Below, in pieces: positions 1 to 64,000 of a stretch of DNA of 64,000 bases (positions within the stretch are counted from its first letter, which is position 1; each line of letters begins with the position of its first letter). Under the pieces are notes generated by a model, which worked only from the letters and a program-made list of their open reading frames with translations, had not been told where the DNA came from and searched no databases. The stretch spans positions 687,717-751,716 of the forward strand of contig NZ_LMKK01000001.1 in assembly GCF_001421485.1 (NCBI RefSeq). The letters run 5' to 3'. The DNA is from Agreia sp. Leaf210 (GTDB taxonomy: Bacteria > Actinomycetota > Actinomycetes > Actinomycetales > Microbacteriaceae). The position numbers and the translations under genes were made by a program.

Positions 1-34
1 TCGACCTCGTGAGAAATCGTGCACAACACCGTGC

Positions 35-52
35 AGGTACATCGTTGTACCT
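35..52. promoter_or_regulatory. putative LacI-type operator upstream of the first LacI gene
   Basis: AGGTACATCGTTGTACCT is an inverted repeat with 7-bp arms and a TCGT centre, lying about 130 bp before the GTG of the downstream LacI gene. Its core TACATCGTTGTA differs by one base from the TACAACGTTGTA core of the operator at 54641-54656. Autoregulation is inferred. Confidence 0.6.
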
Positions 53-172
53 AGATAGTAGGAGGGCGATCTGCGAACGTCAAGGACGAGCCGACATCTC
101 TCTGTCGAGTAGCGGAAGCTATGGTTTACGAGCGGCCCACTCGGCGTTGCCGCAGAGCGGGAGGCATCCGGC

Positions 173-1231
173 GTGAGTACCGTTCCCACCATTCACGACG
201 TCGCCCGCGCGGCCGGTGTCTCGATCAAGACCGTCTCCAATGTGTTGAACGACAATCCCAAAGTCGGTCCGGAGACGCGGGCCAGAATTCGACAGCTCAT
301 CGACGAACTCGGCTACCGCCCCAACCTCTCCGCCCGGGGGCTCCGGTCGGGCAAGACAAGCGTCATCGCCCTCGCCGTGCCGTCGCTTCGCGAGAACTAC
401 TTCGCAGAACTCGCGGACTCGGTCATCCGGGCCGCCGCCCGACGAGGGTTGCGCGTCGTGATCGAGCAGACAAACGGCGATCGCGAACTCGAGATCGAAG
501 CCCTCTCGGGCGGCGAACTGCGCTTCATCGACGGGTTGCTCTTCAGCCCCGCTCAGCTCGGCCAGAAAGACGTCGATCTGCTCGCCACCCGGGGGCCGGT
601 CGTCCTGCTCGGCGAACGCATCTTCGGCGGCCCCACCGATCACGTCACTATGCACAACAGCTCCTCGTCGCGCGCCGCGGTCGAGCATCTCCTGAGTCTC
701 GGTAGAACCCGGATCGCGTTGATCGGCGCCCCCGTCGAGTCGGAGGACAACGCCAGCTCGGCGAGCCTCCGCGAGCAGGGCTACCTCCGGGCGCTCGACG
801 ACGCGAACATCCCGCACGACGGTCAGCTGATCGTGCGAGAGGCCCACTGGGGCCGCGAGAGCGGGGCGGCCGCGATCCGCTTGCTGCGGCGGAGCGGGGT
901 GGAGTTCGACGCGGTCTTCGCCCTGAACGACACGCTCGCCCTCGGCGCACTCCGGGCACTCGGCGAGGCAGGGCTTCGCGTTCCCGACGACGTCGCGGTC
1001 ATCGGATTCGACAACATCGACGAAGGGCGCTTCTCGTCGCCCTCACTGACCACGGTGGATCCCGGCCGCCTCGAGATCGCCGAAACGGCCGTCGATCTGC
1101 TGGTCGAGCGCATCCAGGAGAAGGGCGACCGGATGCCCGCGAGAACCATCAAGGCGGGCTTCAGTATCGTCGCGCGGGAATCCACGGGATTCCCAGACGC
1201 CAGCGCAAGCGATACGGCTCTCGACGCCTGA
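173..1231 (+). CDS. LacI family transcriptional regulator
   Basis: A 352-residue repressor of the LacI/GalR family. The N-terminal helix-turn-helix and hinge (about residues 6-60; VSIKTVSNVLND) precede a periplasmic-binding-protein-like sugar sensor domain ending in the usual VIGFDNIDEGRFSSPSLTTVDP segment pieces. The GTG start is supported by GGGAGG 8 bases upstream; the ATG at 121 is in another frame. The gene stands alone between an operator-like palindrome (35-52) and a second LacI gene. It is strikingly like the LacI protein at 54789-55799 (shared GYxPNLSAR-LRSG and NYFAELAD/NAYFAELAD blocks), so a related arabinoside or other plant-glycoside ligand is plausible but unproven. Confidence 0.93.
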   Translation: MSTVPTIHDVARAAGVSIKTVSNVLNDNPKVGPETRARIRQLIDELGYRPNLSARGLRSGKTSVIALAVPSLRENYFAELADSVIRAAARRGLRVVIEQTNGDRELEIEALSGGELRFIDGLLFSPAQLGQKDVDLLATRGPVVLLGERIFGGPTDHVTMHNSSSSRAAVEHLLSLGRTRIALIGAPVESEDNASSASLREQGYLRALDDANIPHDGQLIVREAHWGRESGAAAIRLLRRSGVEFDAVFALNDTLALGALRALGEAGLRVPDDVAVIGFDNIDEGRFSSPSLTTVDPGRLEIAETAVDLLVERIQEKGDRMPARTIKAGFSIVARESTGFPDASASDTALDA

Positions 1232-1291
1232 GCCGAGCCGATCCGGCCCTCGCGGTTCGTAGCCGCAGGACAGTCTCTTTCGCGACTCTCC

Positions 1292-1320
1292 TTGCAAGAT
1301 CGCCGATGACTCTGTTATCG
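1292..1320 (+). promoter_or_regulatory. possible promoter of the LacI-ABC-GH127 operon
   Basis: TTGCAA (1292-1297) is followed by a poor -10 region (TGTTAT at 1313-1318 with 15-bp spacing). The operator pair begins immediately downstream, which is the arrangement expected for steric repression. The hexamers are weak matches. Confidence 0.35.
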
Positions 1321-1349
1321 TCGAACCGGTTCGAGTCGAACCGGTTCGA
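1321..1349. promoter_or_regulatory. tandem LacI operators
   Basis: Two identical perfect 14-bp palindromes TCGAACCGGTTCGA (1321-1334 and 1336-1349) separated by one base, 22 bp before the ATG of the second LacI gene. The central CCGG fits the CG-centred symmetry of LacI-family operators. The centre spacing of 15 bp is about one and a half helical turns. Confidence 0.7.
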
Positions 1350-1370
1350 AACATAGTCAATGGAGACCTC

Positions 1371-2393
1371 ATGGCAACAATCGGAGACGTAGCCCGCGTC
1401 GCAGGCGTATCGCGCAGCACAGCGTCGTACGCACTGTCGGGCAAGCGATCCATCTCCGCAGAGGTGCGCCAGAAGGTCGAACAGGCGGTTCTCAGCCTCG
1501 ACTACACCCCGAATGCCGGCGCTCGAGCCCTCGCCACATCGCAGACGAAGGTCATCGGTCTACTGGCCCGGTTCCTCGAAGACGAGTTCGCGCCGGCCAT
1601 GCTGCAGTACATCCTCGGCGTCACCAACCGGGCCCGCGAGCGCGGGTACGACACGCTGCTGCTGACCGACGAAGACGGCGTCTCGGCCCTGCGGCGCATC
1701 TCCGATTCGCGCATGGTCGACGGCTTCATCCTGCTGAACGTCGCCGAGAACGACGACCGCCTCGGCATCCTCCGTGCAGCCGCGCAACCCGGGTCGCTGG
1801 TCGGGCTGCCGGGAGACCCGAGCGGCATCGACGTGTTCGACCTCGACTTCGTGGCGGCGGGTCGCCTCATGGTGGAGACACTGCACGAGCTGGGCCACCG
1901 CACCATGATTCTGGTCTCTCAGCCCGAGCACGTGCTCGAGCGTGGCGGCGCCTATGTGTCGCGCCTCGCCAATGCGGCGCAGGATCGGGCTCGAGAGCTC
2001 GGTGTCGAACTGCATCACCACTTCGCCCCCTCCAGCCAACCGCAGATCGGGTTGGAGCTCGCGCGACTGCTCGACGCCCATCCGAGCGCCACAGGCCTAC
2101 TGCTGAACAATGAGGCTGCCGCGGCGGCCCTCCCGAGCGTGCTGCAGTCGCGAGGGCTGTCTGCCCCGGCAGACATCTCGGTCATCGGCCGCTACTCAGA
2201 CGACTTCGCGCGCACCTTCTCGCTTCCCTACACAGCCATCGACAGCGCGGCAGATGAACTCGGTCGTCGTGCTGTCGAACGCCTCGTCTCCCGCATCGAA
2301 AGCACGTCCGATGCGGTGTCACCGATCGTCGATCTGATCACACCACGGATCGATGATCGCGGCAGTACCGCGGTACCGCCGACCCGTCACTGA
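1371..2393 (+). CDS. LacI family transcriptional regulator, first gene of an arabinoside operon
   Basis: A 340-residue LacI/GalR repressor: helix-turn-helix at about residues 3-24 (GDVARVAGVSRSTASYAL) then a sugar-binding sensor domain. Start ATG is preceded by GGAG. It lies just downstream of two tandem TCGAACCGGTTCGA palindromes and 49 bp before the binding-protein gene, so it is probably the autoregulated first gene of a transcription unit running to 9267. It resembles the other three LacI proteins of the window less than two of them resemble each other, and its operator is also distinct, implying an independent ligand specificity. The likely inducer is an oligosaccharide imported by the adjacent ABC system; this is inferred from position only. 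Confidence 0.92.
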   Translation: MATIGDVARVAGVSRSTASYALSGKRSISAEVRQKVEQAVLSLDYTPNAGARALATSQTKVIGLLARFLEDEFAPAMLQYILGVTNRARERGYDTLLLTDEDGVSALRRISDSRMVDGFILLNVAENDDRLGILRAAAQPGSLVGLPGDPSGIDVFDLDFVAAGRLMVETLHELGHRTMILVSQPEHVLERGGAYVSRLANAAQDRARELGVELHHHFAPSSQPQIGLELARLLDAHPSATGLLLNNEAAAAALPSVLQSRGLSAPADISVIGRYSDDFARTFSLPYTAIDSAADELGRRAVERLVSRIESTSDAVSPIVDLITPRIDDRGSTAVPPTRH

Positions 2394-2442
2394 AAAACAC
2401 ACCAAGAGGTCCGGTATGCCGGACACGTTCAAGGAGGAACAC

Positions 2443-3702
2443 ATGTTGAGCACCACGCTGCGAAAGCCGCTCGCCATCGCGGTCACCGTCGTCGCACTCG
2501 GAGCCCTCGCGGGCTGCTCGAGCTCGGGCGACGCCGGGTCGACCGACGCGGCCGGAGGAACCTACACCTGGTGGGATCCGTACCCCCAGCACGAGGAGGG
2601 CTCCGACTGGGCCAAGCGCGTGCAAGCATGCGGAACGGACGCCGGAGTCACCATTCAGCGCACCGCCTACGACACCACGTCGTTGACGAACCAGGCCCTG
2701 CTGTCGGCCCAGGAGGGCACCTCGCCCGACGTGATCCTGCTCGACAACCCCGCCGTCTCCACTCTCGCCGACACCGGCATGCTGACCACGACCGACGAGC
2801 TCGGATTGGACACCTCGAAGGTCGACGCCAACCTCCTGGCCGCGGGCGAGCTCGACAGCGCGGACTACGGCGTACCGGTCGGCGCCAACACTCTCGCGCT
2901 GTACTACAACGCCGACATCTTGACCGCTGCCGGGGTCGACCCGGCAAGCATCACGAGCTGGGCGTCGTTGACCGACGCGCTCTCGAAGGTGACCGCCGCG
3001 GGCAAGAAGGGCATCACCTTCGCGGGGATCAATACCGAAGAAGGTTCCTTCCAGTTCCTGCCCTGGTTCTGGGGCGCCGGAGCGGATCTGACGAAGCTCG
3101 ATTCGCCCGAAGCCGTCAGCGCTCTGACGCTGTGGACGGACTGGGTCAACAAGGGCTACGCACCGCAGTCGGTGATCGGCAACTCGCAGAACACCAGCTG
3201 GGAGGAGTTCCTCACCGGTGACTTCGCCTTTGCCGAGAACGGCACCTGGCAGGTCAACAGCGCCGCCGAGCAGCCCTTCAAGACCGGCGTGATCGAGCTG
3301 CCCGCCGTCGACTCCGGCATCGCTCCTGCTCCGACCGGAGGCGAGTTCATCACCGCTCCGGTGCAGAAGGACACTGCCCGGTACGAGACCACGAAGAAGA
3401 TCGTCGACTGCATGACGACTCCCGAGGGCTTCGTCGAGACGGCGAACACCTTCGCGTACTACATCCCGCCGACAACTGACGGCCAGGACCAGCTGCTCGA
3501 ACAGCACCCGGAACTCGACACCTGGGTGTCGGCCGTCAAGGCCGCGAAGGGTCGCACCAGCGACAACCTGGGCACGAACTACCCGCTGATCTCCGAGCAG
3601 CTGTGGACGGCAGTGCAGAGCTCACTCTCGGGAGCCTCCTCGCCGAAGGACGCACTGGAAGCTGCTCAGAAGGCAGCCGCCTCGGCAACCGAAGGCAAGT
3701 AA
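2443..3702 (+). CDS. carbohydrate ABC transporter substrate-binding lipoprotein
   Basis: A 419-residue extracellular solute-binding protein of the family 1 (CUT1) type. The N-terminus is a lipoprotein signal with lipobox LAGC, so Cys25 should be lipidated and anchor the protein outside the membrane. Start chosen at ATG 2443 because a strong AAGGAGG lies at 2431-2437 and the signal peptide begins there; an open frame extends further upstream without support. It is followed by a stem-loop and two permease genes. The substrate is likely an arabinofuranose-containing saccharide because GH127 follows in the same operon; the sequence itself does not define it. Confidence 0.92.
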   Translation: MLSTTLRKPLAIAVTVVALGALAGCSSSGDAGSTDAAGGTYTWWDPYPQHEEGSDWAKRVQACGTDAGVTIQRTAYDTTSLTNQALLSAQEGTSPDVILLDNPAVSTLADTGMLTTTDELGLDTSKVDANLLAAGELDSADYGVPVGANTLALYYNADILTAAGVDPASITSWASLTDALSKVTAAGKKGITFAGINTEEGSFQFLPWFWGAGADLTKLDSPEAVSALTLWTDWVNKGYAPQSVIGNSQNTSWEEFLTGDFAFAENGTWQVNSAAEQPFKTGVIELPAVDSGIAPAPTGGEFITAPVQKDTARYETTKKIVDCMTTPEGFVETANTFAYYIPPTTDGQDQLLEQHPELDTWVSAVKAAKGRTSDNLGTNYPLISEQLWTAVQSSLSGASSPKDALEAAQKAAASATEGK

Positions 3703-3709
3703 TCCATCG

Positions 3710-3738
3710 CCGGGGGCGGGCTCTTGGCCTGCCCCCGG
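3710..3738 (+). promoter_or_regulatory. intercistronic stem-loop after the binding-protein gene
   Basis: CCGGGGGCGGGC and GCCTGCCCCCGG form a 12-bp stem with one wobble or mismatch and a 5-base loop, with no T-run after it. Its position between binding-protein and permease genes suggests mRNA stabilisation or partial attenuation giving more binding protein than permease. Confidence 0.6.
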
Positions 3739-3757
3739 AATCCCCGACGAAGGACAC

Positions 3758-4729
3758 ATGATGACGATCAATGCGGCGCCGGCTGTGCGGCCGGCCCCAA
3801 GCCCCGGGCTCGACACCCCACGCCCCGAGCGGCGCAAGCGCGGCGGGCTCGACGGCTCTCGATGGGTCGCCGCCGCTTTCGCGGCCCCGCTGCTCGTCTA
3901 CCTGCTCGCGTTCTACGCGTACCCGCTGATCCGCAGTATCGACCTCAGCATCCACGACTACACCGTGCGCGCCTTCGTTCAGGGCAATGCCGAATTCGTC
4001 GGTCTGAAGAACTACATCGACGTCATCTCGTCGCCCCTGTTCGGTCAGGCGGCCTGGAACACGGTGGTGTTCGTCTTCGGATCGCTGATCTTCCAGTACG
4101 TCTTCGGCCTCGCCCTGGCGGTGTTCTTCCGCGGCAACTTCCGTCTGAGCGGGCTTCTCAGAGCCCTGTTCCTGGTGCCGTGGCTGCTGCCGCTGATCGT
4201 CTCGGGCTCGGCCTGGGCCTGGATGCTGAACAGCGACAATGGCATCGTCAACTCGTTCTTGCAGGCTTTCGGAATCGGCCAGATCAACTGGCTCACCTCA
4301 CCCGATACGTCGCTGCTCGCGGTGGTCATCGCCAACATCTGGCTGGGCATTCCGTTCAACCTCGTCATCCTCTACTCGGGCCTGCAGAACATCTCGGCCG
4401 ACCTCTACGAGGCCGCTGCGCTCGACGGAGCAGGACCGTGGCGCCAGTTCTGGAGCATCACCTTTCCTCTGCTTCGCCCCGTCTCGGCGATCACGCTGCT
4501 GCTCGGCCTCGTCTACACGCTGAAGGTGGTCGACATCATCTGGATCATGACGAGTGGAGGCCCCGCGAACTCCACCACGACACTCGCGATCTGGTCGTAC
4601 CGAGAAGCTTTCGGTACCGGCCAGCCCGATCTCTCCCCCGCTGCCGCCGTCGGCAACATCCTCATCGTCATCGCGCTCATCTTCGGGTTCATCTACCTGA
4701 GAATGCAGCGACGTCAGGAGCAATCATGA
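3758..4729 (+). CDS. sugar ABC transporter permease (MalF type)
   Basis: A 323-residue inner-membrane permease with about six transmembrane helices after a cytoplasmic Pro/Arg-rich N-terminus of roughly 35 residues. The cytoplasmic EAA loop is visible as EAAALDGAGPWRQFW, the contact site for the ATPase subunit. Two adjacent ATG codons (3758, 3761) follow AAGGA. The stop overlaps the next permease start by ATGA, indicating translational coupling. It works with the binding protein at 2443 and the permease at 4726; no ATPase gene is nearby, so a shared MsiK-type ATPase is probably used. Confidence 0.93.
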   Translation: MMTINAAPAVRPAPSPGLDTPRPERRKRGGLDGSRWVAAAFAAPLLVYLLAFYAYPLIRSIDLSIHDYTVRAFVQGNAEFVGLKNYIDVISSPLFGQAAWNTVVFVFGSLIFQYVFGLALAVFFRGNFRLSGLLRALFLVPWLLPLIVSGSAWAWMLNSDNGIVNSFLQAFGIGQINWLTSPDTSLLAVVIANIWLGIPFNLVILYSGLQNISADLYEAAALDGAGPWRQFWSITFPLLRPVSAITLLLGLVYTLKVVDIIWIMTSGGPANSTTTLAIWSYREAFGTGQPDLSPAAAVGNILIVIALIFGFIYLRMQRRQEQS

Positions 4730-5544
4730 CCGCCCGCCGCCCCTGGTGGAAGACCGCTCTCGGAGTCGTCTTCACCGCCCTGATGCTGTTCCCGGTCTAC
4801 TGGATGGTCAACGTGTCGTTCACGAAGACCGCCGACCTCCGGCTCAGCCCTCCTCACGTCTTCCCCCTCGACCCGACCCTCGACGGTTACGCCGAGGTGC
4901 TGCGTCAGCAGCTCCCGAACCTCGGCACGAGCCTCCTCATCGGCCTGGGCACCGTGGCGCTGACGGTCGTCATCGCGGCTCCGGCCGCGTACGCGATCTC
5001 ACTGTTGAATCTGCGCGGAGGCCGCACCCTCAACTTCGTGCTTCTGGTCGCGCAGATGATTCCCGGCGTGGTCATGGCCATGGGTTTCTATGCGATCTAC
5101 GTGCGGCTCGGCATGCTCAACAGCGTGTGGGGGCTGATCCTCGCCGACTCGACGGTCGCTGTGCCGTTCGGCGTGCTTCTGTTCACGGCATTCATGAGCG
5201 GCCTGCCGCGCGAATTGCTGCAGGCGGCTCGCATAGACGGCGCGAACGCCTGGCGCACCTTCACCTCGGTCGTGATGCCGCTGAGTCGCAACTCCGCGAT
5301 CACGGTGGCCCTGTTCGCGTTCCTGTGGGCATGGTCGGACTTCGTGTTCGCCTCGACGCTCGCGCGCAATTCGGCGCTGAAACCGGTGACCCTCGGCATC
5401 TACTCGTACATCGGCAACAACACCACGCAGTGGAACGCCATCATGGCCACCGCCGTCGTCGCCTCCATCCCAGCCGCGATTCTGCTCGTCGTGGCCCAGC
5501 GCTACGTCGCGGCGGGCGTGACCGCCGGCGCAGTGAAGGACTGA
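4726..5544 (+). CDS. carbohydrate ABC transporter permease (MalG type)
   Basis: A 272-residue second permease of the CUT1 system, starting at the ATG inside the ATGA overlap with the preceding gene; a longer open frame upstream is only read-through of the neighbour in another frame. It has an N-terminal membrane anchor, about six helices in total, and the EAA loop QAARIDGANAWRTF. It pairs with the MalF-type permease to form the translocation channel. Only four bases separate it from the GH127 gene, so import and hydrolysis are tightly co-expressed. Confidence 0.93.
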   Translation: MTARRPWWKTALGVVFTALMLFPVYWMVNVSFTKTADLRLSPPHVFPLDPTLDGYAEVLRQQLPNLGTSLLIGLGTVALTVVIAAPAAYAISLLNLRGGRTLNFVLLVAQMIPGVVMAMGFYAIYVRLGMLNSVWGLILADSTVAVPFGVLLFTAFMSGLPRELLQAARIDGANAWRTFTSVVMPLSRNSAITVALFAFLWAWSDFVFASTLARNSALKPVTLGIYSYIGNNTTQWNAIMATAVVASIPAAILLVVAQRYVAAGVTAGAVKD

Positions 5545-5548
5545 ACTC

Positions 5549-7474
5549 GTGACCATATCCACTGCACCACAGCAGGTCGCCCGCACGATGCGGATGTCAG
5601 CTCCGGTCGTGCCTGCCGACTCCGTCCACCAGGGCGTCGGCGTCGCCGAGGTGAGTCTCGACCCGTCGGGTTTCTGGGGCAGCCGGCAGAGCGTGAATGC
5701 CGCCGCCACGCTGACTCATTGCCTCGACTGGATGGAGCGCCTGGGCTGGATCGAGAACTTCGATCGCGTCGCCCGAGGCGAGACCACGACCGAACGACCC
5801 GGCTGGCAGTTCTCCGATTCGGAGATCTACAAGCTCCTGGAGGCCATGGCGTGGGAGCTTGGCAGGCGCCCCGACGAGACGTTGGCAGCAGCCTTCGAGG
5901 CGTTGGTCGACAGAATCGGCGCGGCCCAAGACGACGACGGCTATCTGAACACGGCTCACGGGCATCCGGGCCTGCCACCACGCTATTCCGACCTTGCGAT
6001 GGGTCACGAACTGTACAACACGGGCCATCTGCTGCAGGCGGGCGTCGCGCGGTTGCGCACGGGGTACGACGACCGTCTCGTGCAGATCGCGCGCCGCGCG
6101 GCCGACCAGGTCTGTGAGGAATTCGGGGCGAACGGCCGCGCTGATATCTGCGGTCACCCCGAAATCGAGGTGGCGCTCGTCGAGGCGGGGCGCGCATTCG
6201 GCGAGCGTCGCTATCTCGAGCAGGCACGCCTGTTCATCGAGCGACGCGGCCACGGCACGCTCCCGGTGCGCCCGCTTCTCTCGGCGGAGTATTTCCAGGA
6301 CGACGTTCCGGTGCGAGAGGCCACCGTCCTTCGCGGGCACGCGGTCAGAGCCCTCTACCTCTCGGCCGGCGCCTTCGATGTGGCCGTCGACACCGGCGAT
6401 CACGGCCTGGCCGACGCGGTCACCGCGCAGTGGAAGAACACGGTCGCCCGCCGCACCTATCTGACGGGCGGCATGGGCTCACGGCATCAGGACGAGGGTT
6501 TCGGCGACGACTGGGAGCTGCCGGCCGATCGCGCCTACTGCGAGACCTGCGCGGGCGTCGCCTCGGTCATGCTCGCCTGGCGGTTGTATCTGGCTACGGG
6601 CGACGTCCGCTACCCGGACCTCATCGAGCGCACCCTCTTCAACGTCGTGGCCACCTCGCCGAGCGAAGACGGCCGGTCTTTCTTCTACGCCAATTCGCTG
6701 CAGCTGCGCGAGCCTGGTGCGAGCGCGAGCGACGGAGTCAACAACAGGGCGGAAGGCGGTATGCGGGCACCGTGGTTCGACGTCTCGTGCTGCCCCACCA
6801 ACGTCGCCCGCACCGTGGCGTCGCTGGGGGCGTACGTCGCGTCTGCCGACGACGAGGGCGTCTCGGTGCTGCAGTACGCGGCCGGCGCGATCCGTGTCGG
6901 AGGATTCGTGCTGCAGGTCGAGACCCGCTATCCCGATGAGTCGACCGTGCGTGTTCGCGTCGTCGCCGCGCCCGAGTCCGAGTCGCGCCTGCGCCTGCGC
7001 ATCCCAGGCTGGGCAGACGACGCCACGCTGAGTCTCAACGGCGAAGACGCGACCCCTGTCGCGCCCGGCTGGGCCGACATCCGGCGTTCGTTCGAACCGG
7101 ATGACGAGGTCGTGCTCGAGCTGCCGCTCGCTCCGCGTCTGACCTGGCCCGACTCCCGCATCGACGCCGTTCGGGGCACGGTGGCCGTGGAGCGGGGCCC
7201 GCTGGTGCTGTGCCTCGAATCGGTGGATCTGCCCTCGGGCACGCACATCGAAGAGGTGCAACTCGACCCGGATTCCACACTATCGGCCCACGCCGACGGC
7301 GCACGGGTGCACGGCGTCGCCGCGGCCACGACCGACTCCGGCATCCTGCCGTTCGGCACGACCAAGCCCGTCTCCTCAGACCCGAGGCCCATCGAGCTCA
7401 CGCTCGTGCCGTACCACCGATGGGCAGAGCGTGGCCCGGCCACCATGCGCATCTTCATCCCCGTGACAAGCTGA
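5549..7474 (+). CDS. GH127 family glycoside hydrolase, putative beta-L-arabinofuranosidase
   Basis: A 641-residue cytoplasmic enzyme (no signal peptide) of family GH127 (formerly DUF1680). An (alpha/alpha)6 catalytic barrel is followed by beta-sandwich domains. The family's unusual zinc-cysteine site is intact: Glu332 and Cys334 in CETC and Cys414-Cys415 in SCCPTN, with Glu316 upstream, matching the Glu338/Cys340/Cys417/Cys418 and Glu322 pattern of Bifidobacterium HypBA1, where the first cysteine of the CC pair is the nucleophile. GTG start preceded by GAAGGA. The expected reaction is release of beta-L-arabinofuranose from short imported oligosaccharides; GH127 members with other specificities exist. 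Confidence 0.9.
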   Translation: MTISTAPQQVARTMRMSAPVVPADSVHQGVGVAEVSLDPSGFWGSRQSVNAAATLTHCLDWMERLGWIENFDRVARGETTTERPGWQFSDSEIYKLLEAMAWELGRRPDETLAAAFEALVDRIGAAQDDDGYLNTAHGHPGLPPRYSDLAMGHELYNTGHLLQAGVARLRTGYDDRLVQIARRAADQVCEEFGANGRADICGHPEIEVALVEAGRAFGERRYLEQARLFIERRGHGTLPVRPLLSAEYFQDDVPVREATVLRGHAVRALYLSAGAFDVAVDTGDHGLADAVTAQWKNTVARRTYLTGGMGSRHQDEGFGDDWELPADRAYCETCAGVASVMLAWRLYLATGDVRYPDLIERTLFNVVATSPSEDGRSFFYANSLQLREPGASASDGVNNRAEGGMRAPWFDVSCCPTNVARTVASLGAYVASADDEGVSVLQYAAGAIRVGGFVLQVETRYPDESTVRVRVVAAPESESRLRLRIPGWADDATLSLNGEDATPVAPGWADIRRSFEPDDEVVLELPLAPRLTWPDSRIDAVRGTVAVERGPLVLCLESVDLPSGTHIEEVQLDPDSTLSAHADGARVHGVAAATTDSGILPFGTTKPVSSDPRPIELTLVPYHRWAERGPATMRIFIPVTS

Positions 7475-7521
7475 CAAGGCCCGCGGCCCACACCTGCCAG
7501 CCACCACCTAGGAGAACACCC

Positions 7522-9267
7522 GTGACAGCGCCCTCGTCTGCACCCTTCGACATCCGCGAGATCCCCTTCAGCCGCAGGGGATCGTGGCTCGATATCTCGC
7601 CCGTGGTGGCGCTGCATACCGTGCGCGACAAGCTGCACCTGGTCTCGCACCAGACCGGCATGCACGCCATCTTCGTCTTCGAGCCGCTGCAGCACGGCCG
7701 CCCCGTCGACGCGGTCGTGGATGCGACACCCACGACACTGCGCTGGTCGACGCCCGACGGCGAGGTCGAGGCGGTCTTCGAGAACGACAGCGTGCTGAGG
7801 GTGCGCGGACGGTCGGCGCAGCTGAGGATCGCCGACGCGACACCGGAGTTGACCCCCTTCACCGGCACCTACCTCTTCACCGATCCGATCGACGAGGCGG
7901 CCGTCTTCACCTCCTACGAGACGGGCCGGCGCTACCGCATCACCGCCCTCTCCGGCGCCCTGTCGATCACCGGGTCCGAGGCGCTGGGCGCCGGTGAGCG
8001 TTCGGTAGACACGACCGGTGACGAGTGGGAGATCGCCATCGAGGAGTTCGACGCGGCTCGAGCGCCGTACCGGGCGCCCGGTTCATTCGACGACGCCGCA
8101 GCAGCGGTTGCCGCGGAGTTCGATCACTACGTCGAGAGCATCGCGTCGTGGCGGAGCGAGCGCACGCCCGGCGTCTCGGCGGCCTGCTACGTACTGTGGT
8201 CGGCGACCGTCTCTCCGAGCGGCTTCCTCGAGCGGGAGTCGATCTTCATGTCGAAGCACTGGATGGACAAGGTGTGGAGCTGGGATCACTGCTTCAATGC
8301 TCTTGCGCTCGCACCCGGACTCCCCCGGGAAGCGCTCGACCAGTTCTCGATCGTCTTCGATTTTCAGGACACGAGCGGCGCACTCCCCGACTCCGTCACC
8401 CACTCGGAGGTGCTCTACAACTTCGTCAAGCCGCCCATCCACGGGTGGGCCTTCCGTAAGATCCGAGCCACCCTCGAGGCCCCCCTGGAGCTGCGGGCCC
8501 TCACCGACATCTACGACTCGCTCGTGCGCTGGACTCGGTTCTGGCTCGATCGCCGACGGGTCGCCGGCCACGTGCTGCCGCATTACCAGCACGGCAACGA
8601 CAGTGGATGGGACAACTCGACGACCTTCGACCACGACCGAGTGATCGAAGCTCCCGATCTCGCGGCCTTCCTGCTGGTGCAGCTCGAGGTGCTCGCCGAG
8701 CTGGCGAACGAACTGGGTCGCGACAGCGAGGCCGCCTCTTGGGCCGATGAGGCGAATGCGGTACACAGCGCCCTCCTCGACCTCTGGACCGGCGATGCCT
8801 TCGTGGCGAGGGCGCCGGTGAGTGGTCGTCTGAGCAAGACGAGTTCGCTCCTCAACACGCTGCCGATCGTGGCCGCCGCGCACCTGCCCGAGAACATCAT
8901 CAAGGGGCTGTCGGAGCGAATCTCCGAGCATGTCACCGACTTCGGCCCAGCGACTCAGCTGGTCGACAGCGACGAGTACGAGGCGGACGGCTACTGGCGC
9001 GGGCCGATCTGGGCGCCGTCGACGGCGATCATCGAAGACGGTCTGCGAAGAGGCGGCCAGACCGCCCTCGCCGATCTCATCAGCGATCGCTTCCGACGTC
9101 TCTGCGAGAGGTCAGGCTTCGCCGAGAACTTCGACGCTCTGACCGGTGAGGGCCTGCGCGACCGCGCGTACACGTGGACGGCGAGTTGCTACCTCACCTT
9201 CGCCCGCGAAGCCGAAGAGCGCCACACGCGGGTGGACGTCGACGACGCTAGCCTGACCGCGCCGTAG
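7522..9267 (+). CDS. glycoside hydrolase of the (alpha/alpha)6 MGH1-like/GH63-like type
   Basis: A 581-residue protein without a signal peptide. The N-terminal 200 residues look like a beta-rich domain; the C-terminal two thirds carry trehalase/GH63-like motifs, WSWDHCFNALALAP, YWRGPIWAPS and ENFDALTGEG followed by YTWTAS. GTG start with AGGAGA at the right distance; the frame extends upstream but without start support. Last gene of the ABC-GH127 operon; its stop overlaps the convergent LacI gene by 20 bp. It probably trims a second linkage of the imported glycoside (alpha-glucoside or arabinoside). The exact activity cannot be read from the sequence. Confidence 0.8.
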   Translation: MTAPSSAPFDIREIPFSRRGSWLDISPVVALHTVRDKLHLVSHQTGMHAIFVFEPLQHGRPVDAVVDATPTTLRWSTPDGEVEAVFENDSVLRVRGRSAQLRIADATPELTPFTGTYLFTDPIDEAAVFTSYETGRRYRITALSGALSITGSEALGAGERSVDTTGDEWEIAIEEFDAARAPYRAPGSFDDAAAAVAAEFDHYVESIASWRSERTPGVSAACYVLWSATVSPSGFLERESIFMSKHWMDKVWSWDHCFNALALAPGLPREALDQFSIVFDFQDTSGALPDSVTHSEVLYNFVKPPIHGWAFRKIRATLEAPLELRALTDIYDSLVRWTRFWLDRRRVAGHVLPHYQHGNDSGWDNSTTFDHDRVIEAPDLAAFLLVQLEVLAELANELGRDSEAASWADEANAVHSALLDLWTGDAFVARAPVSGRLSKTSSLLNTLPIVAAAHLPENIIKGLSERISEHVTDFGPATQLVDSDEYEADGYWRGPIWAPSTAIIEDGLRRGGQTALADLISDRFRRLCERSGFAENFDALTGEGLRDRAYTWTASCYLTFAREAEERHTRVDVDDASLTAP

Positions 9268-10291
9268 ACAGGCGCGTGATCAATCGCGTTTCGAGTTCCA
9301 TGCGGATGGCCGAGCCGTTCGATGGCCGGGATGCGGCGGCGCGATCGGTTTCGCGGAGCATCCGGAAGGCCGCGGCGCCCATCTCGACGATCGGCTGCTG
9401 AACGGTCGTCATGGGCGGCGTCGCCCACGCGGACTCCTGGATATCGTCGAAGCCGACCACGCTCACCTCTTTGGGTATCGACAGAGCGGCATCACGGGCC
9501 GCGTCGTAGACGCCCAGCGCCATGAAGTCGGAGCAGGCGAAGATGGCCGAAGGCGTCGTCTCGCCCGACGAGAGCATTGCTGAAGCAATACGGTGTGCCT
9601 GCTCCCGATCCCAGTCGCCATAGGCGAGCCACTCCTCGGGAATAGTGACCCCCTGCTCCCGGAGTGCCGTGATGAAGCCGTCGATTCGCGCACTGCTCGA
9701 CAGCTCTGTGCGCCGGCCCCCGACGACCCCGATCCGTGTGTGCCCCAGCTCGAGGAGGTGCTCCGCGGCCAGGCGCCCGCCATCCCAGTTCGTCGCCCCG
9801 ATGCTGCCGACGTCTGCGGGGGGCCGGCTGATCGGGTCGATGACCACGACGGGGATGTTCCCGGTAGTCAGCATGTTCAGCTGGGCCGCGGTCGTGTCGA
9901 CGAGAACGATGATCGCCCCCAGCGACGGTCTTCTCAGCAGGCGGCGCATCCAGTCGTCGTCGGAACGGGCGACGGTGAGGACGACATCGATCCCGTCGGC
10001 GGCGGCCGCGGCCTCGACACCCTCCAGGACCCGACTGATCCAGCTGCCTTCGACGTGCTTGACGACGACATCGATGAGCGGAACTGCCGGTCGTCTCTCG
10101 TCGCCGACTCGGGCTCGCGTCTTGCGTCTGTATCCCAGCTCCTGAGCGGAAGCCATCACGCGGCGGCGCGTCGCCTCCGATACATCGGTTCCCCCGTTCA
10201 GCACTTTCGAGACGGTGGGCACGCTGATCCCCGCGAGCGCGGCGATCTGCGCGAGGGTCGGTGCGCGCGGCGGGTCGATCGGTGTCGGCAT
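9248..10291 (-). CDS. LacI family transcriptional regulator of the ThuA-oxidoreductase pair
   Basis: A 347-residue LacI/GalR repressor with helix-turn-helix LAQIAALAGISVPTVSKVLN near the N-terminus and a sugar-sensor domain. The ATG at 10291 appears to be leaderless: TAGAGT (10298-10303) sits 6 bases upstream. It is divergent from the thuA-like/oxidoreductase operon, and the same TTGCGCAA-centred motif occurs in opposite orientation beside each promoter, so it most likely represses both itself and that operon. Its 3' end overlaps the convergent glycosidase gene by 20 bp. Confidence 0.92.
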   Translation of the reverse strand: MPTPIDPPRAPTLAQIAALAGISVPTVSKVLNGGTDVSEATRRRVMASAQELGYRRKTRARVGDERRPAVPLIDVVVKHVEGSWISRVLEGVEAAAAADGIDVVLTVARSDDDWMRRLLRRPSLGAIIVLVDTTAAQLNMLTTGNIPVVVIDPISRPPADVGSIGATNWDGGRLAAEHLLELGHTRIGVVGGRRTELSSSARIDGFITALREQGVTIPEEWLAYGDWDREQAHRIASAMLSSGETTPSAIFACSDFMALGVYDAARDAALSIPKEVSVVGFDDIQESAWATPPMTTVQQPIVEMGAAAFRMLRETDRAAASRPSNGSAIRMELETRLITRLSTARSG

Positions 10292-10297
10292 GACACG

Positions 10298-10303
10298 ACT
10301 CTA
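10298..10303 (-). promoter_or_regulatory. -10 element of a leaderless LacI gene
   Basis: TAGAGT on the minus strand, six bases before the ATG at 10291. The operator copy at 10304-10320 directly abuts it and would occupy the spacer and -35 region. Confidence 0.55.
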
Positions 10304-10320
10304 CAGAAGTTGCGCAAGTT
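10304..10320. promoter_or_regulatory. LacI operator, copy 1
   Basis: CAGAAGTTGCGCAAGTT on the plus strand, centred on the palindrome TTGCGCAA (10310-10317). The sequence CAGAAGTTGCGCAA recurs inverted at 10409-10422, with centres 99 bp apart, which would suit repression by looping. Confidence 0.65.
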
Positions 10321-10348
10321 TTTGGGCGATATACACTCAGCGAAGGGC

Positions 10349-10377
10349 TTGTCTCGGTCACCAGCCTGAGTGAGAAT
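10349..10377 (+). promoter_or_regulatory. possible promoter of the ThuA-oxidoreductase operon
   Basis: TTGTCT (10349-10354), 17-bp spacer, GAGAAT (10372-10377). The second operator copy lies about 25-40 bp beyond the predicted start site. Hexamers are only partial consensus matches. Confidence 0.4.
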
Positions 10378-10406
10378 AGATGCCGAACGACGCGAACACG
10401 AACTTA

Positions 10407-10422
10407 ATTTGCGCAACTTCTG
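10407..10422. promoter_or_regulatory. LacI operator, copy 2 (inverted)
   Basis: ATTTGCGCAACTTCTG, whose reverse complement carries the same CAGAAGTTGCGCAA block as copy 1. It lies 42 bp before the ThuA-like start codon, inside the predicted 5' untranslated region. Confidence 0.65.
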
Positions 10423-10463
10423 CTCGCCTCCACCGCGCGCGACCCAGCACCTCAAGGACGATG

Positions 10464-11180
10464 ATGACTGACACACAACAGACCGCTCCGGAGAAGAGAG
10501 CGCTCGTGGTGCGCGGAGGATGGGATGGACACCAGCCCGTCGAGGCCACCGAGTTGTTCCTTCCTTTTCTCGAAGCGAACGGCTTCGAGGTGCGGGTCGA
10601 GGAGTCTCCGGCCGTCTATACCGACGCCTCGTACCTGTCGGGCGTCGACCTCATCGTGCAGTCGAACACCATGTCGTCGATCGAGGCGGCCGAGTTCGAG
10701 GGGCTGCGAGCCGCGGTCGAAGCCGGCACGGGCTTCGCTGGCTGGCACGGCGGAATCGCGGACTCCTACCGCAACAACTCTGACTACCTCCAAATGGTCG
10801 GCGGTCAGTTCGCCTCGCACCCCGGCAAGCACCCGAGCGAACGCACGGGTGAGCAATCCGACAACTACGTTCCCCACACGATCGAGATGACCGCGGCCGC
10901 GGCGACTCACCCGATCACCGCCGGCATCGGAGACTTCGAACTGGTGACCGAGCAGTACTGGGTTCTGCACGACGACTACAACGACGTGCTGGCCACCACC
11001 ACGCAGGCCGCGCGGGAGTGGGATCCCTGGAATCGGCCCATCACGTCGCCCGCCATCTGGACCAGAAACTGGGGCGCCGGGCGCATCTTCGTCTCCACGC
11101 CGGGCCACCGGGTGGAGATCCTGCAGGATCCCAACGTCAAGACCATCATCGAAAGGGGCCTCCTGTGGGCATCCCGCTGA
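10464..11180 (+). CDS. ThuA-like domain protein
   Basis: A 238-residue cytoplasmic protein of the ThuA family (trehalose-utilisation-like, class I glutamine-amidotransferase-like fold). Typical features are ALVVRGGWDGHQPVE at the N-terminus, GTGFAGWHGGIADSYR in the middle, and FVSTPGHR near the end. Start ATG 10464 is favoured over 10461 because AAGGA is 5 bases upstream. It overlaps the following oxidoreductase gene by 16 bp. ThuA/ThuB-type pairs act with Gfo/Idh/MocA dehydrogenases on oxidised (3-keto) disaccharides in alpha-proteobacteria; the same pairing here suggests sugar oxidation or 3-keto-glycoside processing. The substrate is unknown. Confidence 0.85.
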   Translation: MTDTQQTAPEKRALVVRGGWDGHQPVEATELFLPFLEANGFEVRVEESPAVYTDASYLSGVDLIVQSNTMSSIEAAEFEGLRAAVEAGTGFAGWHGGIADSYRNNSDYLQMVGGQFASHPGKHPSERTGEQSDNYVPHTIEMTAAAATHPITAGIGDFELVTEQYWVLHDDYNDVLATTTQAAREWDPWNRPITSPAIWTRNWGAGRIFVSTPGHRVEILQDPNVKTIIERGLLWASR

Positions 11181-12262
11181 CCGTCGGCATCATCGGCGTC
11201 GGAAAGATCAGCGAGCAGTACCTCGCGAACCTCCCCAGCTTCCCTAGCCTCCGCCTCGTGGCCGTCGCCGACCTCAACGAGGTCAGGGCCCGAGAGATCG
11301 CCGAACAACACGGCGTGCGCGCGTTGACGGTCGACGAACTTCTCGACGACGCCGAGGTCGATGCCGTCTTGAACCTCACCATTCCGGCCGCCCACGTCGA
11401 GATCGGAACCCGCGCCCTTCACGCCGGCAAGCACGTCTTCGCAGAGAAGCCTCTGGGGTTGAACGCAGCGGAGGCGGCACCCATGCTCGATCTCGCCGAA
11501 GAACTCGGTCTCAGATTCGGCAGCGCGCCCGACACGGTCCTCGGCACAGGCATCCAGACAGCCCGTCGCGCCATCGACTCGGGGCTGATCGGCGAGCCGA
11601 TCGCCGCACAGGTCTTCTGGTCGTCACCCGGCCACGAAGCGTGGCATCCGGCCCCGGCCTTCTACTACCAGGAGGGCGGCGGACCCCTGCTCGACATGGG
11701 CCCGTACTACCTCACCTCGCTCGTTCACTTCTTCGGACCGGTCGTACGGGTCAGCGGCCTGACCAGCCGTTCGAACCGGATGCGCACGGTCGGCTCGGGC
11801 GCGCTGGAGGGCACCGAGATCCCCGTCTCGGTCGACACCCACGTGACGGCACTGCTGGAGCACGCCGGAGGGGTCTCGTCGACCGTCACCGTCAGCTTCG
11901 AGATCTGGAAGACCCGTTCTCCGCTGTTCGAGGTCTACGGCACGGCGGGCACCCTCGCCGTTCCCGATCCGAATCAGTTCTCCGAGCCAGTGGAGTTCGC
12001 CTCCCAGGAGACCCGGGAGTGGGAGCACCTCCCCGACTCCGCCGGCTACATCGCCACGGGCCGCGGCATCGGCCTCGCCGACCTCGCCGAGGCGATCGAG
12101 CGTGACCTGCCACACCGCGCGTCGGGCAGACTCGCGCTGCACGTGCTCGAGATCATGGATGCCATTCAGCTCTCCAGTACGCGACGAGAGACCATCGCGA
12201 TCGCGAGCACGGTCGAGCGGCCCCAGCCCGTTCCCCTTCGGGAGGTCGCGGAGCAGGGCTAG
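11165..12262 (+). CDS. Gfo/Idh/MocA family oxidoreductase
   Basis: A 365-residue NAD(P)-dependent sugar or inositol dehydrogenase. The Rossmann fingerprint GIIGVGKIS is at the N-terminus and the conserved AEKPLGL motif follows at about residue 95; the C-terminal half is the alpha/beta substrate domain. GTG at 11165 is the best start because the dinucleotide-binding strand begins five codons later and GAAAGGGG precedes it; an upstream open frame only reads through thuA. Translationally coupled to the ThuA-like gene and presumably repressed by the divergent LacI. The substrate is unassigned. Confidence 0.9.
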   Translation: MGIPLTVGIIGVGKISEQYLANLPSFPSLRLVAVADLNEVRAREIAEQHGVRALTVDELLDDAEVDAVLNLTIPAAHVEIGTRALHAGKHVFAEKPLGLNAAEAAPMLDLAEELGLRFGSAPDTVLGTGIQTARRAIDSGLIGEPIAAQVFWSSPGHEAWHPAPAFYYQEGGGPLLDMGPYYLTSLVHFFGPVVRVSGLTSRSNRMRTVGSGALEGTEIPVSVDTHVTALLEHAGGVSSTVTVSFEIWKTRSPLFEVYGTAGTLAVPDPNQFSEPVEFASQETREWEHLPDSAGYIATGRGIGLADLAEAIERDLPHRASGRLALHVLEIMDAIQLSSTRRETIAIASTVERPQPVPLREVAEQG

Positions 12263-12266
12263 CCGG

Positions 12267-12800
12267 TCAGCGCCAGTCCGCCAGATCCCGGGCCAAGCGG
12301 GCACGCGCTCGCACCAAAAGTCCGCGCACGGTCGTGACGGGGATCATCAGCTCGCCGGCGATCTCGGTGTAGCCCCAGTGATCGAGTTGCCTGAGTTGCC
12401 AGCATCGACGCTGCAGCTCGGGCATCGACTCGAGGATCCGCCTGGCCTCGGCTGCGAGGGAGCGGCAGTGAGCCACATTCGCCGGATCATCGAGGTCGGG
12501 CACGAGGACATCGTCGTCGAGGTCGGCACGCCGTCGTGACGTCGCGGAACGAAGTCGGTCGTAGCTGCGCCGACGCACCGTCGTCACGAGCCACCCGGCG
12601 ATCCTCTCGCTCTCGATGACACTCTCCGCGTGTGTCCAGGCGGCGAGAAAAGCCTCCTGCACGACGTCGTCGACGTCTGCAGTGCCGCCCAGCGTGCGGC
12701 GTGCGACCGAGCGCAGCATCGCCGAGTGGCGGTGCACGATCTGCTGGAACACCGCGTCATCCGCATTGGGTCTGCGGGTCGTGGCAATGGTGGCGAGCAT
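12267..12800 (-). CDS. ECF-type RNA polymerase sigma factor
   Basis: A 177-residue sigma-70 family member with region 2 (RHSAMLRSVARR then DVDDVVQEAFLAAW, about residues 20-60) and region 4 (LPELQRR-like segment followed by YTEIAGELMIPVTTVRGLLV, about 125-165), and no regions 1 or 3. Start at 12800 is chosen for GGAG upstream; in-frame extension to 12881 lacks support. No anti-sigma gene is adjacent, so control may be transcriptional or through a distant partner. It converges on the oxidoreductase gene with a 4-bp gap. Confidence 0.88.
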   Translation of the reverse strand: MLATIATTRRPNADDAVFQQIVHRHSAMLRSVARRTLGGTADVDDVVQEAFLAAWTHAESVIESERIAGWLVTTVRRRSYDRLRSATSRRRADLDDDVLVPDLDDPANVAHCRSLAAEARRILESMPELQRRCWQLRQLDHWGYTEIAGELMIPVTTVRGLLVRARARLARDLADWR

Positions 12801-13038
12801 CGTGACTCCAGGTGTCGAACAATATGTGTATGCATGATTCGGACCACCCGTGAGCCGAGATTGGCGCGTCCATACCCCCAAAGCGAGGGACTCTCAATTC
12901 GGACGGCATACGCGTCGGATGCAGACGCGTCAAGCAGACGTCGCGAGGTCGGCCGCACAGGAATAGGCTTGTCGATGGCCCGCCTCGCACCGCAGCGAGA
13001 GTCGCGGGCTGCGCGCCGCCGGCACTCTGGAGACCCCC

Positions 13039-14766
13039 TTGACCGAATCTGCTCCCGTCGATCCCACCACCACCGAGGCCTGGAAGAAGCTCGCTGCCAT
13101 CGCCGATGGCTTCTCCCCCGACCTTCGCGGATGGTTCGCCGACGATTCAAGCCGAGCCGAGCGCTACACCTTCCAGGCGGCAGATCTGACCGTCGACCTC
13201 TCCAAGGGGCTCGTGACCGAAGAGATCCTGGCGCATCTGCTCCAGCTGGCGAAAGACGTCGACGTCTCGGGTCGCTACGACGCCATGATCGCGGGCGAAC
13301 ACATCAACGTCACCGAAGACCGCGCGGTGCTGCACACCGCCCTCCGTCGCCCGAAAGACGGGGAGGGCCTTGTTCCCCCGAAGGGCTTCGTCGTCGACGG
13401 CCAGGACATCGACGCCGATGTGCACGCGACTCTCGACAAGGTCTACGCGTTCGCCGACAAGGTCCGCGCAGGCGAGTGGACCGGCGTCACCGGCAAGCGC
13501 ATCGAGACCGTCGTCAACATCGGTATCGGCGGCTCCGATCTGGGCCCCGTCATGGTCTACGAGGCGTTGAAGCCCTACGTGCAGGCCGGCATCGAGGCAC
13601 GCTTCGTCTCGAACATCGACCCCAACGACGTCTACGAGAAGACGGTCGGCCTCGATCCTGAGACGACGCTCTTCATCGTCGCATCGAAGACCTTCGGCAC
13701 CCTCGAGACGCTCACGAATGCCCGACTCGCTCGCGAATGGCTGTGGGCCGAGCTGAGCGCCGCCGGAGTTCTCGACGACACCGACGAAGCGCGCAAGGGC
13801 GCCGTCGCCAAGCACTTCGTCGCGGTGTCGACAGCCCTCGACAAGGTCGAGGCGTTCGGTATCGACCCTCAGAACGCGTTCGGGTTCTGGGACTGGGTGG
13901 GCGGCCGGTACTCGGTCGACTCCGCCATCGGCACCTCCGTCGTGATCGCTATCGGGCCAGACAACTGGCGCGAGTTCCTCGCCGGATTCCACGCTGTCGA
14001 CGAGCACATGCGCACCACCGAACTCGAAAGCAACGTGCCGGTTCTGATGGGCCTGCTCAACGTCTGGTACACGAACTTCCTCGGCGCGCAGAGCCACGCG
14101 GTTCTTCCGTACGCCCAGTATCTGCACCGCTTCGCCGCCTACCTGCAGCAGCTCACGATGGAGTCGAACGGCAAGAGCGTCCGCTGGGACGGCTCGCCCG
14201 TCACCAGCGATACCGGAGAAATCTTCTGGGGCGAACCGGGAACGAACGGTCAGCACGCGTTCTACCAGCTCATCCACCAGGGCACCCGTCTCATCCCCGC
14301 CGATTTCATCGCGGTGGCCAACCCGGCGCATCCGTTGAAAGACGCCACGGGCGATGGCGCCGGCGTCGAGCCCGGCCAAGACGTGCACACGCTGTTCATG
14401 GCCAACTTCTTCGCGCAGACGAAGGCCCTCGCCTTCGGCAAGACCGCCGACGAGGTGCGCGCCGAGGGTACGAAGGAGTCCGTCGTCCCCGCTCGCGAGT
14501 TCGCGGGAAACAAGCCGACGACATCGATCCTCGCTCCCGCGCTGACGCCGAGCGTCGTGGGCCAGCTCATCGCGCTGTACGAGCACATCGTGTTCGTCGA
14601 GGGAACCGTCTGGGGCATCGACTCGTTCGATCAGTGGGGCGTCGAGCTCGGCAAGCAGCTCGCGCTGCAGATCACGCCCGCGGTCGCCGGCGATGCCGCC
14701 GCCCTCGAGAGTCAGGACTCGTCGAGCAAGTCGCTCATCGCGAAGTACCTCGAGCTGCGCAAGTAG
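13039..14766 (+). CDS. pgi: glucose-6-phosphate isomerase
   Basis: A 575-residue cytosolic glycolytic enzyme interconverting glucose 6-phosphate and fructose 6-phosphate. Visible family motifs: [15 protein letters not shown] (phosphate site), [21 protein letters not shown] and [14 protein letters not shown], the last carrying the catalytic histidine. TTG start with CTGGAG upstream; length is slightly above the usual 550. The 238-bp region before it holds the divergent promoters of pgi and the sigma factor, without a recognisable operator. A 479-codon antisense frame inside it is a coding shadow. Confidence 0.97.
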
Positions 14767-14793
14767 CCCTCGCGAGCGCAGGGGAACGACGCC

Positions 14794-15423
14794 ATGGCCG
14801 GACGCATCGAGATCGATCTGTTCAGCACGCTCGATGGCGTGATGCAGGCGCCGGGCGGGCCCGATGAAGACCCGTCCGGCCGGTTCGCCTTCGGCGGTTG
14901 GCAGGCACCGCTGACCGATCCGGCCGTCGGCGAACAGGTGATCGACGGCATCCGGCGCATGGACGCCCTTCTGCTGGGTCGACGCACCTACGAGATCTTC
15001 GCCGCGTATTGGCCGAAGCAGCTCGACAGCCCCGGTGGCGCCGACAACGAGATCGCTGCGGCGTTCGATGCCATTCCCAAGTACGTCGCTTCACGCTCGG
15101 AGCCTGCCCTGACGTGGAACGATTCGCACCTGCTCGGGCCCGACATCGCATCCGAGATCGAGATCTTGCGCGATCGCCATCGAGAGATCCATGTGATCGG
15201 CAGCGTCGACTTCGCTCGCACCCTCGTCGCGGACTCGCTCTTCGATCAGCTGAACCTCTGGGTCTACCCGATCGTCCTCGGCTCGGGCAGACGCCTCTTT
15301 CCGGCCGACGGCCCGGCCGTGCGGCTAGAACCGGTCTCGTCCTCGACGATCTCGCCAGACGGGACACTCCTGCTGCGCTACCGACCGACGGGCGAGGTTC
15401 CCGCCACGGGCGATATGACCTGA
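14794..15423 (+). CDS. dihydrofolate reductase family protein (RibD C-terminal domain)
   Basis: A 209-residue protein of the RibD-C/DHFR superfamily, with the typical opening IEIDLFSTLDGVMQAPGGPDE, DALLLGRRTYEIFAAYWP and IHVIGSVDFARTLVADSLFDQL. Such stand-alone proteins are common in actinobacteria and are probably NADPH-dependent reductases of unknown substrate, not the folate enzyme; a real folA is at 35196. Start ATG follows AGGGG, 27 bp after pgi, so it may be co-transcribed. Confidence 0.85.
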   Translation: MAGRIEIDLFSTLDGVMQAPGGPDEDPSGRFAFGGWQAPLTDPAVGEQVIDGIRRMDALLLGRRTYEIFAAYWPKQLDSPGGADNEIAAAFDAIPKYVASRSEPALTWNDSHLLGPDIASEIEILRDRHREIHVIGSVDFARTLVADSLFDQLNLWVYPIVLGSGRRLFPADGPAVRLEPVSSSTISPDGTLLLRYRPTGEVPATGDMT

Positions 15424-15592
15424 GCCTCGTGCTCATACGAGTGGCGTGGCAGCGGCGCTGCGCGACCTCATCGAACGTGAGGCTCGTCCCGCGCAACGAC
15501 GCCGCCAACTGACTGCAACGGTAGTTCGTCGGAGGCGTCCACCAGCTGGGACTTGACGCGGCGGTTCCCGAGTGATTCACACCCGTCGATCG

Positions 15593-15598
15593 TAGACT
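15593..15598 (+). promoter_or_regulatory. -10 element, leaderless glutathione peroxidase gene
   Basis: TAGACT ends 7 bases before the ATG at 15606 and no ribosome-binding site is present. The rest of the 182-bp gap 15424-15605 shows nothing recognisable. Confidence 0.45.
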
Positions 15599-15605
15599 TC
15601 GGCGT

Positions 15606-16094
15606 ATGAACCTCGACGATATTCCCATCACCACGACGACCGGCGAAGAGACGACGCTGGGTGCGTTCGACGGGGTCAGGTTGATCGTCAACGTGGCGAG
15701 CCGCTGCGGCCTCGCGCCGCAGTACGAGAAGCTCGAGACGCTGCAGAAGACCTACGGCGACAAGGGCTTCACGGTGCTCGGCTTCCCGAGCAACCAGTTC
15801 CTGCAAGAGCTCTCCACCGACGAGGCGATCCAGGAATACTGCTCGATGACATGGGGAGTCACCTTCCCGATCTTCGAGAAGATCAGAGTCAACGGCCGCA
15901 ACGCGCATCCGCTCTACAAAGAACTCACCAAGACGCCCGATGTCAACGGCAAGACCGGCCGCATCAGCTGGAACTTCGAGAAGTTCATCGTGACCCCCGA
16001 CGGCGCGGTGCACCGCTTCAGCCCTCGCACCGAGCCCGACGACCCCGCCATCCTCGAGGTCATCGAGAAGTCGCTGCCCGCCGCGACCGAGTAG
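15606..16094 (+). CDS. glutathione peroxidase family protein
   Basis: A 162-residue thioredoxin-fold peroxidase. Cys34 (in ASRCGLAPQYEKLE) replaces the selenocysteine of animal enzymes; the Gln of LGFPSNQF and the Trp of RISWNFEKF complete the catalytic triad. Without an obvious glutathione system in actinobacteria the electron donor is more likely thioredoxin or mycothiol. Cytoplasmic, no signal peptide. Appears leaderless, with TAGACT 7 bases before the ATG. Lies in a stretch rich in oxidative-damage genes (msrA/B, alkylation repair). Confidence 0.93.
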   Translation: MNLDDIPITTTTGEETTLGAFDGVRLIVNVASRCGLAPQYEKLETLQKTYGDKGFTVLGFPSNQFLQELSTDEAIQEYCSMTWGVTFPIFEKIRVNGRNAHPLYKELTKTPDVNGKTGRISWNFEKFIVTPDGAVHRFSPRTEPDDPAILEVIEKSLPAATE

Positions 16095-16135
16095 GAATTC
16101 GCCGCCTGGGGGGTCACTGCTCGCCGCGGCGAACT

Positions 16136-16141
16136 TAGGCT
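16136..16141 (+). promoter_or_regulatory. -10 element, leaderless DUF1992 gene
   Basis: TAGGCT ends 6 bases before the ATG at 16148. Confidence 0.45.
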
Positions 16142-16147
16142 TGAGGC

Positions 16148-16741
16148 ATGGGCAGTCCCACGGAACCTCGTGATTCGCGGCTGAATGTCGCTCGCTACCA
16201 GGTCGACAAGTTGACCCCGGAGAACGAACGCGACGATGCGAGCGATGCCGGCCAGCCGACGATGGAGCAACGGGCGCAGATCGTCGAGATCTCGATCCAA
16301 CAGGCCATGCGGCGGGGCGATTTCGACAACCTGCCCGGGGCGGGAAAACCGCTCTCCGGCCTGCAGAACGCCTACGACCCGAACTGGTGGATCAGGCAGA
16401 AGATCGAACGCGAACGCCTCACCGGCCTGGGACCGCCCGCGCTGACCCTGCGCACCGAGGACGCCCAGCTCGACGACCGACTCGACGCCGCACCCTCGGA
16501 GGAGGCGGTCCGAAGCATGCTGACCGACTTCAACGCGCGCATCATCGAGGCGCGTCGCCAGTTGCAGGGTGGGCCGCCCGTCGTGACCGTTCCGCGCGAT
16601 GTCGATGCCGAGGTGCAGCGTTGGCGTGAGCGACGGGATGCGCGATATCGGCAGTACGCGGAGGAACGGGAGCGTGAGGAAGCCGCCTACCGGGCGATGG
16701 GATGGCGTGAACGCCGTCGCGCACGCCGCTCACGACGCTGA
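16148..16741 (+). CDS. DUF1992 domain-containing protein
   Basis: A 197-residue soluble protein. The DUF1992 block (also found in DnaJ homologue subfamily C member 28) is clear: QAMRRGDFDNLPGAGKPL followed by NWWIRQKIERERLTGLGPP. The C-terminal 60 residues are Arg/Glu-rich and probably helical (RWRERRDARYRQYAEERERE). Function unknown; no enzyme motif. Leaderless start with TAGGCT at 16136-16141. Confidence 0.85.
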   Translation: MGSPTEPRDSRLNVARYQVDKLTPENERDDASDAGQPTMEQRAQIVEISIQQAMRRGDFDNLPGAGKPLSGLQNAYDPNWWIRQKIERERLTGLGPPALTLRTEDAQLDDRLDAAPSEEAVRSMLTDFNARIIEARRQLQGGPPVVTVPRDVDAEVQRWRERRDARYRQYAEEREREEAAYRAMGWRERRRARRSRR

Positions 16742-16815
16742 GATGGCCGCGTGGCTCCGACAGGATCTTCACGGATCGGACGATTTAGGCTGACCTTAGC
16801 CATGGGTCGCACCAC

Positions 16816-16832
16816 GTGCAACCCCATTGCAC
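16816..16832. repeat. short inverted repeat before a hypothetical gene
   Basis: GTGCAA-CCCCA-TTGCAC, 6-bp perfect arms, 30 bp before the ATG at 16863. Could be an operator or a small hairpin; short enough to occur by chance. Confidence 0.3.
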
Positions 16833-16862
16833 CCGAAGCAATGCGCGAACGAAAGTAGTCTA

Positions 16863-17192
16863 ATGAGAGAGCTTCACTATGGGGGCGGAACCCTTGTCGT
16901 CGGCCGCGAGGTCTGCACGGCAGTATTCGATTACGCCCTGGCGTTGGCACGAATGGGGAGGTCTGACCTCATCACCGTGCCGATCCTGGTGAACGGTCAG
17001 ATCGACGAATCGAACATCCTGCTGGGACCGACCACGCAGATCTACTGCACGCCCGCAACGCAGACGGCCGAGGCGCTCGACGACTCGGCGAAGATCGCCG
17101 AACTGCGCGAGCGCATCGCTTCGCTGCACCGACCGATCACCGCGGTGTCTGGCGACTCCACGGTGTACCCGGACTTCGAACTCGAATACTGA
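16863..17192 (+). CDS. hypothetical protein
   Basis: A 109-residue protein without membrane segments or signal peptide, not assigned to a named family. The N-terminal half (LHYGGGTLVVGREVCTAVFD) is followed by an Ala/Leu helix and a stretch VPILVNGQIDESNILLGP; the C-terminus is acidic. Start at ATG 16863 chosen over an upstream TTG at 16827 because the TTG lies inside an inverted repeat and the ATG frame begins the conserved-looking part. Codon use is typical of the window, so it is likely a real gene. Confidence 0.65.
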   Translation: MRELHYGGGTLVVGREVCTAVFDYALALARMGRSDLITVPILVNGQIDESNILLGPTTQIYCTPATQTAEALDDSAKIAELRERIASLHRPITAVSGDSTVYPDFELEY

Positions 17193-17204
17193 TCACACCC
17201 GCGC

Positions 17205-17210
17205 TACAGT
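17205..17210 (+). promoter_or_regulatory. -10 element before the TMEM175-like gene
   Basis: TACAGT ends 7 bases before the ATG at 17218, the same leaderless geometry as other genes here. It supports 17218 as the original start. Confidence 0.45.
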
Positions 17211-17217
17211 TCTGGTC

Positions 17218-17899
17218 ATGTCGATCGAACCGCGCGGCCCCTCATCGGTGACGGAGAATCGTCCTGGCTGAGCAGACTCCCGGCGACCTCGCACGCCTCG
17301 TCACGTTCAGCGACGCGGTCGTCGCGATCGCCGCGACCCTGCTCGTATTGCCCCTCGCCGAGAACGCCACTCGAGGAGACTCGCCCACACTGGGCGACAT
17401 CATCGCCGAGAGCGGCGGTCAGATTCTGCTGGTGCTGCTGGGCTTCTTCGTGATCTGCCGATTCTGGCTCAACCACCACGACATCATGCGCAACCTCGTC
17501 ACGTTCGACCCACCGCTGTTCTGGGTCAACGCCGTGTGGATGGTGTCCATCGTTCTGCTGCCCTTCACGACGAGCCTGATCGGCACATCCAACAGCAGCG
17601 ACCCGGCCACCACGGGTCTCTACATCGGCAACATGCTCGTCACCTGTCTGGCCGCGTTGGCGATGCAATGGCACGTCACGCGCACCCCGTCTCTGCAGAC
17701 CTCCGAGAGCAGAGGCACGGCACGACTGACCGGTGGGGTCGTCGCGGCTATCGCGCTCGCCGTCGCCCTCGGTCTCGCCATCCTCGTCCCGTCTATCGGG
17801 CCATGGGCTCTTCTGCTTCTCGCCGTCGACGGGTTCGTCACCAAGGCCCTGCGGCGCAGAACAGAGAAGCCGGGCTCACCGCGAAGAAGATCGCGATGA
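17218..17899 (+). CDS. TMEM175 family (DUF1211) potassium channel-like protein, reading frame disrupted near its start
   Basis: About 210 residues with six predicted membrane helices. The TMEM175 signature RLVTFSDAVVAIAATLLVLPL lines the first helix, and FWLNHHDIM resembles the conserved histidine-containing stretch. The frame encoding this signature (from 17252) has no ATG, GTG or TTG between its upstream stop at 17249-17251 and TTG 17348, which would delete the signature. The ATG at 17218, with a leaderless -10, opens a different frame that stops at 17269-17271. A one-base insertion between 17250 and 17268 would explain this. Either a genuine frameshift mutation, a sequencing error, or a non-canonical start (CTG 17264). 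Confidence 0.7.
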
Positions 17900-17930
17900 A
17901 CCCGGCCGATATGCTGCCGAGAGTCAGTCG

Positions 17931-18449
17931 TTAGGCGACCGACTGCTCCCTGCGGGGAAGCTTCCATCCGGGTCGCACGTAGTGGCACGTGTACCCGTTG
18001 GGGTACTTCTCCAGGTAATCCTGGTGCTCTTCCTCGGCCTCCCAGAAGTCGCCGGCCGGCTCGACCTCGGTGACGACCTTCGCGGGCCACAGGCCGGATG
18101 CGTCGACATCGGCGATCGTGTCGAGTGCGACCTGCTTCTGCTCGTCAGACGTGTAGAAGATGGCCGAACGGTAGCTCTCGCCCACGTCATTGCCCTGTCG
18201 GTTCTTGGTCGACGGGTCGTGGATCTGGAAGAAGAACTCGAGCAGATCGCGGAAGCTGATCTGCGACGGATCGAACACGATCTCGAGGGCCTCCGCATGC
18301 GAGCCGTGATTGCGGTAGGTGGCGTTGGGGGTGTCTCCGCCGGAGTACCCGGTGCGTGTGGAGATGACTCCCGCGCGCTTGCGGATCAAATCCTGGACGC
18401 CCCAGAAGCATCCGCCGGCCAGAATGGCGGTTTCAGTGGTCGTGGTCAT
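17931..18449 (-). CDS. msrA: peptide-methionine (S)-S-oxide reductase
   Basis: A 172-residue cytosolic repair enzyme that reduces the S epimer of methionine sulfoxide in proteins. The catalytic GGCFWG motif has Cys14; TGYSGG and the [10 protein letters not shown] segment are family hallmarks. A Cys in YTCHYVRP near the C-terminus could serve as the resolving residue. The ATG overlaps the msrB stop as ATGA, so msrB-msrA form a coupled operon on the minus strand. Confidence 0.96.
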
Positions 18450-18934
18450 CGTGAGATCTCCTCGGTGCTTGTGGATGCGGTGGGTGTGGATGTGGTGAAC
18501 AGGCTGCGGTAATCACCGTAGCCCTCCTTCTCGAGGTCTGCCTCTGCGACGAAACGAAGCGACGCGGAGTTGATGCAGTAGCGCAGTCCCCCGGCCTCGG
18601 TCGGGCCGTCGTCGAAGACGTGGCCGAGGTGGCTGTCGCCATGAGCGGAGCGCACCTCGGTGCGCACCATTCCGAAGGCCTTGTCGGTCTTGATGACGAT
18701 GTTGTCGGGATCGACCGGAACGGTGAAGCTCGGCCAGCCCGATCTGCTGTCGTACTTGTCGGTCGACGCGAACAGCGGCTCTCCCGAAACGACGTCGACG
18801 TACAGGCCGGCGTCTTTCTTGTCCCAGAACTCGTTTCGGAAGGCGGGCTCTGTTGCATCGTCCTGGGTGACGCGGCGCTGCTGTCGCGTGAGACGGGCTA
18901 TCGCCTCGGGGCTCTTGAGGTACTGGGCTGACAC
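18446..18934 (-). CDS. msrB: peptide-methionine (R)-S-oxide reductase
   Basis: A 162-residue enzyme complementary to MsrA, reducing the R epimer. The C-terminal [11 protein letters not shown] carries the catalytic Cys and [13 protein letters not shown] is the family core. The two CxxC zinc sites of many MsrB proteins are absent (SRSGWPSF where CGWPSF occurs), so this is the zinc-free form. GTG at 18934 preceded by AAGGAG is the start; the frame extends upstream to 19087 without support. Confidence 0.95.
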
Positions 18935-19023
18935 TGTTGTCTCCTTGTGTGTGCGCGGCTGGCTGCCGCGGTTATGAGGTAGAACCAGCGTGACTCGTTG
19001 GATGTTCCGGGGTCGGCAAACAC

Positions 19024-19524
19024 TCAGGAATCGTAGGCTGCGGTCTGAGCGGCCCGGCGGAGGAGGAGATCCTCGCTCTCTGTCCACCGGGCGATCACGG
19101 TGTCGGCGCGCGAACGATCCCGGTCTGCAAGCGAGTGGAGGAGCGGACGGATCACGTCGCGAGCGAGTGCGAGACCGAGCTCGTCGACACCACTCGATCG
19201 GAGGAAACCCTCGAGCCTCGTCAGATCAGTCACGACGAGCACGTCGAGATGGCTCTGAAGCAGAATCACCGCGGCGAGCCGCCGCTCGTAGACGTCGACC
19301 TCCCAGAGCAGGGAGCTCAGGGCCGTGATCTCGTCGTGCGTGAGATCGGGAAAGCGGCGCAGGGTGTCGCGGAGGGTCGCTCGGATCGCCCCGACGGATG
19401 CGCCGTAGTAGGCGGTGCCTTCGCCGAACATCGCGCGGTGCTCTTCGGCACGACGCCACGATGACTCGTACTGCAGCGCCTCGTCGACGAGGTCGCAGGC
19501 CTCGCGGATGCGCGGCGCCGCCAC
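19024..19524 (-). CDS. short AlkD-like DNA alkylation repair family protein
   Basis: A 166-residue all-helical protein resembling the N-terminal two thirds of AlkD-type HEAT-repeat glycosylases (PF08713): [30 protein letters not shown] pieces match the LW-x3-EERLLAL repeat, and [13 protein letters not shown] matches the W-x2-S-x3-W-RRAA repeat with Leu in place of the usual Trp. It stops right there, lacking the last 50-70 residues expected. GTG start; overlaps the SRPBCC gene by one base, so translation is coupled. Activity may be lost or altered. Confidence 0.6.
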
Positions 19525-19961
19525 TACTCGCTCTCGGCGACCAGGGTGCCCATCACGTCGAAGAACGCGTTGTAGCCGATCACGGTCTGCTCGAGCTGAC
19601 CCTCATCGAAGCCCGGAGACTCCTGCGTCATGGTCATCTCGGTGCCGTCGCCGACCGGCGTGAGATCGACCGTGATCACGCCGCGCGCGTCGAGAGCGGG
19701 ATTATCTGTGATGGTCATGACGAGTTGATTGGGAGCATCCACCTCGAGGTATTCGCCGACCCAGCTGATCGACGTGTCGTCAGGCAGCTTCATGACCGCG
19801 CTCCACGAACCGCCCGGGCGGACATCCATCGACAGCGTATCGGAGGGCACGTCCACACCGTCGGTGCCGAACCACACCGCGAACTTCTCGGGATCGGTCC
19901 ACGCGTCGAAGACGGCCTGGGGAGTCGCGTCGAATGTCCTGGTGATGCTGAGCTGTGCCAT
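19524..19961 (-). CDS. SRPBCC (AHSA1/START) domain protein
   Basis: A 145-residue single-domain protein of the Aha1/START fold: ITRTFDATPQAVFDAWTDPE at the start, VRPGGSWSAVM and FDEGQLEQTVIGYNAFFDVM at the end. These proteins bind small hydrophobic ligands; the specific ligand is unknown. Strong GAGGAG before the ATG. First gene of a two-gene minus-strand unit with the AlkD-like gene. Confidence 0.88.
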   Translation of the reverse strand: MAQLSITRTFDATPQAVFDAWTDPEKFAVWFGTDGVDVPSDTLSMDVRPGGSWSAVMKLPDDTSISWVGEYLEVDAPNQLVMTITDNPALDARGVITVDLTPVGDGTEMTMTQESPGFDEGQLEQTVIGYNAFFDVMGTLVAESE

Positions 19962-19998
19962 CGTGATACTCCTCGTCGCTGCTGGTCTGCAGTGGACA

Positions 19999-20985
19999 CT
20001 ACCCGCTTCGCCCAGGAGGTGTCACTGCGCGGGCCGGCGCCTCCGGATCGCGATCTACCGAGGCCGGTTCGATCGGAGCATCCGTCTTCTCACTGCGCAC
20101 GAAGCCGATGCCCACCAGGATCAGGGCGCCACCGAGAAGTTGGGGCAGAGTCAGCTGCTCTCCGAGCAGCAGCCAGGCGTAGAACGTGGCCGCCACCACC
20201 TCGAGCAGGCCGACGAACGAGGCGAGTCTCGACCCGAGCATCTGGGTGGCGGTGATGCTCGTCGCGTAGGCGACCGCGGTCGAGACGACCCCGACGAGCA
20301 GCAATGGGAGCCACCATGGCGCCGCCGAGCCGAAGAAAGCGACGTCGTCGAACGTGACGGTGAACGGAACGAGACCCGTGAGGCCGACGGCGCCCAGTGC
20401 GAGGCCACCGATCACGAGGCCTGCAGCCGCGAGGGCGACCGGCGGGAGCCCGTCGTCGGGTCGCGCCGCGACGACGTAGTAAACGGCGCATCCCACCATT
20501 GCTGCGACGGCGAGCGCCAACCCGAGCACATCGAGACTCGCGGTGCCGCCCGGAGACACGACCATGACCAGGCCGACGAGCGCGACGACCGAGCCTATGA
20601 GAACGACGGCCTTGGGCATCCGGCGGGTGCGCGCCCAGGCGAAGGCGACGAGCAGCAGCGGCGCCATGTACTCGATGAGGATGCCCGTGCCCACGGGGAT
20701 GCGCTGGATGGCGGCGAAGTAGAGAAGCTGGGTTCCCGCGACACCGATGAGCGCCATGGCGAGCACCCGGCCCCGCGAGCGCCACAGCGCCGACCATCGG
20801 CCGCGCAGGGTCAGGATGGCGACGGGCGCCAGCACGACGCCGCCGACCAGCGCGCGTACGGTGACCGCCGCTGCGGGGCTCCAACCGGATTCGAGCAGGG
20901 GCTTCACGAGGGCGCCAGAGGTGCCGAACGTGGCCGCGGCGATGACGGCGATGACCAGACCTGCCGAGGTCGACGACCGTTGCAT
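19999..20985 (-). CDS. EamA/DMT family transporter
   Basis: A 328-residue inner-membrane protein with ten predicted helices in two EamA halves (FGTSGALVKPLLESGWSPAA in the first; FVGLLEVVAATFYAWLLLGE in the second, the classic C-terminal EamA block). It probably exports a metabolite or amino acid. Start at ATG 20985 after AAAGGGA; the frame continues upstream without support. Divergent from a CGNR zinc-finger regulator 72 bp away, which likely controls it. Confidence 0.9.
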   Translation of the reverse strand: MQRSSTSAGLVIAVIAAATFGTSGALVKPLLESGWSPAAAVTVRALVGGVVLAPVAILTLRGRWSALWRSRGRVLAMALIGVAGTQLLYFAAIQRIPVGTGILIEYMAPLLLVAFAWARTRRMPKAVVLIGSVVALVGLVMVVSPGGTASLDVLGLALAVAAMVGCAVYYVVAARPDDGLPPVALAAAGLVIGGLALGAVGLTGLVPFTVTFDDVAFFGSAAPWWLPLLLVGVVSTAVAYATSITATQMLGSRLASFVGLLEVVAATFYAWLLLGEQLTLPQLLGGALILVGIGFVRSEKTDAPIEPASVDRDPEAPARAVTPPGRSG

Positions 20986-21007
20986 GCGATTCCCTTTCAC
21001 CCTGCCG

Positions 21008-21036
21008 TTGAGATGCTCTGATCCAGACGCTAGTCT
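21008..21036 (+). promoter_or_regulatory. possible promoter of the CGNR regulator gene
   Basis: TTGAGA (21008-21013), 17-bp spacer, TAGTCT (21031-21036), within the 72-bp gap shared with the divergent EamA gene. The -10 match is weak. Confidence 0.35.
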
Positions 21037-21057
21037 CAGAATGAGTAAGGAGTCAAT

Positions 21058-21615
21058 TTGCATTTTGCCCCTGACACCGAAGACATTCTCGGCTTCATCG
21101 TCACCCTCGCAAATACGGTCGCCGGCGCCTCACGGAGCGGCGCCGACGAGGTCGGCACGCCCGCTCAGCTCACCGAGCTTCTCGACGCGAACGGCTACAC
21201 GGGCCGCTTCGACCGCGACGAGCGCGAACTCGCCGAGGTGCATCGAGTGCGCACGCAGCTCAGACACGTCTGGAGCCTCGACCGCGACGCGGCCGCGGTC
21301 GAGGTCAACGCCATGCTGAGGCAGACCCGGGCGCTCCCCCAGCTCGTTCGTCACGATGCACTCGACTGGCATCTGCACGCGTCTGAAGACGACGAGCCAC
21401 TCGCCGAGCGCATTCTCAGCGAGGCGTCGCTGGCCTTCGTCGACGTGATCCGCAGCGATGAGATGACCCGCCTGCGCACGTGCGGAGCCCCCGATTGCGA
21501 GGGGATCTTCGCCGACCTCTCGCGCAACGGATCGAAGAGGTTCTGCAGCGTGCGCTGCGGCAACCGGGTGAACATGATCGCCTTCCGCGAGCGCGCCGCG
21601 GCCGACAGCGCATAG
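21058..21615 (+). CDS. CGNR zinc finger (ABATE domain) transcriptional regulator
   Basis: A 185-residue putative stress-responsive regulator. An N-terminal ABATE ligand domain (residues 1-125) is joined to the C-terminal CGNR zinc finger: CGAPDCEGIF then FCSVRCGNRVNMIAFRER, four cysteines plus the CGNR signature for DNA binding. TTG start with AAGGAG 5 bases upstream; an ATG at 21041 is in another frame. Divergent from the EamA transporter, a common regulator-target layout. Confidence 0.88.
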   Translation: MHFAPDTEDILGFIVTLANTVAGASRSGADEVGTPAQLTELLDANGYTGRFDRDERELAEVHRVRTQLRHVWSLDRDAAAVEVNAMLRQTRALPQLVRHDALDWHLHASEDDEPLAERILSEASLAFVDVIRSDEMTRLRTCGAPDCEGIFADLSRNGSKRFCSVRCGNRVNMIAFRERAAADSA

Positions 21616-21618
21616 CCT
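21613..21618 (+). promoter_or_regulatory. -10 element, leaderless PPOX gene
   Basis: TAGCCT ends 6 bases before the ATG at 21625 and overlaps the stop of the CGNR gene. Confidence 0.45.
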
Positions 21619-21624
21619 GGGCGC

Positions 21625-22104
21625 ATGGCACGAACGATCTCCACCAATACCTCCGTCGACCGCCAGGGCATGCTCGAGTTCGTACGCCCCCGACACCGGA
21701 TGCTCGTCGCCACGACGCGCGCCGACGGCCGACCCCAGATGTCCCCGGTCTCGGGCGGCGTCGACGACGAGGGGCGCATTGTGATCTCGACGTATCCCGG
21801 TCGCGCGAAAACGCGCAATACCGAGCGGCGCTCGGAGGTCTCGGTGCTGGTGCTCTCCGACGACTGGAACGACGCGTGGATCCAGGTAGACGGCGATGCC
21901 GAAGTGCTGCACATGCCGGAGGCCGCAGACGCGCTCGTCGACTACTACCGGAGCATCTCGGGAGAGCACCCCGACTGGCCGGAGTACCGCGCCGCCATGG
22001 CGCTGCAGAACAAGTCGCTGCTGCGCATCACGCCCACCCGCTGGAGCCCTGTCTCGACCGGCGGGTTCCCCGCAGACGTCGCCGCCCGCCTCGACGGAGC
22101 TTGA
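21625..22104 (+). CDS. PPOX-class F420/flavin-dependent oxidoreductase
   Basis: A 159-residue split-barrel flavoprotein of the pyridoxamine-5'-phosphate-oxidase superfamily: RPRHRMLVATTRADGRPQMSPV, then VISTYPGRAKTRNTERRSEV and a C-terminal LRITPTRW. Actinobacterial members of this shape (TIGR03618-like) bind F420 and act in xenobiotic or quinone reduction. Leaderless, with TAGCCT at 21613-21618. A second PPOX protein occurs at 31432, on the other side of the DevR island. Confidence 0.87.
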   Translation: MARTISTNTSVDRQGMLEFVRPRHRMLVATTRADGRPQMSPVSGGVDDEGRIVISTYPGRAKTRNTERRSEVSVLVLSDDWNDAWIQVDGDAEVLHMPEAADALVDYYRSISGEHPDWPEYRAAMALQNKSLLRITPTRWSPVSTGGFPADVAARLDGA

Positions 22105-22152
22105 GCAGTGGTCGAGACCCTGTGCGGCGAAAAATCTGGTGCCGACGTCGTT

Positions 22153-22890
22153 CTACGCGAGCCCAGAGGCGCCGAGCAGTGCGCCCACACCGTAGGTGGC
22201 TGCTAACGCAAGGGCTCCACCGGTCACCACCCTCACAGTTGCTCGTGTCCTCGAGCTGCCTCCGATGTGTGCCGAAATCGCACCCGTGATCGCCAAGGCC
22301 ACGAGGACGGCGACGAACGTAACCGGGACCCTCCAATCTGCAGGCGGGAGCAGGATGGCGAGCATGGGCAGGATGGCGCCGATCGTGAACGCGACCGCCG
22401 AGGCCCCGGCGGCGTGCCATGGGCTGACGACGTCGCCCTCGTCGATGTTGAGCTCAGCCGAGAGGTGAGCAGCGAGGGCGTCGTGGTGCGTGAGCTCCTC
22501 GGCGACGCGGCGCGCGGTGGGCTCGCTGAGTCCCTTCGCGCGGTACAGCGAGGTGAGCTCTTCAAGCTCCTGAGCGGGCATGTCTCGAAGCTCATCGCGT
22601 TCCTTCTGGATCAGCGCATGCTCGCTGTCGCTCTGGCTGCTCACCGAGACGTACTCGCCCAAAGCCATTGAGATGGCGCCCCCGACCAGGCCGGCGACAC
22701 CAGCCGTCAGGATGGGGCCAGAATCGGCCGTGGCCCCGGCGACACCGACGACGATGGCGGCGACAGACACGATCCCGTCGTTGGCGCCAAGCACCCCGGC
22801 GCGCAGCCAGTTCAAGCGTTGCGCGATTCCTGTCTGGTGCGGTTCGTTCAGATGAGCATACGAGTGGTTCGAGCGGCCGGTGTCCATCAT
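22153..22890 (-). CDS. VIT1/CCC1 family iron or manganese transporter
   Basis: A 245-residue integral membrane protein with five helices: LRAGVLGANDGIVSVAAIVVGV opens the first, followed by SMALGEYVSVSSQSD, a cytoplasmic acidic loop (residues 90-150, metal-binding in the family) and three C-terminal helices. Start ATG 22890 overlaps the ATPase stop as ATGA. Last gene of the universal-stress-protein/ATPase/VIT operon; an Fe2+ or Mn2+ export or storage role in low-oxygen stress is inferred. Confidence 0.9.
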   Translation of the reverse strand: MMDTGRSNHSYAHLNEPHQTGIAQRLNWLRAGVLGANDGIVSVAAIVVGVAGATADSGPILTAGVAGLVGGAISMALGEYVSVSSQSDSEHALIQKERDELRDMPAQELEELTSLYRAKGLSEPTARRVAEELTHHDALAAHLSAELNIDEGDVVSPWHAAGASAVAFTIGAILPMLAILLPPADWRVPVTFVAVLVALAITGAISAHIGGSSRTRATVRVVTGGALALAATYGVGALLGASGLA

Positions 22891-25616
22891 CGCCATACCT
22901 TCGACTGTGTCAATCGACGCATCGAGCGGCGCATGTGCACCCGCTCGGCACCCTTGCCCGCCTCGGTGAGAACGAAGATGAGCACGGCGATCGCCGACGT
23001 GTAGGCCCACTCGCGGATACCGAGCGGCGCCGAATGAAACCACGGGTGCATGAACGGGGCATAGACGAATCCGAACTGCAGCAGAAGCAGGATGCCGCCC
23101 GAGACGTAGATCGCCCTGTTACCTCGCAGGGTGGCGAGCCGGAGGCTGGATGCGCGCAAGAAACGGCAGCTGAAGAGGAACGCGAGCTGCGCGAGGGTCA
23201 GCATGGTGACCGCGGTGGTCTGGGCTTCGGCGCTGCTCGACCCGATGGATTCTTCGTAGAAGAACACACCGATCGTCGCGGTCGTGATCAGGGCCGTGAC
23301 CCAGACGATTCGTGCGAAGTAGCTGCGATCGAGAATCCCCCTACTGAACCGTGTAGGCGGTCTCTGCATGATGCCCGGTTCGGCCGGTTCGGTCGCGAGT
23401 GCCAAAGACAGAGTGACGGCCGTGATCAGGTTGACCCAGAGGATCTGTGTGGCCTGCAAGGGCAGCGTGAATCCGATGACTACGGCAAGCAGAAGAACGA
23501 GCGCCTGGGCAGAGGTGGTGGGAAGTAGAAACAGGATCGACTTCTGGAGGTTGTCGCGGATGCGACGCCCTTCTTCGACAGCTCGTCCGATCGTGGCGAA
23601 GTTGTCGTCGGCCAGCACGATGTCGGCGGCCTCTTTTGTGGTCTCGGTGCCCTTGATGCCCATGGCCACACCGATATCGGCGCGGCGAAGGGCGGGGGCG
23701 TCGTTGACGCCGTCGCCGGTCATGGCCACGACCTGGCCTCGCGATTGCAGGGCCGTGACGATTCGGAGCTTGTGCTCCGGGCTTGTCCGCGCGTACACGT
23801 CGACGTCGGGTGCGGCCTCGGCGAGCTCCTCGTCGGTCATCCGGTGCACGACATCGCCCGTGAGCACCCGGGAACCTTCTTGGGCGATTCGCATCTCCAT
23901 CGCGATCGCCAGCGCGGTGCCGGGGTGGTCGCCGGTGATCATCTTCACGCGGATGCCGGCGGTATGCATGGTTTCGATTGCGGCGACGGCCTCGGCTCTC
24001 GGGGGGTCGAGGATGCCCGCCACTCCGAGAAAGACGAGTCCCGACTCGCAGTCGTCGGCGCTGAGTTGCTCGGAATCGGTGACGGTATCGGAGCGCGCTG
24101 CGGCCAGTACCCGGAGGCCTGTGGCGCTGAGGTCGTTTACGATTCGTTCCCACTCGGGCCTGTCGATCGGGCGCTTTACTCCGCCTGCCCCGAGCTCGTG
24201 GCTGCAGCGGTCGAGCACGACCCGCGGTGCTCCCTTGAGCAGAATTCGCGTGTCGCCACCGGCCTTGTGAGACGTGATCGCCATGAACTTGGCTTCGGCG
24301 GAGAAGGGAAGCACAGCATGACGCGAGTACGATGCGCCGTCGAAGCCGGCCTTTGCGGCCAGTGCCCGGAGCGCACCTTCGGTGGGGTCTCCGACGACCT
24401 GCCAGTCTTCGCCGGTGGAGGTGAGGTGCGCGTCGTTGCAGAGGGCGAACGCTTCGACGAGCGCATCGAGATCTGACCGATCCGTCGAGTCGTTGCCATC
24501 GGAATTGACGATCGCACCCTTCGGCGCGTATCCGGTTCCCTCGACGTCGTAGCGCGCAGCCGGGGTCACGGCCGTGCGAACGGTCATCTCGTTGCGGGTG
24601 AGTGTGCCGGTCTTGTCTGTACAGATCGTTGTCACCGAGCCCAGGGTCTCGACGGAACTGAGTGTGCGCACGATGGCCCTGCGGGAGGCCATCTGGCGCA
24701 CTCCGAGAGCAAGGGTGATCGTGACCAGGGCGGGAAGACCCTCTGGGATAGCGGCGACGGCGAATCCGATCGTCGCCGGAACCAGTTGACCGAGGCTGCT
24801 TCCGTGCAGGAGCCACCCGACCAACAACATGACGGCGGCGACGACCAGAATCAGAACCGAGATGCGTTTGCTGAAGGAGTTCAGCTGACGGGTAATGGGT
24901 GTGGCGGTGTTTCGTGTGGCGTTGACGAGCGAGTGGATTCGCCCGATTTCTGTGTCGAGCCCTGTCGCGGTAACGACAGCGGTTCCGTCGCCCGCCGTCA
25001 CGTGGGTACCGGAGAACAGCATGTCGTGCCGATCGCCGACTCCGCTGTCGGCATCGACGGAAGCGGCGTCTTTGTCCGCGGGAAGCGACTCGCCCGTGAG
25101 GGCTGATTCATCGATGCGGAGAAGATTCGCCTGAAGAATTCGAGCGTCGGCGGGTACCTTGTCGCCCGGTTCGACGCGCACGATGTCGCCGGCCACGAGG
25201 TCGGTGGCGTTGATGTTCGTCCATTCTTCCGCCCGTCTGGTCTTGGCGGTGAGCGACAGCATGGCTCGGATTCCGTCGAGCGCTTTCTGGGTGCGACCGT
25301 TTTGAATCAGGCCGACGATGGCGTTGATGACGGTCACGGCGAGAATCACGATCGCGTCGATCCAGTCGCCGATCAAGAAGGTGATGACCGCGGACGCGAG
25401 AAGAACGTAGATGAGGATGTCGTGGAACTGCCTCAGAAAGGTCAGGACGGGATTGGAGGGGCGCGCCTGAGGCAGCTCGTTGGGACCATCCACGACGAGA
25501 CGACGGGCCGCCTCATCGACGGACAAACCTGTGCGGTCGGTGGAAAGCTCATCGAGCATCTCGTCGCCCGTGCGGGAATAGGGCGACGCGTGTGAGCTTG
25601 GTGAAAGTCGGGTCAC
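22887..25616 (-). CDS. cation-translocating P-type ATPase (P2A type)
   Basis: A 909-residue ion pump. In order: N-terminal cation-ATPase domain (HASPYSRTGDEMLDELSTD), A-domain ALTGES, membrane PEGLP, phosphorylation motif ICTDKTGTLT, MTGDHPG, GDGVNDAPAL and ten helices. GTG 25616 overlaps the universal-stress-protein stop and fits the expected domain start; an ATG at 25559 would cut the N-terminal domain. In the M6 segment WVNLITAVTLSLAL the aspartate corresponding to SERCA Asp800 is Ala, so a classical calcium site is incomplete. Reminiscent of mycobacterial CtpF, a DosR-regulon pump next to a universal stress protein gene. Confidence 0.94.
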   Translation of the reverse strand: MTRLSPSSHASPYSRTGDEMLDELSTDRTGLSVDEAARRLVVDGPNELPQARPSNPVLTFLRQFHDILIYVLLASAVITFLIGDWIDAIVILAVTVINAIVGLIQNGRTQKALDGIRAMLSLTAKTRRAEEWTNINATDLVAGDIVRVEPGDKVPADARILQANLLRIDESALTGESLPADKDAASVDADSGVGDRHDMLFSGTHVTAGDGTAVVTATGLDTEIGRIHSLVNATRNTATPITRQLNSFSKRISVLILVVAAVMLLVGWLLHGSSLGQLVPATIGFAVAAIPEGLPALVTITLALGVRQMASRRAIVRTLSSVETLGSVTTICTDKTGTLTRNEMTVRTAVTPAARYDVEGTGYAPKGAIVNSDGNDSTDRSDLDALVEAFALCNDAHLTSTGEDWQVVGDPTEGALRALAAKAGFDGASYSRHAVLPFSAEAKFMAITSHKAGGDTRILLKGAPRVVLDRCSHELGAGGVKRPIDRPEWERIVNDLSATGLRVLAAARSDTVTDSEQLSADDCESGLVFLGVAGILDPPRAEAVAAIETMHTAGIRVKMITGDHPGTALAIAMEMRIAQEGSRVLTGDVVHRMTDEELAEAAPDVDVYARTSPEHKLRIVTALQSRGQVVAMTGDGVNDAPALRRADIGVAMGIKGTETTKEAADIVLADDNFATIGRAVEEGRRIRDNLQKSILFLLPTTSAQALVLLLAVVIGFTLPLQATQILWVNLITAVTLSLALATEPAEPGIMQRPPTRFSRGILDRSYFARIVWVTALITTATIGVFFYEESIGSSSAEAQTTAVTMLTLAQLAFLFSCRFLRASSLRLATLRGNRAIYVSGGILLLLQFGFVYAPFMHPWFHSAPLGIREWAYTSAIAVLIFVLTEAGKGAERVHMRRSMRRLTQSKVWR

Positions 25617-26518
25617 GGGGTGGGGTTGGCCGAATCGCGTCGCGGAACAATCACGACAGGGCTGTGTGCGTGCGCGGCGCATTCCGCGCTGACGGAGCCC
25701 AGCACCAGGCCGGCAAAACCGCCGTGTCCACGCGACCCGACCACGGTCATCCGGGCGCCCGTCGACGCCGTGATCAGAGCCTCGGCCGGCTGTGCGAGCG
25801 ATGCGACCAGGCTGACCTCGACGGTTGGGTGCGTACTGATCTGGTCGAGTGTTTCGGCGATGAGGTCTCGCTGCACGCGTCCAGTGACCTCTTCGAACGA
25901 AGAGACGTAGCCGAATTCTTCGCTGAACTGAGGGGGAATGCGGTCGAAGTTCCACGTACGGACGACTGTCACAGGAGATGACAGGATTTCGGCCGTGGTC
26001 AGTGCCCACTCGAGGGCGTCGTCGGCATTCTGCGATCCGTCGTGGCCGACGATGATTGGGGCATCGCCTTGATCATCGGCCACGGTATGGCTGTCGCGAA
26101 TAATCATGACCGGGCAGTGGGCATGGGCCGCGCACTGGGCGCTGACGGATCCCAGAACGAGTCCCGCGAATCCACCGTGACCACGGCTGCCAACGATGAG
26201 CAGATCTGCCGATCTGCTTTCTTTGACGAGGTCGCGTGCAGCGGATCCCTCGATGACGCGCCGCTCGTACCAGCCCGGCAGGTCAGGCCCAAAAACGGTG
26301 TGCGACGCTTCCACAAGCTGCGACTCGGCGTACTCGCCGGGCGACCACGCGAGAACGAAGGGGGTGTATGCGATCGGTGTGGTCCACACGGAAACCGCCT
26401 TGAGCTGGGCGTCCTGCTTCTCGGCGAGATATTTTGCGTGCCGTAAGGCCACGATGGAAGCAGCGGAGCCGTCGACGCCGACGACGATCAAAGCCTGGTG
26501 TTGTGCTGGTGTAGTCAT
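25613..26518 (-). CDS. universal stress protein, two tandem Usp domains
   Basis: A 301-residue cytosolic protein of two Usp domains (about 10-150 and 160-295). Each has the ATP-binding G-2x-G-9x-G-(S/T) motif as VGSRGHGGFAGLVLGSVS. The first domain begins IVVGVDGSAAS, the second IIVGHDGSQNADD. It leads an operon with the P-type ATPase (4-bp overlap) and VIT transporter. A DevR-like box is centred 42.5 bp upstream of the ATG, and the start looks leaderless. Role by family: dormancy or hypoxia adaptation. Confidence 0.94.
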   Translation of the reverse strand: MTTPAQHQALIVVGVDGSAASIVALRHAKYLAEKQDAQLKAVSVWTTPIAYTPFVLAWSPGEYAESQLVEASHTVFGPDLPGWYERRVIEGSAARDLVKESRSADLLIVGSRGHGGFAGLVLGSVSAQCAAHAHCPVMIIRDSHTVADDQGDAPIIVGHDGSQNADDALEWALTTAEILSSPVTVVRTWNFDRIPPQFSEEFGYVSSFEEVTGRVQRDLIAETLDQISTHPTVEVSLVASLAQPAEALITASTGARMTVVGSRGHGGFAGLVLGSVSAECAAHAHSPVVIVPRRDSANPTP

Positions 26519-26553
26519 GAACTAACAGTGCGCTGATCGTCGGGGGCACGGTA

Positions 26554-26567
26554 GGGCACAAGGTCCT
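26554..26567 (-). promoter_or_regulatory. candidate DevR/DosR box, stress-protein/ATPase/VIT operon
   Basis: Minus strand AGGACCTTGTGCCC matches the mycobacterial half-site pattern GGGAC-N4-GKCCC. Its centre is 42.5 bp before the A of the ATG at 26518. CACTGT lies at the -10 position if transcription begins at the ATG. Confidence 0.65.
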
Positions 26568-27526
26568 CACCTGTCAGAGCAGAGTAACCACGCCGTGGCG
26601 ATCCCTTGCGTTCGGTGTGAAAAGGCACGCCGCCGCATGGGCAGTGTGTCGTGGATGACGACCGTGGCGCCGTTGAGGTTCAGGAGGACATCGTGAGCGA
26701 TGGATCCCACTGTTCCGGGCAGGCTCACATTGCGATGGGAGCGACCGATGACGAGAAGGGATGCCGCGGCCGAAGCGTCGATCAGACCCTCGGCGGCTGG
26801 CCGGCGCACGCTTCTGGTGCGCACGAGAATCTGTGGCTGGGCCTTCATTGCGATGGTCTGGGCCTCCGCGAGGACCGCATCTGAGAACAGTGCCCCGAAC
26901 CGCGCCCTCTCCTCTTGCCTGTCGTGAGCCAGCGCAGCAGGCTTCCGAGACATATCCCAGCAGTGCACGATCGTGAGTTCGTGACCGGTTCGAGCAGCCT
27001 CGGCGGCGGCGAAACAGATCGTCTCGTGCTCTGCTGCCGCATCGGAGACTCCCACGACGATTCCTCCTCGACGTCGCGTAGAGACGTTGGGAATGAACGC
27101 GACGGGGCTAGATGCCCGCGCCGCGAGTTGGATGAACTTGGATCCGAAGATTCGGCCCTGCACGAACCCGGTTTTATGAGTGCCGATCGCGAGCATGACC
27201 ATGTGTTCCGACGCCGCGGCGAGTTGTTCGAGAGGATCGCCTTGGAGTAGCGATGAGGAGACCGACACCCCGTGCTCGATGAGGTGAGCAAAGTCGACTT
27301 CCGCCTGCAGGAACGCGTGTTCGGTCTCGGTGATCTCGGCGGACATGTGCGCCGGCGGCGCGGTCATCACGTCTTCGACGATGTGGGCGAGAACCACACT
27401 GGCACCAGTCAGCGCAGCTCTGTGCATGCTCCAACGGATGGCGGATCGGCTCGGTGACGACCCGTCGACGCCGACGACGATCGACTGCCCGGCGTGCATG
27501 TTCACATTGTGTGCGGTGGGACTCAT
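26567..27526 (-). CDS. universal stress protein, two Usp domains, degenerate ATP motifs
   Basis: A 319-residue tandem Usp protein. Domain 1 begins SIVVGVDGSSPSRSAIRWS and ends LAIGTHKTGFVQGRIFGS; domain 2 has IVVGVSDAAAEHE and LVIGRSHRNVSLPGTVGS. The Gly spacing of the nucleotide motif is less regular than in its neighbour. Start at ATG 27526, supported by a DevR-like box centred 42.5 bp upstream; the frame runs on to 27754 without support. Divergent from devS, so the 143-bp gap serves both. Confidence 0.9.
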   Translation of the reverse strand: MSPTAHNVNMHAGQSIVVGVDGSSPSRSAIRWSMHRAALTGASVVLAHIVEDVMTAPPAHMSAEITETEHAFLQAEVDFAHLIEHGVSVSSSLLQGDPLEQLAAASEHMVMLAIGTHKTGFVQGRIFGSKFIQLAARASSPVAFIPNVSTRRRGGIVVGVSDAAAEHETICFAAAEAARTGHELTIVHCWDMSRKPAALAHDRQEERARFGALFSDAVLAEAQTIAMKAQPQILVRTRSVRRPAAEGLIDASAAASLLVIGRSHRNVSLPGTVGSIAHDVLLNLNGATVVIHDTLPMRRRAFSHRTQGIATAWLLCSDR

Positions 27527-27561
27527 GCCTGAATCGTGGCACTGGGATCGCGCTCCTGGCA

Positions 27562-27575
27562 GAGTCGAAGGTCCC
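27562..27575 (-). promoter_or_regulatory. candidate DevR/DosR box, second universal stress protein gene
   Basis: Minus strand GGGACCTTCGACTC (GGGAC-N4-GNCNC), centre 42.5 bp before the ATG at 27526. CACGAT occupies the -10 position of a leaderless start. Confidence 0.6.
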
Positions 27576-27669
27576 AACCGTGAATGCACGCGGTCCCGGG
27601 GCGTACCCTGTGAAAGCCGGGCTCTGCACCGTACGGGCTTGGCGCGACATGATCCGAGGTGTTTCACCG

Positions 27670-29385
27670 ATGACCGACGACGACTCGTTGACCTTTCCCG
27701 ACAAGCAGCGCGGTGATATCGACATCGCCCTCGACGATCTCGTCGAAAAAGCACACGACGGTCTCACGACGGAGAGTCGCCTCCGCGCGCTTCTCAAGGC
27801 GAACCAGGCTGTCGTCGAGCAACTCGACCTCCCGGTGGTTCTCCGACGAATCGTCGAAGCGGCTGTCGAACTCGTCGGCGCCCAGTACGGCGCCCTTGGC
27901 GTCGTCGCACCCTTCGGGGGTCTCGATCAATTCATCCACGTCGGAATGGGCGAGGGAGACGTGGAGAAGATTGGGCATCTCCCTGAGGGTCGCGGACTTC
28001 TGGGAGCGCTCATCGATGATCCCGCGCCGATTCGTCTCAACAAGATCGCCGACGAGTCGCGGTCGTCGGGATTTCCTCACGGTCATCCCCCCATGGACAG
28101 CTTTCTGGGGGTGCCGGTACGGGTGCGCGACGAGGTCTACGGCAATCTCTACCTCACCAATCAGGCCACGGGCCACTTCAGTGGTGAAGACGAACGACTT
28201 GTCACGGCGTTGGCCGCAACAGCCGGTATCGCGATTGAGAACGCTCGTCTTTTCGCCGAGACGAAGCGACGCCAGGCCTGGTCTGCCGCGTCTGCAGAGA
28301 TCACGGCGGCGCTGCTGTCCGGCGAACGGGAAGATTCGATGTCGCTCATCGTCAACCGTGTGCTGGGACTCTCGGGCGCCGACCTGGTGTGCGTACTTCT
28401 CCCAACGGACGTATCAGAGACGCTCGTCATTCAGACCGCGCTGGGACTCAGTGATGACGATCTCCAGGGTGCCCGTGTCGCGGTTGCGAGTTCGATTTCC
28501 GGGTCGGTGATCGAGGGCCGGCAACCGCGTCTGCTGGATGACAGCAACACTCCTCTTCCCGGTGGCGTGATTCTGGGCCCCGTTATGGCGGTGCCCCTGA
28601 TCTCCGCAGGACAGGCAGAGGGAGTCCTGTTTCTTGCACGTGCCCAAGGGGGTGCACTGTTCTCGACTGCCGACCTCGAGATGGCTGCCGATTTCGCCGG
28701 CCAGGCCAGCGTCTCTATGCAGCTGGGTAAGGCGCGCGCCGACCGGCAGCGATTGTTACTGCTCGAGGATCGCGGACGAATCGCCCGTGATCTGCACGAC
28801 CATGTGATCCAAGAGATCTTCGGGACGGGCCTTGAATTGCAGAGCATCGCCGGACGCATCGGAGACCGCCACCTGGAGGACCGGATTGTTCAGTCTGTTG
28901 GAAACCTCGATGCCACGATCTCGCAGATTCGAACCGTGATCTTCGCACTCTCGGCTCCCTCTACGAAGTCGCAGGACACAATCCGGCACTCCATCATCGA
29001 TGTTGTGAACGAACTGGCTCCCAGCCTGCGAAGCACCCCCTACGTCAGTTTCTCCGGACCGGTCGACTTACTCGTCACCGGAAGCCTCGCGGGTGATGTG
29101 ATCGCCGTTGCGCGTGAGGCCTTAACCAATACGGCGAAACATGCAGCTGCGGAACACACGTCCGTGTCATTGGCGGCTCTGGACGGCTACATCCTTCTCG
29201 AAGTCACCGACGACGGAACGGGAGCATCCGAAACCGGGAGGCGAAGCGGGCTGGCGAATCTTGAGAAGCGAGCGCAGCTTCGCGGAGGCACAGCCGAGTT
29301 CGTGTCCGACGATACGGGCACGACCGTACGGTGGCGTGTGCCCTACTCGGTGTCGAGAGACATCCCGAAAGCTCGCCTGTCATGA
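27670..29385 (+). CDS. devS: DevS/DosS-like redox sensor histidine kinase
   Basis: A 571-residue soluble kinase. GAF-A (about 50-195) includes FPHGHPPMDSFLGVPVRVRD; His139 of HPPM matches the haem-ligating His149 of mycobacterial DevS, so gas or redox sensing by haem is likely. GAF-B spans about 205-355. The HisKA_3 domain has RIARDLHDHVIQEI with phospho-acceptor His376; the HATPase domain shows EALTNTAKHA and DDGTG. ATG 27670 follows GAGG at 10 bases; upstream extension has no support. Overlaps devR by 4 bp. Confidence 0.92.
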   Translation: MTDDDSLTFPDKQRGDIDIALDDLVEKAHDGLTTESRLRALLKANQAVVEQLDLPVVLRRIVEAAVELVGAQYGALGVVAPFGGLDQFIHVGMGEGDVEKIGHLPEGRGLLGALIDDPAPIRLNKIADESRSSGFPHGHPPMDSFLGVPVRVRDEVYGNLYLTNQATGHFSGEDERLVTALAATAGIAIENARLFAETKRRQAWSAASAEITAALLSGEREDSMSLIVNRVLGLSGADLVCVLLPTDVSETLVIQTALGLSDDDLQGARVAVASSISGSVIEGRQPRLLDDSNTPLPGGVILGPVMAVPLISAGQAEGVLFLARAQGGALFSTADLEMAADFAGQASVSMQLGKARADRQRLLLLEDRGRIARDLHDHVIQEIFGTGLELQSIAGRIGDRHLEDRIVQSVGNLDATISQIRTVIFALSAPSTKSQDTIRHSIIDVVNELAPSLRSTPYVSFSGPVDLLVTGSLAGDVIAVAREALTNTAKHAAAEHTSVSLAALDGYILLEVTDDGTGASETGRRSGLANLEKRAQLRGGTAEFVSDDTGTTVRWRVPYSVSRDIPKARLS

Positions 29386-30041
29386 TCCGCGTTTTTCTCG
29401 TAGATGACCACGAACTCGTCCGCCGAGGCATAGCCGGCCTCCTCGAACTCGAAGAAGACATCGCGGTAATCGGCGAAGCCGGCACTGTCAGCCAGGCGGA
29501 GTCACGCATCAGGGCGACACAACCAGACGTGGTTCTTCTCGACGTGAGGTTGCCCGATGGCAGCGGCATCGACGTGTGCCGGAACGTGCGATCGGAAAAC
29601 CCTTCTCTTCAGTGCCTCATCTTGACGGCGTATGACGATGATGGAGCCATCGACGCGGCTGTCCTCGCCGGGGCGGCAGGCTATGTACTCAAAGATGTGC
29701 GCGGAAGTGGCCTCGTTGAGACCCTGCGGAAGGTCGCGGCGGGCCAACAGCTTCTCGACCCGGTCCTGACGCGAAAGGTGGTGGAGCGAATCATCGTGGC
29801 GCCGCCCGGTGACGCCCGACTCGACTCCTTGACCGCACGGGAGAGGCAAATCCTGACACTCATCGCGGATGGGATGACGAACAGAGAGATCGGGGTCGAA
29901 CTCTCACTCGCTGAAAAGACCGTCAAGAATTATGTGTCTGGATTACTCAGCAAGCTGGGACTGCAGCGCCGCACCCAGGCCGCGATTCTTCATCTCGAAT
30001 CTCACCCAACGGGTATCCGCACCACCGACGACAAGCTGTAG
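29382..30041 (+). CDS. devR: DevR/DosR-like response regulator, LuxR type
   Basis: A 219-residue NarL/FixJ-type regulator. Receiver domain residues 1-120: acidic DD at 8-9, phospho-acceptor Asp54 in VVLLDVRLPDGSG (the same number as DevR of Mycobacterium), Lys in GYVLKD. The LuxR helix-turn-helix (about 150-210) reads LTARERQILTLIADGMTNREIG then LAEKTVKNYVSGLLSKLGL. ATG overlaps the devS stop. It probably activates the nearby stress-protein genes through the GGGAC-N4-GNCCC boxes. Confidence 0.95.
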   Translation: MIRVFLVDDHELVRRGIAGLLELEEDIAVIGEAGTVSQAESRIRATQPDVVLLDVRLPDGSGIDVCRNVRSENPSLQCLILTAYDDDGAIDAAVLAGAAGYVLKDVRGSGLVETLRKVAAGQQLLDPVLTRKVVERIIVAPPGDARLDSLTARERQILTLIADGMTNREIGVELSLAEKTVKNYVSGLLSKLGLQRRTQAAILHLESHPTGIRTTDDKL

Positions 30042-30115
30042 AAATCAATCAGGTCGCGTGCCGCCGTCGAGCGGGCCGAGTCTCGACTTCTGGATAAAAC
30101 CCGGTCCACAAGCAG

Positions 30116-30129
30116 AGGACCAAAGACCC
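30116..30129 (+). promoter_or_regulatory. candidate DevR/DosR box, third universal stress protein gene
   Basis: AGGACCAAAGACCC, centre 42.5 bp before the ATG at 30165, the same distance as the two other boxes. GAATCT sits at the expected -10 position of a leaderless transcript. Confidence 0.65.
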
Positions 30130-30164
30130 TGTCGGTCCACCGTGCGAGGTGCGAATCTGGCCTC

Positions 30165-30776
30165 ATGACCACCTCACAGACTCCCCCCTCGAGCCAGGGC
30201 ACCGCCGAAAGGGGGGACCAAGACGTCGACGGACGGGCGTCTCGGTTCGGAGTCGATGGCACCGGGGTCGCGACGGATGACTACAACAGATCGATCGAAT
30301 TCGATGCCGGCTCACGCCCGCCTGTTCATCCCAGAACAACTCGAATCGTTGTCGGCCTCGACGGGTCTGCTGCCTCGCTCGGCGCGCTTAGCCGAGCAGT
30401 CAAGATAGCGACCGCCATGAACGCAACCGTCCAGGGCGTCATCGCCTGGAGCCTGCCGAGTGAGTGGAGCCTGCCGAGCATCTATGGCAACTACGGCCTG
30501 GCGAACTGGTCGCCCGAATCGGACTCCCAGCAGATGATGGCCGCAGCGGTATCGACCACGTTCGAAGGCAACACGCCGACGTGGTTCATACCGACGATCC
30601 GGCAAGGCAATCCAGCCGAGATCCTGATCGACGAAAGCAGAGGCGCAGAGATGCTCATCGTCGGCTGTCGCGGGCACGGCGGCTTCGCCGGGCTCCTGCT
30701 CGGCTCCGTCAGCATGGCCTGCGCCGCGCACGCACACTGCCCGGTGCTCATCATGCACGACGACGACGACCGTTGA
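30165..30776 (+). CDS. universal stress protein, single Usp domain with N-terminal extension
   Basis: A 203-residue protein. The first 60 residues are a polar, probably disordered extension; the Usp domain begins TRIVVGLDGSAASLGAL and carries the ATP motif VGCRGHGGFAGLLLGSVS. It follows devR by 123 bp and has its own DevR-like box centred 42.5 bp before the ATG. Likely a member of the DevR regulon. Confidence 0.93.
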   Translation: MTTSQTPPSSQGTAERGDQDVDGRASRFGVDGTGVATDDYNRSIEFDAGSRPPVHPRTTRIVVGLDGSAASLGALSRAVKIATAMNATVQGVIAWSLPSEWSLPSIYGNYGLANWSPESDSQQMMAAAVSTTFEGNTPTWFIPTIRQGNPAEILIDESRGAEMLIVGCRGHGGFAGLLLGSVSMACAAHAHCPVLIMHDDDDR

Positions 30777-30845
30777 TGCCGTAACACCACGCGCTTCATC
30801 GAGAGCCGCTCCGATCCATTCACGTCAACAGAAACGAGATTCACC

Positions 30846-31430
30846 ATGACCGCACAAACTGTCCAGCCCACCGTCCATCCCCGGCACGACGCTGCTCATC
30901 GAGACCTGACTAAGGCAAACGCGGTCAGCTCGACCACCGGCAGGCGCGTGCTCGCGACCCTGCGCCTGGCGACAGGATTCATCTTTCTCTGGGCCTTCAT
31001 CGACAAACTCTTAGGACTGGGATTCTCCACACCCACCGAACGGGCATGGATCAATGGGGGCACACCGAGTCAGGGGTTTCTCAACAGTCCTGCCGTCGTG
31101 GGCCCGCTGAAACCGTTCTTCGCGGCGATCGCGAGCCCCACGACCGACGTGCTGTTCATGCTCGGAATGCTTGCCATCGGCGTCGCCGTCATGCTCGGAA
31201 TAGGCCTGCGCATCAGCGCCGTCGCGGGCACGGTCATCATGCTCTTTATGTACCTCGCTGAGTGGCCGTTCGGGGCCGATGCCGAGTCCACCAATCCCCT
31301 GGTCGATTACCACATCATCTATGCCCTCGCTCTGATCACCGTCGCAGCGCTCTCGGCGGGAGACACGTGGGGCCTCGGACGAACATGGAAAAGCCTCCCG
31401 CTCGTGCAGAAGAACCGTTGGCTGGTCTGA
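30846..31430 (+). CDS. DoxX family membrane protein
   Basis: A 194-residue membrane protein with four helices: ATLRLATGFIFLWAFIDKLLGLGF, a loop with an INGGTPSQGFL segment, then helices around residues 90-115, 120-140 and 155-180. DoxX-type proteins sit in the membrane and are linked to quinone or thiosulfate redox chemistry and oxidative stress. One base separates it from the PPOX gene, so they form a pair. No DevR box was seen at the distance found for the stress-protein genes, but it may read through from 30165. Confidence 0.87.
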   Translation: MTAQTVQPTVHPRHDAAHRDLTKANAVSSTTGRRVLATLRLATGFIFLWAFIDKLLGLGFSTPTERAWINGGTPSQGFLNSPAVVGPLKPFFAAIASPTTDVLFMLGMLAIGVAVMLGIGLRISAVAGTVIMLFMYLAEWPFGADAESTNPLVDYHIIYALALITVAALSAGDTWGLGRTWKSLPLVQKNRWLV

Positions 31431-31431
31431 C

Positions 31432-31887
31432 ATGGTCATGCTCGCCAAAGACTTCCAAGAATGGTCACCACAAGGGACCGTTACCGAGCTATCCGTCGAC
31501 CACTGCTGGGAACGGCTGGCCGGTTCGAACATCGGACGACTCGGACTGATCATCGACAACAAGCCGGAGATCTTCCCCGTCAACTACATCGCTGACGGGC
31601 ACACGATCGTGTTCAGAACGGCGCATGGAACCAAATACGAGAGCCTGACTACGGGAGCTCCCGTGGTTTTCGAAGTTGACGAGCGGCTGACGCACGGCGG
31701 CTGGAGCGTCGTCCTGAAAGGACCAGCAGTCGTCCTGGGCCCCGACATTCCAGAATCGTCGCCCAGTGATCATCACCCGCCGATGTGGGTGGCCGCAGCA
31801 GGATATATGTATGTCCGTCTCACCCCGCAGGAGATTCGTGGACGCGAGTTCGAAGGGCAAGTGCGAATCATCTATCCGAACAACTGA
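31432..31887 (+). CDS. pyridoxamine 5'-phosphate oxidase family (flavin-binding) protein
   Basis: A 151-residue split-barrel protein. LSVDHCWERLAGSNIGRLGLI opens the domain and PEIFPVNYIADGHTIVFRTA is the FMN-binding signature. These small PPOX proteins are typical of actinobacterial low-oxygen regulons, and this one ends the DevR-like island after DoxX. The substrate is unknown. Confidence 0.87.
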   Translation: MVMLAKDFQEWSPQGTVTELSVDHCWERLAGSNIGRLGLIIDNKPEIFPVNYIADGHTIVFRTAHGTKYESLTTGAPVVFEVDERLTHGGWSVVLKGPAVVLGPDIPESSPSDHHPPMWVAAAGYMYVRLTPQEIRGREFEGQVRIIYPNN

Positions 31888-31919
31888 GGAATCGCGACAC
31901 TCATCCGGATCTTCGGCGA

Positions 31920-32483
31920 TCAGAGAATCCCGAGGTGGTCGAGCAGGATCCGGGTGCCGATGATGATCAGGATGAGCCCGCCGGCTATCTCCGCCGGGCG
32001 GCGGAACTTCACTCCCGCCCGGTGGCCGATCACGATTCCGGCGAAGGTGAGAACGAAGGTCGTCGCGGCGATGAGCACCGCCGTCTCGGTGATCGAGATC
32101 GCCAGGAAGGCGAACGACAAGCCCACCGCGAGCGCGTCGACACTCGTGGCCACCGAGAGCACCAGAAGCTCCCTGAGCTTCAGCCTGTCGTCGATCTCGG
32201 TGTCCTCCGGGTTCGAGAACGCCTCCCACAGCATCTTTCCGCCGATCAGTCCGAGGAGAACGAAGGCGACCCAGTGGTCGATCCCCGTGATGTACGACGC
32301 GAACTGCGTGCCGAGAAACCATCCGATGACGGGCATGACGCCCTGAAACAGCCCGAACGCGGCGGCGATGATGAGCGCGTTGCGCAGATTGAAGCGACGC
32401 ATGTGCAGGCCCTTGCCGAGCGCGACAGCGAACGCGTCGGCCGAGACTCCGAGCGCGACGAAGAAGACAGACCAGAGGGCCAT
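31920..32483 (-). CDS. mntP: manganese efflux pump MntP
   Basis: A 187-residue inner-membrane exporter with six helices. Each half carries the family motif with acidic residues in the membrane: VSADAFAVALGKGL in helix 1 and ATSVDALAVGLSFA in helix 4. AAAGG precedes the ATG. The 101-bp upstream gap was checked for a yybP-ykoY manganese riboswitch and none was recognised. Not obviously coupled to the AI-2E transporter gene upstream. Confidence 0.94.
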   Translation of the reverse strand: MALWSVFFVALGVSADAFAVALGKGLHMRRFNLRNALIIAAAFGLFQGVMPVIGWFLGTQFASYITGIDHWVAFVLLGLIGGKMLWEAFSNPEDTEIDDRLKLRELLVLSVATSVDALAVGLSFAFLAISITETAVLIAATTFVLTFAGIVIGHRAGVKFRRPAEIAGGLILIIIGTRILLDHLGIL

Positions 32484-32584
32484 GCGATGGGAGACCTTTC
32501 ACGACGAACAAGCAATACGCTGCTCGCCGTTGAGGCTTCAAGAATGCCAGGCCGCCTTCCCGCTCACGGCTCAGAATCCGCGAT

Positions 32585-33700
32585 TCACGGCTTTTCGGGC
32601 TGCCTAACGGCCGGGGCTGGGGTGCGCGGCGCGTCGTCGTTCCAGGTCTTGACGATGGCCCATCCGACGGCGGCGATCGGAACGGCCAGCACGGCACCGG
32701 TGATGCCACCGAGGATCGTGCCGGCGGTGAGGGCGACCAGGATCACGAGGGGGTGCAGCTTCAGCGACTGCGCCATGACCACGGGCTGGAGGAAGTTGCC
32801 CTCGAGCTGATTGACGACCACGACGATGAGGACCACGATGAGGGCGACCACGGGTCCGTTCGCCACGAGAGCGACCAGGGCGGCGAGGATTCCCGCGGCG
32901 GTCGCACCAACGATCGGGATGAAGGCGGTGACGAACACGATCACCGCGAGCGGCAGCGCGAGGGGAACCCCGAGGATAGCGAGGCCGATGCCGATGCCGG
33001 CCGCATCGACAAAGGCGATGATGGCCGTTCCGCGAACATAGCCGCCGAGAACGCGCACCGCGGTGGCACCGATCCGCTCGCCACGGGCCTTGCGGTGGCC
33101 TCGGAAAGGCCGCAGGAAGAACGCCCAGATCGTCGGGCCGTCTTTGAGGAAGAAGAACAGGATGACGACGGCCAGCGCCGCGCCCGTGGCCAGTTCACCG
33201 ACGACGGATGCGCCGGCGAGGGCACCCGATCCGGCCTGGCTGCTCGTCGCGAAATCGATGAGCGCCTGCTTGGCCGACTCGATCTGCGATTCATCGACGG
33301 GAATGGGGCCGTTCGTGATGAAGTTCTGCAGCTGATCGAGGCCGTCCTTGGCCGACGACGCCAATGTGTCCCACTGGCCGCGCACGGCGAAGACGATGAG
33401 CGTGACGAGGCCGCCGATCACCAGAATGCCCGCGAGCAGGGTGAGCCAGGTCGCGAGAATCGCCGACATGCCGCGCTTCTTGAGGAACCGCATGACGGGA
33501 GATGCCGCCGCCGCGATGATGAGTGCGATCAGCACGGGAATCACCACGAGCTTCAGCTGCACGAGTGCGAACACCACGATCACGGCCAATGCCAGAACGA
33601 TGATGATCTGGCCACTGCGAATGGCCAGCGCTCCCATCTTGTCGGTGAGCAGGGAACGCAAAGACGGAGTAGCCGAGGGCTCACCAGAGGGAACGGTCAT
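32585..33700 (-). CDS. AI-2E family transporter (PerM type)
   Basis: A 371-residue membrane protein with eight helices in the usual two clusters, the cytoplasmic-loop motif FLKDGPTIWAFFLRPF and the conserved C-terminal PLVILVALTAGTILGGITGAVLAVP pieces. Substrate of most members is unclear; some act as Na+/H+ antiporters. ATG 33700 chosen because TAGGGT lies 6 bases upstream (leaderless); GTG 33706 would be inside that promoter. Divergent from the broken MFS gene 51 bp away. Confidence 0.9.
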   Translation of the reverse strand: MTVPSGEPSATPSLRSLLTDKMGALAIRSGQIIIVLALAVIVVFALVQLKLVVIPVLIALIIAAAASPVMRFLKKRGMSAILATWLTLLAGILVIGGLVTLIVFAVRGQWDTLASSAKDGLDQLQNFITNGPIPVDESQIESAKQALIDFATSSQAGSGALAGASVVGELATGAALAVVILFFFLKDGPTIWAFFLRPFRGHRKARGERIGATAVRVLGGYVRGTAIIAFVDAAGIGIGLAILGVPLALPLAVIVFVTAFIPIVGATAAGILAALVALVANGPVVALIVVLIVVVVNQLEGNFLQPVVMAQSLKLHPLVILVALTAGTILGGITGAVLAVPIAAVGWAIVKTWNDDAPRTPAPAVRQPEKP

Positions 33701-33706
33701 ATACAC

Positions 33707-33712
33707 ACCCTA
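33707..33712 (-). promoter_or_regulatory. -10 element, leaderless AI-2E transporter gene
   Basis: Minus strand TAGGGT ends 6 bases before the ATG at 33700. Confidence 0.45.
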
Positions 33713-33739
33713 GGGAAAGATCGGATATTGCCATCCCCC

Positions 33740-33745
33740 TAGACT
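33740..33745 (+). promoter_or_regulatory. -10 element, leaderless MFS gene
   Basis: TAGACT ends 6 bases before the GTG at 33752. Confidence 0.45.
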
Positions 33746-33751
33746 TGGCCG

Positions 33752-35078
33752 GTGTCGACCAGCCCAGATCTTCCGCGCCGGGCGTCGGCCGCCTCTGCCC
33801 GAGCCGGTGGCCGAGCGCTCGCTCTCGTCGGCATCGTGCTCGTCGCCGTCAATCTGCGCACCGCCGTAGCCGCGCTGTCGCCGATCTTCTCCCAGATCAG
33901 CGTCGACGTTCCCGTCGACAGCGTGGGCGTGGGGCTCTTGGGAACCCTCCCCCCCTCTCTGCTTCGCGGTCTTCGGGCTGCTCGCGCCCGCGCTCAAGAG
34001 GCACCTGCGCCTCGAGACGCTGCTCATCGCGGCGCTCGGCGCCATCCTGATCGGGCACCTCGCGCGTGGTCTCGCGCCGAACTACGCCGTCCTCGCCCTC
34101 GCGAGCGTGCTCACCTTCGCGGGAATGGGCGTCGCGAACGTCGTCCTTCCGCCCATCGTCAAGAAGTACTTCCCGACATCGATCGGCACGCTCACCTCGC
34201 TGTACGTCACGATCATGGCGCTGTTCAGCCTGATCCCACCGCTCGTCGCCGTGCCTATCGCCGATTCGCTCGGGTGGCGTCTCAGCGTCTCGATGTGGGC
34301 AGCGCTGGCCGCGGTGGCGATCATTCCCTGGCTCATGCTCTGGATGCGCGACCGCCGGGCGACTGCCGCGGCGACGCGGGCGGCCACGGCGGCGGCCGGG
34401 CCCGCGGCATCCGGATCGCCCTCGGACGCCGGCCTTCTGCCGGAGATCTCACCGGCGGTGGCCGGGCGTGTCTGGCGCTCACCGCTGGCCTGGTCGATGG
34501 GCCTGCTCTTCGGCACGACGAGCCTCAACGTCTACGCTGCCTTCGCCTGGCTTCCCGAGCTGCTCACCGACCTCGCCGGCGTCTCCCCCGCGCAGGCCGG
34601 CGTTCTGCTCTCGCTCTACGCCGGCATGGGCATTCCGTTCTCGCTCGCCGTGCCCGTTCTCGCGAGCCGGATGCGATCGGTCGCGCCGCTGATCGCGCTC
34701 GGCTTCGTCTGCTTCGCGGCCGGATATCTCGGGCTGCTCTTCGCTCCGGCCGCGCTCCCCTGGATCTGGGTGGCTCTCGTCGGCGCCGGGCCGCTGACGT
34801 TCCCTCTCGTGCTCGTTCTGGTGGGGCTCCGAAGCCGCACGCCGGAGGGGACCGTCGCGCTCAGCGGATTCACACAGGGCGTGGGCTACGCGCTCGGGGC
34901 ACTGGGACCGCTGCTCGTCGGCGTTTTGCACGAGCTCTCTGGCGGCTGGACCGCACCCCTCGCCTTCCTGCTGCTCACCCTCGTCGTCATCGCCGTCGCG
35001 GGCCGAGTGGTCGCACGGCCCCGGATGCTCGAAGACGACTGGCACCGCACGACCCGCGACGAAGACCCTCAGCGGTGA
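33752..35078 (+). pseudogene. MFS transporter, CynX/NimT family, frameshifted in a C7 run
   Basis: Two consecutive frames together encode one 441-residue, 12-helix CynX/NimT-type transporter. The first (from GTG 33752) gives VNLRTAVAALSPIFSQI and LLGTLPP; the rest, CFAVFGLLAPALKRHLRLE through GMGVANVVLPPIVKKYFP to the C-terminus at 35078, is one base ahead. Removing one C from the seven-C run at 33949-33955 joins them as TLPPLCFAVFGLLAP, exactly the family consensus. Causes could be a real mutation, homopolymer length switching, or a sequencing error. Downstream the frame is intact with normal codon use, so any inactivation is recent. Confidence 0.85.
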
Positions 35079-35089
35079 GATGACGCAGA
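35073..35089 (+). repeat. 17-bp direct repeat, copy 1
   Basis: CGGTGAGATGACGCAGA, overlapping the stop codon of the MFS gene; identical copy at 35158-35174, 85 bp away. Confidence 0.8.
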
Positions 35090-35157
35090 CGGCGGCTTCT
35101 CACCCGGGCACACTCGCCAGATGCGCCACCTCACCATCACAGCTGAACGTGTTAGCT

Positions 35158-35174
35158 CGGTGAGATGACGCAGA
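35158..35174 (+). repeat. 17-bp direct repeat, copy 2
   Basis: Second identical copy of CGGTGAGATGACGCAGA in the gap between the convergent MFS gene and folA; both copies are followed within a few bases by GCGGCT. The rest of the 117-bp gap shows no clear terminator. Confidence 0.8.
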
Positions 35175-35195
35175 GTGCGGCTCCAGCGGAGGGCG

Positions 35196-35699
35196 CTAAC
35201 GGCGGCGGTCGTAGCTCACGAAGCGGTAGCGGATGCCCGTGCGTGACTCGAGCCAGTCCGTCGCCTCGGCAGGGCTCCAAACGGCGGGGTCGACGGCGGG
35301 CGCCCGGGTGTCTCCGGCCACCTCGAGGTCGACCTCGGTCACCTCGAGACGGGATGCTCGGGGCAGGGCCTGCGAGTAGATCTCACCGCCGCCGATGACC
35401 CAGACCGGGGCCGATGTGTTGTCGGAACCACCGGCATCCAGAATCTCGTCGAGCGAATGCGCGACATCGGCGCCGTCGGCGGTGAAGTCGCGATCGCGGG
35501 TCAGCACGACATTGCGCCGCCCGGGGAGGGGTCGGAACCGCTCAGGTAGGGACTCCCACGTGCGGCGGCCCATCACGACCGTGCCTCCCAGCGTCACCTC
35601 TTTGAAGTGCGCGAGGTCTTCTGGCAGGTGCCAGGGAATCGTGCCGCCGTCGCCGATGACTCCGCCGCGGGCCTCGGCCCAGATGAGCGCCACGCTCAT
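35196..35699 (-). CDS. folA: dihydrofolate reductase
   Basis: A 167-residue NADPH-dependent enzyme regenerating tetrahydrofolate. [31 protein letters not shown] pieces give the substrate-site W and acidic residue; [12 protein letters not shown] is the cofactor strand; [13 protein letters not shown] binds NADPH. ATG 35699 overlaps the thyA stop as ATGA. The thyA-folA pair couples dUMP methylation, which oxidises folate, to its reduction. Confidence 0.96.
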
Positions 35700-36502
35700 A
35701 CGGCGACGGGCGCCTTGATGGCCGGGTGGTGCACGTAGTCGACGATCTCGAAATCGTCGTAGCGGTAGTCGAAGATGCTGTCGGGTGTGCGCGTGATGCG
35801 CAGTTTCGGCAACGCGTACGGCTCGCGGGTGAGCTGCTCGGTGACCTGCTCGACGTGGTTGTCGTAGATGTGGCAGTCGCCGCCCGTCCAGACGAAGTCG
35901 CCGACCTCGAGGCCGGCCTGCTGGGCGACCATGTGGGTCAGCAGCGCGTAGCTCGCGATGTTGAACGGCACACCGAGGAACAGGTCGGCGCTGCGCTGGT
36001 ACAGCTGGCAGGACAGCTTGCCGTCGGCGACGTAGAACTGGAAGAGGGCGTGGCAGGGGGCCAGCGCCATCTCGGGGATCTCGGCGACGTTCCATGCCGA
36101 GACGATGATGCGCCGCGAGTCGGGGTCGGACTTCAGCGTCTCGATGACCTGGGAGATCTGGTCGACGTGCCCGCCCGACGGAGTGGGCCATGAGCGCCAC
36201 TGCACGCCGTAGACCGGGCCGAGCTCACCGTCGGCGTCGGCCCACTCGTCCCAGATCGTGACGCCGTTCTCGCGCAGCCAGCCCACGTTGCTCTCACCAC
36301 GCAGGAACCAGAGCAGCTCGTAGGCGATCGACTTGAAGTGCACCCGCTTGGTGGTGATGAGCGGAAAGCCCTCGCTGAGATCGAAGCGGAGTTGCGCGCC
36401 GAAAACACTCGTCGTTCCCGTTCCCGTGCGGTCGGACTTCGCAGCCCCCGTCTCGAGCACATGGCGCAGCAGGTCTTCGTAGGGCGTCTGAAGTGTGGGC
36501 AC
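35696..36502 (-). CDS. thyA: thymidylate synthase
   Basis: A 268-residue enzyme making dTMP from dUMP with methylenetetrahydrofolate. The catalytic Cys150 lies in [14 protein letters not shown]; other invariant parts are DRTGTGT, the dUMP-phosphate segment [13 protein letters not shown], and [21 protein letters not shown] start, leaderless: minus-strand TAAGCT (36509-36514) is 6 bases upstream. First gene of the thyA-folA operon. Confidence 0.97.
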
Positions 36503-36508
36503 CCTGCG

Positions 36509-36514
36509 AGCTTA
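36509..36514 (-). promoter_or_regulatory. -10 element, leaderless thyA-folA operon
   Basis: Minus strand TAAGCT ends 6 bases before the GTG at 36502. The divergent DUF5997 gene has its own TANNNT only 29 bp away. Confidence 0.45.
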
Positions 36515-36542
36515 ATCCAACGGATGCCCTGACGGGACGAAC

Positions 36543-36548
36543 TATCGT
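36543..36548 (+). promoter_or_regulatory. -10 element, leaderless DUF5997 gene
   Basis: TATCGT ends 8 bases before the ATG at 36557. Confidence 0.4.
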
Positions 36549-36556
36549 TGACCACG

Positions 36557-36913
36557 ATGATCACTCGACGAGAAGCCGCCCTCCGCCTCGACATCTCGAT
36601 GGAGATGGCACGCAGACACGGCATCGCCGCCAAGATCTCCGAGACCGAGCTCGCGGAGATGAACGACAATCCCCCGCCGTGGCTGGCACAGTCGCGGGCC
36701 AACCGCACGGGCAAGAAGGCCGTCTGGGTGCAGCTTCGCTGCGATGTCTGCGGCTTCGAGGAATCGGTTCGCCCGAAGAAATGGTGGCCGGAGTTCACCT
36801 ACCTCACCTGCGATCACCACAGCATCGGCGACATTCCGTTGCCGGCCGAGGGCCTCAAGCGCAGTGAGATCGACGGCATCGGCACGCGCTTCATCGCGAT
36901 CATCGATGCCTGA
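36557..36913 (+). CDS. DUF5997 family protein
   Basis: A 118-residue actinobacterial protein of unknown function. The N-terminus (TRREAALRLDISMEMARRHGI) looks like a helix-turn-helix; the middle has a CDVC pair and a later CDHH, a plausible single zinc site. Start at ATG 36557 instead of TTG 36548, because TATCGT at 36543-36548 places transcription start at the ATG. Divergent from thyA. Confidence 0.8.
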   Translation: MITRREAALRLDISMEMARRHGIAAKISETELAEMNDNPPPWLAQSRANRTGKKAVWVQLRCDVCGFEESVRPKKWWPEFTYLTCDHHSIGDIPLPAEGLKRSEIDGIGTRFIAIIDA

Positions 36914-36995
36914 CGCACCTCCGAACTTCCTCCGCATGACCCCCATTCGGGGCTGATCCCGGGCAGGATGGGCTGATCGAGAGAAGGGAAGCACC

Positions 36996-37301
36996 ATGCC
37001 TGGAAGCACGACCCCCGACTTCATGCCGATCATCTTCTGGATCGTCGGCGGCATCATCGCCCTGGTCTTCGTCTTTGTGATCGTCAGTGTGATCGCAAAT
37101 GCCTCGCGGGCTCGCCGGGCTGGGCACAACCCGCTCACGCTGCAGACCGACATCGCCACGAAGCTGCTCGACAGCGACGCCCTGAGTTCGCAGCCCAGCG
37201 TCGAGGCGCGGCTCGAGAAGATCGAGCAGTTGCGCGCGGCCGGCACCATCAGCGCCAACGAATACGACGCCGCTCGCGCCCGACTGTTGACCCAGCTGTA
37301 G
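36996..37301 (+). CDS. SHOCT domain-containing small membrane protein
   Basis: A 101-residue protein: one N-terminal membrane helix (FMPIIFWIVGGIIALVFVFV), a basic cytoplasmic linker and a C-terminal SHOCT domain (SVEARLEKIEQLRAAGTIS followed by EYDAARARLL). SHOCT domains are short oligomerisation modules. GAAGGGA precedes the ATG. Function unknown. Confidence 0.85.
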   Translation: MPGSTTPDFMPIIFWIVGGIIALVFVFVIVSVIANASRARRAGHNPLTLQTDIATKLLDSDALSSQPSVEARLEKIEQLRAAGTISANEYDAARARLLTQL

Positions 37302-37372
37302 CGCTTCCACCCGACGTCGCCGACCTGGAGCGAGACGAGCGCCGGTTTTGCCGATATCGGCGTCGATCCTTG

Positions 37373-37378
37373 TAGCGT
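37373..37378 (+). promoter_or_regulatory. -10 element, leaderless AlkC-like gene
   Basis: TAGCGT ends 6 bases before the ATG at 37385. Confidence 0.45.
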
Positions 37379-37384
37379 GACGCC

Positions 37385-38518
37385 ATGGGCGCGATGAACG
37401 AGTTGATCGATAGAAGCACGGTTCTGAGCTTGGCCGGGCTCCTTCGCGAGGCAGACGGCACCCGCACCTGGGACGCCGTCGAAGAGTCTGCCGAGCGCGT
37501 CGACGGCCTGCAGTTGCGAGCACGAAGCGATCTCGTGGCCGAGGCCATGCTGAGCGACGAGTCGAGCTATGACGAGCTCTCCACGGCAGTGCGACGGGCG
37601 CTGCGTCTGCCCGCGTTCACCGGCTGGATGATCTGGCCCGTGACGGAGGCGGTCACGACCGCGGCACTTCGCGGCTTCTCCAGCGACTCGCACCAGGCTC
37701 TCGTGCGCTTCGATGACGGACTCCGGCTGCTGGCCGAACTGACTCCGCGGCTCACCGCGGAGTTCGCCATCCGGCGCTTTCTGGCCGCGGATCTCGATCG
37801 CGCGTTGGCGAACATCCTGCCCTGGACGCGCAGCCCCGACGAGCACGTGCGACGCCTCGCGTCCGAAGGCACTCGTCCGTTTTTGCCGTGGGCGGTGCGC
37901 GTCGCCTCTCTCACCTCGTCACCCGAGAAGGCGGTGCCGATCCTCGATGCACTCCGGACGGATCCGAGTGAGTATGTGCGACGCTCGGTCGCCAATCATC
38001 TGAACGACCTCAGCCGACAGAGCCCGGCGCTGGTCGCGCAGACGGCTGGGCGCTGGCTCGCCGAACCCGACGCGAACACGGCATGGGTCGTTCGGCACGG
38101 TCTCCGGACTCTGATCAAGAAAGCCGACCCCGCCGCGTTGGCGCTGATGGGCTTCTCGGATGCCACGCTGCGGGTCTCGCCGATAGCGCTCGCCGACGAG
38201 ACGGTGACTCTGCCGGGGTCACTCGACTTCTCGCTCACCGTCACCAACGAGGGCGATGCCGCCACGAGACTCGCGATCGACTACGTCGTCTCGTACGTGA
38301 AGAATTCCGGCGCGCTGGCGGAGAAGGTGTTCAAGCTCAGCGCGAAAGACCTGCAGCCGGGCGAGACCGTCGGCCTGCGCAAGAGGCACGCCATCCATCA
38401 GATGACCACCCGGGTCCATTACCCGGGCACCCACCTGATCGAACTGCAGATCAACGGGCGACGCTACTCGCGTCGCGCCTTCGAGGTCGAGATCCCGTCG
38501 CCAGTCTCCTCGGGCTGA
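37385..38518 (+). CDS. AlkC-like DNA alkylation repair protein, HEAT repeats plus Ig-like domain
   Basis: A 377-residue cytosolic protein. Residues 40-265 are helical HEAT-like repeats typical of the AlkC/AlkD glycosylase family (WTRSPDEHVRRLASEGTRP, DPSEYVRRSVANHLND). Residues 275-370 form an Ig-like beta-sandwich (SLDFSLTVTNEGDAATRL, FKLSAKDLQPGETVGLRKRH), the arrangement known for AlkC. AlkC excises N3-methyladenine and N3-methylcytosine from DNA. Leaderless. The 3' end overlaps the convergent DUF6328 gene by 55 bp. Confidence 0.85.
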   Translation: MGAMNELIDRSTVLSLAGLLREADGTRTWDAVEESAERVDGLQLRARSDLVAEAMLSDESSYDELSTAVRRALRLPAFTGWMIWPVTEAVTTAALRGFSSDSHQALVRFDDGLRLLAELTPRLTAEFAIRRFLAADLDRALANILPWTRSPDEHVRRLASEGTRPFLPWAVRVASLTSSPEKAVPILDALRTDPSEYVRRSVANHLNDLSRQSPALVAQTAGRWLAEPDANTAWVVRHGLRTLIKKADPAALALMGFSDATLRVSPIALADETVTLPGSLDFSLTVTNEGDAATRLAIDYVVSYVKNSGALAEKVFKLSAKDLQPGETVGLRKRHAIHQMTTRVHYPGTHLIELQINGRRYSRRAFEVEIPSPVSSG

Positions 38519-39060
38519 GCGCTCGGACGAGGGCCCTCCACGCCGACGCCAGCGGTGGCAGAGACACGCGAACGCAGACGACGAGGCACGACCACCCATA
38601 GCAGCGTGACCACGAGCAGCACCCCGACCCCGGCAACGATGCCGCCTGCCCGGCCGAACACGAAATCGAAGATGAGCATCGCCGTTCCGGCCAGAGTGAT
38701 GGCGACACCGGCCATGGTCACCTGGAGAAAGCGATCCGTGGCGCCGACGATCGTCGCCTTCGCGTGCTGTCGAAAGAGGATGCGGTGCAGGCTCACCGGC
38801 GCGAGCCCCATCACGGTCGTGAGAATGGTGACGACGACCAACGAGGCGTAGACGCCCTTCTGATAGTCGTCGAGGTCGCTGAACCTGCTCTGAAAGACGG
38901 CGGCGAGAAGAAATCCGGTGAGGATCTGCGTTCCGGTCTGGATGACGCGGAGCTCCTGGAGGATCTCGTCCCAGTTGCGGTCGAGCCTCTCGGTCACCGT
39001 CTCGCGGCGGCCGTCGTTCGGGTCGGCATCCAGATCATCCGGGCCGGTCTTCGTGTCCAC
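38464..39060 (-). CDS. DUF6328 family membrane protein
   Basis: A 198-residue protein with a polar N-terminus, the family signature ERLDRNWDEILQELRVIQTG and QILTGFLLAAVFQSRF, and four membrane helices up to about residue 155, then a disordered tail. Unknown function. GTG start with GAGGAG 5-6 bases upstream. Its last 55 bp overlap the end of the AlkC-like gene on the other strand. Confidence 0.82.
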   Translation of the reverse strand: MDTKTGPDDLDADPNDGRRETVTERLDRNWDEILQELRVIQTGTQILTGFLLAAVFQSRFSDLDDYQKGVYASLVVVTILTTVMGLAPVSLHRILFRQHAKATIVGATDRFLQVTMAGVAITLAGTAMLIFDFVFGRAGGIVAGVGVLLVVTLLWVVVPRRLRSRVSATAGVGVEGPRPSAQPEETGDGISTSKARRE

Positions 39061-39113
39061 GATCGCTCCTCACACTGTGTGTGCCGCCAGAGTACCGAAG
39101 AGCGCGGGTCGGG

Positions 39114-39620
39114 TCAGCGAAGAATCAACTCGAAACACAGCGATTGCGGCATGGACTCCGCGTACGGCGCGTAGACCGGAATCGGCGTGAAACCGAGCGT
39201 GGAATAGAGACCCACGGCCTCCGGCTGTCGGTCACCAGCCTGAAGGATGAGACGCTCCGCGCCCCCACGCCGAGCGATGTCGATGATCTCGCTCATCAAC
39301 GCACGGCCAAGACCTCGTCCGCGTCGTGTGCCATCGACGATGACCCTCTTGACCTCCCACTCCGAGCCCGAATCCGTCTGCAGCATCCGCAGGCCGGCGT
39401 GGGCGACGGGCACACCGTCGTCGACGAGCAGCACCGTGTCGACGACGGTCGACTCGTCGACCGCGAGCGCACGATGAATCGCCTCTGAGAGCTCGGCGTC
39501 GGCCGGACTCGACAGGCCGTACCGCAACTCCATCTCCGCATCCATAACGTCACGGAGTGCGATCGCGCGCGGGTCTGACCATGCGACATGCTGGATGTCG
39601 AGTTCGATATTTTCGGGCAT
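39114..39620 (-). CDS. GNAT family N-acetyltransferase
   Basis: A 168-residue acetyl-CoA-dependent acyltransferase. The CoA-binding motif A is clear: VKRVIVDGTRRGRGLGRALM (R/Q-x-x-G-x-G/A as RRGRGLG). Sole domain; the substrate is unknown. GAGG lies upstream of the ATG. The 207 bp between it and the divergent kinase gene contain no feature I can name. Confidence 0.87.
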   Translation of the reverse strand: MPENIELDIQHVAWSDPRAIALRDVMDAEMELRYGLSSPADAELSEAIHRALAVDESTVVDTVLLVDDGVPVAHAGLRMLQTDSGSEWEVKRVIVDGTRRGRGLGRALMSEIIDIARRGGAERLILQAGDRQPEAVGLYSTLGFTPIPVYAPYAESMPQSLCFELILR

Positions 39621-39827
39621 CAGACAATCCTCGCAAACAAATAGGAGTTTTGTCCTTGCGCGGCACCCCCGGCGGGATGCACGATGTGCAGAGAAAGCGG
39701 TTGCGCCCGCTGCAGCACGGGTGTATATCGCTCGTCAACCCCCGCTGTCATTGGTGAGGTTCCGTCGGATCCGCACCTACGATCGCATAGAGGGGTGAAC
39801 GGCATCCACGGGGATGGGGGCTGCACG

Positions 39828-41237
39828 ATGAGCGAAACGGCATCACGCCATCCGTACTCCGTGCTGCACAACCGGTATCGCATCGATTCGTTCGTCGGCA
39901 AAGGCGGCATGGCCTCGGTCTACCGTGCCCACGATCAATTGCTCGGCAGAGACGTGGCCGTGAAACTCTTCGAACCGGCCCCCGCGAATACCGAGGAGCT
40001 CGCCCGCCAACATCACGAACTGGCCGTGCTCGCCAGCCTGAATCATCCGAGCCTCGTCACGCTTCACGACGCGGGAATCGATCGCACCGACGCCGCGAAT
40101 CCGCGCCGCTTCCTCGTGATGGAACTCGTGAAGGGCAAGAACCTCAAGCAGGCGCTCGACGAGGGGCCGATGGGCCGACGCCAGGTTGCCCAGCTGGCCT
40201 ACGACCTCGCCGAAGGGCTCGAGTACGCCCATCACCACGGGGTCGTGCACCGCGACGTGAAACCCGCCAACATCCTGTTGGCGGAGTACACGAGCCACGG
40301 CGTGCGCACGCGTGCCAAGCTCGCCGACTTCGGCATCGCACAGTCACGAAACGGGTTGCCCGCCAGCCAAGGCTCGGCCACCGGCACCGCCGCGTACCTC
40401 AGCCCGGAGCAGGCACGGGGAGAAGCACTCGGGCCGGCCAGCGACGTGTACTCATTGGGACTCGTTCTGCTCGAATGCCTCAGCGGGGCACCCTCGTTCA
40501 CCGGGCCGAAACTCCAGGCGGCGATGGCACGCCTCATCGACGATCCCGAGGTTCCCGACGACTTGCCCGTCGATTGGCGGATCCTCCTCACGAGCATGAC
40601 GTCACGCACCATCGCTGACAGGCCGGCGCTGGGCGACATCATCCTGTTCTTCCGTCGCGCCTTCCTCACGGACTCGGGTCGGCACAGCGCCCCCGACGCG
40701 GGCGTCTTGCCGAGCGACGAGGCGACCCGGCTCGCGGCAGTCAGACGCTACGACGTGCTCGACACCCCGCCCGACGGGGCGTTCGACCGCATCACCGCGC
40801 TGGCCGCCCGCCTGTTCGATGCGCCGGTGGCCATCGTCAGCATCGTCGACTTCGACCGCGTCTGGTTCAAATCGCATCACGGGCTCGACATCTCCGAGGT
40901 CGGTCGGGACGCGGGACTCTGCGCCTCCGCGATCCTCGGAGGCGAGCCGTGGGTGGTGGATGACGCCACATTCGACCCGCGAGCAATGGCGAACCCCCTC
41001 GTGGCAGGAGAATTCGGACTCCGGTTCTACGCCGGGGTTCCGCTGACCACTCGCGACGGGCACAATCTCGGCACCCTGTGCGTTCTCGATTTCGAACCGC
41101 GTGAGGCGAGCGCGCGCGATCTCGAGACGCTCGGCGATCTCGCCGCCATGGTCATGAGCGAGCTCGAACTGCGCCTCGAGGTGCGCCGGGTGTCGGGAAA
41201 GGCCCACCCGGCCGCAGCCCCGGCCGTTCAGGCCTAG
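39828..41237 (+). CDS. serine/threonine protein kinase fused to a GAF domain
   Basis: A 469-residue soluble protein. Kinase domain residues 15-285: P-loop GKGGMASVY (24-32), Lys46 in VAVKLF, catalytic HRDVKPANILL (141-151), DFG (167-169), APE-like SPEQARGE. A linker leads to a GAF domain (about 300-455; RRYDVLDTPPDGAFDRIT, AGVPLTTRDGHNLGTLCVLD). Unlike PknA/PknB-type kinases it has no transmembrane helix or PASTA repeats, so the signal is probably a small intracellular ligand or redox cue. Its stop overlaps the convergent aldo/keto reductase by 4 bp. Confidence 0.9.
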   Translation: MSETASRHPYSVLHNRYRIDSFVGKGGMASVYRAHDQLLGRDVAVKLFEPAPANTEELARQHHELAVLASLNHPSLVTLHDAGIDRTDAANPRRFLVMELVKGKNLKQALDEGPMGRRQVAQLAYDLAEGLEYAHHHGVVHRDVKPANILLAEYTSHGVRTRAKLADFGIAQSRNGLPASQGSATGTAAYLSPEQARGEALGPASDVYSLGLVLLECLSGAPSFTGPKLQAAMARLIDDPEVPDDLPVDWRILLTSMTSRTIADRPALGDIILFFRRAFLTDSGRHSAPDAGVLPSDEATRLAAVRRYDVLDTPPDGAFDRITALAARLFDAPVAIVSIVDFDRVWFKSHHGLDISEVGRDAGLCASAILGGEPWVVDDATFDPRAMANPLVAGEFGLRFYAGVPLTTRDGHNLGTLCVLDFEPREASARDLETLGDLAAMVMSELELRLEVRRVSGKAHPAAAPAVQA

Positions 41238-42175
41238 AAGCCCGCCGACGCCTCGTCGAGAAGGGCGATCTCCGAGCCCGTCAGCTCGAGACGTGCCCCT
41301 TCGAGCAGATCGGGCAGCTGCGCCAGCGTTCGGGCGCTCGCGATGGGCGCGACCACGGTGGGTCGAGCCAGCAACCAGGCCAACGCGACGCTCGCGATCG
41401 CCACACCCCGCGCATCCGCGATGGTCGCCAGAGCCGAGACCACGCCGAGGCCCTCGTCGGTCAGGTAGTCCTTCGCACCGGCACCGCGATTGCTCTGACC
41501 GAGATCGGCGGTGGTGCGGTACTTGCCGGTGAGGAACCCGGCGGCCAGACCGAAATACGGCAGCACTCCTAACTCCGCACGCTCGGCCACGGGTGCGAGG
41601 TGCTTCTCGAAGTCTGATCGGTGCACGAGGTTGTAGTGCGGCTGAAGCGCGACCGGCGCCGCGAATCCGTTGCGCCTGGCGATGCCCACCCACTCCGACA
41701 CACGCTCGGCGGAGAAGTTGGAGATGCCGATGTAGCGGACCTTGCCTGCGGTGACCAGCGCGTCGAACGCGGCGACCGTCTCTTCGAGCGGGGTGTTCTC
41801 GTCGTCGAAGTGGGCGTAGTACAGATCGATGTAGTCGGTGCCCAGGCGAGCGAGGCTCGCGTCGGCGGCCGCCGCGACGTTCGTGGCGGAGAGTCCGCGG
41901 AACTCGGGGTGCTGGCTGACCTTGGTCGCGATGACGACGTCGGACCGATTGCCGCGGTCCGCCATCCACCGGCCGATGATCGACTCCGACTCGCCGCCCG
42001 AGCCGCCCGGAACCCAGGCCGAGTAGCTGTCGGCCGTGTCGATGAGGTCGCCGCCGCCCGACACGAAAGCATCGAGCACATCGCGGGACGACCCCTCGTC
42101 GCTCGTCCACCCAAAGGTGTTGCCACCCAGGGCGAGGGGAAACACGGTCAGATCCGATGAACCTATGGCTGTCAT
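41234..42175 (-). CDS. aldo/keto reductase
   Basis: A 313-residue NADPH-dependent oxidoreductase with a TIM barrel. Catalytic residues: Asp and Tyr in LIDTADSYSAW, Lys in IATKVSQ, His in YYAHFDDENTP; the C-terminal cofactor loop includes APIASARTLAQL. AAGGAG precedes the ATG. TATAAT (42206-42211) is a perfect -10 and overlaps an operator-like sequence shared with the divergent TetR gene, so TetR repression with an aldehyde or xenobiotic inducer is likely. Confidence 0.94.
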   Translation of the reverse strand: MTAIGSSDLTVFPLALGGNTFGWTSDEGSSRDVLDAFVSGGGDLIDTADSYSAWVPGGSGGESESIIGRWMADRGNRSDVVIATKVSQHPEFRGLSATNVAAAADASLARLGTDYIDLYYAHFDDENTPLEETVAAFDALVTAGKVRYIGISNFSAERVSEWVGIARRNGFAAPVALQPHYNLVHRSDFEKHLAPVAERAELGVLPYFGLAAGFLTGKYRTTADLGQSNRGAGAKDYLTDEGLGVVSALATIADARGVAIASVALAWLLARPTVVAPIASARTLAQLPDLLEGARLELTGSEIALLDEASAGF

Positions 42176-42192
42176 GATGACTCCTTCGCGTT

Positions 42193-42211
42193 ATAGACGA
42201 TCTGTATTATA
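42193..42211 (-). promoter_or_regulatory. -10 and TetR operator of the aldo/keto reductase gene
   Basis: Minus-strand TATAAT at 42206-42211 overlaps the plus-strand motif ATAGACGATCTGTATT (42193-42208). Thirteen of 16 bases match the reverse complement of the motif at 42422-42437 by the TetR gene. Confidence 0.6.
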
Positions 42212-42421
42212 AAAAACAGTGACCCGGCGACGATTTTCAGTTCCGGATGTTGCCCGTGCGACGTTCCCGATGCCGGGAATGGCACGTACAGGGTGATTCA
42301 TGAGGTGAAATTCTCGCCCTGGAGTTGATCGATCTTCCCTTGGGACCCGATCGACGCTAATGCGAAACCTTGGAAGATACCTACAGGCCCCGGCCTGTGC
42401 CGTCAAGAGCATGCTGCAAAG

Positions 42422-42440
42422 AATACGTACCGTCTATCAT
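42422..42440 (+). promoter_or_regulatory. -10 and operator of the TetR gene
   Basis: AATACGTACCGTCTAT (42422-42437) is the inverted relative of the motif at 42193-42208; TATCAT (42435-42440) is a -10 box 7 bases before GTG 42448. Implies autorepression and a leaderless transcript. Confidence 0.55.
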
Positions 42441-42447
42441 TATTTTC

Positions 42448-42999
42448 GTGACCGATCCTCGAATCAAAAGAACCCGTTTGCACGTGCTCGAGACCACACG
42501 CCGCATGCTGTCCGAGCGCAACGGCGAGACCATCACTCTGAGCAGCCTCGCTAAAGAGGCCGAGGTCTCGCGCCGCACCCTCTACGTGCACTGGGGAACG
42601 ATCGAGCAGGTCATCAGCGAGGCCGTCAGTCTCGCGTCGGGCACCGACGGATTCGATCCGGAGGGCCTGTCGAACCGCGAGAGGGTCGTGCACTTCCTCA
42701 CGAGCGTCCGCGACGGAATCCACGAGCCGATCACAAAGGTCGCCCTGACATCGTTGATTCACCACGCGACCCAGGAAGACAAGGCCGTGGCGTCGATGGA
42801 CGACATGAGTGACAAGCGCCTCGAGCAACTGCGCGAGCTGGTGGGACCTCTGACGACCGAGCAGTTCGCCGAGCTCGTCGGTCCGGTGTACTTCAGCGAA
42901 CTCGTGCTGCACACGCCCGCCTCCGACGAACTGATCGAGCGCCTCGCCGACGTCGCCGTCGAGCTGATCGGTTCAAGCGACTCGCCCTCCTCCAGCTGA
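42448..42999 (+). CDS. TetR family transcriptional regulator
   Basis: A 183-residue repressor. The N-terminal helix-turn-helix spans about residues 8-55 (TLSSLAKEAEVSRRTLYVHW); the remaining helices are the ligand-binding and dimerisation domain with no recognisable ligand signature. GTG 42448 is chosen since TATCAT 7 bases upstream marks a leaderless start; extension to 42370 is unsupported. Divergent from the aldo/keto reductase with a shared operator sequence at both promoters. Confidence 0.88.
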   Translation: MTDPRIKRTRLHVLETTRRMLSERNGETITLSSLAKEAEVSRRTLYVHWGTIEQVISEAVSLASGTDGFDPEGLSNRERVVHFLTSVRDGIHEPITKVALTSLIHHATQEDKAVASMDDMSDKRLEQLRELVGPLTTEQFAELVGPVYFSELVLHTPASDELIERLADVAVELIGSSDSPSSS

Positions 43000-43122
43000 C
43001 GAGCGTCATGCCGTAAGGCGTGTCCTCATTAATGCGGCTGTCCGTTGCCGTGGACCGCGATTTACGATGGACACAGTCGGGGGTGTCGATTCCCGTCTGT
43101 GCATCGAAGGATCGAGGTCACT

Positions 43123-43749
43123 GTGATACCGAATCCCTCGTCGCGCACCGATCGCATTCTTCGTCCGATCGCACAATTGCACGGGCAGACGCGCCTCGTC
43201 ACGGCCGCCCTCCTCATTCCCGTCTTCGCTGCCGTCTTCTGGTTCTCCATTCCGCGAGGCACGTGGCCGCGGGTCTTCGTCGCCCTCCTCGTCGTGACCG
43301 CGGTCTACGCGACCGCGTCGTTCCTCCTCTCGAGGGTGTCGATCCGCATCGCCCACGATTGCGTCTCGGAGCGGGGCTTCTTCACGACGAACCGGGTCGC
43401 GAGCAAGCGCATCGAGAGCGTGCTCATCATCACCGCCTATCGCGGCCAGTCGCTCGAGACGGTTCCCCAGCTGTTCCTTCTCGACACCACGGGCGAGGCT
43501 CTTCTCCGCATGCGGGGCCAGTTCTGGTCTACCGACAGCATCGAGGCCATGGCCTCGGCGTTCGATGTTCCCGTCAGACGAATCGAAGAGCCGTTGACGC
43601 GGGCCGAGCTGCGGCGTGATTACTCGAAGATCCTCTACTGGTTCGAGCGCTGGCCGTGGCTCGGCGGTGCTGTTGCGGCCGGCACGATCGCGGCGCTCTC
43701 GCTGGTGCTCATCCTTCTGATGTCACCCGAGACGCTCGTGGTGCGCTAG
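43123..43749 (+). CDS. PH domain-containing membrane protein
   Basis: A 208-residue protein: two N-terminal helices (LVTAALLIPVFAAVFWFSI and VFVALLVVTAVYATASFLL), a bacterial PH-like (bPH2) domain at about 65-150 with CVSERGFFTTNRVASKRIES, and one C-terminal helix. Function unknown; such proteins are common in actinobacteria. GTG start with GAGG upstream. Ends overlapping the convergent DUF3224 gene by 4 bp. Confidence 0.78.
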   Translation: MIPNPSSRTDRILRPIAQLHGQTRLVTAALLIPVFAAVFWFSIPRGTWPRVFVALLVVTAVYATASFLLSRVSIRIAHDCVSERGFFTTNRVASKRIESVLIITAYRGQSLETVPQLFLLDTTGEALLRMRGQFWSTDSIEAMASAFDVPVRRIEEPLTRAELRRDYSKILYWFERWPWLGGAVAAGTIAALSLVLILLMSPETLVVR

Positions 43750-44156
43750 GCCGACTCCGCGACGAAGCGCAGGGTCAGCGTGAGCGTGTGCCCTTCCTCG
43801 TTGTTCGCGTAGATCGCCTCACCTCTGACGCCGACCAGCTCTCCTGTTCCCGAGCCGGGCACGATGCTGCCGAAGGAATGCGCATCATCGCCGTCGACCA
43901 GTCCACCGTGCTGCACGACGAACGATCCTGATCGAGCGCCGACCTGACCGGTGAACAGTTCGGATGCGACGTAGCCGGCACCCGCCGGATTGCCCGCCAT
44001 CAGCAGCCGTGCGACGCTCTGCCCCTCGATGTCTCCGGTGAAGACCTTGGTCACCGTCACCTGAGCGAGTTCGTTGCGCTCGCCCTCGTCGCCATACGGC
44101 TCCTGTTCCCAGCCGGTGATCTCGAACGGGACGATGACGGGAGCGACTTCGATCAT
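43746..44156 (-). CDS. DUF3224 domain-containing protein
   Basis: A 136-residue beta-barrel-like protein of the allene-oxide-cyclase-like DUF3224 family: ARSGSFVVQHGGLVDGDDAH then VPGSGTGELVGVRGEA are the hallmarks. No signal peptide; unknown function. Leaderless: minus-strand TAGGAT (44163-44168) is 6 bases before the ATG. Confidence 0.85.
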   Translation of the reverse strand: MIEVAPVIVPFEITGWEQEPYGDEGERNELAQVTVTKVFTGDIEGQSVARLLMAGNPAGAGYVASELFTGQVGARSGSFVVQHGGLVDGDDAHSFGSIVPGSGTGELVGVRGEAIYANNEEGHTLTLTLRFVAESA

Positions 44157-44162
44157 GAGCCG

Positions 44163-44168
44163 ATCCTA
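44163..44168 (-). promoter_or_regulatory. -10 element, leaderless DUF3224 gene
   Basis: Minus strand TAGGAT ends 6 bases before the ATG at 44156. Confidence 0.45.
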
Positions 44169-44181
44169 GAGCGTGGACAGG

Positions 44182-46008
44182 TCAGCGTCGACGGGCGTTG
44201 CCGAAGATGCCCCGCATCACCTCGGTGAGGATCGTCTTCGTCACCGACGATCCGAGAACCTGCTCGATCGGAGTCTTCGACGACCGGCGAGACGAGGATG
44301 TGCGTGGCGCGCGGCGTGGTTGGCTCTGCCTGGCGAGGCGGTCGTATTCGGCGTCGATCTTCTTCTGCGCGGCCAGCCGCTCCTTCTCGCTCTTCGCCGC
44401 CTGCTCGGCTGCGGCCTCGGCGGCATCCTTCTGCGCGGCGGCGGCGGATGCGGCATCGAGACGGCGTGCCAGCATCTCCTTCGCCGAGTCCGGGTCGACC
44501 GCGGCCCCGTAGCGGGCCAGCAGCGGCGACGACTGTACCGTGGCCTGCATGTCCACTGCCGGGGTCGGATCCATCGATCCCTGGGGTGCGCGCATCCGTG
44601 TCCATGCGACGGGAGTCGGGGCGCCCTTCTCGTTCATCACGGTGACGATCGCCTCGCCGATAGCCAGACTCTGCAGCACCTCGCCCAGGTCGTACTCGCT
44701 GACCGGATAGGTCTGCACGGTCTGCCTCAGAGCCTTGGCATCGTCGGGAGTGTGGGCCCGGAGCTGGTGCTGCACGCGGGAGCCCAGCTGCGCGAGCACA
44801 TCCCCCGGCACGTCCTTCGGTGTCTGGGTGACGAAGAAGATGCCCACACCCTTTGATCGGATGAGTCGCACGGTCTGCGTGATGGCCGCGAGGAAGTCCT
44901 TCGATGCGCCCGAGAACAGCAGGTGCGCCTCGTCGAAGAAGAACACGAGTTTGGGCTTGTCGAGGTCTCCGACCTCGGGGAGGTCGTTCATGAGGTCGGC
45001 GAGCAGCCACATGAGAAAGGTCGAGAACAGGGCGGGCTTGTCTTGCACGCCCGGAACCTCGAGCAGGCTGACGATGCCGCGACCATCGGCCGCGAGCCGC
45101 AGGAAGTCGGCCGTGTCGATCTCGGGTTCGCCGAAGAAGACGTCGGCGCCCTGATCGGCGAAGGTGATGAGCTCGCGCAGGATGACGCCGACGGTCGCGG
45201 ACGAGAGACCGCCCAGCTCCTTCAGTTCCGCCTTGCCCTCGTCGCTCTGCAGGTAGCTCAGAACCGAGCGCAGATCGGAGATGTCGATGAGCGGCAGCCC
45301 CTGCGCGTCGGCGTAGTGGAACACCAACCCCAGGCTCGACTCCTGCGTCTCGTTCAGACCGAGGACCTTCGACAGCAGCAGCGGGCCGAAGCTCGTGATC
45401 GTGGCCCGGATCGGCACTCCGGTGCCGAGGCCGCCGAGCGTGAAGTACTCGGTGGGAAATGCGGTCGGCTGCCAATCCTGCCCGATTCCCCGCGTTCGCT
45501 CGGCGAGCTTGTCGCTGGATGCGCCGGCCGTGGCAAGCCCCGAGAGGTCGCCTTTGATGTCGGCCGCGAACACGGGAACGCCCGCGGCGGACAGCTGCTC
45601 CGCGAGGCCCTGCAGCGTCTTCGTCTTGCCGGTTCCGGTTGCTCCGGCGACGAGCCCGTGCCGCGCGATCATGCTGAGCGGAATGCGCACCTGCACGTCG
45701 GCGCGCGCCTCGCCGTTGACCAACGCACCCATCTGCAGCGCCTCGCCGGCGAAGTCGTAGCCCGAGCGAACCGACTCGACCGCCGCGTCGCTCAGCGGGC
45801 CGGATGCGATGGGCTGGCTCGAGGAGGCGGGTTGCGCGGGCGCGGGCTCGACTGGCGCGGCCGCGGTCTCGGCGGCCGCAGCCCGCCGTGTCGCCTCATC
45901 GAGCGCGGCCTGGGCCGCATCCGCCGCAGCCTGAGCGGCCTCGGCCGCAGCCCTCGCCTGTGCGAGTGCGGCAGCAGCATCCAGAACAGAACCGTCGGCG
46001 TTCGTCAT
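44182..46008 (-). CDS. HerA/DUF853-type DNA-translocase-like ATPase
   Basis: A 608-residue AAA+/FtsK-HerA superfamily ATPase. Residues 1-60 are an Ala/Glu-rich coiled coil; the motor begins with SMIARHGLVAG and Walker A GATGTGKT (122-129); Walker B is KLVFFFDEAHLLF, followed by FVTQTPKDVPGDVLAQLG. The C-terminus has a second charged coiled coil and an RR-rich tail. DUF853 proteins are widespread stand-alone HerA relatives of unknown DNA or RNA role; no NurA nuclease lies adjacent. Start ATG 46008 is set by TAGAGT 6 bases upstream. Confidence 0.9.
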   Translation of the reverse strand: MTNADGSVLDAAAALAQARAAAEAAQAAADAAQAALDEATRRAAAAETAAAPVEPAPAQPASSSQPIASGPLSDAAVESVRSGYDFAGEALQMGALVNGEARADVQVRIPLSMIARHGLVAGATGTGKTKTLQGLAEQLSAAGVPVFAADIKGDLSGLATAGASSDKLAERTRGIGQDWQPTAFPTEYFTLGGLGTGVPIRATITSFGPLLLSKVLGLNETQESSLGLVFHYADAQGLPLIDISDLRSVLSYLQSDEGKAELKELGGLSSATVGVILRELITFADQGADVFFGEPEIDTADFLRLAADGRGIVSLLEVPGVQDKPALFSTFLMWLLADLMNDLPEVGDLDKPKLVFFFDEAHLLFSGASKDFLAAITQTVRLIRSKGVGIFFVTQTPKDVPGDVLAQLGSRVQHQLRAHTPDDAKALRQTVQTYPVSEYDLGEVLQSLAIGEAIVTVMNEKGAPTPVAWTRMRAPQGSMDPTPAVDMQATVQSSPLLARYGAAVDPDSAKEMLARRLDAASAAAAQKDAAEAAAEQAAKSEKERLAAQKKIDAEYDRLARQSQPRRAPRTSSSRRSSKTPIEQVLGSSVTKTILTEVMRGIFGNARRR

Positions 46009-46014
46009 GAGCAA

Positions 46015-46020
46015 ACTCTA
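46015..46020 (-). promoter_or_regulatory. -10 element, leaderless DUF853 gene
   Basis: Minus strand TAGAGT ends 6 bases before the ATG at 46008. Confidence 0.5.
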
Positions 46021-46047
46021 CCGAGGCAGCGCGACCCCGGAGCGCCG

Positions 46048-46114
46048 AATCGAGTTGCCCGATTCAGCCGCCTCGACCTGCGATGAGGCGACAGATTCAG
46101 GCAACTCGACGGCG
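46048..46114 (+). repeat. 67-bp palindromic repeat, copy 1
   Basis: 24-base imperfect arms (CGAGTTGCC... and ...GGCAACTCG, about 20 of 24 paired) around a 10-base loop GACCTGCGAT. It shares 60 of 67 positions with the copy at 47079-47145 and has the same orientation. The two copies flank the orphan AbiEi/DUF559-like gene. Confidence 0.85.
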
Positions 46115-46162
46115 CTGTGGACAACTTCTGCAGGGATTCTGTGGGCTGGGCGTAGTGAGCGG

Positions 46163-47080
46163 GTGAGTCCGATCACTCCGAAACGAATCGTGTTTCCACC
46201 CCGCGCGTTCACGGTCGCCGAGGCGAGGGCCAATGGTGTCAGCCCCAGACGCCTGCGAGCCCGCGACCTGACGACGCCGTTTCATGGCATTCGCCTCCTT
46301 TCCGGGTGGGAGGACGGTCTTCCGCCGGCGATGCTGTTCGAGGAGCGGTGCCGCGCTCTGACACAGGCTCTTCCGCCCGAGGCTACTTTCAGCCACGCGA
46401 CCGCCGCGACCTTGCACCGTCTACCCATGCCGCTCGATCTTCAGGATTCACCCCTCCACGTGTCGGTGCCTCGCGGTCGGCGCGCGCCCCACCGTCACGG
46501 GGTGATCGGGCATCAGGCCACCCTGTCGGCCGACGATGTCGATACCCGCTTCGGATTCGGCGTGACCACGCCCGAACGCACCTGGTGCGATCTCGGTGCT
46601 GTTCTCTCCCTCGCACCGCTCGTCGCAGTCGGTGACCGCCTCATCCACCGCGCCCTCCCGCTGACGCACCTCGACCGGCTCGCTCGCGCCGTCGACGACT
46701 ACGGCGCCGGGCGGGGCGCCAGACTTCTCCGGCAGGCACTTCCGATGCTCGACGACGGCAGCGAATCGCCGATGGAGTCGTGGCAGCGAGTCATCATCAT
46801 TCTGGCGGGGCTCCCCGCCCCCGTCACCAACTACAACGTGTTCGATGAGAGGGGCGTCTTCGTGGCCCGCGTCGACCTCGCGTACCCCGAGCTGAAGATC
46901 TCGATGGACTACGAGGGCGACCATCACCGCACCGATAAGAGGCAGTGGCGTCGGGACATCGCTCGTTTCAGAAGGCTGAAGGCCATCGGTTGGGACGCGA
47001 AGCGCTACACCGCCGACGATCTCGCGGCGCCCGACGAGTTCATCGCCGAGTTGGCGGCCTCGATTCGTGCTCGGTCGTAA
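46163..47080 (+). CDS. orphan AbiEi-like/DUF559-type endonuclease-domain protein
   Basis: A 305-residue protein. The N-terminal part (PPRAFTVAEARANGVSPRRL then LTTPFHGIRL) resembles the winged-helix AbiEi antitoxin domain; the C-terminal part resembles a Vsr/DUF559 (PD-(D/E)xK-like) fold: RVDLAYPELKISMDYEGD then RRDIARFRRLKAIGWDAKRY. GTG 46163 is the likeliest start; the frame is open to 46007 but those codons lie in the palindromic repeat. No AbiEii toxin is adjacent. Such orphan proteins are common and multicopy in actinobacteria, with unknown function. Palindromic repeats flank it on both sides. Confidence 0.72.
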   Translation: MSPITPKRIVFPPRAFTVAEARANGVSPRRLRARDLTTPFHGIRLLSGWEDGLPPAMLFEERCRALTQALPPEATFSHATAATLHRLPMPLDLQDSPLHVSVPRGRRAPHRHGVIGHQATLSADDVDTRFGFGVTTPERTWCDLGAVLSLAPLVAVGDRLIHRALPLTHLDRLARAVDDYGAGRGARLLRQALPMLDDGSESPMESWQRVIIILAGLPAPVTNYNVFDERGVFVARVDLAYPELKISMDYEGDHHRTDKRQWRRDIARFRRLKAIGWDAKRYTADDLAAPDEFIAELAASIRARS

Positions 47081-47145
47081 TCGAGTTGCCCGTTTTCGCC
47101 GCCTCGACCTGTGATGAGGCGGCAGATTCCGGCAACTCGGCGGCG
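47079..47145 (+). repeat. 67-bp palindromic repeat, copy 2
   Basis: Second copy, starting within the TAA stop of the AbiEi/DUF559-like gene and ending 22 bp before the convergent racemase gene. It may also act as a bidirectional stem-loop terminator, though no T-run is present. Confidence 0.85.
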
Positions 47146-47167
47146 AACATAACGAAACGAAGCTGGA

Positions 47168-48277
47168 TCAGCGGAGGAGTAGCGGCGGACGGGTGGCCCA
47201 CTCGGCGACGAGCTCCTGTCGCACGGCCACGCCCGTTCCCGGCCCGGTGGGAACCCTGAGCCGCCCGTCGACCAGCTCGAAGGGCTCCGTCAGGTCTTCC
47301 GCGTAGTAGCGGCGGGATGCCGAGGTGTCTCCGGGAAGCGTGAATCCGGGCAGCGCGGCGAGAGCGACGTTGGAAGCTCTGCCCAACCCCGTCTCGAGCA
47401 TGCCGCCGACCCAGGCGGGCACGTCGCGCTCCACGCACACGTCGTGGATGCGCACGGATTCGAGGTATCCCCCGACCCTGCCCGGCTTCACATTGACGAT
47501 GGATGTCGCATCCCGCTCGATCGCATCGCGTGCGATGGCGGCCGACGTGATCGACTCGTCGAGGCAGATCGGGGTGTCGATGGCGGCCGCGAGAACGGCG
47601 TGGCCCGCGATGTCGTCTTCGACGAAGGGCTGCTCGATGAGCAGCAGGCCGAACTGATCGAGTTCGCGCAGGTGGTCGATGTCGTCCGGCGTGTAGGCCG
47701 TGTTCGCGTCGACCTGCAGCAGGGCGTCGTCTCCGAGCAGGGCGCGCACGGCGGCCACGGGCTCCAGGTCCCATCCCGGCCTGATCTTCAGCTTGATGCG
47801 TCGATACCCCTCAGCCACGTAGCCCGAGACCTCGTCGAGCAGCTCGTCGAGAGTCGGCGCGATGCCCACCGACACCCCGCAGTCGACCTCCTCGCGCACG
47901 GCGCCGAGGTAACGCCCGAATGAGATGCCGGATGCGCGCAGCTGGGCATCCAGAACGGCCGCCTCGACGGCGGCCTTCGCCATGCGGTGGCCGACCACGA
48001 AGCGCAGCCGCGCATCCAACGTCTCGGCCGTGATGTCGGGTTCGGCCAGAATCGCGGGCGCCAGGTAGTTCTCGATGAGGTGTTCGCACCCCGACACGTA
48101 CTCGCTCGAATACACGGGGTCGGCTCCCGCCACGCACTCGCCCCACCCCTCGACTCCGTCCGAGGTGACGAGGTGCACGAGGAGCACGTCGCGATCGGTC
48201 TGCGTTCCGAAGCTCGTCTCGAAGGGCCTGACGAGGGGCATGGCAAGGCGATGCAGGGTGACGCGCTCGACCTTCAT
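47168..48277 (-). CDS. enolase-superfamily enzyme, o-succinylbenzoate synthase/N-acylamino acid racemase type
   Basis: A 369-residue enzyme of the muconate-lactonising subgroup. Acid-base lysines lie in RRIKLKIRPG and in NVKPGRVGG; metal ligands are Asp in LLQVDANTAY, Glu in LLIEQPF and Asp in CLDESI. This subgroup includes MenC2-like synthases and N-succinylamino-acid racemases. No men genes are nearby, and the partner upstream (13-bp gap) is an amino-acid-dehydrogenase-like enzyme, so racemisation or dipeptide/amino-acid chemistry is more likely than menaquinone synthesis. This is inference. Confidence 0.82.
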   Translation of the reverse strand: MKVERVTLHRLAMPLVRPFETSFGTQTDRDVLLVHLVTSDGVEGWGECVAGADPVYSSEYVSGCEHLIENYLAPAILAEPDITAETLDARLRFVVGHRMAKAAVEAAVLDAQLRASGISFGRYLGAVREEVDCGVSVGIAPTLDELLDEVSGYVAEGYRRIKLKIRPGWDLEPVAAVRALLGDDALLQVDANTAYTPDDIDHLRELDQFGLLLIEQPFVEDDIAGHAVLAAAIDTPICLDESITSAAIARDAIERDATSIVNVKPGRVGGYLESVRIHDVCVERDVPAWVGGMLETGLGRASNVALAALPGFTLPGDTSASRRYYAEDLTEPFELVDGRLRVPTGPGTGVAVRQELVAEWATRPPLLLR

Positions 48278-48290
48278 GCGCGCAACCCGC

Positions 48291-49577
48291 TCACGAGATG
48301 AGAGGAGCGAGTCGGTCTTCGAGGCCCCACGCCTGCCCGTAGCCGCCTTCAGACTCGGGAGCCCGCATCAGCTCGAGATACGCGCGGGCCTCGAATGCCT
48401 CCGGGCCCAGAACGCCGACACCCGACCAGACGCCGGTACTTAGCAGCTCGAGTGCGATCACGGGGTTCAGCGCGGTCTGCCACACCACGCACTGGGCCTC
48501 GTACTCGCGCATCGTCCACTCGTTGTCGGCCACGTGGTAGAGGTAGACCTCGCGGGGGCGACCATCGACGCCGGTGCCCGTGACCCAGAGTCCGGCACAC
48601 GTCTTGCCCGACATGCGCGGGCCGAGAGTCGCCGGGTCGGGAAGACCGGCAGCGACGACGTCGCGGGGCGCGACCTCGACAGGGCCGCCCGACGAGCGCA
48701 CCCGCACGGGCACGGTGGAGTCGAGACCGAGTTGATGCAAGGTCTTGAGAATGCCGATGAACTCGTTGCCCAGCCCGTACTTGAAGGTCACGCGCTTGGC
48801 GTCGACCCAGCGGGGCATGAGCAGAACCTCTTCGTGCTCGACGTTGACGCACTCGACGTCGCCGATGCCCTCGGGAAAGGTGAAGATCTCGGGCTCGGAG
48901 AACGGGGGCGTGGTGAACCAGCCGCGCTCCTTCTCCCAGACGACGGGAGGGTTCAGGCACTCCTCGATCGTGGTCCAGATCGAGAAGCTCGGGGCGAAGA
49001 TCTCGTTGCCGGCCTCGTCGCGCACCACGAGGTTGGCGCCGTCACGGGTGCCGAGCTCGTCGATCTCCGAGAAGAGGTGGTCGGCGGCGTAGCGGGCGAA
49101 CACATCGCTGAGTCCTGGTTCCACGCCGATTCCGACGAGCGCGAGTCGTCCGGCGGTCTCCCAGTCGGCCGCCTGAGCGAACTGGTCGTCGCCGAGCTTG
49201 ACGCCGGTCTCGGAGTGGGGGTCGGTGGGGTGCGGCTCCGACAGGCTCATCGCCATGTCGAGATAGTCGGCACCCGCGGCGAGCGCGCCCGCGAAGATCG
49301 TGGGCACGAACTTGGGCTCGACGGCATTCATCACGTGGCTGACGCCGTGCTTGCGAGCGACGTCTGCGACGTTGTCGGGGTCGGATGCGTCGATCGCGTC
49401 GACCGCGAATCGGCCAGCGACCTCGCTGCCGTGCTTCGACGCGATCCAGTCGACGGTGCGCTGGGCGCGCGAGAGGTCGTAATCGGTCACCACGATCTGC
49501 TCGAAGAACGACCGCCGCGCTGCGATCTTGGCAATGGCGTCACCGACGCCGCCGGCACCGACCAGGAGAATTCTCAT
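48291..49577 (-). CDS. saccharopine dehydrogenase family protein
   Basis: A 428-residue NAD(P)-dependent enzyme. The Rossmann motif MRILLVGAGGVGDAIAKIAA opens the protein, followed by a saccharopine-dehydrogenase-like C-terminal domain (VGIGVEPGLSDVFARYAADHLF, EEVLLMPRWVDAKRVTFKYGL). Relatives are carboxynorspermidine and lysine-pathway dehydrogenases. Leaderless: minus-strand TAGCGT (49584-49589) is 6 bases before the ATG, inside the end of abfA, so this gene and the racemase probably form their own transcription unit. Confidence 0.86.
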   Translation of the reverse strand: MRILLVGAGGVGDAIAKIAARRSFFEQIVVTDYDLSRAQRTVDWIASKHGSEVAGRFAVDAIDASDPDNVADVARKHGVSHVMNAVEPKFVPTIFAGALAAGADYLDMAMSLSEPHPTDPHSETGVKLGDDQFAQAADWETAGRLALVGIGVEPGLSDVFARYAADHLFSEIDELGTRDGANLVVRDEAGNEIFAPSFSIWTTIEECLNPPVVWEKERGWFTTPPFSEPEIFTFPEGIGDVECVNVEHEEVLLMPRWVDAKRVTFKYGLGNEFIGILKTLHQLGLDSTVPVRVRSSGGPVEVAPRDVVAAGLPDPATLGPRMSGKTCAGLWVTGTGVDGRPREVYLYHVADNEWTMREYEAQCVVWQTALNPVIALELLSTGVWSGVGVLGPEAFEARAYLELMRAPESEGGYGQAWGLEDRLAPLIS

Positions 49578-49583
49578 GGGTGA

Positions 49584-49589
49584 ACGCTA
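49584..49589 (-). promoter_or_regulatory. -10 element, leaderless saccharopine-dehydrogenase-like gene
   Basis: Minus strand TAGCGT ends 6 bases before the ATG at 49577 and overlaps the last codon of abfA. Confidence 0.45.
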
Positions 49590-51098
49590 CCCCAGGCTCA
49601 CCGCGCTCCACGAGACGGCGGGCAGGGTGATCGTGACGACGCCGTCGACGATTACGGCCGACGTGTTGGGGCTGAGCCCGACGCGATTCTGGTCGGCGAG
49701 AGTGTTCGCCGCGTAGACGTCGTCGTCGGCGAGCGTCGACGCCTCGAGCAGGCCCAGATCTCCCAGGGCGGCGACGTCGATCGTGACCGTGGCCTCCTCG
49801 GTCTCGCTGCGATTCACGAGGAAGACGGCGGCGGTTCCCGCTTCGGCATCGACCGTGGCGACAGCGTCGACGGTGGCGACGGTGCCGTACTCCTTGGTCT
49901 CGTGCGTGTCGCTCTCGAGTCGCACCTCGAGAACCGTGCCCCGCGCGAGGCGCGAGGTGACGGCGAAGGGGAAGAACGTGGTCTGGCGCCACGAGTCGCC
50001 TCCCGGCTCGGTCATGATCGGGGCGATCACGTTGACGAGCTGTGCGAGAGACGCGGATTGCACGCGATCCGCGTGCTTGAGCAGCGAGATGAGCAGGCTG
50101 CCGAAGACGACGGCGTCGGCCACGGAGTACACGTCCTCGAGCAGCCGCGGTGCGACCGGCCACTCCTCGATATCGGTGATCCGGTCGACCTGCTGGTAGC
50201 GGTCGATGTACCAGACGTTCCACTCGTCGAACGAGATGTTGATCTGCTTCGACGAACGCAGCTCGGCCTTGACGCTGTCGGCCGTGGCCACGACCGACTC
50301 GATGAAGTGATCCATGTTGACGCCGGAGGCCAGGAAACTCGTGAGGTCTCCCCCGCGCTCCTCGTAGTAGGCGTGGCACGAGATGTAGTCGACGTCGTCG
50401 TAGGTGTGCTGCAGCACGGTGCGCTCCCACGATCCGAAGGTGGGCATCTGGGCGCTCGACGATCCGCACACGACGAGTTCGAGGCGCTCGTCGAGCTGGC
50501 GCAGAGCCTTCGCCGTCTGGCTCGCGATCTTGCCGTAGTCCTCGGCGCTGCGATGACCGAGCTGCCACGGGCCATCCATCTCGTTGCCGAGGCACCACAT
50601 CGTGACGCCGAACGGCTCGACCTGACCGTTGGCGATGCGCTGGTCGCTCAGCGTCGAGCCCGAGCGGATGTTCGTGTACTCGACCAGGTCGAGGGCCTCT
50701 TCGACGCCGCGCGTGCCCAGGTTGATGGCGAGCATGAGTTCGCTGTCGACCTTCGCGAGCCACGACGAGAACTCGTGCAGTCCGATCTCATTGGTCTCGG
50801 TCGAGTGCCAGGCGAGGTCGAGGCGGCGCGGCCGGTCTTCTCGCGGCCCGACGCTGTCCTCCCACTTGAATCCCGAGACGAAGTTTCCGCCGGGGTACCG
50901 GATCGTGGTGGTGCCGAGCTCCTTCACCAGATCGATGACATCGCCGCGAAAGCCCTCGGCGTCAGCCGTGGAGTGGCCGGGTTCGTAGATGCCGTCGTAG
51001 ACGCAGCGTCCGAGGTGCTCGACGAACGAGCCGAAGATGCGACGGTTGATCGCACCGACGGCGAAGTGGGGATCGAGGATGAGGCGTGCGGTGACCAT
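49587..51098 (-). CDS. abfA: GH51 alpha-L-arabinofuranosidase
   Basis: A 503-residue intracellular enzyme (no signal peptide) that removes non-reducing alpha-L-arabinofuranose from arabino-oligosaccharides. TIM barrel plus C-terminal beta-sandwich. The acid/base Glu lies in WCLGNEMDG and the nucleophile Glu in SFDEWNVW; FGSFVEHLGRCVYDGIYEP and RYPGGNFVSGFKWED are typical GH51 segments. GGGAG precedes the ATG. Last gene of the ABC operon starting at 54419. Complements the beta-specific GH127 at 5549. Confidence 0.96.
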   Translation of the reverse strand: MVTARLILDPHFAVGAINRRIFGSFVEHLGRCVYDGIYEPGHSTADAEGFRGDVIDLVKELGTTTIRYPGGNFVSGFKWEDSVGPREDRPRRLDLAWHSTETNEIGLHEFSSWLAKVDSELMLAINLGTRGVEEALDLVEYTNIRSGSTLSDQRIANGQVEPFGVTMWCLGNEMDGPWQLGHRSAEDYGKIASQTAKALRQLDERLELVVCGSSSAQMPTFGSWERTVLQHTYDDVDYISCHAYYEERGGDLTSFLASGVNMDHFIESVVATADSVKAELRSSKQINISFDEWNVWYIDRYQQVDRITDIEEWPVAPRLLEDVYSVADAVVFGSLLISLLKHADRVQSASLAQLVNVIAPIMTEPGGDSWRQTTFFPFAVTSRLARGTVLEVRLESDTHETKEYGTVATVDAVATVDAEAGTAAVFLVNRSETEEATVTIDVAALGDLGLLEASTLADDDVYAANTLADQNRVGLSPNTSAVIVDGVVTITLPAVSWSAVSLG

Positions 51099-51152
51099 GG
51101 GTGTCTCCCGAGTAGAAGGGGTGGAGAAGGATGGGTGTTGAGCGAGCAGCGA

Positions 51153-52034
51153 TTACTTGAGAGCGCCGAGCGAGAGACCGCCCTGCCAGTACTTCTGCAG
51201 CGAGAGGAAGGCGATCACCAGCGGGATGATCGAGATGAGCGACCCGACCACGATGAGCGTGTAGAGCGACGTTCCGCCGCCGTTGTTGGATGCGGCGAGC
51301 GCCTGCCAGCCGCCCAGCCCGACGGTGACGGGGTAGAGGTTCTGGTCGCTGAGAACGGCCAGCGGGAGGAAGTAGTTGTTCCACGTTCCGACGACCGAGA
51401 GCAGCAGCACGGTGACGACGGCGGGTCGCATCAGCGGCAGCGCGACCGTGAGGAAGGTGCGCAGCTCTCCCGAACCGTCGACGCGAGCCGCGTCGAGCAG
51501 TTCGTCGGGAACGGCGTCTGCCGCGTAGACCCGCATCAGGTACACACCGAACGGGCTGAGCAACGACGGCAGGATGACCGCCCAGATCGTGTTCGTGAGG
51601 TGCAGCTGCGACATCAGCATGAACGTCGGGATCACCAGCGCGGTGAGCGGCACCATCACCGAGCCGAGCAAGACGGCGAACGAGAAGTCTCGCCCCTTGA
51701 ACGGGAACTTGGCGAAGCCGTAGCCCGCGAGAACCGCCAGAATCGTCGCGCCCACACCACCGAGCAGGGAGTAGAGAGCCGAGTTGCCCAGCCAGCGGAA
51801 GTAGATGCCGCCCTTGTAGGTGATGAGCTCCTGAATGTTGGCCAACAGGTTGAAGTTCTTGTCGAACCACAGGGCGCCGCCCGTGCCCGTGAACAGTCCC
51901 TGCGGATCTTTGGTGCTGGCCACGAACAGCCACCACAGCGGAAGCAGGAAGTAGATGATCAGGGCCACGAGGAACACGTGCGCCGTGATGTTCGGCCTCT
52001 TCTTCGCCGTGGGAATTCTGGTGATGGTCGTCAT
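51153..52034 (-). CDS. carbohydrate ABC transporter permease (MalG type)
   Basis: A 293-residue inner-membrane permease with six helices; EAA loop DAARVDGSGELRTF. Start at ATG 52034 inside an ATGA overlap with the preceding permease; longer in-frame reading covers the neighbour only. The family's periplasmic loop and the ending LQKYWQGGLSLGALK are typical. Likely imports arabino-oligosaccharides for AbfA. Confidence 0.93.
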   Translation of the reverse strand: MTTITRIPTAKKRPNITAHVFLVALIIYFLLPLWWLFVASTKDPQGLFTGTGGALWFDKNFNLLANIQELITYKGGIYFRWLGNSALYSLLGGVGATILAVLAGYGFAKFPFKGRDFSFAVLLGSVMVPLTALVIPTFMLMSQLHLTNTIWAVILPSLLSPFGVYLMRVYAADAVPDELLDAARVDGSGELRTFLTVALPLMRPAVVTVLLLSVVGTWNNYFLPLAVLSDQNLYPVTVGLGGWQALAASNNGGGTSLYTLIVVGSLISIIPLVIAFLSLQKYWQGGLSLGALK

Positions 52035-52951
52035 GACAGTCCTCCCCGGCGCTTGCGGCTGGCGAATAAGAAGATGTACACCGCGATGAAGACCACGATG
52101 CCGAGCGAGAACGAGATGGTCGACGCGTAGTTGAACTGCGAGAAGCGGAAGGCGAGATCGAACGCGTAGATGTTGGGAGTGAAGCTCGACGTGATCGAGC
52201 CGTTCGAGATCGGCCTCAGCACCTGCGGCTCCGTGAAGAACTGCAGGGTGCCGATGAGGGCGAAGACGAGAATCAGCGCCATGGCGCTCGAGATCATGGG
52301 CACCTTGATGCGGAAGGCGATCTGACGGGGACCAGCACCGTCGATACGCGCGGCCTCGTAGATGCTGGGGTCGATGCCTCGCAGCGCCGCGTAGATGATG
52401 ATCATGTAGTAGCCGGCCCACTGCCAGACGACGATGTTGAGGAGCCCGCCGAAGATGTTTCCCGAACTCAGGATCTCGGGTGCGCTCTGATTGACCACCT
52501 TGAAGAGGTCGGTGAGCGGCCCGAAGGTCGGGCTGTAGAGAAAGCCCCACATGAGGGTGCCGACCACGGCCGGGATGGCGTAGGGCACGAAGATGGCGAG
52601 TCGTGCGAAGCGCGAGAGCCGCGTGGTGAGTGCGTCGAGCACGAGCGCCGCCGCCAGAGAGACGGCCATCTGGATAGGGATGAGGATGACCGCGAAGCGG
52701 ATCACGAACCAGATGCCGGAGAGGAACTCGGGATCGGTGAACGCCTTGACGTAGTTGCCCGCCCCGGAGAAGGTCGTTCCGGTGGCGAGACCCTTGGAGA
52801 AGAGGCTGAGGTAGAACGCGTAGACGAGGGGCGCTACGAGGAAGACGAGGAAGATCACTCCGAAGGGAGCGATGAAAAGCCAGCCAATCCAGGGGCGACG
52901 CAGATTGCGGCGCCGGGACGGTGCTCTGAGCACGGCGGCGGGGTTGGTCAT
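52031..52951 (-). CDS. sugar ABC transporter permease (MalF type)
   Basis: A 306-residue permease: Arg-rich cytoplasmic N-terminus, six helices, EAA loop EAARIDGAGPRQIAF. Co-translated with the MalG-type partner. A strong stem-loop in the 100-bp gap separates it from the binding-protein gene, mirroring the organisation of the operon at 2443. No ATPase gene accompanies it. Confidence 0.93.
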   Translation of the reverse strand: MTNPAAVLRAPSRRRNLRRPWIGWLFIAPFGVIFLVFLVAPLVYAFYLSLFSKGLATGTTFSGAGNYVKAFTDPEFLSGIWFVIRFAVILIPIQMAVSLAAALVLDALTTRLSRFARLAIFVPYAIPAVVGTLMWGFLYSPTFGPLTDLFKVVNQSAPEILSSGNIFGGLLNIVVWQWAGYYMIIIYAALRGIDPSIYEAARIDGAGPRQIAFRIKVPMISSAMALILVFALIGTLQFFTEPQVLRPISNGSITSSFTPNIYAFDLAFRFSQFNYASTISFSLGIVVFIAVYIFLFASRKRRGGLS

Positions 52952-53001
52952 GTCAGTCCTTCTATCGACTGGGGGCGAGGTCTCGGGTGGGTGCCCTTCG
53001 A

Positions 53002-53031
53002 CGGCTCAGGGAACGAGTGTTCCCTGAGCCG
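53002..53031 (-). promoter_or_regulatory. intercistronic stem-loop between binding-protein and permease genes
   Basis: CGGCTCAGGGAAC-GAGT-GTTCCCTGAGCCG: a perfect 13-bp stem with a 4-base loop and no T-run. The flanking CCCTTCGAC plus CTCAGGG resembles a palindromic repeat I remember as widely dispersed in high-GC genomes; that resemblance is from memory. Probably sets a higher level of the upstream binding-protein message. Confidence 0.75.
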
Positions 53032-53051
53032 GTCTCAGGGGTGGAGCTGCG

Positions 53052-54419
53052 TTACTTGACGGTGAAGCCCTGGGCCTTGGCGTAATCGGTCATCGTCTTC
53101 TGCAGATCATCGAGTGACTCCGATCCAGACTTGCTGCCGTCGATGATCGAGACCATCGACTTGGTCAGCTCCGAGTAGTAGTACGTCGTGAATGGGCTGT
53201 AGGTGTAGCCCTCGTACGCGTTCTCCGCCGGGATGTAGACGTCTTTGTTGGCCGTCTGGCCGTTGAAGAACTTGACGGGGGTGTCGGCGAATGCGTCAGA
53301 GGCGAGCATCTTCTGGTTGAGCGGGAAGATCGTCTGGGTGTCGACGCCGTCCTGCAGTTCCTCGTCGGATGCGTACAGCTCCTTGGCGACGGTCGCAGCG
53401 AGATCTTTGTCCTTGGCCTGCGTGGTGACCGCGAACGTCGATCCGCCCCAGTTCACGGAGACGGGATTCGCCGGGTCCCACTGGGGAAGCGGGGCCGCCT
53501 TCCAGTCGGCACCGTCTCCCTCGGTCGAGGCTCCGGCACCCGTCAGGTATCCGGGAGCCCACGCCGCCGAGACGTACGTGGCGTACGAGCCATTCGCCAG
53601 ACCGCCGATGTAGTCGGTGTTGAACTGGTCCTTCGTGTCGACGAGGCCCTTCTTCACGAGGTCCTGCCAGTAGTCGGCGACCTTCTTGCTGCCGTCGTCG
53701 TTCAGATCGATGCCGATCTTCTGGGGGTCGGCCGACTCGTAGTCCCAGGCCGTCTGACCGTTCTGCGTCATCAGAGCCGTGAACCAGGCGGGCACGTTGC
53801 TGCCGAAGTCACCCATGAACGGGCCACCCGCGTCTTTCAGCTGCTGCGCTGCAGCGGCGTATTCGTCCCACGTCGTGGGAACCGCGATGCCGTACTTGGT
53901 GAAGATATCGGCACGGTAGATCATGGCCATGGGGCCGCCGTCGACCGGAATGGCGTAGACCGAGTCGCCGCTCGAGACGTCCTTCCAGGCTCCGGCGCTG
54001 AAGTTGGCCTTCACATCGTCGGCGCCGTGCTCGCTCAGGTCGACGAGGGCATCCTGCAGGATGAAGCCGGGTACGACCTCGGCCTCGAGCATGACGACGT
54101 CGGGGGCACCCGTGCCGGCGGCGATCGCGGTGGAGAACTTGGCGTATTCATCGGCACCCTGGCCCGCATTCGACCAGCAGACCTGCACATCGTCGTGCGA
54201 CTTGTTGAACATGTCTACGACCGTGTTGATGTTCGGGTACCACGCCCAGACAGACACCTGGGGGGCGTCTTTGTTGACGATCGTGTTGCTGCACGAGCCC
54301 GCGTCCCCGCCGGCGGAGTCGGTGCTGCCTCCTCCCGCACTGACATCGGGCGAGCAGCCGGCGAGAGTGACCAGGAGAGCGCCAGCGCTCACCACGGCCA
54401 GAAGTGATTTGGTCTTCAC
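53052..54419 (-). CDS. extracellular sugar-binding lipoprotein of the arabinofuranoside ABC transporter
   Basis: A 455-residue CUT1-type binding protein. Signal peptide with lipobox LAGC, lipidation at Cys22; a Gly/Ser-rich linker follows. GTG 54419 is the start because the basic n-region KTK begins there and AAGGGA is upstream; the frame is open further but without a start signal. Middle segment ELYASDEELQDGV and the C-terminal DDLQKTMTDYAKAQG are typical of family 1 binding proteins. Substrate inferred as arabino-oligosaccharide from the abfA linkage. Confidence 0.93.
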   Translation of the reverse strand: MKTKSLLAVVSAGALLVTLAGCSPDVSAGGGSTDSAGGDAGSCSNTIVNKDAPQVSVWAWYPNINTVVDMFNKSHDDVQVCWSNAGQGADEYAKFSTAIAAGTGAPDVVMLEAEVVPGFILQDALVDLSEHGADDVKANFSAGAWKDVSSGDSVYAIPVDGGPMAMIYRADIFTKYGIAVPTTWDEYAAAAQQLKDAGGPFMGDFGSNVPAWFTALMTQNGQTAWDYESADPQKIGIDLNDDGSKKVADYWQDLVKKGLVDTKDQFNTDYIGGLANGSYATYVSAAWAPGYLTGAGASTEGDGADWKAAPLPQWDPANPVSVNWGGSTFAVTTQAKDKDLAATVAKELYASDEELQDGVDTQTIFPLNQKMLASDAFADTPVKFFNGQTANKDVYIPAENAYEGYTYSPFTTYYYSELTKSMVSIIDGSKSGSESLDDLQKTMTDYAKAQGFTVK

Positions 54420-54489
54420 TGTGAATGGTTCCCTTCGAAAGAAGAACCGCGACGATGCTGTCGCGAGTTCGGTGGGGTGCGTCGTCTCC

Positions 54490-54576
54490 CTAGCGCAGCG
54501 AAGCACGCGCTGAGGCAGGAGAGGGGTGGGAGTGTTCGGCGAGAGAGCCTGCCCACAGGGTGCGGCATGTGACCAT
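54490..54576 (-). CDS. putative 28-residue leader peptide of the arabinofuranoside operon
   Basis: ATG 54576 to TAG 54490-54492. A near-perfect AAGGAGGA (54584-54591) lies 7 bases before the ATG, stronger than the site of the following binding-protein gene. The peptide is Ser/Ala/Pro-rich with two His, one Cys, one Trp and no run of regulatory codons. It lies in the 250-base untranslated region between predicted promoter and the lipoprotein gene, so translation could control the downstream gene. No homologue is known to me. Confidence 0.4.
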   Translation of the reverse strand: MVTCRTLWAGSLAEHSHPSPASARASLR

Positions 54577-54640
54577 CAACGAATCCTCCTTGATTCGAGC
54601 AATCGATCATGGCGGGTGCCACCACATCGAATTTCTGTCA

Positions 54641-54670
54641 TTTACAACGTTGTAAAGTAAACGTTGTAAA
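54641..54670. promoter_or_regulatory. LacI operator plus half-site at the arabinofuranoside promoter
   Basis: TTTACAACGTTGTAAA (54641-54656) is a perfect 16-bp palindrome. A second, one-sided copy ACGTTGTAAA (54661-54670) lies 14 bp away. Together they cover the predicted transcription start (about 54668), so the adjacent LacI should block the operon. Confidence 0.75.
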
Positions 54671-54674
54671 AGTG

Positions 54675-54703
54675 ATTCTGCACTGCACTCGGATGGGTGT
54701 CAA
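54675..54703 (-). promoter_or_regulatory. promoter of the arabinofuranoside ABC/abfA operon
   Basis: Minus strand TTGACA (54698-54703), 17-bp spacer, CAGAAT (54675-54680). Start predicted near 54668. The whole gap 54420-54788 holds this promoter, the operators and the leader frame; no terminator for the LacI gene upstream was identified. Confidence 0.65.
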
Positions 54704-54788
54704 GAGCGGGATTCTGTGCGTCGCTCAATCGACACAGAACGCATCTATCGGGCGTCCCGGCGACGCGCACGTGGCACTCAGCGGCCTG

Positions 54789-55799
54789 TCAGTCGGCGCT
54801 CGACTCGCGTTGCACCACGCGGAACTCGGTCGCCAGATCCCGGGCGGGAGCATCCGAATCGGGATTCTCGATGCGCTCGAGCAGCAGAGCGACAGCGGTC
54901 TCGGCAATCTGATCCTTCGACGGATCGATCGTCGAGAGCGAAGGGATCGAGTATCGGGTCTCATCGATATCGTCGAAGCCGATCACGGCGACGTCGCCGG
55001 GAATCCGCAGGCCAGCCTCCTGCATCACGCGCATCGCACCCAGCGCCATGGAGTCGTTGAAGCCCACGAGGCCGTCGAAGACGACGCCCTCGGCGAGAAA
55101 GGCCCGCATAGCCTCGGCCCCGTCTTGACGGTGCCAACTGATGACCGGAATCACCAACGAGGGGTCGTACTCCACGCTGTGTTCCGCGAGGGCCTGCCTG
55201 TAGCCGTCGAGCCTGAGGCCGGCCGAGCCGACCACCTCGCCGGGATGCGCCCCGAGCGCGGCGACGCGTCGGCGCCCCAGAGACAGCAGGTGGTCGGTCG
55301 CCGCCCGGGAGCCCTCGATGTTCTGCATCGTCACGTGGTCTTTCGGACCATTGAAGATGCGGTCGCCGAGCAGCACCATCGGCATCGTGCCGTCGAGGTG
55401 ATGCGCGTCTTCTTCGCCGAGCGCGAGCACGCTGTACAGGATTCCGTCGACGAGCTGCATGCGCGGCCCGCGCAGGATCTCGAGCTCTTCCTTCTTGCCC
55501 CCCGGCATCTGCTCGATGATCACGGACAGGCCTTTGGCCCGCGCGGCCCTCATGACCGCATCGGCGAGCTCGGCGAAGTAGGCGTTGCGCAGGTCGGGGA
55601 TGAGCAGGCTGATCACTCCGGATCTGCCGGAGCGAAGGCTGCGCGCCGAGAGATTGGGCTGATAGCCGAGCTCGTCGATCGCCGCCTCGACCTTCGTTCT
55701 CGTGGCCGGCCGGATGTGCGGGTAGTCGTTGATGACGTTCGAGACGGTCTTGATCGACACACCCGCCAGTCGGGCTACGTCATGCAGGGTTATGGCCAC
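54789..55799 (-). CDS. LacI family regulator of the arabinofuranoside operon
   Basis: A 336-residue LacI/GalR repressor: helix-turn-helix ITLHDVARLAGVSIKTVSNV (about residues 3-22) and a sugar sensor domain. Clear paralogue of the regulator at 173-1231 over its whole length. GTG 55799 is leaderless: minus-strand TAGTCT (55806-55811) is 6 bases upstream and overlaps the operator-like CTACAACGTTGCAG (55809-55822). Predicted to repress itself and the operon at 54419 through ACAACGTTGT-type sites; inducer probably arabinose or an arabino-oligosaccharide. Confidence 0.94.
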   Translation of the reverse strand: MAITLHDVARLAGVSIKTVSNVINDYPHIRPATRTKVEAAIDELGYQPNLSARSLRSGRSGVISLLIPDLRNAYFAELADAVMRAARAKGLSVIIEQMPGGKKEELEILRGPRMQLVDGILYSVLALGEEDAHHLDGTMPMVLLGDRIFNGPKDHVTMQNIEGSRAATDHLLSLGRRRVAALGAHPGEVVGSAGLRLDGYRQALAEHSVEYDPSLVIPVISWHRQDGAEAMRAFLAEGVVFDGLVGFNDSMALGAMRVMQEAGLRIPGDVAVIGFDDIDETRYSIPSLSTIDPSKDQIAETAVALLLERIENPDSDAPARDLATEFRVVQRESSAD

Positions 55800-55805
55800 G
55801 GCTTG

Positions 55806-55822
55806 AGACTACAACGTTGCAG
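55806..55822 (-). promoter_or_regulatory. -10 and autoregulatory LacI operator
   Basis: TAGTCT (minus, 55806-55811) is the -10 of the leaderless LacI gene; CTACAACGTTGCAG (55809-55822), nearly palindromic, overlaps it and shares CAACGTTG with the operon operator at 54641. Confidence 0.6.
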
Positions 55823-55831
55823 AAACTCCCA

Positions 55832-56536
55832 CTATCGGCCACGGGCGAGCACGAAGCGGTGTCGCCGCTCGTTCTCTCGGAACAATCTGTTCGCCATGGG
55901 GGCCCACACGATCACGGCCACACCGACGCCGAGCAGCAGACCCCCGAAGGTGTCGCTCAGCCAGTGCGCGCCGAGATAGGTGCGGCTCAGGAGCATGAGG
56001 ATCACGTAGACGACGCCGGCGACCCAGATCCAGCTGCGGCGCAGGATGATCGCGAGAACCACGGCCATGGTCGTCGCATTGGCGACATGGCCGGATGGAA
56101 ATGAACCGAAGTCGGCGTGCACCAGGATCTCCTCGGGCCTGGCCCTGCCGAAGAGGCTCTTCAGCAGTTGGACGAGACCGGCGGACAGCACCGTGGCCGC
56201 CGTGAAATACAGCGCGGCCCAGAACCTGCGAAAGAGACAGAGCGCCGCGATGATGGCGATCGGAACGATGAACACGCCGATGACGCCGCCCCCGAGGTAG
56301 TTCATCGCCAGCGACGGGATCTCCCACACCGGCGAACGGTGCTCGAGGATCTCGTCCATCCACTCGGTGTCGAAGCCGAGGGGGTTGCCGGCGCCGCGCA
56401 GCATCACGAGCGCACCGATCAGCACCGCCACGACCAGAACGGCGAAGGCACTGACAAGTGGCCAGAACCTCTGCACCTTGCGGGTCTTCTGGTCGGTGCT
56501 CGGCTGCGCGCTCGCGCCGGGAGGGTCGTTCGTCAT
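55832..56536 (-). CDS. phosphatase PAP2 family protein
   Basis: A 234-residue inner-membrane lipid phosphatase with six helices. The three PAP2 motifs are intact: KSLFGRARP, PSGH (in FGSFPSGHVANAT) and SRTYLGAHWLSD. Likely substrates are undecaprenyl pyrophosphate or phosphatidic acid. Leaderless: minus-strand TACGGT (56543-56548) is 6 bases before the ATG. Confidence 0.93.
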   Translation of the reverse strand: MTNDPPGASAQPSTDQKTRKVQRFWPLVSAFAVLVVAVLIGALVMLRGAGNPLGFDTEWMDEILEHRSPVWEIPSLAMNYLGGGVIGVFIVPIAIIAALCLFRRFWAALYFTAATVLSAGLVQLLKSLFGRARPEEILVHADFGSFPSGHVANATTMAVVLAIILRRSWIWVAGVVYVILMLLSRTYLGAHWLSDTFGGLLLGVGVAVIVWAPMANRLFRENERRHRFVLARGR

Positions 56537-56542
56537 TCCCCG

Positions 56543-56548
56543 ACCGTA
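56543..56548 (-). promoter_or_regulatory. -10 element, leaderless PAP2 gene
   Basis: Minus strand TACGGT ends 6 bases before the ATG at 56536. Confidence 0.45.
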
Positions 56549-56588
56549 CCGGTTGCGTCGAAAACGCGCGCAGGGCTTGCGATCGACG

Positions 56589-57830
56589 TCAGCGCCCCAG
56601 CGCGGGCACTGTCGACGGACGCACGATCACCCAGAGCGACACCACGGCCACGGCCGCCGTGACCGCCATCACGGCTCCCATGGGTACGGCGCTGGTGATG
56701 CCGAGAAAGCCGACGATCGGAGAGATGAGCCCGGCGAGACCGAAGTTCACGGCGCCGAGGAGCGACGCCGCCGTGCCCGCTTCGTGACCGTGCCGGTCGA
56801 GTGCGAGAACCTGCACGCACGGGAAGCCGAAGCCGCACGACGCGATGAAGAACCAGAGCGGGATGAGGATTCCGATCAGCCCCGCGCCGGCCGAATCGAG
56901 GACCACGATGGCGATGGCGCAGAGCAGCATCATCGTGGTCGTGCCCGCCAGAATCCACTGTGGAGCCACGTACTTCGTGAGCCGCGCCGAGATCTGCGTG
57001 CCCGCAGCGATGCCGATCGAGTTGACCGCGAACAGCAGACCGTACTGCTGGGGATCGAGCTCGTAGACGAGCTGGAAGAGGAACGACGAGGCCGAGAGGT
57101 AGGTGAAGAGACCCGCGAACGTCATGCCGCCGATCAGCGCGACGCCGATGAAGATGCGGTCGGTGAGCACCGATCGATAGCGCTGGCGCAGGGTCGAGTG
57201 GCCGGCGTCGTGCGGGCGCTCCTTGGGCAGCGTCTCGACGATCCACAGCCAGACCGCGACCACGACGAGTACCCCGTAGATGGCGAGGGCCCAGAAGATT
57301 CCCCGCCAGTCGGTGAAGCGCAGCATCTGCGACCCGATGAGCGGAGCGAGCAGCGGCGCGAGGGTGGTGATGAGAGCCAGCCGCGACAGCATGCGCACCA
57401 GCGGGCGACCTCCGAACAGGTCGCGCACCATCGCCATCGCGACGACTCCGCCGGCCGCGGCGCCCGCACCCTGCAGAACACGGAAGATGCCGAGCGTCAC
57501 GATCTCCGGAGCAACCGCGGCCCCGACGCAGGCCGCGATGTGCAGCAGGGTCGCGACGATCAGGGGAATGCGTCGCCCGACCTTGTCGCTCCACGGGCCG
57601 ACGACGAGTTGACCGAGGGCGAATCCGATCGTGGTGCCGGTGAGCGTCAGTTGAATCGCACCCGCCGAGACCCCGAGGTCTTGCTCGAGAATGGGGAACG
57701 CCGGCAGGTAGAGGTCGATCGTCAGGGGGCCCAGCGCCGTGAGCCCGCCGAGCAGCAGAACGTAGACGAGGCGCTGGCGGCGCGACAGTGCATCGCCCGG
57801 GTGGACGACGGTGATGGAGTCGGTGGTCAC
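56589..57830 (-). CDS. multidrug efflux MFS transporter, Bcr/CflA type
   Basis: A 413-residue, 12-helix drug/H+ antiporter. Typical Bcr/CflA features are TIDLYLPAFPILEQDLGVS at helix 1, the motif A loop GPWSDKVGRRIPLIV, and RVLQGAGAAAGGVVAMAMVRD in helix 4. GTG start with AAGGAA upstream. Probably exports a drug or bicyclomycin-like compound or a metabolite; no regulator is adjacent. Confidence 0.94.
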   Translation of the reverse strand: MTTDSITVVHPGDALSRRQRLVYVLLLGGLTALGPLTIDLYLPAFPILEQDLGVSAGAIQLTLTGTTIGFALGQLVVGPWSDKVGRRIPLIVATLLHIAACVGAAVAPEIVTLGIFRVLQGAGAAAGGVVAMAMVRDLFGGRPLVRMLSRLALITTLAPLLAPLIGSQMLRFTDWRGIFWALAIYGVLVVVAVWLWIVETLPKERPHDAGHSTLRQRYRSVLTDRIFIGVALIGGMTFAGLFTYLSASSFLFQLVYELDPQQYGLLFAVNSIGIAAGTQISARLTKYVAPQWILAGTTTMMLLCAIAIVVLDSAGAGLIGILIPLWFFIASCGFGFPCVQVLALDRHGHEAGTAASLLGAVNFGLAGLISPIVGFLGITSAVPMGAVMAVTAAVAVVSLWVIVRPSTVPALGR

Positions 57831-57934
57831 AGGTTTCCTTGCGCACGTCGGTGCAGTGGACGAATGGCAACTACCTTACCGAATCGATTCGACTTCCGAT
57901 TCGGATTCTCTGCATCTCGTTCTGGGATGGCCCC

Positions 57935-59068
57935 TCAGCGGCCTTGGAAGCGCTCGGCCAGGGCGGCACTCGCGACCTCGGCCCACCGCTCCGCCTCCGC
58001 CTGCGCACTCTCGGCGGAGCCCGCGAGCGCGGCGAGCGACACTGCATCGACGAACTGCTCTGTCGACGCCGAGATGAGGCCGGCGATCAGGCTGACCTCC
58101 GTCGCACTCGGGGCGGCCGCGGCCAGTACGGCCGATACGACCTTGCCGGATGCCGACTGAGAATCGAAGCTGCCCTCGCCCGTGACGACGGCGTGGCATG
58201 ACGCGACCGCGGCGGCGAGCCCGCTCATCTCGGCTATTCCGGTCGAACCCGCAACGAGCGCCGCGCCCCACGCGAGAAGACCGAATCCCACTCCCCCTGC
58301 CGCTCCCGCACCCGGATGCGACGGGTCGACACCCGCACGCCCGGAACCGACCGCGTCTCGATCCAGAACTCGAGCGAACGTCGCCAGACCGCGCTCGAGC
58401 GTACGCGTCGACGTCTCGGTCGAGGCCCCCTTCTGCGGTCCGTATATCGCGGCCGCGCCGGTCGCGCCGAGCAGGGGGTTCGTCACGTCGCACAGCACCT
58501 CGACCCCGTCGGGCGGCAGAGGCCTCATCGACCGGAGGTCCGCCGAAGCCAGGTCGTGCAGCCCGCGGTTGCCCGCGCGCACGGGCCGACCCGCGGCATC
58601 CAGAAACCGGGCGCCGAGCGCGTCGAGAACCCCGGCTCCGCCATCGGTCGACGAGCTGCCGCCGATGGCGAGCACGAGCCTTCGCACCCCGTCATCGAGC
58701 GCGGCGACGATCGCCTGACCGAACCCGCGGGAATGGGCGTCGTCGGGGCGGAGCGCGCCCAGCAGCGTGAGCCCGCTGGTGCTCGCCAGCTCGACCACCC
58801 CCGTGCCGTCGGCGAGCAGAAGCCAACTCGCGTCGACGGCGAGGTCTCTGGGCCCCGCCACCCGCACGGGCATTCGAGTCGCCCCCGGCACCGCGGCCTC
58901 GACGGCGTCGAGCGTACCCTCGCCGCCGTCAGCCATCGGCTTCAGCACCAGCGTGTCGAGCGGGCGAACAGAGGCCCACCCTCGAGCCATCGCGGCTGCC
59001 GCTTGTCGCGCCGTCAGCGAGCCCTTGAAGGAGTCCGGTGCGAACACGATCGTCGACGGCGCGGTCAT
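57935..59068 (-). CDS. glycerate kinase
   Basis: A 377-residue type I (GckA/GlxK) kinase phosphorylating D-glycerate. Signature blocks: VFAPDSFKGSLTARQAAAAM near the N-terminus, PMADGGEGTLDAV, AIGGSSSTDGGAGVLDALGA and VVTGEGSFDSQSASGKV. ATG 59068 is preferred over GTG 59077 because TAACGT lies 7 bases upstream of the former (leaderless). Sits just after ROK1 (25 bp), linking it to the ROK-regulated sugar locus. Confidence 0.93.
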   Translation of the reverse strand: MTAPSTIVFAPDSFKGSLTARQAAAAMARGWASVRPLDTLVLKPMADGGEGTLDAVEAAVPGATRMPVRVAGPRDLAVDASWLLLADGTGVVELASTSGLTLLGALRPDDAHSRGFGQAIVAALDDGVRRLVLAIGGSSSTDGGAGVLDALGARFLDAAGRPVRAGNRGLHDLASADLRSMRPLPPDGVEVLCDVTNPLLGATGAAAIYGPQKGASTETSTRTLERGLATFARVLDRDAVGSGRAGVDPSHPGAGAAGGVGFGLLAWGAALVAGSTGIAEMSGLAAAVASCHAVVTGEGSFDSQSASGKVVSAVLAAAAPSATEVSLIAGLISASTEQFVDAVSLAALAGSAESAQAEAERWAEVASAALAERFQGR

Positions 59069-59075
59069 GATCGCC

Positions 59076-59081
59076 ACGTTA
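59076..59081 (-). promoter_or_regulatory. -10 element, leaderless glycerate kinase gene
   Basis: Minus strand TAACGT ends 7 bases before the ATG at 59068. Confidence 0.4.
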
Positions 59082-59093
59082 GTCGGTGAGCTG

Positions 59094-60290
59094 CTATCCG
59101 AGAGCCCCGGCGGGGTCGGCGAGCACGGGCGCGAAGGCGAGCTCGGCCGCTCCGACCATCAGAAGGCGGGTGCGCAGCTGGGCGCGCTCGAGCGTGACGC
59201 CGTCGCCGAGCGAGCCGAACGACGCCCGGCGGATCCCGGCTTGCAGTCGCTCGGGGTTCGCGGCGTACAGCGATCCCAGGAAGCCGCCGAGGATGATCGA
59301 CGACGGGTTGAAGATCGACACGAAGTTGCCCAACGCCGTGCCGAGCACGTCGAGCTGGCGGTCGATCTCGTGGCGCACGGTGTCGTCGGCGGCGGCCACG
59401 AGCATCCGGTCGAACTCGTCACCGTCGACCGGCGCGGTGCCGAGCACATCGAGGAGCCGGGCGAGGCTGACCTCTGTCTCGAGGCATCCGCTCTTTCCGC
59501 AGAAACAGGTGACCCCGTCACTGTTCACGAGCGTGTGGCCGAGCTCGCCGGCATAGCCTTGCGCGCCTCGCAAAGCGTTGCCCGCCACCAGCACGCTGCC
59601 GCCGATGCCCGACGTCGACCCGTTGAGGTAGACGATGTCCTCCACGCCGCGGCCCGCCCCGAACAAACTCTCAGCGACCAGTCCGAGCTGGGCGTCGTTC
59701 GCCGCGAAGGCCGGGATGCCCAGGGCCTCGGCGACCGGCTCCGCGAGGGGCTGGTCGTTCCAGAGCAGGTGCGGCGCGAGGGTGACGACACCGTCGGAGC
59801 TGCGCACCAGACCGGGCACCGCGATGCCCACGCCCACGATGACCTGGTCGTCGGCAAGGCCAGCGACGAGGCTCGAGACCTCTCGTCGCACGATCGCCAC
59901 CGTCTCGTCGATACCCGGCGCCCGCGTGGTCTCGTGGCGAACGCGGGCGAGCACCCGACCGCCCAATTGCACGAGGCCGATGGTGACGGCGTCGAGGTCG
60001 GGGTTGACCGCCACGGCGAGGAGGCGGTCGGTGAGGTGGACGAAGGGGCTGGGCCTGCCGACCGTGCCCGGGTCGGTCTGCTGCGTCTCGTAGACCAGCC
60101 CGAGGTCGCCGAGCTCGCCCACCAGCGCGGCGATCGTGGAGCGGTTCAGGCCCGTTGCGCGGGTGAGCTCGGCACGGGTGCGCGACCCGCTGTGGTGCAG
60201 CAGGGTCAGGACGGTCGAGAGATTGTGCCGCCGCGCCTGGTCATTGCTGTTGCCGACCCGGCTAAGCGGGGCGGGCTGCTCGACGCTCAC
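59094..60290 (-). CDS. ROK family transcriptional regulator 1
   Basis: A 398-residue NagC/XylR-type repressor. N-terminal winged helix (TRAELTRATGLNRSTIAALV) followed by a ROK sugar-kinase-like domain with the zinc motif CFCGKSGCLE and the GELGHT block. GTG start after GAGGGGGAG. Tandem paralogue of ROK2 (52-bp gap). Probably senses a monosaccharide imported by the adjacent ABC system; whether it binds the same operator as ROK2 is unknown. Confidence 0.92.
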   Translation of the reverse strand: MSVEQPAPLSRVGNSNDQARRHNLSTVLTLLHHSGSRTRAELTRATGLNRSTIAALVGELGDLGLVYETQQTDPGTVGRPSPFVHLTDRLLAVAVNPDLDAVTIGLVQLGGRVLARVRHETTRAPGIDETVAIVRREVSSLVAGLADDQVIVGVGIAVPGLVRSSDGVVTLAPHLLWNDQPLAEPVAEALGIPAFAANDAQLGLVAESLFGAGRGVEDIVYLNGSTSGIGGSVLVAGNALRGAQGYAGELGHTLVNSDGVTCFCGKSGCLETEVSLARLLDVLGTAPVDGDEFDRMLVAAADDTVRHEIDRQLDVLGTALGNFVSIFNPSSIILGGFLGSLYAANPERLQAGIRRASFGSLGDGVTLERAQLRTRLLMVGAAELAFAPVLADPAGALG

Positions 60291-60342
60291 GTGCTCCCCC
60301 TCGCCGACCGCGGCAGGGCGCTGCTGTCTCGTCTATTCTGAC

Positions 60343-61575
60343 TCACCCGCGCGGCTGACCGACCCGCCCGGCGTCGCCGCGGGCGAAGCCGGCGGGGTCG
60401 TCGAGCAGACCCGCGAAGGCGAGTTCCGCCGCGCCGACCATGATGATGCGCGAGCGCAGGCTGGCCTTCTCGATGACCACGCTGTGACCCATGCTGCTCA
60501 TGGAACGCAGCCGAACGGCATCCGCCAGTCTTTCGCGCCCGACGCTGAGGAGCGACGCGAGGAACCCGCCGAGGATCACGATCTCGGGATCGAACATGTT
60601 CACGAAGTTCGAGATGGCCTCGGAGAGCATGTCGATCTGCCGTTGTACCTCGCGCATGACCTTCGGGTCGCGGGAGACACCGAGCGCGATCTCGAGCTCA
60701 TCCTGATCGGCCCGGGGAAGCTTGAGCACGGCGAGGAGCCGGCTGAGGCTCACCTCTGTCTCGAGGCATCCGGTGCGGCCGCAGTGGCAGCGCGAACCCA
60801 TGTTGTTCACCAGGGTGTGGCCGAGCTCGCCCGCGTAGCCGCTCGTGCCACGCAGCGGAGAGCCGCCGATGATGAGTCCCCCTCCAATGCCGCTCGCGCT
60901 GCCGTTGAGGTAGACGAGATCGTCCATGCCGCGGGCGATGCCGAACAGACTCTCGGCGATGGCGCCGAGGCTCGCGTCGTTGCCGGCGAACACCGGGTAG
61001 TCCAGCGCCTTTGCGAGCGCCGCGGCGAGAGAGGCGTCCCGCCATCCGAGGTGCGGGGCGATGAGCACCCGCCCGTCTTTGGAGTTCACCAGCCCGGGAA
61101 CGGCGACACCCACGCCGGCGACCCTGAAGCTCGACTCGATCTCGCCGCGCATCCCGTCGACGATCGCCTTGACGACGTTGACCGTCTCGTGCACCGTAGG
61201 CACCCGAACGGTGTCGTATCGGATGCGACGGATCACCTCGCCGCCGAGCCCGACGATGCAGACGGTGATGGCATCGACGTCGGGGTAGACGGCGAGCGCC
61301 ACGATGGCCGGATTCGGAAAGACCTGCACGCTGGGGCGACCGACCCGGCCGGAGACCGACTCGGGCTCGCCCTCGAAGGCGAGCCCGAGCTCGACCAGCT
61401 CGGCGACGAGTGCCCCGACCGTGGAGCGGTTCAACCCCATGCGCCGCGTGATCTCCGCCCTCGAGCAGCCGCCCGAGTGATGGATGAGCGTCATGACCAT
61501 CGACAGGTTGTAGCGCCTGAGCTGGTCGTTGCTCGAGCCGCCCCTGCTACCGAGGGCGAGTGATGCCGTACTCAT
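60343..61575 (-). CDS. ROK family transcriptional regulator 2
   Basis: A 410-residue NagC/XylR-type regulator: helix-turn-helix SRAEITRRMGLNRSTVGALV, ROK domain with GYAGELGHTLVNN and zinc motif CHCGRTGCLE. GAGG precedes the ATG. Lies 44 bp downstream of the sugar permease gene and next to ROK1, so it may belong to the same transcript as the ABC genes. Confidence 0.92.
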   Translation of the reverse strand: MSTASLALGSRGGSSNDQLRRYNLSMVMTLIHHSGGCSRAEITRRMGLNRSTVGALVAELVELGLAFEGEPESVSGRVGRPSVQVFPNPAIVALAVYPDVDAITVCIVGLGGEVIRRIRYDTVRVPTVHETVNVVKAIVDGMRGEIESSFRVAGVGVAVPGLVNSKDGRVLIAPHLGWRDASLAAALAKALDYPVFAGNDASLGAIAESLFGIARGMDDLVYLNGSASGIGGGLIIGGSPLRGTSGYAGELGHTLVNNMGSRCHCGRTGCLETEVSLSRLLAVLKLPRADQDELEIALGVSRDPKVMREVQRQIDMLSEAISNFVNMFDPEIVILGGFLASLLSVGRERLADAVRLRSMSSMGHSVVIEKASLRSRIIMVGAAELAFAGLLDDPAGFARGDAGRVGQPRG

Positions 61576-61619
61576 CCGACCTCACTCTCCCCTCGTGGTC
61601 TCGATATGCGGGCTCCGGA

Positions 61620-62831
61620 TCAGCGTCCGCCTGCGCGCCGCTTGTTGAAGATATCGAATGCGACGGCCAACAGCAGAACGAAGCCCTTGATGGCCATCTG
61701 CCACGCGGCATCGACCGACAGGATAGACAGTCCCATGTTGAGAACGCCCATCACGAGACCACCGATGACGGCACCCACCACGGTACCCACGCCACCCTGA
61801 ACGGCCGCGCCTCCGATGAAGACGGCCGCGATCGCATCCAGCTCGTAGTTCTGACCGGCCGACGCGACGGCACCGCCGGCACGGGCGGTCGAGACGACGC
61901 CGGCGAGGCCGGCGAGAATGCCCATGTTCACGAAGATCAAGAAGTTGACCCGCTTCGTCTTGACACCGCTCATGACGGCGGCGAACAGGTTGCCGCCCAT
62001 GGCGTAGACGTGACGGCCGAACACCGAGCGGTTGAGCAGGAAGGTGTAGAGCAGGATCAGGACGGCGAGGATGATCAGGATGATCGGGGTTCCGCTGTAG
62101 TCGGAGAGCAGCCAGGTGAACGCGAGGATGGCGACCGCCGCGATGCCGTTCTTGATCCAGAACGACACCATGGGCTCGCGAGGCAGGTCGAGCTTGCGCA
62201 GCGTGGCCCGCGAGCGCAGACCCTGAGCCAGCAGCACGACCACGGTCAAGGCGCCGAGAACGAGGGTGAGCACGTCGCGGCCGGCGACCTCGCCGAGCCA
62301 TGCGGGAAGCCATCCCGCGCCGATCGCGGTGAACTCGGCGGGGAGACCGCTGATCGTTCCGCCGGTGAGCAGCACGAGTGTGAGGCCACGGAAGATGAGC
62401 ATGCCCGCGAGCGTCACGATGAACGCGGGTATGCCGACGTAGGCGACCCAGAATCCCTGCCAGGCGCCAACCACACCTCCCACGACCAGAGCCAGGATCA
62501 CGGCGGCCCACCACGGGAAGCCCCAGGAGTTCATGCTGATGGCGGAGACCGCTCCGACCATGGCCACCACCGAGCCGACCGATAGGTCGATGTGGCCGGC
62601 GATGATCACGATCACCATGCCGATGGCGAGGATCAGAACGTAGGCGTTCTGCTGGATCAGGTTGTTCACGTTGCCGGGCAACAGGAGGCGGCCGTTCGTC
62701 ATGATCTGGAAGAGGATGACGATGACCGCGAGGGCCGCCAGGATGCCGTACTGCCTGAAGTTGATGGAGAGCTTGGGTATGCGCCGTTTTCCGGGCACCG
62801 GGGGTGTGAGGGTGGGGGTTGTCGTGCTCAT
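61620..62831 (-). CDS. ribose/xylose-type sugar ABC transporter permease
   Basis: A 403-residue CUT2 permease (BPD_transp_2 family, MmsB/XylH-like) with about ten helices; ILAIGMVIVIIAGHIDLSVGS is the family hallmark, and VFIGGAAVQGGVGTVVGAV lies near the C-terminus. AAAGGA precedes the ATG. It pairs with the two-domain ATPase 5 bp upstream. Likely substrate is a pentose (xylose or arabinose), inferred from family and neighbourhood. Confidence 0.92.
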   Translation of the reverse strand: MSTTTPTLTPPVPGKRRIPKLSINFRQYGILAALAVIVILFQIMTNGRLLLPGNVNNLIQQNAYVLILAIGMVIVIIAGHIDLSVGSVVAMVGAVSAISMNSWGFPWWAAVILALVVGGVVGAWQGFWVAYVGIPAFIVTLAGMLIFRGLTLVLLTGGTISGLPAEFTAIGAGWLPAWLGEVAGRDVLTLVLGALTVVVLLAQGLRSRATLRKLDLPREPMVSFWIKNGIAAVAILAFTWLLSDYSGTPIILIILAVLILLYTFLLNRSVFGRHVYAMGGNLFAAVMSGVKTKRVNFLIFVNMGILAGLAGVVSTARAGGAVASAGQNYELDAIAAVFIGGAAVQGGVGTVVGAVIGGLVMGVLNMGLSILSVDAAWQMAIKGFVLLLAVAFDIFNKRRAGGR

Positions 62832-62836
62832 CGGGG

Positions 62837-64000
62837 TCAGTCCTTTCCCGCGGTCATGTAGTGCATGAGGGTTTCCTGGGACGCGTTCTCGCGGGAGACC
62901 TCACCAGTGAGTTTTCCCTCCGAGATCGCATAGATACGGTCGGCGAGTCCGAGCAGCTCGGGCAGTTCGCTCGAGATCACGACAACGGCTTTGCCCTGCG
63001 CGGCGAGCTCGTTGATGATGCCGTAGATCTCGTACTTCGCTCCCACGTCGATGCCTCGCGTGGGTTCGTCGAGAATCAGCACGTCGGGGCCTGCGAAGAT
63101 CCACTTCGACAGCACGACCTTCTGCTGATTCCCGCCCGACAGCTTGCCGGTGATGGAGGCGACGCTGGGCGCCTTGATGTTCATCTTCTCGCGGTAGGAG
63201 TCGGCCACCTTGTACTCACGGTGGGAGTCGACGACGCCGGCCTTCGCGAGTTTGGCGAGGGCCGCGGCCGACACATTCACCTGGATGTCGCCGATCAGGT
63301 TGAGACCGTACTTCTTGCGGTCTTCCGTGGCGTAGGCGAATCCGTTGTGGATCGCCTCGTCGACGGTGCGGTTCTGGATCTCGACGCCGTTCTTGAAGAT
63401 GCGCCCCGAGATGTTGGTTCCGTAGGAGCGGCCGAAGATGCTCATGGCCAGCTCGGTGCGACCGGCGCCCATAAGACCCGCGAATCCCACGATCTCGCCG
63501 GCCCGCACGGTGAACGATGCGCCGTCGACCACCACCCGCGAGGTGTCGACCGGGTGGTACACGGTCCAGTCTTCGACGCGCAGTACCTCGTCTCCGATGT
63601 TGGAGTCACGGGGCGGGAACAGGCTGTTGAGATCGCGGCCGACCATGGCGCGGATGATGCGCGCCTCGGTCGCGTCGGGCCCGTCCATCGGGATGGTCTC
63701 GATCGTCCTGCCGTCTCGGATCACCGTGACGGTGTCTGCGATCCTCTTGATCTCCTTCAGCTTGTGGCTGATGATGATGCAGGTGATGCCCTGCATGCGC
63801 AGGTGATCGATCAGGCTGAGCAGGTGGGCCGAGTCCTCGTCGTTGAGGGCCGCGGTGGGCTCATCGAGGATGAGCAGCTTCACCCGCTTCGACAGCGCCT
63901 TCGCGATCTCCACAAGCTGCTGCTTGCCGACGCCGAGTTCGAGGATCTTGGTGGCGGGGTTCTCGTCGAGGCCCACGCGGGCCAAGAGGAGGGCTGCCTC
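62837..64000 (-). CDS. sugar ABC transporter ATP-binding protein, CUT2 type (5' end outside window)
   Basis: The last 388 codons of a two-domain ATPase of the XylG/MmsA/RbsA type; the start lies beyond 64000. Visible: end of ABC domain 1 ([31 protein letters not shown]-loop SHKL) and ABC domain 2 ([16 protein letters not shown] as degenerate Walker A, signature [27 protein letters not shown]). Coupled to the permease gene. The substrate-binding-protein gene would be expected just outside the window. Confidence 0.93.

Follow-up and report, generated by a model that had tools for sequence, protein, structure and literature searches.

A 9.8-kb block of dormancy-type genes

In Agreia sp. Leaf210 (Microbacteriaceae), dormancy-type genes lie in a single 9.8-kb block of the window, i.e. 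of the whole 64,000-nt stretch of DNA that was analysed. The features of the block are as follows.

About 22109..31918: whole island, ends uncertain by ~10 bp; its flanks adjoin without the block in 5/7 genus relatives
22153..22896, minus strand: VIT family transporter (Pfam VIT1, 8.1e-69, scanned with a longer start; frame open from ATG 22896)
22887..25616, minus: P-type ATPase, nearest to the P2A/Ca type (Pfam; TIGR01522 at 618.7 bits, below its cut-off of 798.3)
25613..26518, minus: USP1, tandem universal stress protein, 301 aa (Pfam Usp, two stretches)
26525..26530, minus: candidate −10 element CACTGT of the USP1 promoter (A−11, T−7), columns conserved family-wide
26554..26567, minus: predicted DevR box 1, AGGACCTTGTGCCC, centred at −42.5 relative to the USP1 ATG
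26567..27526, minus: USP2, tandem universal stress protein, 319 aa (Pfam Usp, two stretches)
27533..27538, minus: candidate −10 element CACGAT of the USP2 promoter, columns conserved family-wide
27562..27575, minus: predicted DevR box 2, GGGACCTTCGACTC, centred at −42.5 relative to the USP2 ATG
27670..29385, plus: devS, GAF-GAF-HisKA_3-HATPase sensor kinase, 571 aa (Pfam, PDB matches, residues His139 in HPPM, Tyr161, His376)
29382..30041, plus: devR, NarL-type response regulator, 219 aa (Pfam, PDB matches, Asp54, recognition helix AEKTVKNYVS)
30116..30129, plus: predicted DevR box 3, AGGACCAAAGACCC, centred at −42.5 relative to the USP3 ATG
30153..30158, plus: candidate −10 element GAATCT of the USP3 promoter, columns conserved family-wide
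30165..30776, plus: USP3, single-domain universal stress protein, 203 aa (Pfam Usp)
30846..31430, plus: DoxX/DoxD-like membrane protein (DoxD at 19.5 bits, a weak match under the cut-off of 22.7)
31432..31887, plus: PPOX-like flavoprotein (Pfam Pyridox_ox_2), beginning 1 nt past the DoxX gene

The VIT gene is the last of the run USP1-ATPase-VIT; its start overlaps the end of the ATPase gene, whose GTG start overlaps the USP1 stop codon (GTGA). A USP gene neighbouring a P2A ATPase gene is also known from Mycobacterium tuberculosis (Rv1996-ctpF). Pfam supports the initial annotation of the VIT transporter, the PPOX protein, the P-type ATPase and the three USPs; the DoxX assignment has just the sub-threshold match given above, and homologues of this protein (70–77% identical) were found in 4/9 relatives' stretches. 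Scanning six proteins against PHROGs gave no further information, and no Rfam matches were found at the island.

The best PDB match of DevR is M. tuberculosis DevR (3c3w, 7.4e-61), followed by VraR (1.6e-41), and the recognition helix AEKTVKNYVS is identical to that of tuberculosis DevR. The best PDB matches of DevS are the GAF domains of M. tuberculosis DosT and DevS, with GAF-A nearest to DosT. Residues of the haem ligand, the kinase, the phosphoacceptor and the DNA contacts are conserved: in all 41 aligned proteins (the window and 40 relatives), DevS has His139, Tyr161 and His376, and DevR has Asp54, Lys104, Lys179, Lys182 and Asn183; the calls of devS with the HPPM histidine and of devR with Asp54 had been right. 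The locus thus has three traits of the DevRS/DosRS family: a DevR orthologue with Asp54 and a DevR-type recognition helix, a GAF-GAF-HisKA_3-HATPase kinase with the HPPM haem ligand and distal Tyr, and predicted boxes at the −35 region upstream of USP-type targets. DevS is a probable haem gas sensor. A fourth trait, autoregulation of devRS via boxes, was not found: devS here lacks a box in activating geometry (such a box was seen in 2/41 devS loci), which gives no support to autoregulation of the mycobacterial kind. We regard this trait as belonging to the mycobacterial system and not as a defining feature of the family.

Boxes and the geometry of promoters

Three GGGAC-N4-GNCNC-like boxes, each centred exactly 42.5 bp before the ATG of a USP gene (26518, 27526 and 30165), had been described together with the −10 candidates CACTGT, CACGAT and GAATCT; all positions and hexamers were recovered. 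The consensus itself fits in part: the boxes exist, but box 1, whose right half is imperfect, deviates from it (A at position 1, T at position 10), and the first base of box 3 is A. As a genome-wide test it is too loose, giving 91 matches, fewer than the 268 of the reversed control; a pattern so common in the genome proves nothing by itself. The sharpened consensus RKGACYWWNKNCYCT, defined only after inspection of these boxes and their relatives, has four matches in the 3.54-Mb genome, three of them the island boxes. Since the reversed control gave five, location and not the number of matches is informative; the fourth match (C2:7385) has no −10 element at the offset and lacks the promoter geometry. 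The pattern GGACYWWNNNCYC followed by 20–49 nt and ATG had 13 genome matches (control 18), with a 35-nt spacer only in the three island sites. The pattern RGGACYWWNGNCYC had three matches genome-wide (control 15). The third of these (C1:190147) falls within an open reading frame that encodes CBM_48 and alpha-amylase domains and was taken as a chance match.

We searched 396 Microbacteriaceae genomes for a box, a fixed 34-nt spacer and ATG. This search produced 85 sites in 46 genomes from 28 genera (the reversed pattern gave 8, by our own count from the listing). Genomes with devS contain 79 of the 85 sites; sites occur in 40/123 devS-positive vs 6/273 devS-negative genomes (p about 6e-17). Two spacer columns, not constrained by the search, are conserved, with A at −11 in 72/85 and T at −7 in 79/85 sites; both occur together in 71/85 (0–5 at other offsets) and in 25/28 when one site is sampled per genus. 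Judged by sequence, these columns are the −10 element of a predicted leaderless promoter. Constant spacing had been put forward as a sign of real activator sites, a reading favoured by the recurrence of the geometry in 28 genera and its occurrence with devS.

With ATG not required, strict boxes in 41 devS neighbourhoods had ANNNT at the exact offset in 35 of 48 cases (0–4 elsewhere; no matches of the reversed pattern), and looser boxes in 60 of 96 (no other offset exceeding 12; two matches of the reversed pattern). Among the relatives' boxes with that −10 element, ATG is at +1 in 12/35 (strict) and 23/60 (looser). The distance from box to −10 element is therefore the invariant, as it is kept even where the gene start is more distant; the exact distance to the start codon, emphasized initially, holds for the three USP genes but is not the true constant. 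The genes at such sites (69 scanned) include Usp (28), Pyridox_ox_2 (7), BON (5), phosphoketolase (2) and nitroreductase (2), types that resemble the OsdR/DevR targets listed in PMC5069765.

The leaderless −42.5 arrangement is one layout and not a rule, given that 83/123 devS-positive genomes have no match to box, 34-nt spacer and ATG. Of the USP-like frames in the vicinity of devS, 91 in all, 19 have their top-scoring box at 42.5 bp from a possible start; these include three from the window itself and one that is probably due to chance. The −10 element is present in 4/6 devS-negative genomes with a match; devS may fall under the cut-off in these six, or the matches may be chance. Outside the family, eight strict boxes were found in five actinobacterial genomes out of six other genomes, with the −10 element in place in just 2/7 contexts inspected, and for this reason we confine the geometry claim to Microbacteriaceae. 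Looser boxes at 12 distant devS loci were present as well, none with a −10 element at that offset. If anything, the evidence is rather against the same geometry beyond the family.

Only three sites exist in this genome, and their equal spacing could have been coincidence; the family-wide data refute this, as the same spacing is seen across 28 genera with an unconstrained −10 element at the same place, and the spacer histogram of 80 devS-positive genomes (120 matches) peaks at 34 nt (30 matches, vs 18 at 26 nt, 10 at 35 nt and an average of 2.3 for the other 27 spacers). Half-sites of the NarL family are alike and 6/85 sites fall in devS-negative genomes, which would suit another NarL/LuxR-type regulator as owner of the boxes, with DevSR a bystander. 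We find this highly improbable: box sites are strongly associated with devS and close to it, the helix AEKTVKNYVS is that of tuberculosis DevR, and the box consensus is similar to the DevR/OsdR element known from publications. Mycobacterial DevS and DosT differ in role, and the DevS of the island may sense redox state or another ligand instead of O2/NO; this is unlikely in view of the conserved haem ligand and distal Tyr and of the proximity of GAF-A to DosT, an oxygen sensor.

Presence and absence of the block in relatives

In 5/7 genus relatives just 20–40 bp separate the flanks, and no trace of the block is left. The term 'island' is thus more literal than initially claimed, because empty sites exist; that the island is one present/absent block is new beyond the initial annotation. 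Such a precise block with an empty site in relatives is a mark of mobile elements. Of their other marks, no recombinase family, integrase or transposase, was found among the nine island proteins (Pfam), no terminal or target-site repeat was seen, as 160 bp at one end and 140 bp at the other share no 9-mer, direct or inverted, and the window has no tRNA. DevS-type kinases occur on 26 plasmid records, which suggests wider mobility.

The block was probably transferred into this genome. An ancestral block cleanly lost in relatives is thinkable, as devS is present in 47/85 genera of the family and in two other genus members (46% and 61% identical). We consider such loss unlikely: five relatives have empty sites, rpoB DNA is 95.3% identical to the genomes G077 and G140 and about 87% to Subtercola, yet the nearest DevS found is that of Subtercola, another genus (78–79% protein identity), and GC content is 0.630 in the block vs 0.663 in the remaining window.

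A proposed self-contained regulon and its known counterparts

In our best reading (probability about 0.85), the island is a DevS-DevR (DosS-DosR) regulon that is complete in itself and was most likely acquired in a single block. The sequence itself shows the genes and boxes, their geometry and conservation, the association with devS and the presence or absence of the block; we infer haem, signal (hypoxia/NO), phosphotransfer, binding, transcript starts, operons, physiology and transfer direction. His139 in the first GAF domain of DevS would hold haem; on departure of O2 or binding of NO/CO, DevS would phosphorylate Asp54 of DevR. The phosphorylated dimer would bind the 14-bp inverted repeat centred at −42.5, overlapping the −35 element and taking its place, as in class II activation, with RNA polymerase on the weak NANNNT −10 element. 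Transcripts would start at the A of ATG, making the USP mRNAs leaderless, and the three promoters would drive USP1-ATPase-VIT, USP2 and USP3-DoxX-PPOX. The products may stabilize a non-growing low-oxygen cell through USP signalling, ion and iron/manganese balance and redox.

Whether the whole dormancy regulon (sensor, regulator, sites and targets) travels between species as a single block is, in our judgement, evenly balanced. If mobile, it would function as soon as it arrives, because a leaderless class II promoter requires nothing next to the box except a weak −10 element. Transfer would bring the whole response without rewiring, since the recipient has one other RKGACYWWNKNCYCT match and that without promoter geometry, in a scan covering the sharpened box type alone. 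The island offers a minimal non-mycobacterial model of the tuberculosis dormancy switch, with one kinase, one regulator and three promoters; the fixed geometry makes prediction of DevR targets in Microbacteriaceae a nearly exact search; and empty sites in sister species permit a clean test of whether the block can confer the response by itself.

The island resembles M. tuberculosis DevRS/DosRST in the homology of DevR and haem-GAF DevS, in box consensus and in USP targets. It differs in the order devS-devR, the single kinase gene, the non-mycobacterial host, the lack of hspX, tgs1 and nitrate genes in the block, and in three box promoters of which none is placed to activate devS. In M. tuberculosis, too, the start-proximal DevR box overlaps −35, according to PMC3029386.

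A DosR regulon outside mycobacteria, as initially proposed, is supported but not new: PMC5069765, published in 2016, describes OsdKR of Streptomyces coelicolor as a functional DevRS orthologue. The island is a regulon of this DevRS/OsdKR type, here compact. OsdKR has the same type of binding element, and genes for USPs and PPOX proteins are among its targets and cluster around the regulator; unlike the island, it has 43 predicted sites in 27 units spread genome-wide, with mostly GGGCC-type boxes at positions +36 to −391. Judging from the table in that paper (PMC5069765), its target SCO0214 (PPOX, −50) may share the −42.5 layout. In a search of mostly open-access literature, we found no paper pairing DosR with Microbacteriaceae.

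A further close counterpart is devSR of Subtercola, where genome G007 has the same order USP1-USP2-devS-devR-USP3 (60–84% identity) and boxes of USP1 and USP2 at −42.5. Unlike the island, four Subtercola stretches have no ATPase or VIT match, and DoxX and PPOX are more distant. A second Subtercola genome, G372, has boxes of the −42.5 layout elsewhere too, on contig C20.

Genes and regulators of the island

Its sequence gives good support to reading the island (about 22109-31918) as a DevRS-type regulon with a predicted low-oxygen/NO function, close to the compact DevR (DosR)-like dormancy island claimed in the initial annotation. Regulons of this kind are known; here one appears with an exact predicted promoter layout across the family and as a discrete present/absent block. 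Gene coordinates bear out the placing of all nine genes; three predicted DevR sites (boxes) precede the universal stress protein (USP) genes.

22153-22896, - strand, VIT
22887-25616, - strand, P-type ATPase
25613-26518, - strand, USP1
26554-26567, - strand, box 1, before USP1
26567-27526, - strand, USP2
27562-27575, - strand, box 2, before USP2
27670-29385, + strand, devS
29382-30041, + strand, devR
30116-30129, + strand, box 3, before USP3
30165-30776, + strand, USP3
30846-31430, + strand, DoxX-like gene
31432-31887, + strand, PPOX-like gene

The USP1-ATPase-VIT run has end-to-start overlaps (GTGA at 25613-25616; the ATPase gene also overlaps VIT), devS and devR overlap in ATGA, and the DoxX-like and PPOX-like genes lie 1 nt apart; given these arrangements, three box promoters and one devSR promoter could serve the nine genes. 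The USP1-ATPase pair presumably parallels Rv1996-ctpF.

DevR matches tuberculosis DevR (3c3w) at 7.4e-61. The best match of DevS is the GAF domain 2vzw (7.9e-45), which we take to be that of DosT, followed by DevS GAF domains; DevS/DosT ATPase domains were matched too. Among 41 aligned proteins DevS His139, Tyr161 and His376 and DevR Asp9, Asp54, Thr82, Tyr101, Lys104, Lys179, Lys182 and Asn183 are invariant, while Asp8 and Thr198 are kept in 40; we assume for these residues the roles given in the tuberculosis literature. Box 2, between USP2 and devS, has activating geometry for USP2 only, and a box is placed to activate devS in only 2 of 41 loci, which suggests that devSR may be produced here without DevR. 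The mycobacterial model differs from the island, whose devS has no box in activating geometry.

Boxes and their fixed distance to a predicted -10 element

The literal consensus of the initial annotation, GGGAC-N4-GNCNC, proved too loose as a genome-wide test (91 matches versus 268 for the control), but the place of the three island boxes is telling. A sharper consensus, RKGACYWWNKNCYCT, drawn up after the fact, has 4 matches in 3.54 Mb, three of them on the island; since the reversed control has 5, place says much and number alone nothing. When the spacer between box and ATG may vary from 20 to 49 nt, the box has 13 matches genome-wide (control 18), among which a 35-nt spacer occurs at exactly the three island sites.

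We then searched the Microbacteriaceae. Of 398 genomes, 124, belonging to 47 of the 85 genera, have a DevS relative (E <= 1e-60, our definition of devS+). The box followed by 34 nt and ATG occurs at 85 sites in 46 of 396 genomes (reversed pattern, 8 by our own count of the listing), namely in 40 of 123 devS+ versus 6 of 273 devS- genomes (Fisher p 5.8e-17, uncorrected for genome relatedness).

The spacer sequence was left unconstrained in this search. Nonetheless, A stands at -11 in 72 of the 85 sites and T at -7 in 79; the two coincide in 71, versus 0-5 at any other offset, and, with each genus represented by a single site, in 25 of 28. C is found at -1 in 62 sites. We read A-11/T-7 as a predicted -10 element, from which transcription would begin at the A of ATG.

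We also scanned 41 devS neighbourhoods (780,726 bp; a stretch of the window and 40 relatives that we chose among the stronger ones of the 124 devS+ genomes). They contain 48 copies of the strict box, against none of its reversed pattern. ANNNT sits at the same offset in 35 of the 48, irrespective of a following start codon; 12 of the 35 have ATG at +1. For a looser box there are 96 occurrences (reversed, 2), 60 with the -10 and 23 of those with ATG at +1. We drew a histogram of spacer lengths for 80 devS+ genomes, of which 49 yielded 120 matches, some with a box in common (control, 8 by our own count). It peaks at 34 nt (30 matches) and 26 nt (18), with 10 matches at 35 nt; the other lengths average 2.3. 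The 26-nt peak would fit an ATG to which the -10 element contributes its T-7 and G-6. The constant offset of ANNNT, with or without ATG, and the histogram argue that activator site and predicted -10 are locked together.

The predicted leaderless layout appears frequent, not universal, in the family. All three island boxes show it; of the 91 USP-like frames near devS, 19 have a possible start 42.5 bp from the best box. Of 7 strict boxes outside the family, 2 have the -10 in place; the geometry is established, at the level of sequence, within the family only. Tuberculosis DevR promoters are likewise described with a start-proximal box overlapping the -35 region (PMC3029386), and leaderless mRNAs are described as common in mycobacteria (PMC8022548).

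Presence, absence and origin of the block

The word 'island' holds literally. When left (20000-22100) and right (31900-34000) flank DNA was sought in the eight genomes of the genus, the flanks were adjacent in five of seven relatives (G238, G313, G140, G278 and G077), 31-37 bp apart by matches and 22-32 bp by finer alignment. About 1.65 kb separates them in G192, and G343 gave weak flank matches only. Homology with relatives ends at 22096-22108 and picks up at 31918-31920; the junction lies between a convergent PPOX-like gene and mntP. This second PPOX-like gene (PNPOx_N, 21625-22104), just outside the island, belongs to the conserved flank. The G192 segment (G192:C1:673809-675459) is other DNA, and the junction may accept insertions repeatedly. 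No shared 9-mer was found between the two island ends and no recombinase among the nine island proteins.

Island DevS is 78-79% identical to that of Subtercola versus at most 61% to those of genus members; G140 has devS elsewhere in its genome, only 46% identical. At the DNA level rpoB agrees with that of G077 and G140 at 95.3% (about 3,510 bases), with that of G343 at 90.5% and with Subtercola rpoB at about 87% (about 2,560 bases each). GC is 0.630 in the block versus 0.663 in the window remainder. Gain by transfer would be the simplest reading. G007, of the Subtercola genus group, keeps the identical order USP1-USP2-devS-devR-USP3, whereas ATPase and VIT have no match in four Subtercola stretches; the block may thus be a mosaic.

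Predicted targets and plasmid-borne relatives

The 85 sites and box 1 make 86 places, 70 of them with an ATG-started frame of at least 60 codons. The 16 shorter frames, some of which may reflect chance or another start, were left out and one duplicate was dropped; the 69 scanned include the window's own three. The first 25 of 28 families include Usp (28 frames), Pyridox_ox_2 (7), BON (5), phosphoketolase, nitroreductase and flavodoxin (2 each) and single members such as alcohol dehydrogenase, Kinase-PPPase and Band 7, a list resembling the targets of OsdR and DevR. The leaderless box layout also accompanies phosphoketolase-type genes, in G254 (L097) and G034 (L098), the member assignment being our own reading of the sequences; a low-oxygen carbon route under DevR-type control is possible. 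At both G220:C9:392541-392671 and G372:C26:505295-505411, a divergent pair of sites with this layout stands back to back.

Contig C2 of G285 (212,902 bases) has four box+34N+ATG sites (L175-L177), and plasmid NZ_CP014514.1 of Frondihabitans sp. PAMC 28766 encodes a DevS homologue (46%) in the same place as on that contig; we predict a plasmid-borne regulon of DevRS type. Of 72,556 records in the plasmid collection, 26 carry a DevS homologue (E <= 1e-60, always < 60% identity), including 15 from Rhodococcus and 6 from Streptomyces.
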